41,852 bases of DNA from Acidimicrobiia bacterium (GTDB lineage Bacteria > Actinomycetota > Acidimicrobiia > Acidimicrobiales > AC-14), in NCBI GenBank assembly GCA_023265025.1, contig JAHFUP010000040.1, positions 1-41,852 of the forward strand. Reading direction: 5' to 3'. The translations under genes were made by a program, and so were the position numbers. Below are positions 1 to 41,852 of this stretch, piece by piece. The first letter of the stretch is position 1. Each line of letters begins with the position of its first letter. The notes beneath the pieces are model-generated. The model did not search any database, was not told the origin of the DNA, and saw only the letters and a program-made list of their open reading frames with translations.

Positions 1-51
1 AGTCGGGAGTGAACGGCCTGATGTTCGCGACCTGCGTCGGCTAAAGCCGCA

Positions 52-3000
52 TCAGTTGTTGCCGTTGCCGAAGCGCCGGCGGATCATCCCCTGTTGGTCG
101 TCGGCGCCGGTGACGGCTTTGGTCCCCGTTGGGTAGCGCCACCAGAGGGTGCGGTCGTCGTCGCCGGTTCCCTCATAGACGGGGAAGTCGGCGGGCTCGA
201 CGCTGACCCGACAGAGGTCGTCGCCTTCGATGCTGTGGAACTCCCAGCCGACGAGCGAGGCGGCGGCGTCGCCGAGGCGGCCGACGAGGAGGTTCTGGAG
301 GTGCTGGCCGAACAGGTCGTGGTCGCCCCGCTGGCCTCGCTTGGAGAAGGTCTTGTAGTCGGCTTCGAGGCCGTAGACGCGGCCGTCGTCGGCAACGCCG
401 ACGAGCAGGGTGCCCCCGTAGGGGGCGTTGAGGAAGCCGGCGACGGTCTTCACGACGCCCTTCTCGGGGATGCCCGTCTTGTGGGACTCGGCCCGGATGT
501 CCCAGCGAAGGGTGGACTTGTACTCCAGGTGGCTGTCCTCGCGGTCGGGCCCCAGCAGGTCGCCGATAGGGCACACTCGCTGGCGGGCGACCCGGGCCCG
601 GGCGTAGATGCGGGGGAGGTACTCGGCGATGAGGGCGTCGCGCAGCTCGTCGTTGTCGAGGAGTTGGCCCGCCACCTTCTCGTTGCGGTCCAGGCGCGAG
701 GCGATGGCCGTGAGGTAGGTGGTGTCGAAGCCGACCTTGAAGGCGTTCAGGTCGTTGGCTGCGGCTTCGAGTTGGATGCGGTCGTCGTTGACAAGGTCCT
801 CCTCGATGGCGTCGGGGAACAGCCTGTCGGCGTCGGACCAGTCGGTGGCGTAGCGCTCGTTGAACCGTTCAATGATGGTGGAGAGCGACTCGGGCTCGGG
901 CTCGTGCTGCGGCCCGGTCCCGGAGAAGATCGTGCGGACCTCGCCGGTGTCGGAGTCGAGGGACACCGATCCCTCGAACTGCTTCTCCAGACGCAGGTGG
1001 GTGAGCTCGATGTCCGCGCCGAGGTCGACCGCGGCCCCGGCGGCGTCGGCCACGAAGGCGGCCAGTGCCCGGCAGAAGACGTAGTCCCGCTCCAGGTCGG
1101 CGTCGGTGAACGACACGATCTGGGAGAGGAACCCGTAGGTGCGCACGAAGCGCTGGAGGGCGTCGCGGAACCGGTCGCGCTCGGCCTCGGCCAGGTCCCT
1201 CACCCGGTCGATGGCGGGGGCCAGCGCGGCATGGATGCGGGCGTGGTCGGCGGGGCCAGCGATTCTGAGGATCAGGCCGGCAACCCTGGTGACCTCGTCG
1301 GTGCGGAGAATGCCGAACTCATCGAGGGCGTGTCGGGTGTCATACAGCAGGTTCGGGTCCGAGGGCGGGGCGACCGTCTCGCCGTAGTACGGCTCGAACG
1401 CGTCGCGGATGGCTTCGGCGTCGTTGCGGAAGTCCAGGACGAACGTGCCCTTCTTGTCCGGATGGATGCGGTTCAGCCGTGACAGGGTCTGCACGGCGTT
1501 GAGACCGGTCAGGGTCTTGTCCACGTACATGGCGTAGAGCAGTGGTTGGTCATAACCCGTCTGGAACTTCTCGGCCACGACCAGGATGCGGTAGTCGTCG
1601 GTGTCGAAGCGTTCGGCCGTCTGGGTGTCGGGGAAGGTGTTCATGCCCGCCTCGGTGAAGGAGGCGCCGGCGTCATCGACGCTCCCGGAGAAGGCTACGA
1701 GGACTCCGAGGTCGTAGCCGTGCTCGCGGACGTAGTCCCGCAGGGCCAGGCAGAACCGGGCCGCGTGCTGGCGGGACGAGCACACCACCATGGCCTTGGC
1801 CCGGCCGCCGACCTCGCCGGCCACGTGGTTGCGGAAGTGCTCCACGATCACCGACGCCTTCTGGTCGAGGTTGGACTCGTGAAGGGTCACGAACCGGGCG
1901 ATGGCCGCCCGCGCCGCTCGGGTCTCGTAGCGGGGGTCGTCGGCGACGGCCTTCTCCAGGTGGAAGAACATCTCATAGGTCGTGTAGCTGGCCAGCACGT
2001 CCTCGATGAACCGCTCCTCGACGGCCTGGCGCATCGAGTAGAGGTGGAATGGCTCGTGCCGGTCGGTCGTGGGGTTGCGCCGCCCGAAGAGTTCAAGGGT
2101 CTTCCCCTTCGGCGTGGCGGTGAAGGCGAAGAAGCTCATGTTCGGCTGGGCGCCCCGGGCGGCGACGGCCTCGGCCAGCGCCTCCTCGACCGATCCCGGC
2201 TCCAGGTCGCCGGTGCCCTCGCTCGCCGAGCCCAGGACCCGCTTCATCTCCTTGGCCGCGTCGCCGGTCTGGGAGGAGTGGGCCTCGTCGACGATCACCG
2301 CGTAGGAGCGGCCCGGGAGCAACTTCACCTTGTCGAGGACGTAGGGGAACTTCTGGAGGGTCGTGATGACGATCCGGGCCTGCTCGCCGGCCAAGGCATC
2401 GGCCAGCTGCTGGGAGGACTTCTCGATCCGCTCCACCACGCCGTGGGCGTGCTCGAACTGGTAGATGGTGTCCTGCAACTGGCGGTCGAGCACCACCCGG
2501 TCGGTGATGACCACGACCTTGTCGAACACCTTGTGGTCGGCGTCGTCGTGCAGGTTGGACAGCCGGTGGGCCAACCAGGCGATGGTGTTGCTCTTGCCCG
2601 ACCCGGCCGAGTGTTGGACGAGGTACTTGTGGCCCGGCCCCTCGACCCGGGCCGCCGCCTCCATGACCCGCACCGCGTCCCACTGGTGGAACCTTGGGAA
2701 GATGACGGTGGCGGCGCCTTCGCCCCCTTCGACGGCCGCTCCACATGTACGAACCGGGCGAACAGGTCCAGCCACGCGTCGCGCTCCCAGACCCGCTCCC
2801 ACAGGTACGACGTGCGGTGCCCGGCGGGGTTGGGCGGATTGCCGGCGCCCCGGCCGTGGCCCCGGTTGAACGGCAGGAAGCGGGTGGTCTTGCCGGACAA
2901 CCGGGTGGTCATGGCCACGGCCTCGGTGTCGACCGCGAAGTGGACGACGGCCCGCTTGGCGAGCGTCCGGTTGGCCGGGTCCCGGTCGGTCCGGTACTGG

Positions 3001-3527
3001 GCGATGGCGTGCTCGATGGACTGCGCGGTCAGCGGGTTCTTCAACTCGGCGGTGGCTACGGGCAACCCGTTGATGAACAAGGCCAGGTCGAGGGTCTTGG
3101 CGCTGCCTGCCTCGTAGGGCAACTGGCGGGTCACCGTCAGCCGGTTGGCCTGGTACCGGGCCACCAGTTCGGGCGTCAGCCCGTGGGCGGGCCGGAAGTA
3201 GGCCAGGCGGATGGTGATTCCGTGGTCGACCACGCCGTGGCGCAGCACGTCCACCGTCCCCCGCTTGTCGATCTCCGACGCCACCCGATCGGCGAATCTG
3301 GCCATGGCGTCGTCGGGGTCGGCGCTCAAACGCTTGCGGAGCTCGTCCCATGTGTCGGTCTGGGTGGCCCCGATAAACGCCCACATCTCCGCCGTATCCA
3401 ACCCGCGGACCGGATCGAAGTCCGTGGGCTGGCCCTGGGCTGTGCCGATCTTGACGGCGTCGTAGCCGCCATCGGCAATAAGCCATTCGGCGATGAACTC
3501 CTCGAAGACCGCCTCGTCCGGCTTCAC
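52..3527 (-). CDS. hsdR: Type I restriction endonuclease HsdR with C-terminal AlbA_2/Schlafen-like domain, one frameshift
   Basis: This is the motor and nuclease subunit of a type I restriction-modification system. The N-terminal nuclease core is visible as D147 and E161-L-K163. Walker A (SAGSGKS), the DEAH box (IVDEAHS), the TAT motif (FTATPKG) and motif VI (SRLNRIHP) follow. The last ~150 residues match the AlbA_2/Schlafen AAA_4 type (HLEYKSTLRWD, then GFLNAPYGGTLLVGVADDG). The start is a GTG whose GTGA overlaps the hsdS stop, so translation is probably coupled. The reading frame breaks near 2723-2727. Adding one base to that C5 run gives a continuous ~1158-residue protein across HVERPSKGGEGAATVIF. 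The break could be a real knock-out or a homopolymer sequencing error. The family assignment is secure; activity is uncertain. Confidence 0.93.
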
Positions 3528-4754
3528 ATTGCGACTCCGGGGATCTCCAACTGGCCGGTCACCGCCGCCGTGATCAAGGCCTGCCGGTGCTCGACGAGCA
3601 GGTCGATCTGTCGCGTGACGGAGGTCGAGGCCCGTGTAACGCGGTTCCGCTCGCGTCCGGCCAAAATGACCACGCGGCGCTGCTCTTCTAGCGACATGAG
3701 CGGGACTGCGATCTCCTTCGCAATGTCGAGGTTGATGCGGCTCCGAGTGGTGCCCCGAGCGGCCACGGCAACCTGGTCGGCCCCGCTCGGGGAAGACAGG
3801 AACAGGGCGAGGAACTCAGCGATCGCCCGAGCACGGTCAATGGCAGCGCAGTAGCAGTCGGCCTTGACGATCGCCTCCCCAATGGCGGGCGCGACGCAGG
3901 CTCGGCCGACATGGTTACGCGTGTCACCGAGCCCCGCGATCAGAAGGTCGCCCTCGGCGATACGGTGGCGAGTCAGGTCGCTGTAGTGCTCGAACGAGAT
4001 GAACGCCTTGTCGGCGTCCTTAAACTCGGCGAAGCCAATGTTGCCCAATCGGACAACGCGCGCTCCTCCATCCCGGTAGTGGGCCGACGTGAGCGAACTG
4101 CCGAACGGACCATCGCTGATCCTCAGGATCATCCGACGGAGCGGCACCATGGGACTGTCCATCGACGCGATCGTCGTCGCAATACCTCGCCAGAAGCGCT
4201 CGTCGAGAAGCTCAATGAGGTGGCGCTTCCTGGCGATGAGGGCGTCGATGCGGGCCGTCTCAGCGTCTAGGTAGTCGGCGATCGCTTGCTGCTCAGAGGG
4301 GGGGGGGTAACGGAACGGCCAGACGTCCAAGGTCCGATGCGTTGATGGCCGGGTACGACACTCCGACAGACCGTGCGACGATCTCCTCGATGAAGGGATC
4401 GCTTTGGGCCACCCAAGCGAAGAACTTTGGGCACAGTGGCGGCCGCGGAGTCAGCACGGCGAAGCCGGTCGAGACGACAAGCGACGCCGGTTCGTCCTCG
4501 TCGACTATAGGTGTTACGGCACGTAGGTACGTTCGAACCGTCGAAACTATTGTGTCGCCCGCTTGGACCAAGCGCCTTGCGCGGCTCGGCGACTCAGAAA
4601 ATGTTGTCGGTAGCGGCTCCGATATGATCGCGCCCCGACCGACCGCCGAAATGTCGACGTAACGGAATGAGAAGCTGTCGGCTGTGGTCTCGCCTAGCGC
4701 ACGCCGATTGATGCCGGCGATAAACTTTAGCGGCACGGTTGCGACGGGACTCAT
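3524..4754 (-). CDS. hsdS: Type I restriction-modification specificity subunit HsdS, interrupted at a 10-bp C tract
   Basis: HsdS supplies DNA target recognition for both methylation and restriction. The ATG overlaps the hsdM stop (ATGA). The first target-recognition domain (from MSPVATVPLKFIAG) runs to AVPLPPP. The reading frame is then lost in a run of ten C (minus strand) and stops at TGA within two codons. The other frame continues with the central helical region (SEQQAIADYLDAETARID), a second target-recognition domain (DGPFGSSLTS, VRLGNIGF) and the distal conserved region (LEEQRRVVI...ALITAAVTGQLEI). A tract of nine or twelve C would join the two halves into a ~409-residue protein of normal HsdS size. 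As given, only a ~150-residue N-terminal half would be made. This is either phase variation or a sequencing error. Confidence 0.92.
4298..4307. repeat. G10/C10 mononucleotide tract inside hsdS
   Basis: Ten consecutive G on the plus strand lie exactly at the frame break between the first recognition domain and the central conserved region of hsdS. One base fewer would restore the frame. It is the longest homopolymer I noticed in the window. Confidence 0.9.
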
Positions 4755-6808
4755 TCCGTCACCTCGCGCAGCAACTCCTGGATCTCGGCCTCCAACTGCT
4801 TGATCTCGGCGTCGATCTCGGCCAGCGGCCGCGGGGGCACGTACCTGTAGAAATGGCGGGTGAGCGGGATCTCGTAGCCGACCTTCGTCTTGGTGTGATC
4901 GACCCAGGCGTCGGGCACGTACGGGATCACTTCGGCGTCGACGTACTCGTCGATGGCGACCCGGTAGGCGGGGGTGCCGAGGCGGCCGGTCACATCGTCC
5001 TCGTAGACGACCGGCACGGCAGGCAGAGGAACGTTCTCCTGGTCGCGTAGGTCGGGGTCGGGCTCGGGTTGACCGCCTCGCTTCGTCACGATGGGGTCGT
5101 CGGGGTGGCGGACGGTGAGGGCGTTGAGGATCGCCTGCTCGACCTTCTTCGGCGGTCCCGGCAAACCGGCCAGGACGTCGCCGAGCCGCTTGGGGAGGTC
5201 CTTCGAGTCGTACTCCCACCGCTCGCCCTCCCACGATCGCAGCGCGCGCAGGAGGGCCTCTTGCTCGGTGCCGTCGAGGGTGGCGACGACCCGGTCCGCC
5301 TCGACGGCGGCGAGGGTGTCGGCGTTGAGTTCGTAATGGACCCGCAGGGGCCGCTCGACGGTAATGCGCATGAAGCCGAAGGCCTCGTTGGGGAAGATCT
5401 TCACCCGGTCACCCTCGGTGTGATCGGAGTAGAGCCGGGTGATATCGGCGATCTGGGCCAGGCTGACCTCCTTGCGCTTCTCCCCGAGGCTCTTGCGCAT
5501 CTTCACGAACAGGTCCCGAGCGTCGATCAACTGCACGGTGCCCCGCCGGGCCGGGATCTTGCGATTGGTGACGATCCAGAAGTACGTGGAGATGCCGGTG
5601 TTGTAGAAGAGCTGATCGGGCAGGGCCACGATGGCGTCGAGCCAGTCGTTCTCGATGATCCACCGGCGGATCTCCGACTCGCCTGAGCCGGCGGCCCCAG
5701 TGAACAGCGGCGAGCCGTTGAAGACGATGGCAAGCCGGGACCCGCCCTGGTCTACCGGCTTCATCTTCGAGATCATGTGCTGCAGGAAGAGGAACGAGCC
5801 GTCGTTGATGCGGGGCAGCCCGGCCCCGAAGCGCCCGGCGAACCCGCGGGTGGCGGCCTCGTCCTTGACGACCTTCTCGACCTTCTTCCACTCGACGCCG
5901 AAGGGCGGATTGGCCAGGAGGTAGTCGTACCCGTCGCCCTTGAAGGCGTCCTCGGAGAACGAGTTCCCGAGGGCGATGTGGGAGGCGTCCTGGCCCTTGA
6001 TCATCATGTCCGAGCGGCACACGGCGAACGTCTCGCCGTTCAGCTCCTGGCCGTAGACCTCCAGCCGGGCCGATGGGTTGAGGGCACGGAGGTGGTCCTC
6101 GGCGACCGACAGCATGCCGCCGGTGCCGCACGCGGGGTCGAACAGGGTGCGCTTCACGCCGGCCCGGCTGAGGGCGGCGCCGTCCTCGGCGAAGAGCAGG
6201 TTCACCATGAGGCGGATGACCTCGCGGGGCGTGAAGTGCTCACCCGCCGTCTCGTTGGATAGCTCCGAGAACCGCCGGATCAGCTCCTCGTAGAGGTAGC
6301 CCATCTCCAGGTTGGACACGACGGTCGGATGGAGGTCGAGGTCGGCGAAGCGCGACACGACGAGGTAGAGGAGGTTGGCCTGGTCGAGGCGGTCGATCTG
6401 CTGGTCGAACCCGAAGTGGTCGATCGTGTCGCGGGCCGTGGGCGAGAACCCGGCCAGGTAGCTGCGGAGGTTGTCGGCGATGGTCGAGGGGTCGTCCAGC
6501 AGCCGGCGGACGTCGAGCGGGCTGATGTTGAAGAACGCCTCGCCCGAGGCTTGGCGCAGGACAGGGTCGACGTTCTCGAACTTGCCGGCGAGCCGGCTGG
6601 CGGTGGCCAGGACCTTGGCCTTGGTCGGCTCCAGGACGCAGTCGAGCCGGCGGATGACGGTCAGGGGCAGGATGACCTTGCCGTACTCGCTCTGCTTGTA
6701 GTCGCCGCGCAGCAGGTCGGCAACCGACCAGATGAAGGCGGCGTGGTTCTTCGTCGTCTCCGAACCCGTTGCCGCCGTCAACGCCTTAGCTCGTTGTGCA
6801 TGGGCCAA
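4751..6808 (-). CDS. hsdM: Type I restriction-modification DNA methyltransferase subunit HsdM
   Basis: HsdM is the N6-adenine methyltransferase subunit; with HsdS it forms the modification enzyme and the core of the restriction complex. The 685-residue protein has the N-terminal HsdM helical domain (AAFIWSVADLLRG...YGKVILPLTVIRRLDC), the SAM-binding motif FDPACGTGGML at 223-233 and the catalytic NPPF at 300-303. The frame is intact. The ORF start overlaps the end of the upstream excisionase-like gene by 31 bases with no clear Shine-Dalgarno. A start some ten codons downstream (TTG) is possible. The gene heads an hsdM-hsdS-hsdR operon with 4-base overlaps, so this system could still methylate only if HsdS is in frame. 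Confidence 0.95.
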   Translation of the reverse strand: MAHAQRAKALTAATGSETTKNHAAFIWSVADLLRGDYKQSEYGKVILPLTVIRRLDCVLEPTKAKVLATASRLAGKFENVDPVLRQASGEAFFNISPLDVRRLLDDPSTIADNLRSYLAGFSPTARDTIDHFGFDQQIDRLDQANLLYLVVSRFADLDLHPTVVSNLEMGYLYEELIRRFSELSNETAGEHFTPREVIRLMVNLLFAEDGAALSRAGVKRTLFDPACGTGGMLSVAEDHLRALNPSARLEVYGQELNGETFAVCRSDMMIKGQDASHIALGNSFSEDAFKGDGYDYLLANPPFGVEWKKVEKVVKDEAATRGFAGRFGAGLPRINDGSFLFLQHMISKMKPVDQGGSRLAIVFNGSPLFTGAAGSGESEIRRWIIENDWLDAIVALPDQLFYNTGISTYFWIVTNRKIPARRGTVQLIDARDLFVKMRKSLGEKRKEVSLAQIADITRLYSDHTEGDRVKIFPNEAFGFMRITVERPLRVHYELNADTLAAVEADRVVATLDGTEQEALLRALRSWEGERWEYDSKDLPKRLGDVLAGLPGPPKKVEQAILNALTVRHPDDPIVTKRGGQPEPDPDLRDQENVPLPAVPVVYEDDVTGRLGTPAYRVAIDEYVDAEVIPYVPDAWVDHTKTKVGYEIPLTRHFYRYVPPRPLAEIDAEIKQLEAEIQELLREVTE

Positions 6809-7056
6809 CTGTAGGGACGTATTCGCCGGTCAGGTCGCGTCGGTGTGGCGCCGGCTGCGGGCGCGTTCGGACGGGACAGGTCGCCGGGGCGGATGCGGCA
6901 AGCCTCCAGGCACCGGTCGAGGTCCGAGCGCCGTATCCGTACCGGCCAGCGGAGCGCCGGCAGCTGGTGTTCCTCGATCAGGGTGTAGACGAAGCGCTCG
7001 GGTAGCTGCAGGAGACGGGCCGCCTCCGCCGGGTCGAGCCACTCGTCCACCGCCAC
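6778..7056 (-). CDS. Excisionase-like (MerR-fold, HTH_17) small DNA-binding protein
   Basis: This 92-residue basic protein begins with the winged-helix pattern of excisionase/HTH_17 proteins: DEWLDPAEAARLLQLPERFVY, then RWPVRIRRSDLDRCLE. Such proteins act as recombination directionality factors or small repressors of mobile elements. The start is a GTG. The gene overlaps the start of hsdM and reads in the same direction, so it may be co-transcribed with the restriction operon and could regulate it. A clear paralogue lies at 25542-25886 and shares the LPALR-PVRIRR-DL--CLE--RI-PG core. This ties the restriction operon to the mobile region downstream. Binding site and partner recombinase are unknown. 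Confidence 0.75.
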   Translation of the reverse strand: MAVDEWLDPAEAARLLQLPERFVYTLIEEHQLPALRWPVRIRRSDLDRCLEACRIRPGDLSRPNAPAAGATPTRPDRRIRPYSWPMHNELRR

Positions 7057-7088
7057 CTGGGTGATCGTAGGGGCCAGCGGCGCCTACC

Positions 7089-7295
7089 ATGGCGGGCGTG
7101 GACGGCAACGGCGCGGTGGAGCACGAGGCGGATCTGCCGGTGCCGTCGTTTCAGAGCCAGGTGGCGTTCTGGCTCTCGGTGTGGAGCGCGGACCGCCCGG
7201 AGCTGGTCGAACGGGCGCGGGCTACCGCCCACCCCGAGCGCGATCCGTGGGGGTACCTGGCCGCGTTGGGGGAGTTGCTCGCCGAGGTCGCCTGA
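7089..7295 (+). CDS. Small acidic hypothetical protein
   Basis: A 68-residue ORF starts at ATG, divergent from the excisionase-like gene. The product is acidic, has no cysteine, signal peptide or membrane segment, and contains a probable helical segment (SQVAFWLSVWSADRPELVERARA). I do not recognise the family. It is kept as a gene because its composition is balanced, unlike the arginine/alanine-rich shadow frames around it, and because it has its own divergent promoter space. Neighbours give no firm clue to function. Confidence 0.5.
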   Translation: MAGVDGNGAVEHEADLPVPSFQSQVAFWLSVWSADRPELVERARATAHPERDPWGYLAALGELLAEVA

Positions 7296-7327
7296 TCGGC
7301 GGTTGCCCGCCGGTCCGGCGAGGAGGG

Positions 7328-7592
7328 CTACTCCTCGTCGACGTCGAAGGTGTTGACCGGCCAGCCGGCGAAGGCCCGGGCGGCGACGTCGGGGGGCCAC
7401 ACGTCCTCGGGCATGACCCGCAGGGCCTTGCACAGCCCGACCACGGTGAGCAGCGTCAACTCGGTGATCTCCCCGGCGAGCACCTGCTGGAGCCAGCGGG
7501 GGTGCACGCCGATGGAGGAGGCGAAGTCGGCCAGGGCGATGCCGGCGTGGGCGAGAAGGAGGACGACCTCCTGGGCAAAGGGCTCGGCGGGC
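7328..7592 (-). pseudogene. Start-less duplicate of the HTH-domain gene at 11275-11553
   Basis: Positions 7328-7592 are almost identical to 11275-11540. The shared sequence encodes PAEPFAQEVVLLLAHAGIA through FAGWPVNTFDVDEE. The similarity ends just inside the N-terminus. Upstream in the same frame there is only a TGA with no ATG or GTG between, so the copy has lost its start. Its few amino-acid changes (for example T to A and L to T) suggest a recent duplication. With the intact copy it forms a ~265-bp direct repeat flanking the large RCC1/propeller gene, which may have arrived with the duplication. Confidence 0.7.
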
Positions 7593-7813
7593 GGGATCGC
7601 TGGCGGGACAGTGACCGGTCAGCGACTGGTTGGTGCCGAGGTAAGTGAAGCGGACGCCCTCGAAGCGGATACCCGCCGGAGGAGTTGGGCTGGCGTTGGG
7701 TTCCGCGAGGGTTGGCGTTGGGGTGGGGTGCCGATGGTCACTTCCGAGTGGCGAGCGATGACGCGCCCATCGCTCTGAGCCAACGGACTGCGTCGGGGAC
7801 GCCGGTGGGACAT

Positions 7814-10800
7814 ATGGGCACACGAACGGGATGCATTGGGCGGGCGTTCCTGGCCGGCCTCATCCTGGCCGCCGCGCTCGCGGCCACCCTGCCGGGACCG
7901 GCCGCGGCCGCCGTGTCGACGCCCACCCCGCTGCTCCAGGACCCGCCCGACACGCGCACCCCGCTCTCGACGGGGCCGGCCCGGACGTCGATCGTCGACG
8001 CGGCCCGTGGACATCTGTTCCTGGCCACGGGCTTCCCGATCTCCACCGTCATGGTCACCGACATGGCCGGCACGCTCCTGAAGACGATCGACGGCCAGAC
8101 GGGCGCCCTCGGTATGGCCATCAGCGCCGACCGGACGTCGCTGTACGTGGCCTTGCGGGAGGGCGACGCCATCAGCGTCATCGACCTGGCCACCCTCGCC
8201 GAGCGCCGCCGCATCCCGACCGGCACCTTCACGTGCCCCAGCTGGCTGGCGACGGCCGGCGGCCGGTTGTGGGTGAGCTATGGCTGCACGGAGCGCGCGG
8301 CCATCGTCTCCGTGGACCCGGCGCTGCCGGCCGTCCAGCTTCCCCCGCCCCCGGACGCCCGCTACTACACGCCGCCGCAAATCGCGTCCGCCTCGCCGAC
8401 CTCGATGGTGGTCGTGGCCGCCATCGGCTCGTTCGTCGAGTCCACCGTCGACCTCTACGACGCGTCGTCGGCCGCCCTGGTGCGCACCAACACGTACTAC
8501 TCCGACCGCATCTACTACGCGTCGGCGGTCGCCATCACGCCCGACGAGAAGACGGTGTTCGTGCTCGGCATCGACGGGTCCGGACGCCTGGCGTCCTACG
8601 GCGCCCTGTCATTCTCGGTGCCCGACCTGACGCGCGGCCCGTTCTACCGAACGTCGCCGTACACGTCGGGGATCGCGGTGAGCCCGGACGGCTCGCACGT
8701 GGCGATGACCGCGGGCAGCACCCTGGGGTCCGACGTCTGGGTCTTCCCGGTCGGCGTCCCGACACCCACCCACACCCGCAACTACCCCGAGCTCCAGGGG
8801 CCGGCCGCCCCCGTGGCGTACGCCCCCGACGGCTCCAAGGCCTTCATCTTCCGCCGGAACACCGACAACTCGCCGTCGTTGACGATCCTCAACGGGCTAG
8901 GGGTCGACCCGGCCCGCGTGAGCGTGAAGCCCACGCCGCCCACCGGCCTCGTTGCGGGAGCGCCGGCCTCGCTCAGCGGCGCCGTCCGTATGACCGATGG
9001 CACGTCGCCGCGCGGGCTTTCCGTCGCCGTCACCCGGAGCGGGCCGGACGGCCGGCGTGCCCTCCCGCCGGTGACCACGCTGGCCGACGGCAGCTTCGCC
9101 CTGTCCGACGTCCCGCCCGGCCCGGGCGGGTACACCTACCGGTTCACCTGGTCCGGCGATCCCGCCCATCCGCCGGCATCCGCCTCCGGGTCGCTCCGCG
9201 TCCTGGGCACCGCGGCTACACCCGCGGCGCCACCGGTCCCCACCGTCGCCTCGACCGACCACGACCTCAAACTGGCGCAGTTCGGTGACCTCGCGGTCGA
9301 CGACCTCCACCGCCGCGTCTTCGTGAGCGACGTGGGCGGCGGGGTCGTGGCCGTGACCGACCTCGACGGCAACCGCACCGGGACGATCATCGGGTTGCCG
9401 GGCGCCCACGGCCTGGCCCTGAGCCACGACTCCACCACCCTGTTTGTCGCCCTCTCGACCGCCAACGCGGTGGCGGCCATCGATACCGCGGACCTGGTGG
9501 AGGTGGGCCGCTGGCCAACTGGTGCGCTGGCCGAGATGCCGCACATGCTGGCCGAAGCCGGCAACCAGATCTTCTTCGGGTACCACGACATCGAGGACAG
9601 CGGCGGTGGCTGGGGGTCGTTCAACCTCTCCTCGCCCGACGACCTGTGGATCTGGGACCACATGCTGGGCCCGATCCAGTCCGGCATCTTTGCCACGAGC
9701 GCCGATCCCTACCTGCTGATCGCCGGCGGCTACTACGGCCAGACCGGCCGCTACGACGTCTCGACCACGCCGCCCCGGCAGCTGGCGTTCAAGGACCAGC
9801 TGGCCAGTGGCCTCGACCCCCGGCTGAGCGCCGACGGCTCCACCCTGATGCTCACAGACACCGCCCCGGTCGACCCGGTCACGCTCGTCACCCAGGTCAA
9901 CCCCCGGTACCTGAGCGAGCTGGACCGCCAGTACGCGACCGCCATCACCGGAGACGGGTCCGTCGTCGCCGTCGGGGCGCAGCTCGACGGCACGAGGACC
10001 CGCGTCCGCCTCTGGCCCCGCGGCGGGGACGAGCCGTTCCGGGTCGCCAGCATGAACGGCCAGGTGGTGCCGAGGGGAATGGCGTTCACCGGCGATGCGT
10101 CCCGGCTCTACGTCGTCACCGGCGACTCCAGCTTGGGCGGCGAGCACCCCGCGCTCCATGTGCTCAACCAGCCGGGCGCTCCGAAGAAGGTGACCGGTTT
10201 CGGTTGGAACGGCCTCGCGCAGGTCGGCGTGGGCGCCACCACCGACACCCGGCTGCCCGCCCCGGTCCCGGGCGGCGCGGTGGCCATCGCCGCCGGCGCT
10301 TACCACAGCCTGGTTCTCGGCCGTGACGGCACGGTCTCGGCATGGGGATGGAATGGGTACGGCCAGCTCGGCAACGCGACGACGGCGCCGGCGGCTGGTG
10401 CGGTGAAGGTGGCCGGCCTGACCGATGTGGTCGCCATCGCCGCCGGCCTGGCCGACAGCATCGCCGTCAAGCGCGACGGCACGGTCTGGGCGTGGGGATG
10501 GAACGCGTTCGGCCAGCTCGGCGACGGTTCCAGGGTGGACCGGTCCGTTCCGGTCCAGGTCGCCGGGCTCTCAGGGATCGCGTCGGTGTCGGTTGGGGCC
10601 TACCACACGCTCGCCCTCGGGCGCGACGGCCGGGTGTGGTCGTGGGGCTGGAACGGGCTGGGCCTGCTGGGCGACGGCACGACGACCGACCAGCTGGTTC
10701 CCCACCCCGTCCCCGGCCTGACCGGGGTCACCTCGATCGCCGCCGGCTGGCTGCACAGCCTGGCCTCCGATTCCGAGCTGAACGTCTGGACCTGGGGCTG

Positions 10801-11221
10801 GAACGCCTACGGCCAGCTCGGCGACGGTACGACCACCGACCGCCACAGCCCGTTCCGCCTGGCCGTCGGCGCCCATGTCGCGGGCGTCGCCGCGGGCGCG
10901 TACCACAGCATGCTCTTGACGCTGGAGGGCCAGGTCTGGACCTTCGGCTGGAACGGCGTGGGCCAGCTCGGCGACGGCACGCTGACCGATCGCCACACCC
11001 CGGTCCTGGTCCCGGGCTTCTACGGTGGCGCCACCTCCATCTCGGCCGGCATGGGCCACAGCCTGGCCGTGGTCGACGGCGTCGGCGTCGGCTGGGGTTG
11101 GAACCTGTTCGGCCAGCTGGGCGATGGCACCACCACCGATCGGCGCGTCCTCGCCGCCGCCATCGGCCTCGGCCCGGTGACCAGCGTGGCGGCCGGCGGC
11201 CTCCACAGCCTGGCGATGTGA
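7814..11221 (+). CDS. Secreted multidomain protein: two beta-propellers, an Ig/CNA-B-like domain and seven RCC1 repeats
   Basis: I chose the ATG at 7814, preceded by GGTGGGA, because it places a signal peptide (GRAFLAGLILAAALAATLPGP, AAAA cleavage area) at the N-terminus. The 1135-residue product has an N-terminal YVTN/NHL-type propeller (MVTDMAGTLLKTIDG, AISADRTSLYVAL). A proline-rich Ig or CNA-B-like domain follows at about 370-465. A second propeller spans about 475-790 (VAVTDLDGNRTGTI, GLALSHDSTTLFVAL). From about 795 to the end come RCC1 blades with the WGWNxxGQLGDGTTTD signature, seven by my count. It is probably an extracellular or surface binding scaffold with no catalytic motif visible. 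It stands alone, flanked by duplicated HTH genes, and could be an adhesin or cell-envelope protein; function is not established. Confidence 0.88.
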   Translation: MGTRTGCIGRAFLAGLILAAALAATLPGPAAAAVSTPTPLLQDPPDTRTPLSTGPARTSIVDAARGHLFLATGFPISTVMVTDMAGTLLKTIDGQTGALGMAISADRTSLYVALREGDAISVIDLATLAERRRIPTGTFTCPSWLATAGGRLWVSYGCTERAAIVSVDPALPAVQLPPPPDARYYTPPQIASASPTSMVVVAAIGSFVESTVDLYDASSAALVRTNTYYSDRIYYASAVAITPDEKTVFVLGIDGSGRLASYGALSFSVPDLTRGPFYRTSPYTSGIAVSPDGSHVAMTAGSTLGSDVWVFPVGVPTPTHTRNYPELQGPAAPVAYAPDGSKAFIFRRNTDNSPSLTILNGLGVDPARVSVKPTPPTGLVAGAPASLSGAVRMTDGTSPRGLSVAVTRSGPDGRRALPPVTTLADGSFALSDVPPGPGGYTYRFTWSGDPAHPPASASGSLRVLGTAATPAAPPVPTVASTDHDLKLAQFGDLAVDDLHRRVFVSDVGGGVVAVTDLDGNRTGTIIGLPGAHGLALSHDSTTLFVALSTANAVAAIDTADLVEVGRWPTGALAEMPHMLAEAGNQIFFGYHDIEDSGGGWGSFNLSSPDDLWIWDHMLGPIQSGIFATSADPYLLIAGGYYGQTGRYDVSTTPPRQLAFKDQLASGLDPRLSADGSTLMLTDTAPVDPVTLVTQVNPRYLSELDRQYATAITGDGSVVAVGAQLDGTRTRVRLWPRGGDEPFRVASMNGQVVPRGMAFTGDASRLYVVTGDSSLGGEHPALHVLNQPGAPKKVTGFGWNGLAQVGVGATTDTRLPAPVPGGAVAIAAGAYHSLVLGRDGTVSAWGWNGYGQLGNATTAPAAGAVKVAGLTDVVAIAAGLADSIAVKRDGTVWAWGWNAFGQLGDGSRVDRSVPVQVAGLSGIASVSVGAYHTLALGRDGRVWSWGWNGLGLLGDGTTTDQLVPHPVPGLTGVTSIAAGWLHSLASDSELNVWTWGWNAYGQLGDGTTTDRHSPFRLAVGAHVAGVAAGAYHSMLLTLEGQVWTFGWNGVGQLGDGTLTDRHTPVLVPGFYGGATSISAGMGHSLAVVDGVGVGWGWNLFGQLGDGTTTDRRVLAAAIGLGPVTSVAAGGLHSLAM

Positions 11222-11274
11222 GCCCCACGAGGGTTGCCTAGCCTCCGCGTGCTTCTCAGCGCAGTTCGAGCCCG

Positions 11275-11553
11275 CTACTCCTCGTCGACATCGAAGGTGT
11301 TGACCGGCCAGCCGGCGAAGGCCCGGGCGGCGACGTCGGGGGGCCACACGTCCTCGGGCATGACCCGCAGGGCCTTGCACAGCCCGACCACGGTCAGCAG
11401 CGGCAGCTCGGTGATCTCCCCGGCGAGCACCTGCTGGAGCCAGCGGGGGTGCACGCTGATGGAGGAGGCGAAGTCGGCCAGTGCGATTCCGGTGTGGGCG
11501 AGAAGGAGGACGACCTCCTGGGCGAAGGGCTCGGCGGGCAGTGAGCGCTCCAT
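11275..11553 (-). CDS. Small Cro/C1-like helix-turn-helix protein
   Basis: The 92-residue product has an XRE-like helix-turn-helix: ALADFASSISVHPRWLQQVLAG followed by EITELPLLTVVGLCKALRVMPEDVW. This pattern fits small phage- or plasmid-type repressors and antitoxin-like regulators. A good ribosome binding site (GGGAGG, 8 bases from ATG) supports the start MERSLPAEPF. It lies downstream of and convergent with the RCC1 gene. A nearly identical start-less copy sits on the other side of that gene. No toxin partner is visible next to it. Confidence 0.75.
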   Translation of the reverse strand: MERSLPAEPFAQEVVLLLAHTGIALADFASSISVHPRWLQQVLAGEITELPLLTVVGLCKALRVMPEDVWPPDVAARAFAGWPVNTFDVDEE

Positions 11554-12251
11554 GACGGGACCTCCCGGTCGGCTGCCCCGGGACCGTCTCGGGACGCCGG
11601 CGGCACTGGCGGGCCGGGCCGGCGGTCAAGTCCCCGTCGTTGACGACTGGTGGCGGAGCGGCCGTGGCCGGCGACGCCGATGTGCACCAGGCGGCTGGGC
11701 GACTTGACGGCCCAAGGACCGGGCTCGCCCAGGCTGGGCCGGTTTCCGAGGGGGTGCGGGGCGCGCGGGAGGGGCCGGCGGTGGGGGCTTCGCTTCGGCC
11801 GCAGACGATCGGAGGGTGGCGCGCGGCGGACGGCACCTCTGGCCGGATCGAAGGGGGGTGCGCGGGCGCTCCCGCTCCGAGGCCACCTGGCGGCGCTCCG
11901 GACCTTCGTGTTCAAGGGACCTGGCGGAGTCGCTCGTCGACGCCTTCGCCTCCGGCAGATCGGGAGCCTCTTGACGTCTTTACCGGCGGCGTTGCATGTG
12001 TCGTCGACACCTGAGCCTCTCCGCCGTACAAGGTCGATGCTGAAGCGCTTGGCCGCCGCGAACGAGTCGGCGAGCGTCGGGCATTGTCAGGCGGAGTGCA
12101 GGCGGTCCGCGATGGCAGGGGCGTAGGCATGTGACTCCGTGGCCATGAGGGCGACCGGGTCGTCGCTGGGCCCAGCGGTCCCGTGGCACTCGGCCGTGTC
12201 GGCCCGGTTGACGGGCCGAGGGCTCGGGCGGGATTGGCCGGTTTGTTTTAT
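11554..12251. other. About 700 bp without a supportable gene
   Basis: Open frames here on both strands are arginine-, proline- and alanine-rich, lack convincing ribosome binding sites and resemble no family I know. A short minus-strand stretch near 12030-12150 has more protein-like composition but is broken by a stop. It may be a decayed gene. Confidence 0.5.
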
Positions 12252-12560
12252 TTAGGACGACTCGAGGCGGAGGTGGCCGGGCCGAGCCAGGCCAGCTGCG
12301 TGCAGCTCCCGAAGTGTGGGGCCCGTGTTCTTGCAGCACGCCAGCAGATGGCCGTCAACGATCACCGCCGGGACGGTCCGGATCCCGAAGGCCTCGGCCC
12401 TGGTGACCGCGGCACCGTCACTGTGCATGTCGTGGACGATGATGTCGTGGCGGGGGTCGATCTGCTCGCGGAGCTGGTCGATGGTGCGCCGGCTCGTCGT
12501 GCAGCCGGCGCTGAAGATCTCCACCCTGCGCCTGGCGATGGTTGCGGTCTCTTCGGCCAC
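12252..12560 (-). CDS. Thioredoxin-fold protein with CxxS motif in a MerR-controlled unit
   Basis: I start this gene at GTG 12560 because AGGAGG sits 6 bases upstream. The longer ATG at 12626 lies inside the promoter. The ~102-residue product has a thioredoxin-like layout: VEIFSAGCTTSRRTIDQL (C-T-T-S where thioredoxins have CxxC), a central strand (DIIVHDM), then TVPAVIVDG with the expected cis-proline. An adjacent cysteine pair (ACCKNTG) near the end could bind metal. The gene is divergent from a MerR regulator and lies under an operator-overlapped promoter with a long spacer. The family is often linked to metal or thiol stress. I infer a role in metal handling, perhaps mercury or another soft metal; substrate unknown. 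Confidence 0.8.
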   Translation of the reverse strand: MAEETATIARRRVEIFSAGCTTSRRTIDQLREQIDPRHDIIVHDMHSDGAAVTRAEAFGIRTVPAVIVDGHLLACCKNTGPTLRELHAAGLARPGHLRLESS

Positions 12561-12594
12561 GGTCGTCCTCCTGCTCGGGTTGGCCTGCACGGCG

Positions 12595-12626
12595 ACCGTA
12601 TGCCTTCCCCTTGAGGGGAAGGTCAA
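12595..12626 (-). promoter_or_regulatory. MerR-type operator/promoter for the thioredoxin-like gene
   Basis: On the minus strand a TTGACC -35 (12626-12621) is followed by a dyad, CCTTCCCC and GGGGAAGG separated by 4 bases (12603-12622). A -10-like ATACGG/TACGGT lies at 12601-12595. The spacer is 19-20 bp, the elongated spacing expected of promoters that MerR proteins activate by DNA distortion. Confidence 0.8.
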
Positions 12627-12679
12627 GGGGAGACGGCCCCGAATGTCGACAGGGGTCAGTCATTCCATCCAACTAGAAT

Positions 12680-13087
12680 GTGTCCGTGCGGATCGGGGAG
12701 CTTGCCGGGCGCCAGGGCGTCACCACGAAGGCCATCCGGTTCTATGAGTCGATCGGCCTGCTGCCAGACCCGGAGCGAACCCCTTCGGGATACCGGGCCT
12801 ATGGCGAGGTCGACGCCGAGCGGCTCACGTTCATCAAGACGGCGCAGCGCCTGGGGCTCAGCCTGGAGGAGATCAAGGAGATCATCGCCTTCCGAGACCG
12901 GGGCGAGCAGCCCTGCGACTACGTGGCGGACGTCCTGCAACGGCAGGTCAGCGACCTCGACCGACGGATCCGGGAGATGCGGAGCTTGCGTGACGAGCTC
13001 AAGCAGCTGCAGTCGGGGGCGGCCACCAGGGGCGGCTCCGAAGGCCGTTACTGCAGCGTGATCGAGCACATGCAACCTCGGCCCTAA
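12680..13087 (+). CDS. MerR-family metal-responsive transcriptional regulator
   Basis: The ~135-residue protein has the MerR N-terminal winged helix (RIGELAGRQGVTTKAIRFYE, SIGLLPDPERTPSGYRAY) and the dimerisation helix (DVLQRQVSDLDRRIREMRSLRDEL). A candidate metal site is formed by Cys in EQPCDYV and Cys/His in YCSVIEHM. This resembles the ZntR/CueR/CadR group more than multidrug regulators. It is divergent from the thioredoxin-like gene, whose promoter carries a matching dyad. A TAGAAT at 12674-12679 lies about 7 bases before GTG 12686, so the true start may be this second GTG on a leaderless mRNA. The metal cannot be told from sequence alone. Confidence 0.9.
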   Translation: MSVRIGELAGRQGVTTKAIRFYESIGLLPDPERTPSGYRAYGEVDAERLTFIKTAQRLGLSLEEIKEIIAFRDRGEQPCDYVADVLQRQVSDLDRRIREMRSLRDELKQLQSGAATRGGSEGRYCSVIEHMQPRP

Positions 13088-13406
13088 GGGGCCTGGGCAC
13101 AGCGCCGGAGGGCGGCTCAGGGGCGCGGGCCCATACGGCCACGGCGTCGCCCCCAAGCCACCGTGACCGTCACCCCTCGTGCTGGTCGTTGCCCTTGACC
13201 ACGTCGAGCGGATCGTTTCAGCCGGGCGACCACGGGGTCGCGGGATGTGTCGCGGCGCTGGGTCGGAGGGGGACGCGGGCGCCGACGCCGGCTGGTTCCG
13301 GGATTGGCGATCGATCTCGTCGAGCCGTGCCGGCCGGCTGGCCGACGAGTGCGCTTTCGCCTCGGCCCAGTTGGGTGCTGGATTGGCTGGCGAGGCACGC
13401 GCCGAA
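13088..13406. other. Intergenic stretch between merR and the 75-residue gene
   Basis: I find no supportable gene. The open frames are arginine-rich and lack ribosome binding sites. The right end runs into the hairpin that follows the minus-strand gene at 13447. Confidence 0.4.
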
Positions 13407-13430
13407 GGGGCCGGCGCCAAGGCCGACCCC
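13407..13430 (-). terminator. GC-rich hairpin after the 75-residue gene
   Basis: On the minus strand GGGGTCGGC and GCCGGCCCC pair around a 6-base loop, followed by TTC. Very similar hairpins follow the small genes ending at 24633, 27355 and 28799, so this is a recurrent 3' element. Confidence 0.55.
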
Positions 13431-13446
13431 TCCGAGCTCGCACTGC

Positions 13447-13674
13447 TTAGGACAGGCTGGAGTAGCCGAAGCTGGCGCCCTCGGTCCGCAGCCACTCGTC
13501 CCACCACGCCCGGGGGTGCGCCGCGGCCTCGGCGGCGTGGTCGGCGCAGGCGGTCATCACGCACACCATGTCGCCGGGGGCGAGCCAGTTGCCGGTGCGG
13601 CTCTCGTACACCTCGCCGAGGATCTCGTGGTCGCCGATGTCGCAGTAGGAAACAGTGGTCTGGGTGGCGGGCAT
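13447..13674 (-). CDS. Small Cys/His-containing hypothetical protein under a structured leader
   Basis: The 75-residue product starts at ATG with AAAGGAG 7 bases upstream. It has a Cys/His set that could bind zinc (SYCDIGDHEILGE, MVCVMTACADHAAEAAAH). I do not recognise the family. The gene has the unit structure repeated in this region: a ~350-bp structured repeat upstream (13681-14050), a strong ribosome binding site, a short ORF and a GC-rich hairpin downstream. Before the insertions at 14.35-23.93 kb it was probably the gene directly after ardC on the mobile element. Confidence 0.7.
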   Translation of the reverse strand: MPATQTTVSYCDIGDHEILGEVYESRTGNWLAPGDMVCVMTACADHAAEAAAHPRAWWDEWLRTEGASFGYSSLS

Positions 13675-13680
13675 GGCCGG

Positions 13681-14050
13681 CTCCTTTCGCTCCGAGTCGT
13701 TCTCGGGTACGTCCCGACCAGCGGGCCCGGGGCGACTGTCAAGGCCGGCGACCGCAGGTCGCCGAGCGCAGCGCCCGCAGTGAAGGTGACGCTGGGGGCT
13801 CGGGGGCGCCAGCCCCCGCGAGGAGAAGGAGGCGGCCCCGCAGGGGCCACGGGCGTCGCCTGCAACGAGGGTGCGCAGCGGGCCTTGACAGAGGGACTGT
13901 GTGGACTGGTGGCTTCCCACCGATGACGGTCGCCCCGGGCCCGCTACAGCAGCGCATCCTCGCCAGGCGCCGGACCGGAGGCCCGTTGCGCCTGGGTAGA
14001 CACAGCTGCGCTGCGGAATGGAAAACCCGAGAAAAAAACCTGGTGGATCG
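13681..14050 (-). repeat. Structured leader element, family A copy 1
   Basis: The core (13738-13889) is bounded by GTCAAGGCC and GGCCTTGAC as an outer stem. Inside are GGTGACGC/GCGTCGCC, the hairpin GGGGGC-GCCA-GCCCCC and the hairpin GGCCCC-GCA-GGGGCC. This copy adds GGCGACC-GCA-GGTCGCC. Beyond the core come ACCG-ATGA-CGGT and a CAGGCGC/GCGCCTG stem, ending near CCCGAGAAAA. A small CCGAG/CTCGG hairpin precedes the ribosome binding site of the gene at 13674. Confidence 0.8.
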
Positions 14051-14095
14051 GAACGGGGGAAGCGAGCCGCCGGCGAGCGGGGCGGAGGAGCGTGG

Positions 14096-14351
14096 TCAGT
14101 TGCTCGGATCCCCGGCGGCGGCGTCGATGCCCAGGCCGGCCAGCACGGTGCGGGCGGTGGTGAGCACCCGCTCGGTGGTGGCCGTGATCAGGCCCACGTC
14201 GCCCCGGGACCACCGGGCCAGGTAGGGGAGGCTGTAGTCGGTGGCGGCCATGCCGGCGGCCTGGCAGACGACGTAGGCGACGCTCTCGGCCTCGACCTCG
14301 GCCACGTTGGATGCGACCCCGTCGCCCTCTGGGGCGTGCAGGAGGACGTGG
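14096..14351 (-). pseudogene. C-terminal fragment of ArdC-type antirestriction protein, copy 1
   Basis: The fragment encodes HVLLHAPEGDGVASNVAEVE, then AESVAYVVCQAAGMAATDYS and a tail ending AAAGDPSN. This is the C-terminal part of ArdC, where EVEAESVAY carries the third metal ligand of the metallopeptidase domain. It lacks the N-terminal domain and the first part of the HxxxH motif. Upstream sequence is unrelated. The same 3' end recurs at 17440-17700, about 96% alike by eye, and the matching N-terminal part lies at 23924-24538. Its own downstream neighbour is leader copy 1, so this is probably the original ardC 3' end. Confidence 0.8.
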
Positions 14352-15367
14352 GTGGCTCCCCGCGCCGGCGGGAGAGCACGAACCCTGGCCTCGACGCGTT
14401 CGTGCTCGTCCTCGACGCCGGCCAGGCCGGCAACGCCCAAGGGCCGCCATCACCCCGGGCGCTCATCGAAAGGCGCAGCTCCTCACCGCCGCCGCCACGT
14501 CCCGCTTGGGCTCGACCTCCGACTCCGCTGCCCTGGGACACCTCCGCCAGAGCGTCATCCGCCGCGGGTCAAGGGCGATCGGTGACCAACTCCACCCGGG
14601 CGAGCGCCTCGACCGAGCGGGGGAGGTCCTGCCCGCCGGCGCCCTGGCGGCACTCTCGCAGGCCGCGTCGCGTGGGAACACGTGGGGATGGGTTCGGCGA
14701 CGGCCCGCGGCCGTGAGGCGGTCGGCGTGGGCCTCGCGACCGGGGGCCGATGCCCCCGCGCCGACCACGTCGGGCCTTCCCCCCTCGCTTCATGGCCCTC
14801 TCCCTCTTCGGCCATGCCGGAGTGCTGCAGGTCAACGTCCCGACGGGAATGATGGGCTATACCGTGTTCGACGTGACCGACGACGGCGGTCGCAGCTGGG
14901 ATTCCCGTCGGGGGCCGGACGACGCCGGTTTCAACAACACCGGTCCGCCGCTCACGCTGGCGGCGACAGACGCCGACCGTTGGCACATTCTGATTCCAGC
15001 GGCGCGATGCCCATGCCGTTGACCGCCCGCTCGCGCTGCCCGTCCGAACCGCCCAGACTGCCCAATCGCGCGTCGAAGGCCTCGAGCGCAGAATGTCCCA
15101 AAGCGGAACGACGACCGGGTCCCGCAGGAGGAACGCTGCAGGGAACTGACGGCGGCGACGCTGGCGGCCGTACAACCTTCTGCCAGCCACCGCGCGGTCC
15201 CTCCTACGCGGGCGTTCCTGCGACGGCGAGCCGGCGTGGGCGGAGCCGAGCGTTCTGGTGCACATTCGACGCCTGCGGCTCCGACCCGATCGATTCGGGC
15301 GCAGCCTGACGCTATCGCCTCAGGGTCGGCGCTGCGCCTTTCCAGCAGTGGTCCGTCGTGAAGCGCA
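14352..15367. other. About 1 kb of decayed sequence between the ardC fragment and the TIR gene
   Basis: The stretch holds one recognisable gene fragment (14795-15020) and a 30-bp copy of a dispersed repeat at 15105-15134. I see no intact gene. The long open frames are arginine-rich shadows. Confidence 0.5.
14795..15020 (+). pseudogene. Fragment resembling a BNR/exo-alpha-sialidase-type propeller protein
   Basis: The frame reads GVLQVNVPTGMMGYTVFDVT, then DDGGRSWDSRRGP and LAATDADRWHIL, which resembles the Asp-box (S/T-x-D-x-G-x-x-W) repeats of BNR-type propellers. It lacks a start and stops soon after. The fragment is too short to name a function, so I treat it as a gene remnant. Confidence 0.4.
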
Positions 15368-16246
15368 CTACGGAATGGGGTCGACCTCTGGCCACCGGAT
15401 CGCAAGTCCCAGCGCCTCCGCGTGACCTCGCAGGTCTCGCCGTTGGGGATCTCGCACGGCACGGTAGATCTTGAGGACGAGGTTCTCCGCCTCGCTGTCC
15501 GTGCGCTGCGAGAGCCGGTCCAAGCAGGCCACTCCGACCGTTCGGCGTTCGGCGTTGTTTGAAATCAGCTCGTCGAATCGAGCTGCGGCATCCGCAACGC
15601 CCTGCTGGACGAGCAAGACAGCAAGCTGTCGGCGCTTTGTCGAGCTGCTACTCGATGGATTTCGAGCGACTCCTACGATGTCCTCAACTCGCTGCGCCAG
15701 GAGCAGACGCTCGATCACATCTCCAGAGACGTTCTCGTCGCCTCCCCGCAGGCGGGCCGCGAGCCGGGCCAAGTCGGCTTCTGACAGGGCGCGGGCGCCG
15801 CGGCGACGGGCTTCCGTGACGGCGCGAACCGTTTCATCGGCAAGGAGGTCAAGGCCACGCGGCGGCGGCTCACCTGTTGCGAGCGCGCGCAGCAACCGTT
15901 CGACCGAACGGCGGTCCGTAAGGAAGGCGCTCTGGCGACGCCTCATCACCTCGAAGACGTCGTCCAACGACGAGTCGAGGAGGAGCAAGTACCACGTCTT
16001 GCCCTGGAACCAGAAGGAAGCCCACTCGGCGTAGAACCACGGACGCTTGATGTACTCGGGGGTCACGAGACAGGCGATCGCGTCGCATTCGCTGGCAGCG
16101 CGCCGGATTCGGTGCTCCCAGTCGTCTCCGGGAGCAACGTGAGTCGCCAGGAGGAGGCACTCGATCCCAGGGATCTCCTCGAGACGCAGACGCAATGCCT
16201 CCGCGACCTCCAGATCTGTGGCAGCGTGGCTGATGAACAAGCGCAC
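15368..16246 (-). CDS. TIR-domain protein, candidate defence effector
   Basis: The 292-residue protein opens with a TIR domain: MRLFISHAATDLEVAEAL, then THVAPGDDWEHRIRRAASEC, CLVTPEYIKRPWFYAEW. The Glu of WFYAEW is at the position of the catalytic Glu of TIR NADases. The C-terminal half (about 150-292) is helical with no named domain. The start is GTG. It is a stand-alone gene in an insertion that broke ardC, near a restriction system, which is typical of defence cargo. Bacterial TIR proteins often act by consuming NAD or making cyclic ADP-ribose signals, but a sensor partner is not visible here. The TIR call is strong; the defence role is inferred. Confidence 0.85.
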   Translation of the reverse strand: MRLFISHAATDLEVAEALRLRLEEIPGIECLLLATHVAPGDDWEHRIRRAASECDAIACLVTPEYIKRPWFYAEWASFWFQGKTWYLLLLDSSLDDVFEVMRRRQSAFLTDRRSVERLLRALATGEPPPRGLDLLADETVRAVTEARRRGARALSEADLARLAARLRGGDENVSGDVIERLLLAQRVEDIVGVARNPSSSSSTKRRQLAVLLVQQGVADAAARFDELISNNAERRTVGVACLDRLSQRTDSEAENLVLKIYRAVRDPQRRDLRGHAEALGLAIRWPEVDPIP

Positions 16247-16689
16247 GGCGGCAGGCTACGCGGTCTTCATCGATGCAGCGGTCGGGCGCTCCCGACCAAC
16301 ATCGACTTGGGTCGCACCTGACCCGACTCCCTGCCCCTACATAACGACGGTTCAGGTCGCGCCCGCAAGGTGGCTCGTTGGCACAGAAGGCGGCCCGGCG
16401 GAACAGTGTCGATGCCTACACCTGCGATCCGGCGCGGGAACCTCTGGCGGCGCGGCCACTGGCTCCCGGGTGGAGCACCTCGTTCGCAACGGTCGCGTGA
16501 CGGAAGAGGATCCCGCATCGGGATCACCCACCGGCTGAGCCTCGCGCGCCCGAGGAAGTCGTCCGAGGACGTGTGGAGGCCCGACTTGGGCGTCTGCGTC
16601 CTCGATCGACGCCAGTGGTCGGAAGTGCGCATACCGGCCCGCGGCGGCGCCTCATCGATCAGGATCCCCGGGTGGTTTCCTTCGACGCC
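16247..16689. other. Gap without a supportable gene
   Basis: Frames here are shadow-like and no ribosome binding site leads into a balanced ORF. It may contain the promoter of the minus-strand TIR gene and the decayed upstream part of the plus-strand methyltransferase. Confidence 0.4.
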
Positions 16690-17390
16690 GTGGTAACGAG
16701 TACGACGCAGCTCGCCCTACTACCCGCAGGGCATCTACGACGCCCTTGGTGCCTTGGACGGGCAGGTCGTGCTCGACGTTGGCGCTGGCAGTGGAATCGC
16801 GACGAGGCAACTCCTGTCACGAGGTGCGTCGGTGATCGCCGTCGACGCCGGACCCGCCATCTTGGCCGTTGCCGCACGGCGGACCCCGGGCCTTTGCTGC
16901 GTTTTCGCCGACGGCGCACTACTCCCGGTCCGAGACGGCGCCGTCGACCTGATCTGCTTCGCCCAGGCCTGGCACTGGCTCGCCGGGGCGACCAGGGTGA
17001 TCGAGGCCCACCGGGTACTCATCGAAGGGGGTCGCTGGGCGGCCTGGTGGTCCCACGCCCGGGAGGACGGCAAGGACTAGTTCGACGCCTACTGGTCGCT
17101 CCTCGAGCGCTGGTGCCCCGGCACCAACCGCGCCAGCGCGACACGGACTGGGGAGCCACGGTGTCGGGGACGGGCAGGTTCGAGGTGGCGGAGCCCATCG
17201 TCGTGCCGTGGGAACGCAAGATCTTCGTCGATCGGTGGACGACCGATCAGGCCACTCACAGCTACGTCGTCGGCGTCGCTGCGCCAGGGAGAGCGCGCCT
17301 GCTCCGAGGCCTTCGCGCCGTGCTCGATGAGCGCTCCTCCGACGGGAGAATGACCGTCCACGACGAGACCGTGCTCTGGATCGGGATAGG
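16690..17390 (+). pseudogene. Decayed class I SAM-dependent methyltransferase
   Basis: The middle part (16754-17080) reads QVVLDVGAGSGIATRQLL with SAM-binding motif I, followed by VIAVDAGPAILAVA and DLICFAQAWHWLAGA, typical of Methyltransf_11/25 proteins. The N-terminal EYDAARP-YYPQGIYDALG is split by one missing base near 16710-16725. A TAG at 17078-17080 stops the main frame. The C-terminal part (RFEVAEPIVVPWERKIFVDR, TDQATHSYVVG) continues in another frame to about 17390. At least three lesions make this a pseudogene, unless sequencing errors are concentrated here. Confidence 0.7.
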
Positions 17391-17439
17391 ACCTGACCCG
17401 CGGAAGCGAGCCGCCGGCGAGCGGGGCTGTAGGGCGTGG

Positions 17440-17700
17440 TCAGTTGCTCGGATCCCCGGCGGCGGCGTCGATGCCCAGGCCGGCCAGCACGGTGCGGGCG
17501 GTCGTGAGTACGCGCTCGGTGGTGGCCGTGATCAGGCCCACGTCGCCCCGGGACCACCGGGCCAGGTAGGGGAGGCTGTAGTCGGTGGTGGCCATGCCGG
17601 CGGCCTGGCAGACGACGTAGGCGACGCTCTCGGCTTCGACCTCGGCCACATGGGATGCGACCCCGTCGCCCTCCGGTGCGTGCAGGAGGACATAGGCCAA
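17440..17700 (-). pseudogene. C-terminal fragment of ArdC-type antirestriction protein, copy 2
   Basis: This repeats the ardC 3' end seen at 14096-14351 with a few changes (for example H for N in GVASHVAEVEAESVAY). The duplicated DNA spans about 17403-17697 against 14059-14351. It starts about 37 bases beyond the ardC stop and ends at the same codon region of the HxxxH motif. The fragment begins LAYVLLHAPEG. The N-terminal piece at 23924-24538 ends TLAHDL, so joining them restores TLAHDL-AYVLLH across the motif. It marks the left border of the 17.7-23.9 kb insertion. Confidence 0.8.
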
Positions 17701-17771
17701 TTCTTTCCTGCACTAGTCAAGGTGTGCCGGCCCGGTCGACGTGATGGAGGATCGGGCAAGCTGTGGGCGTG

Positions 17772-18287
17772 ATGAGCCTTGGGCGCCTTGCCGTCGGCGT
17801 CGTCGTAACGGTCGGCGTCGCCGCCTGCGACGGACCTGGAGCGCCCCAGCGCTATCAAGGGTCCTTCACGGTGATTGAGTCGCCGCAGCATGGCCCGGAG
17901 CTGTGCAACTCGGTCCGAGAGTCTCTTCCACCGCATTGCAGCGGCGTCCCGGTCCGAGGGTGGAACTGGGCATCGGTCGAGGGAGCCGCGAGCCTGAACG
18001 GGACGACGTGGGGTCGCTGGCATGTCACGGGCACCTTCGACGGCGAGGCCTTCGTGCTCACCAAATCTCCCGGAGTCGCGCAGGAGAGTCGCGAGGACGC
18101 CAATGACATAGCGGGCCGCCGGTCAGCGGCGGGGCCGGAGCAAGAGAAGGCGCTAGCGATTGATGGATTGCAGAGTCCATCGGGAGGCCGCCGCAGTGGC
18201 TCCGCGGCCTCGTACCCGGTTTCAAAGGACTCTTGTCGCGGCTCGATGAGTGGATCCGGACCTGACTGTTGTCGCTCGTCACGTTGA
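17772..18287 (+). CDS. Probable lipoprotein of unknown function, possibly C-terminally altered
   Basis: The N-terminus MSLGRLAVGVVVTVGVAAC is a lipoprotein signal peptide with a VAAC lipobox. The mature part up to about residue 100 is protein-like (YQGSFTVIESPQHGPELC, WASVEGAASLNGTTWGRWHV). This resembles small actinobacterial lipoproteins whose function I do not know. The last ~65 residues change to Ser/Gly/Arg-rich sequence, suggesting truncation or a frameshift near 18090. Start choices are ATG 17772 or GTG at 17763 or 17769, with GGAGG at 17746-17750. It is the first plus-strand gene of the ardC insertion. Confidence 0.6.
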   Translation: MSLGRLAVGVVVTVGVAACDGPGAPQRYQGSFTVIESPQHGPELCNSVRESLPPHCSGVPVRGWNWASVEGAASLNGTTWGRWHVTGTFDGEAFVLTKSPGVAQESREDANDIAGRRSAAGPEQEKALAIDGLQSPSGGRRSGSAASYPVSKDSCRGSMSGSGPDCCRSSR

Positions 18288-18450
18288 TCGCGTCGTTGAC
18301 GAACCACCGACCACTGGCCACGCCGCCGGAGCCTATTGAGCATCGGCGTGCAGGGCCGGGCGTCGCGCCGGCCATCACCTCGCAGGTGGCACGGGGCTGC
18401 GGCCTCGCTCCTGCCCCTTCGATCGGTCCTTGCGGTGGCACGATGAGTTC

Positions 18451-19116
18451 ATGGCCACGGCGAGCGGCGCACGGAGAAGAGCCACTGCGCCGCTTCTCCT
18501 CGCCGTCTTCCTCGCCGCATGTTCTGTCGCGCCATCAAGCCCTGATGCCGGCGAACGACACGGCACCGCTAGCACCACCCCACCAGCGAGTGGCCCAGCT
18601 CATTTGGACATCACGATGCTTCGATGCGGCGATGTCATCGCAACCGCCGATTCGCCTTCCCCGGGGCACTCGGTCGTGCTCGGCGAGGTGGCCCTGCCCA
18701 CTGAGACCGCTCTCCAGGCGAACCCGAGTGCGCAAGCGGACCTCGGCGGCCAGCTCTTCGCCAAGGACGGATTGTTGATCCAGCCTGGTGCATCGGTCGA
18801 GCTCATCGTTCCTGATGGCGTGCACGGCCAGGCCAGTATCGGATGGGGAAGTCCGCCTATCCGAACGCGGCATCTGGTGATCGAAGGATGCCGCAGCACG
18901 ACGACTACCAGCTGGCTCGTATACGCCGGCGGCTACTGGGTTGCCGAACCCACGTGTCTTCCGCTCGTCGTGAAGGCGGGCGGAGCGAGCGGACAGGTCT
19001 CGATCGGAGTCGGCACACCATGCCCAGGCCAAGCGCCGCCGTCTCCGCCCACTATGTCGGGAAGTCCCTCCGGAGGCTCCTTGGCCCCGGCGTCGAAGGG
19101 CGCAGGTCCGGCGTAG
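18451..19116 (+). CDS. Lipoprotein of unknown function upstream of the sigma/zinc-finger gene
   Basis: MATASGARRRATAPLLLAVF ends in a LAAC lipobox, so the protein is probably exported and lipid-anchored. After a Ser/Thr/Pro-rich linker the ~170-residue domain has regular beta-type patches (SVVLGEVALPTETALQAN, SVELIVPDGVHGQASIGWG, SWLVYAGGYWV). Two late cysteines (EPTCLPLVV, GTPCPGQ) may form a disulphide. The C-terminus is Pro/Ser/Gly-rich. I do not recognise the family. It reads toward the sigma-like gene 180 bases downstream and could be its membrane-side partner, but nothing in the sequence proves this. Confidence 0.7.
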   Translation: MATASGARRRATAPLLLAVFLAACSVAPSSPDAGERHGTASTTPPASGPAHLDITMLRCGDVIATADSPSPGHSVVLGEVALPTETALQANPSAQADLGGQLFAKDGLLIQPGASVELIVPDGVHGQASIGWGSPPIRTRHLVIEGCRSTTTTSWLVYAGGYWVAEPTCLPLVVKAGGASGQVSIGVGTPCPGQAPPSPPTMSGSPSGGSLAPASKGAGPA

Positions 19117-19299
19117 CGGCCTGTCGCCGTCGCGTCAAGGCAAACTTGTCACCTTCTTGACATCCGTCGGCGTCAAGCAGAACCTGAAAGGGTGTTCGGC
19201 GCGGACCTCGATGACGCTCGAGCCACCGCTCCGCAGCGGCTCTCGACGGATGCTGCCCAGCATTACCGCCCTGCGGCGAAACGGAGGCACTGAAGGGAC

Positions 19300-20157
19300 G
19301 TGGACAACGTGTCGGAAAACCTCTTCCAGGACTATCTCGCCGATATCGAGCAGTACCCAACCCTCAGCAGAGATGACGAGGCTCGCTTGGGGAGGGCGAT
19401 CGAGGCGTCGAAGGAAGCCCGCTTGGAAATGGAGAGTGCGGGCGTGGTCCTTCCCGACGAGCACCTGAGCCGGCTCCGCGTGATCACACGAGACGGGGTT
19501 CTAGCCAACCGCACCCTTGTCCAGTCGAACCTCCGGCTGGTCGTCGAGATCGCGGAAGAGTACCGAGCTTCGGAGCTGCCCATCCTCGACCTCGTGCAGG
19601 AAGGCAACCTCGGTCTTATGCATGCGGTCGAGAGGTTCGACTGGCGCAGGGGCTTCAGGTTCTCGACCTATGCCAGCTGGTGGGTGCGCCAGGCCATACG
19701 CCGTGGCATCGCCAACTCGGTGCGCTCCGTCGACCCCGAGCACACCAATGGGGAATCGAGGCCGGAACGCTCTCGGGGCGAGGACAGCGACGAGGCTGGG
19801 AAGAGCACCGGAGGTGGAACGACGGGGGAGCCGACAGCTCGCGGGCGAGCCCATCTGGAGTGCACCTTCTGCGGCCGCACCCAAGGCGATGGTTTCAAGC
19901 TGATCGCCGGTGCCGGCGTGTACATCTGCGACCTCTGCATCGCCCTCAGTGACGACGTCCTCACCACCGGCGAGGAGCGGACGAGGGACCGCATCCAGCT
20001 GGTTCCGGTCGGCCCAGGTGAGGCCGAGACGAAATGCAGCTTCTGCGGGAAGAGGCGTGCCCATGTCGGTGGGCTCGTTTCTGGAACGGCGGTCCAGATC
20101 TGTAACGAGTGCGTCGACTTGTCCAAGGAAATCCTTTACGAGGAACGCGGGACCTGA
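19300..20157 (+). CDS. Sigma-70 region 1.2-2 fused to two ClpX-type C4 zinc fingers
   Basis: Residues ~5-45 match sigma region 1.2 (DYLADIEQYPTLSRDDEARL). Residues ~75-140 match regions 2.1-2.4: NLRLVVEIAEEY, LDLVQEGNLGLMHAVERFDW, GFRFSTYASWWVRQAIRRGI. The protein then leaves the sigma family: regions 3 and 4 are absent. After a ~40-residue Gly/Ser/Glu linker come two zinc-binding modules of the ClpX N-terminal type. Module 1 has C188, C191, C210, C213 (CTFCG...VYICDLC). Module 2 has C246, C249, C268, C271 (CSFCGKR...VQICNEC). The frame is continuous. The start is GTG 19300, or GTG 19309, which is better spaced from AAGGGA. It could bind core RNA polymerase and -10 DNA while the fingers dimerise or bind a partner. 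The architecture is clear; the function is unknown. Confidence 0.88.
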   Translation: MDNVSENLFQDYLADIEQYPTLSRDDEARLGRAIEASKEARLEMESAGVVLPDEHLSRLRVITRDGVLANRTLVQSNLRLVVEIAEEYRASELPILDLVQEGNLGLMHAVERFDWRRGFRFSTYASWWVRQAIRRGIANSVRSVDPEHTNGESRPERSRGEDSDEAGKSTGGGTTGEPTARGRAHLECTFCGRTQGDGFKLIAGAGVYICDLCIALSDDVLTTGEERTRDRIQLVPVGPGEAETKCSFCGKRRAHVGGLVSGTAVQICNECVDLSKEILYEERGT

Positions 20158-20174
20158 GCCGCACGCTCCTATCT

Positions 20175-20193
20175 CCGGTCGGTGATCGACCGG
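20175..20193. terminator. Hairpin between convergent genes
   Basis: CCGGTCG and CGACCGG pair around GTGAT in the 39-bp gap between the sigma-like gene and the recombinase gene. It could act in both directions. There is no long T run. Confidence 0.4.
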
Positions 20194-20196
20194 GCC

Positions 20197-22232
20197 TCAA
20201 ATTCTCCCCCTTGTGGCTCCGAGTTCGATATGAGAGGAGGCCGAGCTGGGTACTCGTTGCATGGTCGTGAGCTTCTGGTGCGCTGCGCCGAGGCTCGCCT
20301 CGAGTCCTTCCACCTCGCCGAGCCATCCTCGGTCGCGGGCCTCCGCCAACCGGGCCTCGAGGTTCTCAATGATCTCGGCGAGCCGGCCGACCTGCTTGGG
20401 ATCCGGGCGAAGCATCGGACACCGAATGCAAGCGTGCTCATGCTGGCAGGGGGTGCCGTAAGCCCGACCGCAGATGCCGAGCTCGACCTTGCGCCGTTCG
20501 AAGTGGCCCAGGAACTCCTCCCACTCGGCGTCGGTCGGCTCCCGATACTCCTCGCTGGGACGCATCCCGCGCCGGCGTGCGATGAAGGCCCGATGGTGGT
20601 CGATGACGTCCTGGTCGTACACGGCCACGTAGGCCTGGGTCGTGGCCAGGCTCTGGTGGCCGAGGAGTTTCGCCGCGATGTGCACCGGAAGCCCGGTCGC
20701 CACAGCCTCGGTGGCGAAGATGCGCCGGAAGTCGTGCGGGGTGAACCGCTGCGCCCCACCGCTCGCGTCGGTCAGCCCCGCCGCTGCCGCTGTGCGGTCC
20801 AGCAGCAGCTTGACTCTGTGCGGCGTGAGGATGTGATTGGCGAGGCCCCACGGCCGCTGGAACAGGAACGGCAGTGGCGGGCTGTGAAGGCGTTCGGCCC
20901 CGTCGTAACGGGTGACGAGCGGCAGCCGCTCGGCGCCGTTGCGGACCCGGGAGATGATCAGCGTAAGGACCTCGGCCAGCTCCGGGCTGACCACCAGCAG
21001 GCGCTCCCGGTCGGTCTTGGACGGGGTGACTTGCAGCAGCGGGATCACCTCCCCCGGTCGTGGGTAGGGCGTACGCGACGAAGCTGCGGTGGGTGAGCTC
21101 GAGCATCTCCTCGATGCGCACGCCGGAATGGCGGAGCACCTCGACGATCGCCCAGGCCCAGAAGGCGTTCTCCTCTTCCAGCGTGAGGTTCCGTCGGGTG
21201 GCTTCGCGGCGCTGCGGCGTAAATGAGCCCCGGGCGTCCGGTTCCTCCCCGGGCGGGATCGGTGACGAGGCACAGGCGCCGCAGGTCTTCTCCATCGGCG
21301 GTGAACTTCTCGCCCGGCGCAGTCGCGAGGGCGGCGGCGAGGACGGCGCCGGTGTGGCGACGCTGGTTGTCGGCGGCCGTCACCAGAGCAGGCAGCAGTG
21401 GCGCCAGCTCCCGGATCCGCTGGTGCATGCGAGCGGTGGCCCGCTTGCGCTGCTTGTTCTGTCCGAGGAAGTCGCGTCCGGTGATGGGGCTGGGTGCCGC
21501 CCAGACTGCCCATCGCTCCGGCTCCTCCAGGGCCCAGGCGGCCAGATCGGCGTAGAACGCCCGGACGGCCATGAAGACCGTGTTGGGGTCCTCCCGCAGT
21601 TCCCCGACACCGTGGGTGCCGTAGCGGACGACGCGCAGTCGCTCCTTCCACCGGCGCACGACCTCATCGGACAAATGCAGGGAGTCGATCCCGGGCTCGT
21701 GCAGCTCCAGGTCCCGCCAGAACAGCAACACCAACTTGGAGGCGAGCTGGCGCAGGGAGGTGTAGTCCATGGCTGGCTGGCGCTCCCGCAGGTACTCGAC
21801 CAGAAGGTCCCTGACCGGCCGGCATTCCACGTCGTAGCCGTCGACCAGCTCTTCGACCCTCAGCTGGCCGCGTCGTGAGGCGGCCCAGATGGTGGGCGGG
21901 CTGTCGGCGGTCAGCAACCCGGCTTGGCGCAGCAGCAAATACCAGTGGCTGTGCTGGCGGGAGGCGTAGCCGACCTGGGCCCGGTAGGCCTCGATGCAAT
22001 CGTCGACGGTGACGTCGGCCAGCCGGCCTCCATTGTGCATGAGGATGCGGGTGAGCTGGTTGAAGGCGAAGCTGCGATCGGTGGTCGTGAAGCGGGCGGT
22101 TCCGTCGCAGATGCCAGCGATGGTGGCGAAGCCCCCGGGATCATGCATGGCACGGAAGCGCCTGAGCACCATGGCCGAGCGCAGTCGGTAGAGGATGCGG
22201 TACGACGGCCTGAGTGCCAGCAGCACGATCAT
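20197..22232 (-). CDS. Large tyrosine recombinase (Tn554 TnpB-like), two frameshifts
   Basis: The catalytic residues of a tyrosine recombinase are visible: Arg in RHSGVRIEEMLELTH, HxxR in FTPHDFRRIFATEA, and LLGHQSLATTQAYVAVYDQD with the Tyr. A C-terminal Cys/His cluster (CQHEHACIRCPML) and a helical tail (RLAEIIENLEARLAEARDRG) follow, as in TnpB-type transposases. The frame breaks twice, near 21250 and near 21050-21056. Each break is repaired by removing one G from a minus-strand G run (CGGGGAGG and ACCGGGGGAGG). The corrected protein is ~677 residues. The ATG overlaps the upstream gene stop (ATGA). It probably moves the 17.7-23.9 kb insertion, if functional. Confidence 0.82.
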
Positions 22233-22675
22233 CCGCCCAGCGCTCCCGTGAGCTGGGCCCGCCCGTCGAGGCCTTCAAGTAGTCCTGGGATGCGAACCTC
22301 ATCTGCCCATTCCGGGCCACGCGCGTCAGCTCCGGAGGCGAGCCAGCGCTGCTGCCAAGTAGCTCCGGGAAACGTCTCCAGCCAGTCGAGGAGGACCCTG
22401 ACGCCGACGACGCGACGGTGGAGCTTCTCTCCTCTTGCTGCTGCTTCGAGCGTCCTGGTACGGACCAGGATCTCGTCGCGGTCCACCGCCGTCTCTGCCC
22501 ACGTGGCCGGGCGCTCGATCCTCGGCGTCTCCAGATTGGGCGTCCGGAAGTCATGGGACGACGAGGGGGGGATCGGATGGCTGGTCGGGCGTTGGCCCCG
22601 CACCCGCTGGCGGGGGCCGGGCACGGTGTCGGCATAGACGTCGATGACGCCGGCGGGGGCAGCCTCAGTCGACAC
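22229..22675 (-). CDS. Protein between the two recombinase genes, possibly the N-terminal part of the TnpB-like protein
   Basis: The ~148-residue product starts at GTG 22675, overlapping the end of the TnpA-like gene, and ends in an ATGA overlap with the TnpB-like ORF. Its C-terminal half (VGVRVLLDWLETFPGATWQQ, RWLASGADARGPEWADE) resembles, from memory, the N-terminal region of large actinobacterial recombinases. One extra G near 22233 would fuse it to the next ORF through ALGGMIVLLALRPSYRIL. It is therefore either a separate small accessory protein in a three-gene recombinase unit or the N-terminus of one ~826-residue recombinase. Confidence 0.6.
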   Translation of the reverse strand: MSTEAAPAGVIDVYADTVPGPRQRVRGQRPTSHPIPPSSSHDFRTPNLETPRIERPATWAETAVDRDEILVRTRTLEAAARGEKLHRRVVGVRVLLDWLETFPGATWQQRWLASGADARGPEWADEVRIPGLLEGLDGRAQLTGALGG

Positions 22676-23824
22676 AGGCTCCTCCTCCCAGCAGGGCTCG
22701 AAGAACCTCGGGCCGGTACGCTCCGACGGGGGGCACCCGCTGCGGCTCCGCACGATGCCGCTGATGCTCGAGCACTCTGGCCACGACTTGGTCCTCGTTC
22801 GGGCGTGTGTAGATCTCGGTGGTGGTCAGATGGGCATGGCCGAGCACCCACTGGACATCGGTGAGGGCCAGCCTCGGATCAGTGATCATCCGCTGGGCGG
22901 CGGTGTGGCGGAGCTGGTGCAGCGTCCAGTCCGTGCCCAGCCGACCGTTGGCGCGCTGGAGCGCCCGGCGCATCGCCGAGTAGGTCAACGGCCGGTAGGG
23001 CGCTCGCCTGGTGAGCCACAGCGCCGTTTGCCCGTCTGGCCGGGACTGGCGTGCCTCGTAGAGCCGCAGCCAGACGAAGGCGTCGGCCGACGCCGGGAGC
23101 CACTGCAGCCGGCGACTGCCCTTGCGGTTGACCGCGATCAGTTGGCGGCCCACGTCGACGTGGTCGACGGTGACCTCCAGCATCTCGCTGGCCCGTGCCC
23201 CCGTGCTGACGAAGAAGGCGAGGAGGGCGCGATCGCGGTCGCATCCCATCGCAGCGAACAGCTGGTCGAAGAGGTGGTCGGGCAGTCCCTTCGGTTGAGG
23301 CGGCGGCTTTCGCTGGCGAAGGGGTGCCCGCCGGTAGCGCTCGAAGGGTTGCATCGGGTTGTGATGCTCATGGGGCCGCCCGCCGTTTCGCCCGGCGGCC
23401 TGAGGCACGGGATTGACGATCGGCCGGCCCCCGCGGTCATGCGGTCGTCGTAGAAGCTGCGCAGCACGGCCATGTTGTGGTCGATCGTCCCCGGAGCGAA
23501 AGCTGTCTGAGCCGGGCCGCCGTTCGGTGGGCGCTTGGATTTGGTTCGCATCCAGAGCACGAAATCGCGGCAGTCGACCCGGCTCGCTCTATCCCATGTG
23601 ACGTCCACGGCGGCAAGGAACCGCCACCAGCGCAACAAGGCCTTGGCATAGGAGCGGGGGCTGGACGTGCTCGCCCCAGTGGCCAGGAACGACATCAGGA
23701 ACTCGGTGACGGGCAGCACCTCGGCGCCGGCCCCGTCGAGGACGCGGACGCCCACGACCGATGGGATCGTGTCCACTCGGCCGACTCTGCTGACCGTCAG
23801 CGCGCTCACATCTCTCGGATCCAC
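22665..23824 (-). CDS. Tyrosine recombinase (Tn554 TnpA-like), one frameshift
   Basis: An N-terminal SAM-like core-binding domain (PVTEFLMSFLATGASTSSPR, YAKALLRWWRFLAAVDVTW) precedes a catalytic domain. That domain has Arg in VSTGARASEMLEVT, HxxR in LHQLRHTAAQRM, and LGHAHLTTTEIYTRP with the catalytic Tyr. The frame breaks at 23428-23432. Adding one base to that C5 run joins DDRMTAGGGRPIVNPVPQAA and gives ~386 residues. The start is GTG 23824 with GAGAGGAC upstream; longer starts read into non-coding composition. It is the first gene of the recombinase unit, about 100 bases from the ardC breakpoint. Confidence 0.82.
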
Positions 23825-23923
23825 GTCGTCCTCTCGTCCCTGTACTCGACCATTGGACCATCCCAGACACCCAAAGCTGGGGATGGGCCATCGAGCCTCG
23901 GGTCCGGTCCCCACTGGTGCGGT

Positions 23924-24538
23924 CTACAGGTCGTGAGCCAGGGTCTTGGTGGCCTGGAGGTCGGCGACGTCGGCTCGGACCCGCACGGTGCGGGCGGCGA
24001 AGTCGGTGACGCCGTTGGCGCCCCGGCAGTAGCCCCGCTCGATGCTGTAGCCGGCGCCGACGACCTGGTCGGCCAGCCCGGACCACAGCCGGGCGGTGTC
24101 GTCGCCCACCAGCAGCCGTGGCCGTACGTCGGCCAGCGGGGGGCCGTCGGTCTGGGACTCGTCGAAGACGTAGGCCACCTTGAATCCGCGTAGGACCGAG
24201 GCGGGGGGTGCGTCGTCGTCGTTATTCTTCTTGTCGTTGTTGTCGGCCCCGTTGACTTCCTTGGCCCGGTGGACGCAGGGGGCCAGGATGGCGATACCCG
24301 ACTCGCCCCGACGGACGTGGCGACCGAGGGCCCGCCAGCGGCCGAAGCCCGCCACCCTGGTGGCATCGGGGCGCTGGGCGTGGATGAGGAAGATGTTGCG
24401 GGCGCTGTAGCGGTGGAACCGACTGGCGACGACGAGCATCGACTGCCAGTCGGTGCCGCTGATGAGGCCGAGGACCTCGGCTTCCAGGCGGCGGTGGAGC
24501 TGGCCGAGCTTGTCGGTCCTGGTGGTGGTAGGGGTCAT
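23924..24538 (-). pseudogene. ardC: N-terminal part of ArdC-type antirestriction protein, truncated by insertion
   Basis: ArdC proteins protect incoming single-stranded plasmid DNA from host restriction. The 204-residue remnant has the ArdC N-terminal domain (WQSMLVVASRFHRYSARNIF, FGRWRALGRHVRRGESGIAI), an Asn/Asp-rich linker, and the start of the metallopeptidase domain (YCRGANGVTDFAARTVRVRA). It ends KTLAHDL and a stop, just where HxxxH should continue. A strong AGGAGG precedes the ATG. The missing C-terminal end is found twice, at 17440 and 14096. It is ~95 bases downstream of the gene at 24633-25082. The truncated protein may still bind ssDNA. Confidence 0.85.
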
Positions 24539-24597
24539 TGGGAATTGCCTCCTCGTGTCGGGGCGACCCGTGGGTGTTTCGGGCGCACACGACGAAA

Positions 24598-24617
24598 GGG
24601 CCGGCCGGAGCCGACCC
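24598..24617 (-). terminator. GC-rich hairpin between the 149-residue gene and ardC
   Basis: GGGTCGGC and GCCGGCCC (minus strand) pair around TCCG and are followed by TTTC. The hairpin is almost identical to the one at 28767-28786. Confidence 0.6.
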
Positions 24618-24632
24618 CTTCCTCGCCGAGGA

Positions 24633-25082
24633 TCACGCCGTAGTGGCGACCGTCGTGGCGTCTTCGCCTCGCTGGCGCTGTTCGTAGCCCTTCACGACCC
24701 GGGCCAGGCTGGGGCTGAGCCTGGAGGACTGGCGAGTGCTCAGCGGTGGGATGCGCCGGTGGATGGCGTAGGTGGAGTCGTCGGTGAACACGGCCAGGCC
24801 GAAGGCGGCGATGCGGCGCAGGGTGCGGGCGATGGTGGAGTGGGCCCCGGTGCCGGCGCCCAGGCCGAGTGACCCGGCCAGCTCGGCCACGTCGAGGCGG
24901 TAGCCGTCGGGGTGGTGCTCCAGGGTGCCGGCGATGCGGCGGTAGGCCAGGACCGAGGCCGGGCCGAGAACCGGCGTCCAGGCCAGCTCGGTGTAGATGC
25001 TCTGGGGTGCGAAGCCGAGGCGGTCGATGACCGGGTCGGGCCAGGCGATGACGTGCAGGTGGGTGGGAAGGGTCCGTTCCAT
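24633..25082 (-). CDS. Hypothetical mobile-element protein, probable winged-helix type
   Basis: The 149-residue product starts at ATG with AGGAGG upstream. The central part (SVLAYRRIAGTLEHHPDGYR, LDVAELAGSLGLGAGTGAHS, TIARTLRRIAAFGLAVF) has the helix-turn-helix-wing rhythm seen in plasmid-type regulatory or replication-linked proteins. An aromatic N-terminal stretch names the pattern HLHVIAWPDPVIDRLGF. I do not recognise a named family. It lies between leader element copy 2 and a hairpin that separates it from ardC. Its place next to ardC suggests a role in plasmid or ICE maintenance. Confidence 0.65.
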   Translation of the reverse strand: MERTLPTHLHVIAWPDPVIDRLGFAPQSIYTELAWTPVLGPASVLAYRRIAGTLEHHPDGYRLDVAELAGSLGLGAGTGAHSTIARTLRRIAAFGLAVFTDDSTYAIHRRIPPLSTRQSSRLSPSLARVVKGYEQRQRGEDATTVATTA

Positions 25083-25094
25083 GGGGGCTGCCTC

Positions 25095-25460
25095 CTGGGG
25101 CCGCATGTCCCGCGAGCGCTTCTCGGGGATGCCCCCGATCCAGCGACCCCGGGGCCAACGTCAAGGCCGAAGAGCGCAGCGCCCGCAGCGAAGTCGAGGC
25201 GGGGGGTGCGGGGGCGCCAGCCCCCGGGGAGATGAGAACGCGCCCCGCAGGGGCGTCAGGCCTCGACTGCAGCGAGGGTGCGCAGCGTGCCTTGACGTAG
25301 TGACTGCGTCCCCCTGGTGTCGTCCGCCGATGACGGTGGCCCCGGGGTGGCTACGAGCAGGGCCTACCTCTCGCGCCCGCCGGCCCGTCAGGGCCGAATC
25401 GCGGGCGCAGCAAGCACAGCCCTGCGAGCTGGGAGACCCCGAAAGATCAACCTTGTGGAT
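25095..25460 (-). repeat. Structured leader element, family A copy 2
   Basis: The core spans 25160-25296 with outer GTCAAGGC/GCCTTGAC and inner AGTCGAGGC/GCCTCGACT. It has the hairpins GGGGGC-GCCA-GCCCCC and CGCCCC-GCA-GGGGCG. The distal part has CCG-ATGA-CGG and the strong stem GCGCCCGC/GCGGGCGC enclosing GGCCC-GTCA-GGGCC. A GCGAG/CTCG hairpin lies just before the ribosome binding site of the gene at 25082. Confidence 0.8.
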
Positions 25461-25541
25461 CGGGCTTGGGGCCGGCGGGGCCGGCGTGGGGCCGGCGGGC
25501 CGGCGGGGCTGACGGTGGCAGGGTCGGAGCGGAGGACGGCC

Positions 25542-25886
25542 TCAGGTGCGCGGACGCCGGACCGCCGGGCGCTCGGGCGTCGAGCCACCGGTCGTCGGCG
25601 CCGACGAATCGCGCCGGGCCGAGGTCTGGATCCGGGGACCGTAACGGCGGTCGGGGGTGCCGGATCTGGTTACGGGCGCAACTGGCGCCGTGTGCCGACT
25701 GCGCGCGTACGGGTTGAGGTGCGCCAGTTCGCCGGGAAGGATCCGGCAGCGTTCAAGGCAGGTCTCAAGATCCTCCCGGCGGATGCGGACCGGAAACCGC
25801 AGGGCCGGGAGCTGCCCGTCCCGGACCATCCGGTAGATCGTGTTCGGGTGGAAGTTGAGGTAGCGGGCCGCCGCCTCGACGTCCAT
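25542..25886 (-). CDS. Excisionase-like (MerR-fold, HTH_17) DNA-binding protein
   Basis: I start at ATG 25886 (MDVEAAARYLNFHPNTIYRM), preceded by GGAGTGG; upstream codons look non-coding. The winged-helix motif is followed by LPALRFPVRIRREDLETCLE and a basic, low-complexity tail to ~114 residues. It is a paralogue of the protein at 6778-7056. Such proteins direct excision by tyrosine recombinases or repress element genes. It is upstream of the leader/149-residue gene/ardC series, so it may serve the same integrated element. The tail is arginine/proline-rich and could be partly spurious. Confidence 0.72.
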   Translation of the reverse strand: MDVEAAARYLNFHPNTIYRMVRDGQLPALRFPVRIRREDLETCLERCRILPGELAHLNPYARSRHTAPVAPVTRSGTPDRRYGPRIQTSARRDSSAPTTGGSTPERPAVRRPRT

Positions 25887-25903
25887 CCACTCCCCCTCCC
25901 CCG

Positions 25904-26550
25904 TCACGGGCCCGGATCGTATCGAGAGCTCGGATGAGGGAGAGGCTGAACACGAACTCGCCCCCAGAACACCCCGGTGCGGGCGCTCCGCGACGACCAC
26001 CGGGCCACTTCTAGGAAGGGGGGGATTCGAGCCCGTTTCCAGACCGGCAGCCCGGCGGGCAGGTCGACCTCGGGGATCACGGCCAGGTCGTCGGGGGCCA
26101 GGTCCGGGCCGTAGAGCTTGAGGGGCCGGGCCGCGTCGGGGTGGGCGATGGCGGCATGGAGGACGGGGAGCGCCTGGTTCCAGTTGGCCACCGCAATTTG
26201 GTTACGGCCGCCGTCTTCGTCGTGGTGCCCGACGCCGAGGCGGACCCGGGGTAGGTGGGGTGGGTGATCGAGGGTGGGATGACGACGTCGCCCCGGCCGG
26301 TGTGGCCAGCCGGCAGTGGCGCCCAGGCCGCGCCTAGGCCAGCCCCGGGCTGGCGGCGACGGGGCCGGAGCTGGCGGTGTTCGACGCGGGGAGCCCCGTT
26401 TGGCCCTTGGCCCTCGACGAGCTGGCGCCGCTCACCGTCGTTGCCGATGAGGATTTCCCACCTGGCCTTGCTGCGGTGGGAACGTGCCTGCGGGGCTGGC
26501 GGTGGGCGTGGCGCCGCTGTACCGGTAGCACCTTTCGCCCGTTCGTCACT
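25904..26550 (-). pseudogene. Remnant of an unknown gene, several frame breaks
   Basis: Part of the minus strand (26191-25904) reads VANWNQALPVLHAAIAHPDA, then KLYGPDLAPDDLAVIPEVDL, which looks like real protein. In a different frame further upstream, ARWEILIGNDGERRQLVEGQ is also protein-like. No single frame joins them, so the gene is broken or heavily mis-sequenced. I recognise no family. Confidence 0.4.
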
Positions 26551-26607
26551 TGCGTGGGGGAGGCGGCCGCCCGGGGGGGAGGGCGACCGCCTCGTCGCCG
26601 GCCGGCG

Positions 26608-26988
26608 CTACACCGGCTCGCCGAAGTCGTCGTCGCCGGGGGCCGGCGTGGGCCGGGCAGCTACGGCGGACATGGCCGGCTTGGCCAGGAACTCGACGTG
26701 GTTGGCGATGACCTCGTGCTTGGAGTGGGTGGTGCCGTCCTCGGTCTGCCACTGGCGGTAGCTGAGGCGCCCGCTGACGCCGAGCTGGCGCCCCTTGCCC
26801 ACGTGCTCGCCGATGGCCTCGGCCTGGGCGCCGAAGGTGATCACGTCGACGAACACCGCCGGCTGGTCCTTGCCGTCGCGGGGCGGGGTGTTGACGGCCA
26901 GCCTGAAGCTGCACACCGGGGTGCCGCCGGCGGAGAAACGGAGCTCGGGCTCTGCGGTCGTGCGGCCGATGAGGGTGATGGTGTTCAT
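26608..26988 (-). CDS. ssb: Single-stranded DNA-binding protein
   Basis: The 126-residue protein is a single OB-fold SSB. It begins MNTITLIGRTTAEPELRFSA with the expected GTPVCSFRLAVNT strand and continues FVDVITFGAQAEAIGEHV, then GVSGRLSYRQWQTEDG. The C-terminus is short and acidic (PGDDDFGEPV) and lacks the usual DDDIPF ending, so partner binding may differ. It starts at ATG with AGGAGG. A plasmid-type SSB in this context fits conjugative transfer or plasmid replication, alongside ArdC. Upstream lies the family B leader element. Confidence 0.92.
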   Translation of the reverse strand: MNTITLIGRTTAEPELRFSAGGTPVCSFRLAVNTPPRDGKDQPAVFVDVITFGAQAEAIGEHVGKGRQLGVSGRLSYRQWQTEDGTTHSKHEVIANHVEFLAKPAMSAVAARPTPAPGDDDFGEPV

Positions 26989-27030
26989 GGTGTCCTCCTG
27001 GTGTCGGGTTGGGTTCCTGGCGATCGGCCC

Positions 27031-27133
27031 GGCACGGCATCGGGGGGGGAGGGCAAGGGTCTGCCGCAGGCCTGGGAGTAGCGCAGCGCAGCGGAGCCAC
27101 GGACCAGCCCTTGCGCTCGCCCCGAGCCGTGCC
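27031..27133 (-). repeat. Structured leader element, family B copy 1
   Basis: An outer stem pairs GGCACGGC with GCCGTGCC. Inside it GCAAGGG (27053-27059) pairs with CCCTTGC (27108-27114) around a shared internal motif with GCGCAGCG and GCGGAG. It lies upstream of the ssb ribosome binding site. The copy at 29985-30088 keeps the pairing with different bases. Confidence 0.65.
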
Positions 27134-27316
27134 AGCCTGGATCGGCACTGAACCCAGCCCCGGTTACCCCGAGGAGGGCGGCGTGGGCACCGCCCGAGCA
27201 ATCGTGGCCTGACAGAACGTCGAGGCTCACAGGTGGCGCTAGATCTCATGAGCGGGGGGCCAGCCCCCGCCGGTCGTGACCGGCAAGCGCGCCACAGCGA
27301 CCGGTGGTGATTCCCC

Positions 27317-27338
27317 GGGGCCAGCCGAAGCCGACCCC
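27317..27338 (-). terminator. GC-rich hairpin after the 81-residue gene
   Basis: GGGGTCGGC and GCTGGCCCC (minus strand) pair with wobble pairs around TTCG, 17 bases beyond the stop at 27355. It resembles the hairpins at 13407, 24598 and 28767. Confidence 0.45.
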
Positions 27339-27354
27339 GGAGCACCACGGGTGG

Positions 27355-27600
27355 TCAGAGCCCGAGCCCGAGATTGCCGACGTGGCGGTGCAGATCGCCA
27401 TGGTGGATCGCTGCTCGCTCCGACGGAAAGCCTCCGAGGTACTGAGCGACGTCGCCGGCGCCCCAGCAGCTGAGGCACTCGACGATCCATGCCGGAACGT
27501 CGTGGCGCGGGATGTCGGTGTCGGTGGGTGAGCCGAAGTGGATGTCGATGAGCGGAAGTGCTCGGCTGCGGAAATCGATTGAGCGTGCGCTGCGGGGCAT
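27355..27600 (-). CDS. Small hypothetical protein with Cys/His residues, under a structured leader
   Basis: The 81-residue product starts at ATG with AAGGAGG upstream. Its middle (DVPAWIVECLSCWGAGDVAQ, YLGGFPSERAAIHHGDLHRH) has a C-x2-C and several His that could bind zinc. I do not recognise the family. It is a single-gene unit with leader element copy 3 upstream and a GC-rich hairpin downstream. Confidence 0.65.
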   Translation of the reverse strand: MPRSARSIDFRSRALPLIDIHFGSPTDTDIPRHDVPAWIVECLSCWGAGDVAQYLGGFPSERAAIHHGDLHRHVGNLGLGL

Positions 27601-27609
27601 GTCTCCTCC

Positions 27610-27950
27610 TTGTTCGCGTTCGCCCTCTCTGGGCGTGTCCCCTCCCAGCGACCCCGGGGCCAGGGTCAAGGCCGAAGAGCGCAGCGCCCGCAGCGAAGTC
27701 GAGGCGGGGGGCTCGGGGGCGCCAGCCCCCGGGAGGACAAGACGCGCCCCGCAGGGGCGGCGGGCCTCGACTGCAGCGAGGGTGCGCAGCGTGCCTTGAC
27801 GCAGTGACCGCGTCTCCCTGGTGCGAACCACCGATGACGGTGGCCCCCGGGGTTGCTACGAGCAGGACCTTCCTCTCGCGTCCGCCGGCCCGTCAGGGCC
27901 GAATCGCGGGCGCAGCAAGCAACGACCCTGCGAGTTGGGACGAGCCAGAG
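27610..27950 (-). repeat. Structured leader element, family A copy 3
   Basis: The core spans 27665-27800 with the same outer (GTCAAGGC/GCCTTGAC) and inner (AGTCGAGGC/GCCTCGACT) stems as copies 2 and 4. It has the GCCA-loop and GCA-loop hairpins. Beyond the core are CCACCG-ATGA-CGGTGG and the GGCCC-GTCA-GGGCC stem. It precedes the ribosome binding site of the gene at 27600. Confidence 0.8.
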
Positions 27951-28217
27951 CCCGGGGTGAGGGGCGAGCGTAGCGAGCGAGGGGGAGGGCCGGGGAGGTC
28001 CCTTCCCCTGGTGGCCCGTGAGGGCCACATGCGGCCTCGCGGCGGGGGAGGTCAGAGAACCAGCACACGACCGAACCGGTGCCGCCGGCGACGACAAGGA
28101 ATGGGCCGGCATGGCGGCAATGGCCCTTCTTTCGGTCGTCGTGCGGTCGTGGTCCCATCTGCTTGAGCGCGACGGGCGGTCGGGGTGCCCGAGCTGGCGG
28201 CTCCTCGACTACCTGCC

Positions 28218-28720
28218 TCATTGGACCGACGCAGCTTGTGCGATGACGCCGAGGGCGATCCGGATGTTGCGGCCGGTGGCCAGCAGGCCGGCGTGGACCA
28301 GGCGGGCGATGGCGGGGTCGACGTGCAGCTCGGCCACGATCGGGTTGCTGAGGACGTCGGCGGCGTCGCGTGCGCCGAGCGCCGGCCTTGGTTCGATGAG
28401 CACGATCGCCCCCCGGTGGTGCCTGGGACGTCGAGAGACCGGCGAAGCGATAGAAGGTCGTTGCGCAGCACGACGTAGACGGCCGCGAAGTGGTCGCTGA
28501 AGCGGTCGGTCGTCGACGATGTCGGCGCGGTCCTCGGTGGGGTGGTTGGCCAGGGTCAGGCCGGGGCCGGCCTCGACGCTCTGTCCGGGGCGGGGACCGG
28601 ACCGGCGAGGATGGAGGCCAGGCGCTCGACGCCGGCGGGGCCGCTGGCGCTGAGCCGCACGGGCTGGCCGGTGCGGGCGACGGTCATGGCGCCCATGGCG
28701 GCGACGGTCGAGGTCCCCAC
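28218..28720 (-). pseudogene. Unknown gene broken by several frameshifts
   Basis: Pieces in different frames form one protein-like sequence. The N-terminal piece reads MGAMTVARTGQPVRLSASGP. The next is GPGLTLANHPTEDRADIVDD, then FAAVYVVLRNDLLSLRRSLD. The intact tail is IVLIEPRPALGARDAADVLS, HAGLLATGRNIRIALGVIAQ, ending at 28218. Two or three single-base changes would unite them into a ~165-residue protein. The family is not recognised. It lies downstream of the leader/59-residue unit, separated by a GC-rich hairpin. Confidence 0.55.
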
Positions 28721-28766
28721 GCCGCTGCTCGTTGACCCGACGGGTTGTCGGGGGCACGCGCCGAAA

Positions 28767-28786
28767 GGGCCGGCCGGAGCCGACCC
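28767..28786 (-). terminator. GC-rich hairpin after the 59-residue gene
   Basis: GGGTCGGC and GCCGGCCC (minus strand) pair around TCCG, followed by TTTC, 12 bases after the stop of the gene ending at 28799. It is almost identical to the hairpin at 24598-24617. Confidence 0.6.
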
Positions 28787-28798
28787 TGGCGCTGCGGA

Positions 28799-28978
28799 TC
28801 AGACCGCCGAGTGCGAACGGCGCCCGGCCCGCTCGACGTTGATCATCCGCACGACCCGGTCGAGGTTCAGCAGGGGGTCGAGGTCGGCCAGGCGGCTGCG
28901 CAGCGCCGGGGAGATGAGCTGGTCGATCGGGTGGGACCGGCGGGCGTGACTGTCAGGGCTGTTGGTGTCGATGCGCAT
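28799..28978 (-). CDS. Small hypothetical protein under a structured leader
   Basis: The 59-residue product (MRIDTNSPDSHARRSHPIDQ, LISPALRSRLADLDPLLNLD, RVVRMINVERAG) starts at ATG with AGGAGG 5-6 bases upstream. It is basic at both ends with a probable amphipathic helix in the middle. There is no signal peptide or cysteine. I do not recognise it. It is the clearest example of the leader-ORF-hairpin unit: copy 4 upstream and the hairpin at 28767-28786 downstream. Confidence 0.6.
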   Translation of the reverse strand: MRIDTNSPDSHARRSHPIDQLISPALRSRLADLDPLLNLDRVVRMINVERAGRRSHSAV

Positions 28979-28989
28979 GTCTGCCTCCT

Positions 28990-29347
28990 GTTGGCGAGTC
29001 CCGCCGAGCTCCTCTCGGGGGATGTCCCTCACCCAGCGACCCCGGGGCCAGGGTCAAGGCCGAAGAGCGCAGCGCCCGCAGCGAAGTCGAGGCGGGGGGC
29101 TCGGGGGCGCCAGCCCCCGGAGGAGGAGAACGCGCCCCGTAGGGGCGGCGGGCCTCGACTGCAGCGAGGGTGCGCAGCGTGCCTTGACGCAGTGACCGCG
29201 TCCCCCTGGTGCGAAACACCGATGACGGTGGCCCCGGGGTTGCTACGAGAGGACCTTCCTCTCGCGCCCGCCGGCCCGTCAGGGCCGAATCGCGGGCGCA
29301 AGCAAGCAACGGCCTGGGAGGTGAGAGACCCCCGAGAAAACCTTGTG
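28990..29347 (-). repeat. Structured leader element, family A copy 4
   Basis: The core spans 29053-29188. It keeps all stems of copies 2 and 3, but one hairpin loop reads GTA instead of GCA (CGCCCC-GTA-GGGGCG). The distal stem GCGCCCGC/GCGGGCGC with GGCCC-GTCA-GGGCC is present. The 5' boundary on the minus strand is near CCACAAGG/TTTTCTCGGG. A GAG/CTC hairpin precedes the ribosome binding site at 28978. Confidence 0.8.
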
Positions 29348-29422
29348 CCTGAGGAGGGGGGCCGGGGGAGGCCGGCGGCGGCCGCCCCCCGTGGGCCCGC
29401 CAGGGCCCACCCTCGACTGAGG

Positions 29423-29694
29423 TCAACCCGCGGCCTCGATGTCAACCTCCTCTTCGAGCAACACGGAGGGGGGTTTGCCGGGGCGGACGCCTCATCGCCG
29501 GCGACGGCCTCGGTGGGACGCCTCACAGTCGGGGGGCAGGGCTGGCCCGGGCTGTCGACGGCGTGGATGGCACAGCAGGGATGGACGGGTGCCTGATCGT
29601 GGCGCGCCAGGTGTCCTCGCCGCAGAAGCGGCACCGCCCGAGCGGCGGGGGCCGGGTTCGGCGCCCCGCCGCCCCGCCGCCGCCGATCGCTCAC
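29423..29694 (-). pseudogene. Probable small Cys/His protein, translationally coupled, frame-broken
   Basis: A GTG at 29694 overlaps the stop of the upstream 79-residue gene as GTGA. Protein-like pieces in different frames read CRFCGEDTWRATIRHPSI, HPCCAIHAVDSPGQPC and VRRPTEAVAGDEAS, then LLEEEVDIEAAG with a stop at 29423. Two one-base changes, one in a G6 run near 29470, would join them into a ~90-residue protein with C-x2-C and CC/H pairs that suggest zinc binding. It is broken or mis-sequenced; family unknown. Confidence 0.45.
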
Positions 29695-29930
29695 GGCTCG
29701 CTCGGACCGGTGCCGGCTGCCGGGTCGCAATCGGCGTTGGATGCGATGTCGAGGGCGTCGAGCAGGCCGACGATGAGCTGGCGCACGGCGCTGGTGGCCA
29801 GGGAGATGACGTGGGTGACGTGGGCGTTGGCCTCGACGAACATCATCACCTTGGCCTCGCCGGGCAGCGGCACGGTGTGGATGGTGGCCTCGGTCTCGAT
29901 GCCGGATGCCGGCGAGTGCTGATCGGCCAT
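29691..29930 (-). CDS. Small hypothetical protein under a family B leader
   Basis: The 79-residue product starts at ATG (MADQHSPASGIETEATIHTV) with AAAGGAG upstream. The middle reads GEAKVMMFVEANAHVTHVIS and LATSAVRQLIVGLLDALDIA, likely a strand-helix pattern, with an acidic tail. No known family is recognised. It is preceded by family B leader copy 2 and followed by a gene overlapping its stop. Confidence 0.6.
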   Translation of the reverse strand: MADQHSPASGIETEATIHTVPLPGEAKVMMFVEANAHVTHVISLATSAVRQLIVGLLDALDIASNADCDPAAGTGPSEP

Positions 29931-29984
29931 GAGTGGCTCCTTTCGACCCGGTCCCGGCGTGTCCGGGGCCGTCAGGTGGACCCA

Positions 29985-30088
29985 CCACGACGTGGGGCGC
30001 TGGCAAGGGTCTGCCCGCAGGGCGCCGAGGAAACGCAGCGCCAGCGGAGTCCCGGAGGCCCCTTGCCAGAAGGAGCCCCGGGTCGTGG
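29985..30088 (-). repeat. Structured leader element, family B copy 2
   Basis: CCACGAC pairs with GTCGTGG as the outer stem. TGGCAAGGG (30001-30009) pairs exactly with CCCTTGCCA (30060-30068). The interior shares CGCAGCG and AGCGGAG with copy 1. It precedes the ribosome binding site of the gene at 29930. Confidence 0.65.
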
Positions 30089-30090
30089 TA

Positions 30091-30112
30091 CTGCGGGGGA
30101 GGGCCCCCGCAG
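30091..30112. terminator. Strong hairpin next to family B copy 2
   Basis: CTGCGGGGG and CCCCCGCAG pair exactly around AGGG. It may end transcription entering from the right or belong to the leader. There is no T run. Confidence 0.4.
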
Positions 30113-30746
30113 GAACGACAGAAGAGTCCCCCATCGGTTCCGCCGGGGCGTTGGCCGTCAAGCCCCAACGGTTGTCGGCAACTGCGGGTTGAAGGACAGG
30201 GCGTGGCGGGCGAACGCGCTTGGTTCTCCTCCTTGTCGAAGGCCGGGCCGTCCTCGACGTCGCGATCGGTGGCCCACCCGGGTCGCCTCGACCACGTCGG
30301 CGCCGGCGGCGTCGTCGGGTTCCGCCTGGGCCTGCCCGTCGATGCTCGTCGTCGTGGTGGTGCTCGTGGTCGACCGCGTGGTGGTGTCGGTTGTCGGGTG
30401 TCGGCTTCGTGATCGGTGCCAGCCGAGCATCGCGAGGGCGGGGGTTCGGGCGCGTCAGCCCCGGTGCCGAGGTGGGCCGGGTAGGGGGGCGCAGCTCCGC
30501 AGAACTGACGGATGGTCAGACGAACCCAGCCCCCGTGTCGACGTCGTCCGGCGTTCGTCGCCCCCGACGTGTGCCGCCCTCCGTGCGTCGGCCGCGACGG
30601 ACGGCCAGGCGCCGGAGGGCGGCGGTCACAGTTCTCGGCCGACCGCGGCGCCACCTGTAGGCCATGGCGGTCGCGGTCGCGACCGGCACGCAGGTGTCGG
30701 CTCGCACGGGACGAAGTCGGCTGGTCCGGCGTCTGTGGTCGTTGCT
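30113..30746. other. About 630 bp without a supportable gene
   Basis: The minus strand has a Thr-rich open frame (30430-30158) and short protein-like patches in other frames, such as DVEDGPAFDKEENQ, but no frame carries a convincing start and domain. The stretch may hold a decayed gene and the ligase promoter. Confidence 0.4.
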
Positions 30747-31408
30747 ATGCATCCCCGCGGCTTCGAGCCCATGCTCGCCACCGCGAGGGGGCAGCTGGAC
30801 GGGGATGGGTGGGCCTATGACCTCAAGGTCGACGGGTGGCGGGCGATCGTGCACGTAGGGGCGTCGGGTCTGGCGGTCTTCAGCCGGCCGGGCCGCGACA
30901 TCGCCGGTCGCTCCCCGGCCTGCAGGCGCTCACCGAGGTCGTGCCGGTGGGTACCGTGCTCGACGGCGAGCTGGTGGCCGGCGACGGCCGGGCGTCGAGC
31001 TTCTATGGCCTGGCCACCCTGATGGCGACCAGGCCGCACCGCCGGCCTGGGAGGGTGAGCTTCGTGGCATTCGACGTGCTGGCGCTCGACGGGCGTCGGA
31101 CCACGGCCAGGCCGTACCGGGAGCGGCGCCAGCTGCTGGAGGGCCTTGGGTGCTTCGGGCCGGCGTGGTGCACCTCACGGTGCTGGACCGGGGTCGGCGT
31201 TGGCGATCTGCTGGCGGCGTGCGATGGCCTCGACATCGAGGGAATCGTGGCCAAGCGGCTGGACTCGCCGTACCGACCCGGGCAGCGGTCAAGTGACTGG
31301 GTCAAGATCAAGACGCCGGCGTGGCGGACCGAGCACGGGCCCTACCGCCACGAGCACGATCGAGGCGCCCGGGCGACGGGTGGCCAGACAGCGGGCTCTG
31401 TTGCATGA
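30747..31408 (+). CDS. ATP-dependent DNA ligase, adenylation domain (LigD/LigC type), one frameshift
   Basis: The nucleotidyltransferase motif KVDG (YDLKVDGWRAIVHV) holds the lysine that carries AMP. Later motifs follow: FSRPGRDI, TVLDGELVAGDG, FVAFDVLALDGR, DIEGIVAKRLDSPY and SDWVKIK. These match the ligase domain of LigD/LigC proteins. The frame breaks near 30912-30916 at SP-GLQALTEVV; one extra C in a C4 run restores it. The corrected protein is ~220 residues. It ends soon after motif V, so the OB-fold half is missing. It may be a truncated ligase gained by the element or a decayed copy. Confidence 0.8.
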
Positions 31409-31425
31409 AGCGCCAGAGCGAGAGC

Positions 31426-33516
31426 TCAGTTGGCGGGGGTGAAGCTGGTCTGGCAACGCGAGGTGCCGGCCACGGTCACGTCGATGATGACCCGGTAGCC
31501 CGGCGTGGCCGAGCTGATGCGGAAGGCGATGGTGGCGTAGCCGGAGCTGTCCGTCGCCGACTCGTTGGTCGTGTCGGTGGTCTTGTAGTGCGCCGTGGCC
31601 GATGCCGTGGCGCTCGGGTAGTCCGAGCTGATCCGCACCGTCACGGTGGCGTTGCGGGTCGGGGAGGTGTTGGACACCGTAGCGGTGCAGGGCGTGGCGA
31701 CGGCCACGGTCGGACGCGTCGTTGGCGTGACGGCGGTCGGCGGGGTCGTGGTCCTCGCCAGGGTTGTGGGCGTCGGCGGCGCGGCCGTCGTCGTGGCCTG
31801 GCAGTTCCGCCACAGGCCCAGGTTGGCGTCACGCGCCTCGGCCACGGCGACGCGGAACTCCTCGGCGTGGGCGACATTGGGCGGGACCGTCAGCTGCAGG
31901 GCGAAGCCGTTGCGGGCCAGGGCTCGGTTCACGAACAGGCCGTCTTCGAGCTTGTAGACATAGGCCAGCGTCCGCCCGAAGCCGTCGGTGCGAGTCACGT
32001 CGTAGATGAGGCGGACGCGGGTCCCCGGCGGGACGATCTCGTTGGCGTACCGGGTGGCCTCGGGGCCGAAGCACTGGACGGGTGTGCCGGGCTCGACGGT
32101 CTCGGGGGTGTCGACGCCGATGAGGCGGACCCGGATACCGCCAGTGACCTCGATGGTGTCGCCGTCGATGACGCGGACCACGCTGGTGTCGTCGCCGCCG
32201 GCAGGGACGCCTTCGGCGACCCCCCGCGTGATGACCGGGGTCGAGGGGGTCGGGACGACGGTGGTGGCGCCGGCGCCCTCACCGGCGGGCTCGGTCGATG
32301 GCGTTCTGGCGCCCGGGATTCGGCTTCCGGCGTCAACGGTCGTCGGCGGCTCGGTGCGGGCCAGCGCGCCGACGACGCCGAGCAGGAGGAAGGCCACGAC
32401 TGCGAACAGCGCCCCCCGTTGGGCGCGGCTGCGGGCCCCGAGCCAATCAGCGCCGGCGTCCCGGGCCCGGGCGAGGTCCGGCCACCGCGTCCGGCCGGCG
32501 GGGAAGGGACTGGCGGCGGGGCGCCTTGCGTGACGGGCGGGAGCCGCTTTGGGCCGTCTCGGCGACGTCAGTTGGGCCAGGTCGACCCTGGCCACCAACG
32601 CGGCGAGGTGCGGGCGGCTAGCGAGGTCGATCGGCTCCAGTCGGGCCGAGTGTGCTCCGGGGTTGGTCAGCAGGTCGTTTGAGGTGTCGACCACGATCCG
32701 GGACGCATCGGCGTCCGCCCACCGCACGCCCTCGAAGGCGGTGCGGGTCAGCTGGGCGGCGAGCAGGCTGTCGGTCGCCGGCCGGCCGTAGGCGTCGGGA
32801 CCCGCAGACCGCAGCACCACGGCGCGAACGGACCCGATGCCGGGGGCGGCGGCGAAGGTGTGGCGGACGGCGGCGAGGAGGTGGCCGCACACGAGCTCCC
32901 GGTAGTAGGCGGCGCGCTCGGCCGGCGTGAGGGTACGGAGGGTCAACCGGCCGGCGGCGGTCACCGGCGCCTTGGTGGGAATGGTGGCCGGATCAGGCAC
33001 GAGGACGGCGAGCGCGACCTCGTCGTTGCGTAGGGCGATGGCCACCGCCGGTATGTCGTTGTCTTCATAGGACTGGCGGAGGCTGTGCATGACGGCATCC
33101 GGCTCGTTGCCCAGCAGCTCGGCCCACGCCGCGTCGAGTCGACCCTGGGCCGCGTCCTGCGCGGCCGCCATGCCCAGCCGGGCGGCGGCGATCTCCCGCT
33201 CGGCCAGCGGAGTCGCGGACGCTTTGGCTGCGGCGCGTCGAACCCGATCGGTGCGGGGGATGCCGGCCAGGGCAGCCTTGCGGTGCTTGGCCCGGATGGC
33301 CCGCTCGTTGACCACCCCGATGACGGCGGTCGGCGCCAGGGCGGGCGGGACGTCTCGGCGGTGGAGATTGCAAATGCCGGTGAAGGCCTCATTCAGGCGA
33401 CGGGCATCAGCGGCGAGGGCGGCGTCGGCCCGCCGCAGCTCCCGGGCCTCGGCGGCCTGGGCCTTCCTGGTCGGGGTCAACCGGGCCTCGGCCCGCCTTC
33501 TTCTGTCCGTCGTCAA
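31426..33516 (-). CDS. Membrane-anchored thermonuclease (TNase/SNc) domain protein with a large cytoplasmic N-terminal region
   Basis: The N-terminal ~365 residues are Ala/Arg-rich and mostly helical (AEARELRRADAALAADARRL) with a more ordered part (AVAIALRNDEVALAVLVPDP). One membrane segment follows (GALFAVVAFLLLGVVGALA) and a Thr/Pro linker. At about 443-572 lies a staphylococcal-nuclease-type domain: VVRVIDGDTIEV, RVRLIGVDTPETVEPG, NRALARNGFA. After a Thr/Pro stretch a small beta domain closes the protein (ATVTVRISSDYPSATASATA). The nuclease would face outside. I prefer the TTG at 33516 because the residues before it look non-coding; an ATG at 33636 is possible. The substrate and the role of the cytoplasmic part are unknown. 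Confidence 0.82.
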   Translation of the reverse strand: MTTDRRRRAEARLTPTRKAQAAEARELRRADAALAADARRLNEAFTGICNLHRRDVPPALAPTAVIGVVNERAIRAKHRKAALAGIPRTDRVRRAAAKASATPLAEREIAAARLGMAAAQDAAQGRLDAAWAELLGNEPDAVMHSLRQSYEDNDIPAVAIALRNDEVALAVLVPDPATIPTKAPVTAAGRLTLRTLTPAERAAYYRELVCGHLLAAVRHTFAAAPGIGSVRAVVLRSAGPDAYGRPATDSLLAAQLTRTAFEGVRWADADASRIVVDTSNDLLTNPGAHSARLEPIDLASRPHLAALVARVDLAQLTSPRRPKAAPARHARRPAASPFPAGRTRWPDLARARDAGADWLGARSRAQRGALFAVVAFLLLGVVGALARTEPPTTVDAGSRIPGARTPSTEPAGEGAGATTVVPTPSTPVITRGVAEGVPAGGDDTSVVRVIDGDTIEVTGGIRVRLIGVDTPETVEPGTPVQCFGPEATRYANEIVPPGTRVRLIYDVTRTDGFGRTLAYVYKLEDGLFVNRALARNGFALQLTVPPNVAHAEEFRVAVAEARDANLGLWRNCQATTTAAPPTPTTLARTTTPPTAVTPTTRPTVAVATPCTATVSNTSPTRNATVTVRISSDYPSATASATAHYKTTDTTNESATDSSGYATIAFRISSATPGYRVIIDVTVAGTSRCQTSFTPAN

Positions 33517-33812
33517 CCTCGCTGCACCGCCTCCGTCCGCAGGGCCCCAGCTTGCCAGGAGATGGCATCCTCCCGAACACGGCCGCGGGCGAAGCGGATG
33601 GCCGACGCACCAGCGGTTTGGGCGCCGCGGCGGCACCGAGGCTGGGCGGTGATGCTCGGGCGGCGCAGCTCGTCACCGGCTGTGGAATCCGGCGCGGCCA
33701 CAACCGGCGTGGGCTCAACCTCCGACCCCGACCCCGCCGCCCGCCTCGAATCCGGCCGGGCTTGGCCAAGCCACCTCCCGCGCCGCTGGGGACAGCTAGC
33801 GGTTCGCCAGCA

Positions 33813-34247
33813 TCAGGCGGACACGATGATGGAAACGACGAAGTGATATTCCCCCACGAGGTCAATACACGGGCAGCGGTCGAGTACCTGACGTGGGACG
33901 CCTCCAATCTCGACCCGGCCCACACCCACCGCCCGATAGCGGTTGTTGCCTGGTTTCGTGGTCACAGGAACGACAACGCCCCCATAACCGTCTCGGTCGT
34001 TGAACACGGTCACGGACAGCTCCGGCCGACCTCCACCGACCGGTATGACGTCGATCTGGACGATGCGGCCCACCTTCACCTCAACTGTTGAATCGGTGTC
34101 GCCATCAAGACGGCCGGTGAACCGCGTGACGTTCGATGAACCGAAGCCGAATACATCCGCGGGGGAATCGGCCTGACCCGCTACGACCAAGCCAGCCAGG
34201 GTCAGGAGAAGCAGCATTCGACCACGGAACATCCGTCGCACGAACAT
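33813..34247 (-). CDS. Small secreted hypothetical protein
   Basis: The start MFVRRMFRGRMLLLLTLAGL, then VVAGQA, gives a signal peptide; ATGs at 34232 and 34217 are alternatives. The ~120-residue mature part is beta-rich (NVTRFTGRLDGDTDSTVEVK, VGRIVQIDVIPVGGGRPELS, AVGVGRVEIGGVPRQVLDRC) and has a CPC motif near the end. I do not recognise it. It lies upstream of and codirectional with the membrane nuclease gene, with ~300 bp between, and could be another surface protein of the same element. Confidence 0.6.
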   Translation of the reverse strand: MFVRRMFRGRMLLLLTLAGLVVAGQADSPADVFGFGSSNVTRFTGRLDGDTDSTVEVKVGRIVQIDVIPVGGGRPELSVTVFNDRDGYGGVVVPVTTKPGNNRYRAVGVGRVEIGGVPRQVLDRCPCIDLVGEYHFVVSIIVSA

Positions 34248-34428
34248 GAGTATCACCGGCAGAGAGCCCAGGGGCCACGAAAATTGACTGTTCGCGAGTG
34301 TTCCCCAATGACCAGGCGCCTGGACGGCTCGGGCAGACCGCTCGGCGCTGCCCGCGCCTGCGGCGACGGGCTCCGCACCCACTGAGCGCAGGTGTCGTCG
34401 GGTCGGAGGTCACCGGAGCGCGGCTCGA

Positions 34429-34812
34429 TCATCGCCCCCCTCCAGCGTCGGCGACGGCGTCCGCCTTCGTCCAGTACAGCGCGACACAGACGACGCCCTC
34501 GTCGTAGGTGACTCGGACGCACTGGAAGAACCCGTCGGGCTCGTCGGGCGGATTGTCCTTCGGGTCGTGCACGCGAAAGGCCTCGATGACCAGCGGCCAT
34601 TCGCCATACCGAGGGTCCGGGCGAAGTCCGAACTCCTCCACCAGCACCTCGATGAAGGAGTACCCGTCGACGAGCCCCGCCGGGCCGCGCCAGACACCGA
34701 GGGTGCGGCCCGGGTCGTGCAACCCCTGTTCGCCCGGCGGCGTGGCGGCAACAGGTGAGAGGCCGAAGCGATCGACGAGCCGCCGCACAAGGGGCGGGAC
34801 GAAGTCGGTCAT
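34429..34812 (-). CDS. Hypothetical protein, second gene of a two-gene unit
   Basis: The 127-residue product (MTDFVPPLVRRLVDRFGLSP, GYSFIEVLVEEFGLRPDPRY, FFQCVRVTYDEGVVCVALYW) is soluble and acidic with no signal peptide. It looks like a complete small alpha/beta domain, but I do not recognise the family. Its ATG overlaps the stop of the preceding gene (ATGA), so the two are translationally coupled and share leader element copy 5. Confidence 0.65.
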   Translation of the reverse strand: MTDFVPPLVRRLVDRFGLSPVAATPPGEQGLHDPGRTLGVWRGPAGLVDGYSFIEVLVEEFGLRPDPRYGEWPLVIEAFRVHDPKDNPPDEPDGFFQCVRVTYDEGVVCVALYWTKADAVADAGGGR

Positions 34813-34982
34813 CGCTCGCCGCCGGCGGCCGCGGCCTCGATCCCGGCGAGGGCGAGCACGAGGCAGTCGGCGTCGTGATCGACGAAGACCAGCAGCACCT
34901 CCACCGTCCCGCGGGGCCCGAGGCGGTCGATCGTCATCGGGCACTGACACTCCGTGGAGGTGGTCTTGAGGGGAAAGGTCAT
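34809..34982 (-). CDS. Small hypothetical protein, first gene after leader element copy 5
   Basis: The 57-residue product (MTFPLKTTSTECQCPMTIDR, LGPRGTVEVLLVFVDHDADC, LVLALAGIEAAAAGGER) starts at ATG with AAAGGAG 9 bases upstream. This context is nearly identical to that of the gene at 13674. A C-x-C pair near the start and a third Cys could bind metal. The family is not recognised. Its stop overlaps the next gene's start. Confidence 0.6.
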   Translation of the reverse strand: MTFPLKTTSTECQCPMTIDRLGPRGTVEVLLVFVDHDADCLVLALAGIEAAAAGGER

Positions 34983-34989
34983 GGCGACG

Positions 34990-35365
34990 CTCCTTTCGCT
35001 CCCCGAGTCGTTCTCGGGGGGCGTCCCGACCAGCGGGCCCGGAGCGAATGTCAAGGTCGGAGGCCGAAGGCCGGAGAGTGGAGCGCCCGCAGCGAAGGTG
35101 AGGCAGGGGGGACAGGGGGGCGCCAGCCCCCCGAGGACGAGGAGGCGGCCGCCGCAGGCGGCCACGGGCCTCGCCTGCAGCGAGGGTGCGCAGCGGCCTT
35201 GACATAGGACTGCGTCCCCCCAGCGCCGCCAACCGATGACGGTCGCACCGGGCCCGCTACAGCAGCGCTTCCTCGGGCGGACGCCGGGCCGTCAGGCCCG
35301 TTGCGGCCGCCATGAACCTCGGAGCGCTGCGCACTGGGAAGCCCCGAGAACTCCTCTGGTGGCTG
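34990..35365 (-). repeat. Structured leader element, family A copy 5
   Basis: The core spans 35050-35203 with outer GTCAAGG/CCTTGAC and inner GGTGAGGC/GCCTCGCC, and a G6 GCCA-loop hairpin. The GCA-loop hairpin has a different stem, GGCCGCC-GCA-GGCGGCC. The gene-proximal CCGAG/CTCGG hairpin and the distal GGGCC-GTCA-GGCCC stem are kept. It is closest to copy 1 and precedes the gene at 34982. Confidence 0.8.
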
Positions 35366-35605
35366 AGGCGGGGCGAGCGACGAGCGAGCGGGGGAGGCCG
35401 GCGCCGGCCTTCGCATGTCCCGCCAGGGGGCACGGTCTTGGTAGCGACTCGCCATTCCCCAACGAATCGACCAAGAGGGCGGGTGACGAGCTGCCCGGTC
35501 GATATGCGTGCGGCGCTCGCTACGGGCTTGGCTGCCAGAGTGAGGAAGTCGATGCGCGGAGTTGAGGGCTACGAGCTGGCAGTGACGACGCCCGGGGCGT
35601 GGCAG

Positions 35606-36763
35606 TCAGTCGCCGTGGCCGACGCCGGCGTGCAGGGCGTCGTAGTAGTGCTCGGCGAACAACTTGGCCACCAGCTCGCCCCGGCTCGAGACCCCGACCT
35701 TGTCGAAGACGGACTTCACGTAGTCCCGCACCGTGTGGGGGGACAGGAACACCTCGGATGCGATCTCCGCCGTCGACAGGCCCTGGGCGATGCCGCGCAC
35801 AACGTCACGCTCCCTCGTGGTGAGGGCGTAGGCCTCGATGATGATAGGGGCGATCTCGGCGCTCTTGGCCGGTTCGATCATTACCGCCACCATGCTGCCG
35901 GCCACGCCTTCAAGACAGGAGGCGTGAAGCACCAGCCAGCGCCCGCCCCGGCTGCGTAGGCGCAGGCGGGCCGGCCCACGCTCGTGGCCGGCGGCGACCG
36001 CCTGGGCACGGGCGATGAGGGCGATGAGGGCGGGAGGAACGCAGATGTCGGGGACCCCTGGCTCGCCCAGGGACCGGATCCAGTCAGAGCTCGGCGACGC
36101 CTCACCGGAGTGCCCTCTGAAAGTGCTGAGCTGCTCCAGCCACCCCGTGGCCTCCGCGTTCGACGACACGAGTGTGGCGTCGGGCGTGAACATCAGCAGC
36201 CCCGGCGCCGCCGATGTGGCCAGCCACGGGGCCGCGGCGGCCACATAGGTGCGGAGCCGGTTTGCCAGCGGGGCGGAGATGGCGTTGATGAAAGCCACGT
36301 CATCGGCGTCGAACGGGGGGCGGTTCTTCTCGCGGTAGAGGCCGAGGACGCCCCAGGCATTGTCCCCGGACCGGAAGACGGCGCGCAGCTCGTCGTCGAA
36401 GCCCTGGGGCTCCATGAACTCGCGGTAGCGGGCGCTGCGGACCGGCTGGTCGTCGGTGGCGGTTCGGAGGGTGGCCACCGGCACCGGCAGACGGGCCAGG
36501 TCGCGGAAGAGGTTGGCGTCCTGGACCTGGAACTCGCGGGACCAGTACGGCGAGCACCCGCTGCTCTCAATCCCGGTGATGCGGCCGGGGGCGGTCGGCA
36601 GCAGGGTCGCAGGGTCGACCCCAAGCCACAGCGAGGCGTCAAACGGTGTCGCCTTGGCGACCTCGACGGCGACGGCCTCCAGCATCTCGTCCGCCCCCTG
36701 CGCCTCGGCGCAGGCCCGCTCGACGGCGACGGGAGCCCTCGAAGCGGGCGCTCGGGTGCGCAT
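35606..36763 (-). CDS. LuxR-type transcriptional regulator with GAF-like sensor region
   Basis: The C-terminal ~65 residues are a LuxR helix-turn-helix: ALTTRERDVVRGIAQGLSTA, EIASEVFLSPHTVRDYVKSV, FDKVGVSSRGELVAKLF. The ~300 residues before it look like a GAF domain followed by a PAS-like segment (WGVLGLYREKNRPPFDADDV, TPDATLVSSNAEATGWLEQL). I start at ATG 36763 (MRTRAPASRAPVAVERACAE); upstream residues of the open frame look non-coding. It is divergent from a metallo-beta-lactamase-fold gene. A perfect CCCCC-AAAT-GGGGG palindrome lies between them, a good candidate operator. It probably controls its neighbour; the signal is unknown. Confidence 0.85.
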   Translation of the reverse strand: MRTRAPASRAPVAVERACAEAQGADEMLEAVAVEVAKATPFDASLWLGVDPATLLPTAPGRITGIESSGCSPYWSREFQVQDANLFRDLARLPVPVATLRTATDDQPVRSARYREFMEPQGFDDELRAVFRSGDNAWGVLGLYREKNRPPFDADDVAFINAISAPLANRLRTYVAAAAPWLATSAAPGLLMFTPDATLVSSNAEATGWLEQLSTFRGHSGEASPSSDWIRSLGEPGVPDICVPPALIALIARAQAVAAGHERGPARLRLRSRGGRWLVLHASCLEGVAGSMVAVMIEPAKSAEIAPIIIEAYALTTRERDVVRGIAQGLSTAEIASEVFLSPHTVRDYVKSVFDKVGVSSRGELVAKLFAEHYYDALHAGVGHGD

Positions 36764-36799
36764 GCGGTGACGATACGCCCGGCCCGTTCTACCGTCCAC

Positions 36800-36813
36800 C
36801 CCCCAAATGGGGG
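36800..36813. promoter_or_regulatory. Candidate LuxR operator palindrome
   Basis: CCCCC and GGGGG flank AAAT, 37 bases upstream of the LuxR-type gene and ~100 bases upstream of the divergent MBL gene. The position suits control of both promoters. Confidence 0.45.
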
Positions 36814-36909
36814 CTTCGACGCCGGCCTGGAACCCCCACACGTGGTCTACCCACAAGCGGCTCCCGGGCGCACAGTGCGCCTATCGCTCTCGACCTCAGG
36901 AGGAACCTC

Positions 36910-37743
36910 ATGGAAACCGTCGTCCCGACCACCAGCCCCTACCGCATCGCCGGCGACACCTGGCTGATCCCCAACATCGTCCCGGTCGGGCCGGGTGCCT
37001 TCCTGCCGGTGAACAGCATGCTGATTCGCGGGTCCGAGCCCATCGTCGTGGACACCGGTGCCCCTATCCATCGTGACCACTGGTTCGAGCAGGTGTTCTC
37101 GTTGGTCGACCCCGAGGACGTCCGGTGGATCTTCCTGTCCCACGACGATGGCGACCACATAGGCAACCTGCACGAGCTACTCGAGCTTTGCCCCGCGGCC
37201 ACCCTTGTCGCCAACTTCTTCCTCACCGAACGGATGTCGCTTGAGCGGCCCCTACCGCTGGGCCGCATGCGGTGGGTCGGCCCCGGGGAATCCTTCGACG
37301 CCGGCGACCGCCGCCTTCACCTCATGGTGCCCCCCATCTTCGACGGCCCCACCACGCGGGGGCTGTACGACGAGACGACCGCGGTGCTGTGGGCCGTCGA
37401 CTCGTTCGCGGCCATGACGCCCGGCGCGGTCCACGACGTGGCCGACGTGCCCCGGGAGATGTTCGACGAGTCGTTCCGGCTCCTGAACAGCCTGGTCTCG
37501 CCCTGGCACCAGTGGCTGGACCCCGTCCGCTACCGGGCCCACACCGAGGCGGTCGAGGGGCTCGGCCTGCTGGCCGTTGCGTCTGCGCACGGGCCGGTGC
37601 TCACCGGTGGCGCGATACCGGACGCTTTCGAGCGGGTGCGGGCCATGGCCGGACGTCCCATCGTCGCGCCTCCGGGCCAGCCTCTGCTCGACGAGCTGGT
37701 GGCCGCCGCCCTCCCCGGTGCGCCGGCGCCCGTGGCGGCATGA
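36910..37743 (+). CDS. Metallo-beta-lactamase-fold protein of the flavodiiron/ODP type
   Basis: The 277-residue protein has the MBL fold with H78-D-D80-G-D82-H83 (FLSHDDGDHIGN). This is the H-x-E/D-x-D-H pattern of oxygen-binding diiron proteins rather than the HxHxDH of zinc hydrolases. GSEPIVVDTGAPIHRDHWFE precedes it, and later ligands are suggested by LSP-like SLVSPWHQWLD and SAHGPVL. There is no flavodoxin domain. AGGAGG lies 7 bases upstream of the ATG. It probably senses or reduces O2 or NO, or is an ODP-like signalling protein. It is divergent from the LuxR gene and overlaps the next gene by ATGA. Confidence 0.82.
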   Translation: METVVPTTSPYRIAGDTWLIPNIVPVGPGAFLPVNSMLIRGSEPIVVDTGAPIHRDHWFEQVFSLVDPEDVRWIFLSHDDGDHIGNLHELLELCPAATLVANFFLTERMSLERPLPLGRMRWVGPGESFDAGDRRLHLMVPPIFDGPTTRGLYDETTAVLWAVDSFAAMTPGAVHDVADVPREMFDESFRLLNSLVSPWHQWLDPVRYRAHTEAVEGLGLLAVASAHGPVLTGGAIPDAFERVRAMAGRPIVAPPGQPLLDELVAAALPGAPAPVAA

Positions 37744-38171
37744 TGGGCGCCAACCTGCACACCACCACCGCCGAGACGCTGGCGCATGGCGAACCCGACG
37801 AGGTGTTCGCCGGCGTCGAGCGTCTCGTCGAGGGCCTGTGGCCGTCGATGACCGAGCAGATCGTCGTGGACCGGCCGGCGCGACTCGTCCACTCGGTGTC
37901 CACCGAGGGCGCCGTGCTGGACTCGTGGCTCACCTGGGAGCTCACGGCGACCGACTCCCGGCACTGGACCCGGGTCCGACTGGTCCACGACGAGGCGGAT
38001 ACCGCCGCCGGTCCGCCGCCCGAGCTCGACATCGTCCTCCGCCTACTCCTCGAATCGCTCGACTTCAGCGAGCCCTTCGCGCAAGGAGGCATGACCATTG
38101 GCCATGCCGAAGGTTCCAGGTTGTCGTGCGCTAGCAGATCGCCGAATGTCAACCCCGTCTTGCGCAACTGA
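37740..38171 (+). CDS. Small protein coupled to the MBL-fold gene, possible SRPBCC-like fold
   Basis: The ATG overlaps the stop of the MBL gene, so the two are probably translationally coupled. The 143-residue product alternates helices and strands (AGVERLVEGLWPSMTEQIVV, RLVHSVSTEGAVLDSWLTWE, LTATDSRHWTRVRLVHDEAD), which fits an SRPBCC/START-like ligand-binding fold. That assignment is tentative. The last ~35 residues are less ordered. It may act with the MBL protein under LuxR control. Confidence 0.65.
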   Translation: MMGANLHTTTAETLAHGEPDEVFAGVERLVEGLWPSMTEQIVVDRPARLVHSVSTEGAVLDSWLTWELTATDSRHWTRVRLVHDEADTAAGPPPELDIVLRLLLESLDFSEPFAQGGMTIGHAEGSRLSCASRSPNVNPVLRN

Positions 38172-38188
38172 CCAGGCTTGACGAGCGG

Positions 38189-38502
38189 TCAGGCAATCGT
38201 GGTGACGTATGCGCCGACGAGAGTGGCGGTCTGCTGGTCGACATCGCCGGCGCGGCGATCGGCGTGACCTTCCTGGAAGTGGGCGAAGGCGGCAGTCGCG
38301 GCGATCGGGTTCACCTCGTCGTCGCCGTGGTCGTGGAACGAAACGTGCAGAAATGAGCCGTCTGCCAGCCGCAGGACGATGTAGCTGACATTGTTGGGCC
38401 GGGCGGCGGCCAGCTCGTCGAATACCGCTGCGACCCGCCGCTGGTCTCTTCGGCCGCTTCCGCCGACTTCGTGGAATACCGCGTCACCAACCGCTTCTGC
38501 AT
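38189..38502 (-). CDS. Small conserved-looking hypothetical protein with one frameshift
   Basis: MQKRLVTRYSTKSAEAAEET starts at ATG 38502. The frame is then lost near 38440-38450 and resumes as RVAAVFDELAAARPNNVSYI, VLRLADGSFLHVSFHDHG, ending GAYVTTIA. Adding one base near GACCAGCGGCGGG joins them into a ~104-residue protein. It resembles small dimeric alpha/beta-barrel-like proteins in which a strand ending KRLVTRY is paired with LRLADGSFLHVSF. I cannot name the family. It is either one-base decayed or mis-sequenced. Confidence 0.6.
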
Positions 38503-38551
38503 AGGGCCGACTATAGCGGCCGTCGGCGAAGTTCCCGGGGCCGCAGGACAA

Positions 38552-38585
38552 ACGACGACCGGGTGCCGCTGAGGAACGACGACCG
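38552..38585. repeat. Dispersed 25-bp repeat, partial tandem pair
   Basis: The unit begins GACGACCGGG, continues with a TSCCGC core and ends GAGGAAC. This copy is followed directly by the start of a second unit. It is one of four loci (15105, 38552, 39582, 41621). Confidence 0.6.
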
Positions 38586-38678
38586 ACGTGGTTGGGGTGG
38601 GTGGGACCCCATCAAGCTTGCCTGTCCAGGCTGCATTGCGCGCTCGGGGCGACATGGCTGCATTCGCCAGGCTGGTGT

Positions 38679-39533
38679 TCACGGTTCGGTTTCGCAATCA
38701 GGAGGCGGGTCTCGTGGGGCAAGCATGGGACGGAGCAAGGTGAGGGGCTCGCGCTTGGCCGGGTCCCCGGCCAGGAGGTCGGCGAGCAAGGGCCCGCGAC
38801 CAGCCAGTGAATCCACGACCACGTCCAGCGTCCCGTGGAGGTCTGCGCTCGCCGGCGAGGCAACGGTGCGTAATTCGACATGGCCCGGCCGCACCACGGC
38901 GAAGAAGTGACGGTCGTTGCTGCCCAGAGCGACGGAGACGTCGAGGGGCTGGTTCTGCAGGAGGGCCACCATTGACGCGATGAACAAGGCATACGCGGCG
39001 ACGGCGGCGTCTTCGAGGTGCTTCGAAGGCGAGCCGCCCCCCGTCACCGCGACGACATCGCGTTCATGTAGCCAGCCGTCCCAGAGCACGTGCAAGCTCA
39101 GGACCGTCCATGGGATGGGCCCGTAGGGCCCGACCACGATGTCCTGGTCGCCACCGTCCATCCGCTCGAGTAAGGCCGGAGCCTCCTCGCCGCTCCACCG
39201 CCGCAGTTCGTCGAGCGTCTGCTCCGGCGGCTGACCCGCCGACCACGAGAGCCACTCGTCGGGCGTAGCCCGGCTATCGAAAGGCTTGTCGAAGGGCCAG
39301 TACGGATCGCGCCGGAGACCGCACACGTGTAGTCGGCACGCGTCACGGACGTGTCGGAGGACTTCATGGGCAGTCCACCGATCGCAGCGGCTGCGACCGG
39401 CCCAACTCTCGGGGCTGAGGCCCTCGGCCATCGCTAGTTGTCGGCGCCGCAGTAGGCCGAGGGCATCTGGCAGGTCGTCGAGTCCCGCGGTGATCCCCGC
39501 CGTTCGATCCACCGTGATCGCCGCCAAGGCCAC
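38679..39533 (-). CDS. Mycothiol-dependent maleylpyruvate isomerase-like (DinB-fold) protein
   Basis: The N-terminal four-helix domain carries the metal-ligand pattern of this family: WTAHEVLRHVRDACRLHV, and later HVLWDGWLHERDVVAV, where the first and second His and the HERD box would bind the metal. The C-terminal domain (HVELRTVASPASADLHGTLD, DVVVDSLAGRGPLLADLLAG) is the usual actinobacterial SCP2-like part. The start is GTG 39533. About 284 residues is the normal length. These proteins use mycothiol in isomerisation or transfer reactions; the substrate here is unknown. Copies of a 25-bp repeat lie on both sides. Confidence 0.82.
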   Translation of the reverse strand: MALAAITVDRTAGITAGLDDLPDALGLLRRRQLAMAEGLSPESWAGRSRCDRWTAHEVLRHVRDACRLHVCGLRRDPYWPFDKPFDSRATPDEWLSWSAGQPPEQTLDELRRWSGEEAPALLERMDGGDQDIVVGPYGPIPWTVLSLHVLWDGWLHERDVVAVTGGGSPSKHLEDAAVAAYALFIASMVALLQNQPLDVSVALGSNDRHFFAVVRPGHVELRTVASPASADLHGTLDVVVDSLAGRGPLLADLLAGDPAKREPLTLLRPMLAPRDPPPDCETEP

Positions 39534-39581
39534 GAGTTTCGCGCGCCAGCCTCGGTGCGCGCCACCGCATCCCGGAGCCCG

Positions 39582-39619
39582 CACGACGACTGGGTGCCGC
39601 AGGGGGAACGACGACCGGC
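39582..39619. repeat. Dispersed 25-bp repeat, second flank of the isomerase-like gene
   Basis: The unit reads GACGACTGGGTGCC, then GCAGGGGGAAC, followed by the start of a second unit (GACGACCGGC). It overlaps the extended open frame upstream of GTG 39533. Confidence 0.6.
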
Positions 39620-39708
39620 ACACTCGCGGACCGTCCCGGAGCTACCAGCGAGTAGTGCCCCCGACTGCTTGAAACTCCGCTCTCCGAGTCGGATTGTCGA
39701 GATCCCTC

Positions 39709-40251
39709 ATGGCGCGTGACGATGGAAGGGTGGCCCCGGCAATTCTGACAGTCGCTGAAATCGGTCTCGGCGTTCAGGGCTGGTTCGGCCCTCGCGAGCC
39801 CGATGCCACCCAGGTTCTTCGACCCGGACCCACCCCGGGGCCACAGGCCAAGCCGTCGTGTCTCTACACGTCCTCATGGAACCGGACGACCGGCTCGACC
39901 GCGTGGGTCGATTTCATCAAGCGATACCCCAAGCGGGCTCGCGAGGACCGTCGACTGTGGAAGCTATGGCCAAGGCAGGACGCGCGGCTATGCGTCATCG
40001 CCTCCGTAGCCGACTACGAAGACCTGGCCAACGCCTACCCGAAACGATGGTCCGACCAGCGCAGCAGTCCTCTCTACGCCGCCGACTGGGCACAAGTCCC
40101 CTCGGATGCAGTGCATGTCACTGCCGAGGCCGTCGTGGCACTCGAGAGCCGTCCCGGCAACGCTCAGCCGCAGTTTCATGGATGGAACGTAGAATCCACA
40201 GCCTGGTTCGCTTGGTGCTTTGTACGGCACGAGGTCGCCGATGGTCCGTAG
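39709..40251 (+). CDS. Hypothetical protein with aromatic-rich C-terminal region
   Basis: The ~180-residue product has a protein-like second half (PSCLYTSSWNRTTGSTAWVD, WKLWPRQDARLCVIASVADY, LYAADWAQVPSDAVHVTAEA, STAWFAWCFVRHEVADGP) rich in Trp and Tyr. The first ~45 residues are less convincing, so the true start may be downstream of ATG 39709. There is no signal peptide or membrane segment. I do not recognise the family. It is convergent with the zinc-ribbon gene. Confidence 0.6.
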   Translation: MARDDGRVAPAILTVAEIGLGVQGWFGPREPDATQVLRPGPTPGPQAKPSCLYTSSWNRTTGSTAWVDFIKRYPKRAREDRRLWKLWPRQDARLCVIASVADYEDLANAYPKRWSDQRSSPLYAADWAQVPSDAVHVTAEAVVALESRPGNAQPQFHGWNVESTAWFAWCFVRHEVADGP

Positions 40252-40332
40252 CGCCTATGCCCACAGCTACGACCTGCGTGATTGGTAGGCCGGGTCCCGT
40301 TTGGGGATCGGCTTGCGGGATGGAGCGTTACG

Positions 40333-41265
40333 TCATGACGCCGTCCTGATGCCAGATCGCTTCTTGGCGCGCCATCTGCGGGATGCGTCTCGACGGGCCG
40401 CCGGCTTTCCGCAAGCCTGGCAGTAATGACTCCGACCAGCGGGCGGCTTCCGTCGGGGCGCATACGGGAGTCCGCACGAGCAGCAGACCGCCAATCCCTC
40501 GGACTTCGCTGTCGTAAGCAATAATTGCAGCGCCAGGGCGCCGAATAGTCCCTTTCCGGCAGTCCGCGCTACCGGTGCCGCGGCGGCGGGCTCCCACCGT
40601 GCTACGAGGCTGACCCGGCCCAGCGTGAGCCACTCGTTCAGGAGTAGATCGGCGACTCCTCGCTCTATCTCCATCACGTCTGCAGGGTCCATAGCGCCCC
40701 GCCAGCTCATCACCTGCCGGGGTTCCACAGTGGGCCACGGTTGAACGGCTTGCCAAGTCTCGACGTCGGGAAGTTCAGACGCCTGCAGTTTGGCGAAGAC
40801 CGTCAATAGCGCTCCTGCGCGACTCGCCCACTGCCGCCAAATCGTCAGGTCGGTGTACGGGTACGGCCATCCGGTCGGCACGCAACTGCCGTGCGTGACC
40901 CCTTGGCTTACCGAAAAAAGGCTTGCGCCGTGGCCTGTTGGCAGCCCGACACTGCAGAGGTCCAGAACCCCGTACGTCGCGGCGAACGTCAGGATTTCCT
41001 CACCTGTTCGGTCGTTCCCTGTGGCTATGAATTGACCTAACAGGTCGCGCTCCACCTCGGCTGAGTGGCCTTCGCCCACGGTCCAGGAGAGCCGCCCGTC
41101 GTCGGTCTCGTGAGCGTCCTGCCAGTAGAGCCGACCTTGGTCGAGCCAGAGGGAGTGCGGTCTCGACCAGCGAGTCTGGTCCACCGCCGACCGCCCGATC
41201 TCCGCGCCGCGATCGCCGAACCCTGCGACGTACCACGACGTCAGATCCTCAGGCGACATCGACAT
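40333..41265 (-). CDS. Protein with C-terminal CGNR-like zinc ribbon
   Basis: The 310-residue protein ends with a zinc ribbon, CCSCGLPYAPRRKPPAGR then SHYCQACGKPAARRDASRR, close to the CGNR/HNH-like fingers of actinobacterial proteins and phage products. The N-terminal ~250 residues are an unrecognised domain with many Trp (WSRPHSLWLDQGRLYWQDAH, DLTIWRQWASRAGALLTVFA). A TAGTAT lies 9 bases upstream of ATG 41265, so the mRNA may be leaderless or nearly so. The ribbon probably binds nucleic acid, with a regulatory or defence role possible. Confidence 0.7.
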   Translation of the reverse strand: MSMSPEDLTSWYVAGFGDRGAEIGRSAVDQTRWSRPHSLWLDQGRLYWQDAHETDDGRLSWTVGEGHSAEVERDLLGQFIATGNDRTGEEILTFAATYGVLDLCSVGLPTGHGASLFSVSQGVTHGSCVPTGWPYPYTDLTIWRQWASRAGALLTVFAKLQASELPDVETWQAVQPWPTVEPRQVMSWRGAMDPADVMEIERGVADLLLNEWLTLGRVSLVARWEPAAAAPVARTAGKGLFGALALQLLLTTAKSEGLAVCCSCGLPYAPRRKPPAGRSHYCQACGKPAARRDASRRWRAKKRSGIRTAS

Positions 41266-41354
41266 ACTGAGGTGATACTAGAGCGTTCGACGGGGACGGC
41301 GGAGCCGGAGCATGGTCCGGTGATGGCACCAGGCCAAGAAGGGAAGGTCAGGGC

Positions 41355-41540
41355 GTGATCAGTCGTTCCGGCTTTGCGAGACGGCTTGCCGCGGTCGTAC
41401 CTCTCACCGTTTTGTCATTGCTGTTGTTCACCGTTGGCATTGTGGGCGTACTTCGGCCCACCCCGTCCCGGGCTGACATGGTGGATCGGATCGCCTCAGC
41501 TGTGGTGAGGTTCGCCAGAGTCGCCGCCGGCATGCCTTGA
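41355..41540 (+). CDS. Small single-pass membrane protein
   Basis: The 61-residue product has one hydrophobic segment (AAVVPLTVLSLLLFTVGIVG) after a basic N-terminus and a short amphipathic tail (DMVDRIASAVVRFARVAAGM). The start is GTG 41355 with GGAAGG upstream. It is divergent from the zinc-ribbon gene. I do not recognise it; small membrane peptides of this form include toxins and regulators. Confidence 0.5.
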   Translation: MISRSGFARRLAAVVPLTVLSLLLFTVGIVGVLRPTPSRADMVDRIASAVVRFARVAAGMP

Positions 41541-41620
41541 AGGTTCGCTTCCTTTGTGGACGTCGTCGCAGTCACGGTCCTGAGGATGGTCGAGCTTCCG
41601 GCGCCTTCGGTTCTGGCGGC

Positions 41621-41699
41621 TGACGACCGGGGTCCCGCAGGAGGAACGACGACCGGGTCCCGCAGCAGGAACGACGACCGGGTCCCGCAGGAGGAACCT
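41621..41699. repeat. Three tandem copies of the dispersed 25-bp repeat
   Basis: Three units starting GACGACCGGG and ending AGGAAC lie head to tail with one or two differences. The same unit is found singly or in pairs at 15105-15134, 38552-38585 and 39582-39619. Each contains the small inverted repeat CGGG-T-CCCG. The rest of the window after 41700 holds nothing I can support. Confidence 0.75.
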
Positions 41700-41852
41700 C
41701 TTGGGAGCGCGTGGGGGTAGGTCTACCTAGGCCTAAAACAAGCGCATACGGCCGGGCGACCACCGCCGGCGCCCTGCGGCCCGGTGTTGGACGGTCCGCC
41801 CGGCGGGATGGGCCGCTATTGCTTGGTCTGGCGGACGCGTTGAGGCCTCCGG

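Follow-up and report, generated by a model that had tools for sequence, protein, structure and literature searches.

The question raised by this locus is what a series of structured elements, standing before ssb and several small genes of an Acidimicrobiia bacterium, might do, and on which strand. Throughout, the window is the whole stretch of 41,852 nucleotides that was analysed. The DNA hosting the B elements looks like a mobile element, even if no relaxase was found among the 25 window ORFs compared with Pfam. We give about an even chance to the reading that the B elements, and by design also those of family A, work as DNA hairpin elements during the phase in which the mobile element has one strand in single-stranded form.

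Both B elements were present as the first-pass annotation had described them, in their letters as well as in their pairings and positions. Element B1 (27031..27134) has its structured strand on the plus strand, complementary to ssb, and combines an outer stem (27031-27038/27126-27133, GGCACGGC/GCCGTGCC) with an inner stem (27053-27059/27108-27114, GCAAGGG/CCCTTGC) and a plus-strand hairpin, GCC-GCA-GGC, at 27063-27071. Its core (27053..27114, plus) is matched by our core model R2, whose sense strand here is the minus strand, at 40.9 bits and E 2.2e-07, B1 being itself one of the 11 rows on which R2 was trained. The ssb gene (26608..26988, minus; 126 aa; PF00436, 1e-27) starts 64 nt downstream of the core. 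Element B2 (29984..30090, plus) has the outer stem CCACGAC/GTCGTGG (29985-29991/30082-30088), an inner stem at 30003-30009/30060-30066 and a GCCC-GCA-GGGC hairpin at 30013-30023. The 79-aa ORF behind it (29691..29930, minus) is without a Pfam, PADLOC or NCBIfam family, and a homologue of this ORF also lies behind the B copy on contig C128; a strong Shine-Dalgarno (SD) sequence was seen at both ssb and the 79-aa ORF. The shared inner stem proposed earlier was upheld, but the description as two stems was too small, as the interior adds a second hairpin and a branched stem. Folding on the gene strand gave z -3.27 for B1, where one of 200 dinucleotide shuffles did as well, and -3.61 for B2, where none did; on the other strand the values were -3.40 and -4.15, with none of 200 as good for either. 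Shuffled controls had been called for in case GC content accounted for the pairing; once run, they indicated that base composition does not explain it in B1 or B2. Rfam, at the gathering score, had no match in the window.

Five family A elements, all on the plus strand before minus-strand ORFs, were found at 13705..13962 (before ORF 13447-13674), 25135..25434 (before 24633-25082), 27639..27935 (before 27355-27600, with an extra C(GTGA)G hairpin at 28011-28028), 29027..29326 (before 28799-28978, with an extra C(GCCA)G hairpin at 29391-29410) and 35017..35310 (before 34809-34982). The five A and two B copies share a 22-kb stretch, each close before a small gene of its own, and in 7 of 7 places an SD sequence and start codon lie downstream of the element. 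Six of the seven genes behind these elements have no family in Pfam, PADLOC or NCBIfam, and they could include anti-defence proteins. In six family A copies (stem of at least 3) the strand opposite the gene held 8 GNA and 9 GNNA hairpins and the gene strand 2 and 0, the maxima over 200 shuffles being 5, 5, 4 and 6. The idea that the two families are related survives as a common design, a CAAGG/CCTTG stem with template-strand C(GN(N)A)G hairpins, whereas homology gained no significant support: the B-core model R2, in the building of which family A played no part, reached inside A copies an E of 0.036 at best on the opposite strand and of 0.16 at best when read in the same sense, and the GCGCAGCG likeness may by itself be low-complexity sequence. 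A family A 20-mer had three matches in the genome contigs, judged to be chance because similarity stops within 20-28 nt, and none in viral contigs.

A lack of further homologues had been named as grounds for giving up the B family. Homologues were sought and do exist, three further B copies in the same genome and, for the core, matches in 24 more genomes, and this objection therefore falls. An earlier model, R1 (5 rows, own genome), recovered only its own copies among 10 genomes of the family, and in 397 genomes of the order those copies plus two weak matches, which led to a wider motif. The pattern TCAAGG-N35..65-CCTTGA had matches in 19 of 21 genomes; among the matches listed most were by eye unrelated, including tRNA and coding sequence, and nine sharing the interior were picked by eye. 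The 11 training rows of R2 consist of three B copies and eight such picks, while a shorter copy in genome G004 was left out of training and later matched by the model. Within the class, R2 identified 36 places spread over 25 genomes (32 places in 24 genomes other than the own one), each genome holding 1-4 copies at the threshold applied. Matches occurred in 21 of 397 order genomes, in 13 of 395 class genomes (nine of them found before) and in 2 of 396 genomes of a phylum sample, both found before, so that the last search added no new genome; one copy with an internal deletion (L003) went unreported at E 0.01. In blastn, window positions 25000-30200 gave two matches of ~55 nt in Streptomyces plasmids, within a methyltransferase gene, and no phage match, and the B pattern had no match in viral contigs.

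The structure is conserved and covaries. In the R2 training alignment 94.4% of cells were paired and 14 were two-sided, neither value being equalled in 500 shuffles; 7 of 500 were as high for the number of two-sided pairs and 56 of 500 for pair types, and all these scores use a consensus structure drawn from the same 11 rows. With alifold, the consensus folded at z values from -6.8 to -8.4 on either strand, which none of 200 column shuffles reached. Consensus folding did not tell the strands apart, which counts against a single-stranded DNA reading. Own-flank against mismatched-flank pairing (z -6.2) supports the outer stem, 28 of 30 copies being used in this comparison after L057 and L069 had been dropped because one flank was too short; the B2 paralogue on contig C128 (L006) pairs two outer-stem positions that are mismatched in B2.

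The view of ssb as a target was borne out, since it recurs behind a core in three further genomes (L068/G008, L061/G112, L075/G553), with transfer and replication genes around. Across these three and our own genome the distance from core to the start of the four intact ssb genes is nearly constant at 63-77 nt. ArdC lies behind a core in two genomes. Other copies have genes for a TrwC relaxase, a coupling protein, Prim-Pol or a rolling-circle Rep, or inovirus-type genes, in their vicinity; the Pfam families near cores are SSB, ArdcN, TrwC, T4SS-DNA_transf, Prim-Pol, RepSA, Rep_1 and Zot-like. This census covers at most the five nearest proteins at the 32 places outside the own genome (136 proteins), and for its control 20 contig stretches were chosen arbitrarily, of which 18 yielded 108 proteins and two yielded none; the control list holds only families with at least two members and the best singles, so that a lone weak match is possible, and spurious ORFs from a simple gene caller are present in both sets. 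Two cores lie behind IS110 genes, and for several cores the flank that was read holds no gene of evident mobile-element type. The sense of the motif equals that of the gene in 12 of 12 classified TrwC/T4CP/SSB/ArdC cases and is opposite in 4 of 4 Rep cases (Fisher 5e-4, from a hand-made table that 21 of the 37 cores stand outside and that leaves out the remnants L003 and L079 and a short ORF behind L049, by eye an ArdC fragment). The structured strand serves as template in the classified ssb, ardC and relaxase genes, whereas in Rep genes it is the coding strand; apparently it is whichever strand is single-stranded in each lifestyle.

Computed for 30 cores together with their flanks, the stability of the strand complementary to the gene exceeded shuffle expectation by 1.95+-0.36 (DNA) and 3.0+-0.79 kcal/mol (RNA). 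That strand carried 60 C(GNA)G hairpins (stem of at least 2) in 28 of the 30 cores, against 10.7+-3.1 in shuffles (maximum 19 in 300), and the gene strand carried none; the two cores without one include L068, which precedes ssb. In the seven cores found later such hairpins were present on the complementary strand of all seven and on the gene strand of none. For C(GNNA)G hairpins the cores showed no enrichment (11, where shuffles gave 10.5, with 1 on the gene strand); enrichment of this type was confined to family A. Among 127 short hairpins (stem of at least 3, loop 3-4) in all 37 cores, 26 had a C(GNA)G loop, in 26 cores, with a share of 8/34 in training cores and 18/93 in the others. As R2 was trained on cores with C(GNA)G loops its matches lean towards them, and since the copies share ancestry, counts over copies are not fully independent.

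These features fit the folding of single-stranded DNA better than that of mRNA, and the elements may therefore be switches or start sites in the single-stranded state. The best explanation is that the B elements are single-stranded DNA promoter and/or priming sites before establishment genes, similar to Frpo/ssi. In an F-like arrangement of the element the transferred strand would be the one complementary to the gene, and this strand is predicted to fold into a stem whose branches are capped by stable C(GNA)G mini-hairpins. On entry, RNA polymerase or a primase would most likely recognise this folded template strand and thereby allow transcription of ssb, ardC and small genes for establishment ahead of second-strand synthesis, for which the transcript may also serve as primer. 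This presumes that cells contain the structured strand in single-stranded form, that this form is bound by a polymerase or primase and that the element would drive expression of the gene behind it.

The elements could also be single-strand origins only, serving as second-strand priming sites (sso/ssi), comparable to the complementary-strand origin in filamentous phages, and driving no genes. The rolling-circle Rep genes (Rep_1, RepSA) and inovirus-type genes next to some cores, with the structured strand being the rep coding strand, would suit such a role, but one origin hardly calls for seven copies in 22 kb, each before its own gene, nor for the near-constant spacing to ssb, and we hold it to be unlikely. 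Still less probable is a 5' untranslated RNA whose structure would control ssb and the small genes at the level of translation or termination. The earlier term leader holds for the position before genes, with SD and start codon following in all seven window places, and the structure is conserved on the gene strand too, where 9 of the 11 rows have G-U at one consensus pair, which locally favours that strand. An mRNA structure is nonetheless doubtful, as energy and loop type favour the complementary strand, which is the more stable and, in cores, the only one with C(GNA)G loops, while consensus folding is neutral; moreover, copies near Rep and Zot-like genes run opposite to those genes. Very unlikely is an element of the REP/MITE kind, either a palindromic repeat in dispersed copies or a terminator-like one, that lies between genes by chance: in spite of copies behind IS110 transposase genes (L070, L060) and 38-133 nt past the stop codons of some genes, the copies per genome are few, the neighbours ssb, ArdC, TrwC and Rep recur in fixed orientation, and a terminator-like scan of window positions 24500-35500 gave one site, away from the elements.

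The reading as hairpins of single-stranded DNA can be extended, more tentatively, to a class-wide promoter/origin module of N4-type C(GNA)G template-strand hairpins, in one GC-rich class possibly common to conjugative and rolling-circle elements and to filamentous phages, through which a cellular polymerase or primase would start expression and replication from incoming single-stranded DNA. Early expression from entering single-stranded DNA has been shown for F, and the B family could be used to test DNA protection on entry in GC-rich bacteria. It offers candidate sites before ssb and ardC genes together with a testable strand prediction, and either R2 or the C(GNA)G strand rule can serve as a search handle for other establishment genes.

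No such element was reported for this group in the literature covered, most subscription papers being outside its scope. The closest likeness is to Frpo and ssi, reportedly treated as single-stranded promoters by Masai and Arai in 1997. Two reports describe them as single-stranded promoters of F and ColIb-P9 (PMC9849209, PMC11541004), and one gives Frpo1 and Frpo2 as 92% identical copies before leading genes including ssbF, required for their early expression (PMC9849209). Here, too, repeated structured copies stand before ssb, ardC and other establishment genes. In F the folded strand is the entering one, and with F as the model the folded strand here would be the transferred one. Frpo, however, rebuilds -35/-10 boxes, while a scan for sigma-70-like pairs in window positions 24500-35500, which hold all A and B elements but the one at 13705-13962, found none, and the GNA-loop branches and GC-rich hosts are further differences. 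The F ssb upstream region, with no clear GNA loop pattern, matched B1, B2 and three A copies at a best E of 0.76 over 26 nt, nothing beyond chance.

At early promoters of the phage N4 virion RNA polymerase, SSB is an activator, according to PMC4496689. The likeness lies in a template-strand C(GNA)G hairpin close before the gene, as at the three N4 early promoters; of such hairpins B1 and B2 have one each with a stem of 3-4. The same scan (stem of at least 5), applied as a positive control to the first 16 kb of N4, gave three hairpins, all on the template strand and directly before gp1, gp2 and RNAP1. N4, however, uses single hairpins with 5-7 bp stems and a polymerase of its own, whereas here the hairpins are branches of a larger stem; a T7/N4-type polymerase (PF00940) had no match in the own genome, nor any in the search control. 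A likeness to sso and to the complementary-strand origins of filamentous phages lies in hairpins of single-stranded DNA, which rolling-circle elements and these phages carry on the plus strand. The cores here differ in that they also adjoin relaxase genes and precede ssb and ardC.

The letters, the pairings and the genes of two stretches of about 103 nt, which the first-pass annotation had placed before ssb and before an ORF of 79 residues, were found as claimed. Both elements, B1 (27031-27134, before ssb) and B2 (29984-30090, before the 79-aa ORF), share an inner stem and carry outer stems of differing letters that still pair, and both genes are on the - strand. The shuffled control for this pairing was also run: gene-strand folding of B1 and B2 beat 199/200 and 200/200 dinucleotide shuffles (z -3.27 and -3.61), and folding of the other strand beat 200/200 in each (z -3.40 and -4.15). 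The genome has 5.45 Mb in 185 contigs, of which the window is C164, and a search for further homologues, with blastn and the model R1 derived from the own-genome copies, brought the number of B copies in this genome to five. Of the three additional copies, L006 (contig C128) precedes another homologue of that ORF, L003 (C117) precedes an ssb that is frame-broken as judged by eye, and L002 (C137) is at a site that has lost the ssb part, 727 nt downstream of the end of a TrwC relaxase gene. When the five copies were aligned, 90.6% of cells paired and 12 had changed on both sides. Neither value was reached by any of 500 shuffles; the number of pair types was not unusual (120/500).

When 21 genomes were searched with a pattern of the inner stem, a wider motif emerged, TCAAGGG-nCGCTGCGRGGCTCCGCTGCGCTGCGCTTCTCGCT-hairpin-CCCTTGA, of which the B core is a case. 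The model R2, built from 11 cores of this motif, found 29 places in 21/397 genomes of the order sample; 13/395 genomes matched in the class sample, nine of them already known, with seven more places in the four new ones. No new genome was added among 396 of the phylum sample, where the two that matched were both known; within the three samples the motif is therefore restricted to this class. GC content and the relatives of its genes suggest that the class is an actinobacterial one. In the 11-row R2 alignment 94.4% of cells were paired, with 14 two-sided cells (0/500 shuffles for either); two other covariation measures were reached by 7/500 and 56/500 shuffles, and RNAalifold added a branched stem with four standard pair types at each of two pairs. 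The letters of the outer stem differ between elements, yet the flanks of one copy out-pair those of different copies (z -6.2; 28/30 copies used).

The two strands of the motif differ in folding energy and in loops. In 30 cores with 32-nt flanks, the complement of the motif sense strand was more stable than shuffles predict by 1.95±0.36 kcal/mol with DNA parameters and by 3.0±0.79 kcal/mol with RNA parameters. This strand bore 60 C(GNA)G hairpins with stems of at least 2 in 28/30 cores, against 10.7±3.1 in shuffles, and none occurred on the motif sense strand of the 30 cores. All four bases (C, A, G, T) occur in the middle of the loop, and the stems differ. Hairpins of the d(GCGAAGC) kind have very high stability. 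The seven class-level cores, found after the loop rule had been seen, each carried such a C(GNA)G loop on the complementary strand and 0 on the other. Against this strand bias, L068 and L058 have no such loop, and only 26/127 short hairpins of 37 cores were of its type. C(GNNA)G loops were not in excess in the 30 cores (11 vs 10.5 in shuffles); the four with stems of 4 or more were GTCA (two), GTTA and GGCA, none of them of the GNRA kind that RNA favours.

An ssb starts 63-77 nt downstream of the core in the window and at L068, L061 and L075, and remnants after L003 and L079 were read as ssb. ArdC N-domain genes lie downstream of L064 and L073, TrwC relaxase genes 58-2561 nt from L065, L067, L052, L071 and L002, a T4SS coupling protein gene ends 38 nt upstream of L031, and Prim-Pol is upstream of L049. 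RepSA adjoins L056, Rep_1 adjoins L055, inovirus-type Zot-like and Rep genes adjoin L074 and L077, and IS110 genes are upstream of L070 and L060; for some cores (e.g. L047, L054, L059) the flank that was read held no gene clearly of a mobile element. Among 136 nearby proteins, own genome excluded, family matches included TrwC (4), integrase (4), SSB (3), TraI-type (3) and Rep_1 (2), none of which was among the matches listed for 108 control proteins, a list in which only families with at least two members are fully covered. A second long hairpin, GGATGCC...GGCATCC, is found downstream of the core in L052, L067, L071 and L047, before the SD in the first three, and its inner loop is by eye not of GNA type. 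In genome G074 an ssb (L083:5237-5575) lies 3.2 kb upstream of a motif copy, with no motif before that ssb at the threshold used. The window itself has a type I restriction system (52-6808, - strand; SWI2/SNF2, T1R domains and N6 methylase, with a weak match to a specificity subunit), a TIR-domain gene (15368-16246) and two pairs of long direct repeats (7327-7592/11274-11539, 97% identical; 14045-14344/17389-17688, 94%). Short repeat units around AACGACGACCGGGTCCCGCAG occur at 38534-38569, 39570-39618 and 41628-41706, two in tandem near the contig end. The gene at 31426-33480, between A/B units, encodes a large protein whose domain resembles staphylococcal nuclease (PADLOC name SNc+LTD), and an SNase gene is also 3' of the L031 motif (L080:7325-7891).

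Rolling-circle plasmids and filamentous phages have the plus strand as their single-stranded form. In an orientation table made by hand after the hypothesis, with 21/37 cores unclassified, the structured strand was the template in 12/12 classified cores with TrwC, coupling-protein, SSB or ArdC genes and the coding strand in 4/4 with Rep genes, two of these four coming from one genome. A single rule, that the structured strand is the one which is single-stranded, would cover both lifestyles. In plasmid F, ssb, psiB, traM, traJ and traY are on one strand, and transcription of leading genes from the transferred strand has been proposed, by the account in PMC11541004.

Family A, of which the window has five copies and C128 a single one, was suggested by the first-pass annotation to be related to B. 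This stood in part: both have the C(G..A)G hairpin design and a CAAGG/CCTTG stem, but R2 gave A no significant score (lowest E 0.036, opposite strand; 0.16 for the same strand). Each window copy has three hairpins with stems of 6-8 bp on the + strand, such as CGCCCC-GCA-GGGGCG, CGGGGGC-GCCA-GCCCCCG and CGGCCC-GTCA-GGGCCG, and the C128 copy has one. At stems of 3 or more the six copies had 8 GNA and 9 GNNA loops, and their gene strand had 2 and 0 (means in shuffles 1.7, 1.8, 1.0 and 0.9). At stems of 5 or more, 15/23 C(G..A)G hairpins of the window are inside A elements; this type made up 6/8 three-base and 9/13 four-base loops in A and B together, and 3/80 and 3/94 elsewhere in the window. Since the A copies are mutually homologous, none of these counts are independent. 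Outside A and B, the + strand has further C(GTA)G hairpins (412-426, 39117-39131, 39260-39272; stems of 5-6 bp).

These data suggest that the elements probably work as entry-time sites, recognised as single strands, for ssb and establishment genes. The folded single-stranded template strand would be recognised on entry, ssb and small establishment genes would be transcribed ahead of second-strand synthesis, and the same transcription may perhaps serve as its primer. The strongest of three rivals is that the elements are priming sites purely. Second is an mRNA leader: in 9/11 rows the gene strand has G-U at one consensus pair, which counts against the complementary-strand reading, and so does consensus folding, which did not separate the two strands. 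A REP-like repeat ranks last, the motif having 1-4 copies per genome at the R2 threshold used.

Entry-time recognition of a folded strand has known parallels. As a positive control, the hairpin scan was applied to phage N4 (first 16 kb) and returned three template-strand hairpins, 90-102 (stem 5), 557-573 (stem 7) and 4546-4562 (stem 7), immediately ahead of gp1, gp2 and RNAP1. They fit the three early promoters of N4. For Frpo1 and Frpo2, single-stranded-DNA promoters of F, expression from the folded entering strand was shown, according to PMC9849209. N4 early promoters, as described in PMC4496689, require a template-strand hairpin and SSB. By the tests made, the elements are not members of Frpo: B1, B2 and three A copies had no similarity beyond chance to the region upstream of F ssb, and window 24500-35500 had no sigma-70-like -35/-10 boxes. 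In design, the A and B elements resemble both Frpo and the N4 promoters, and Frpo-like or N4-like activity is putative here.
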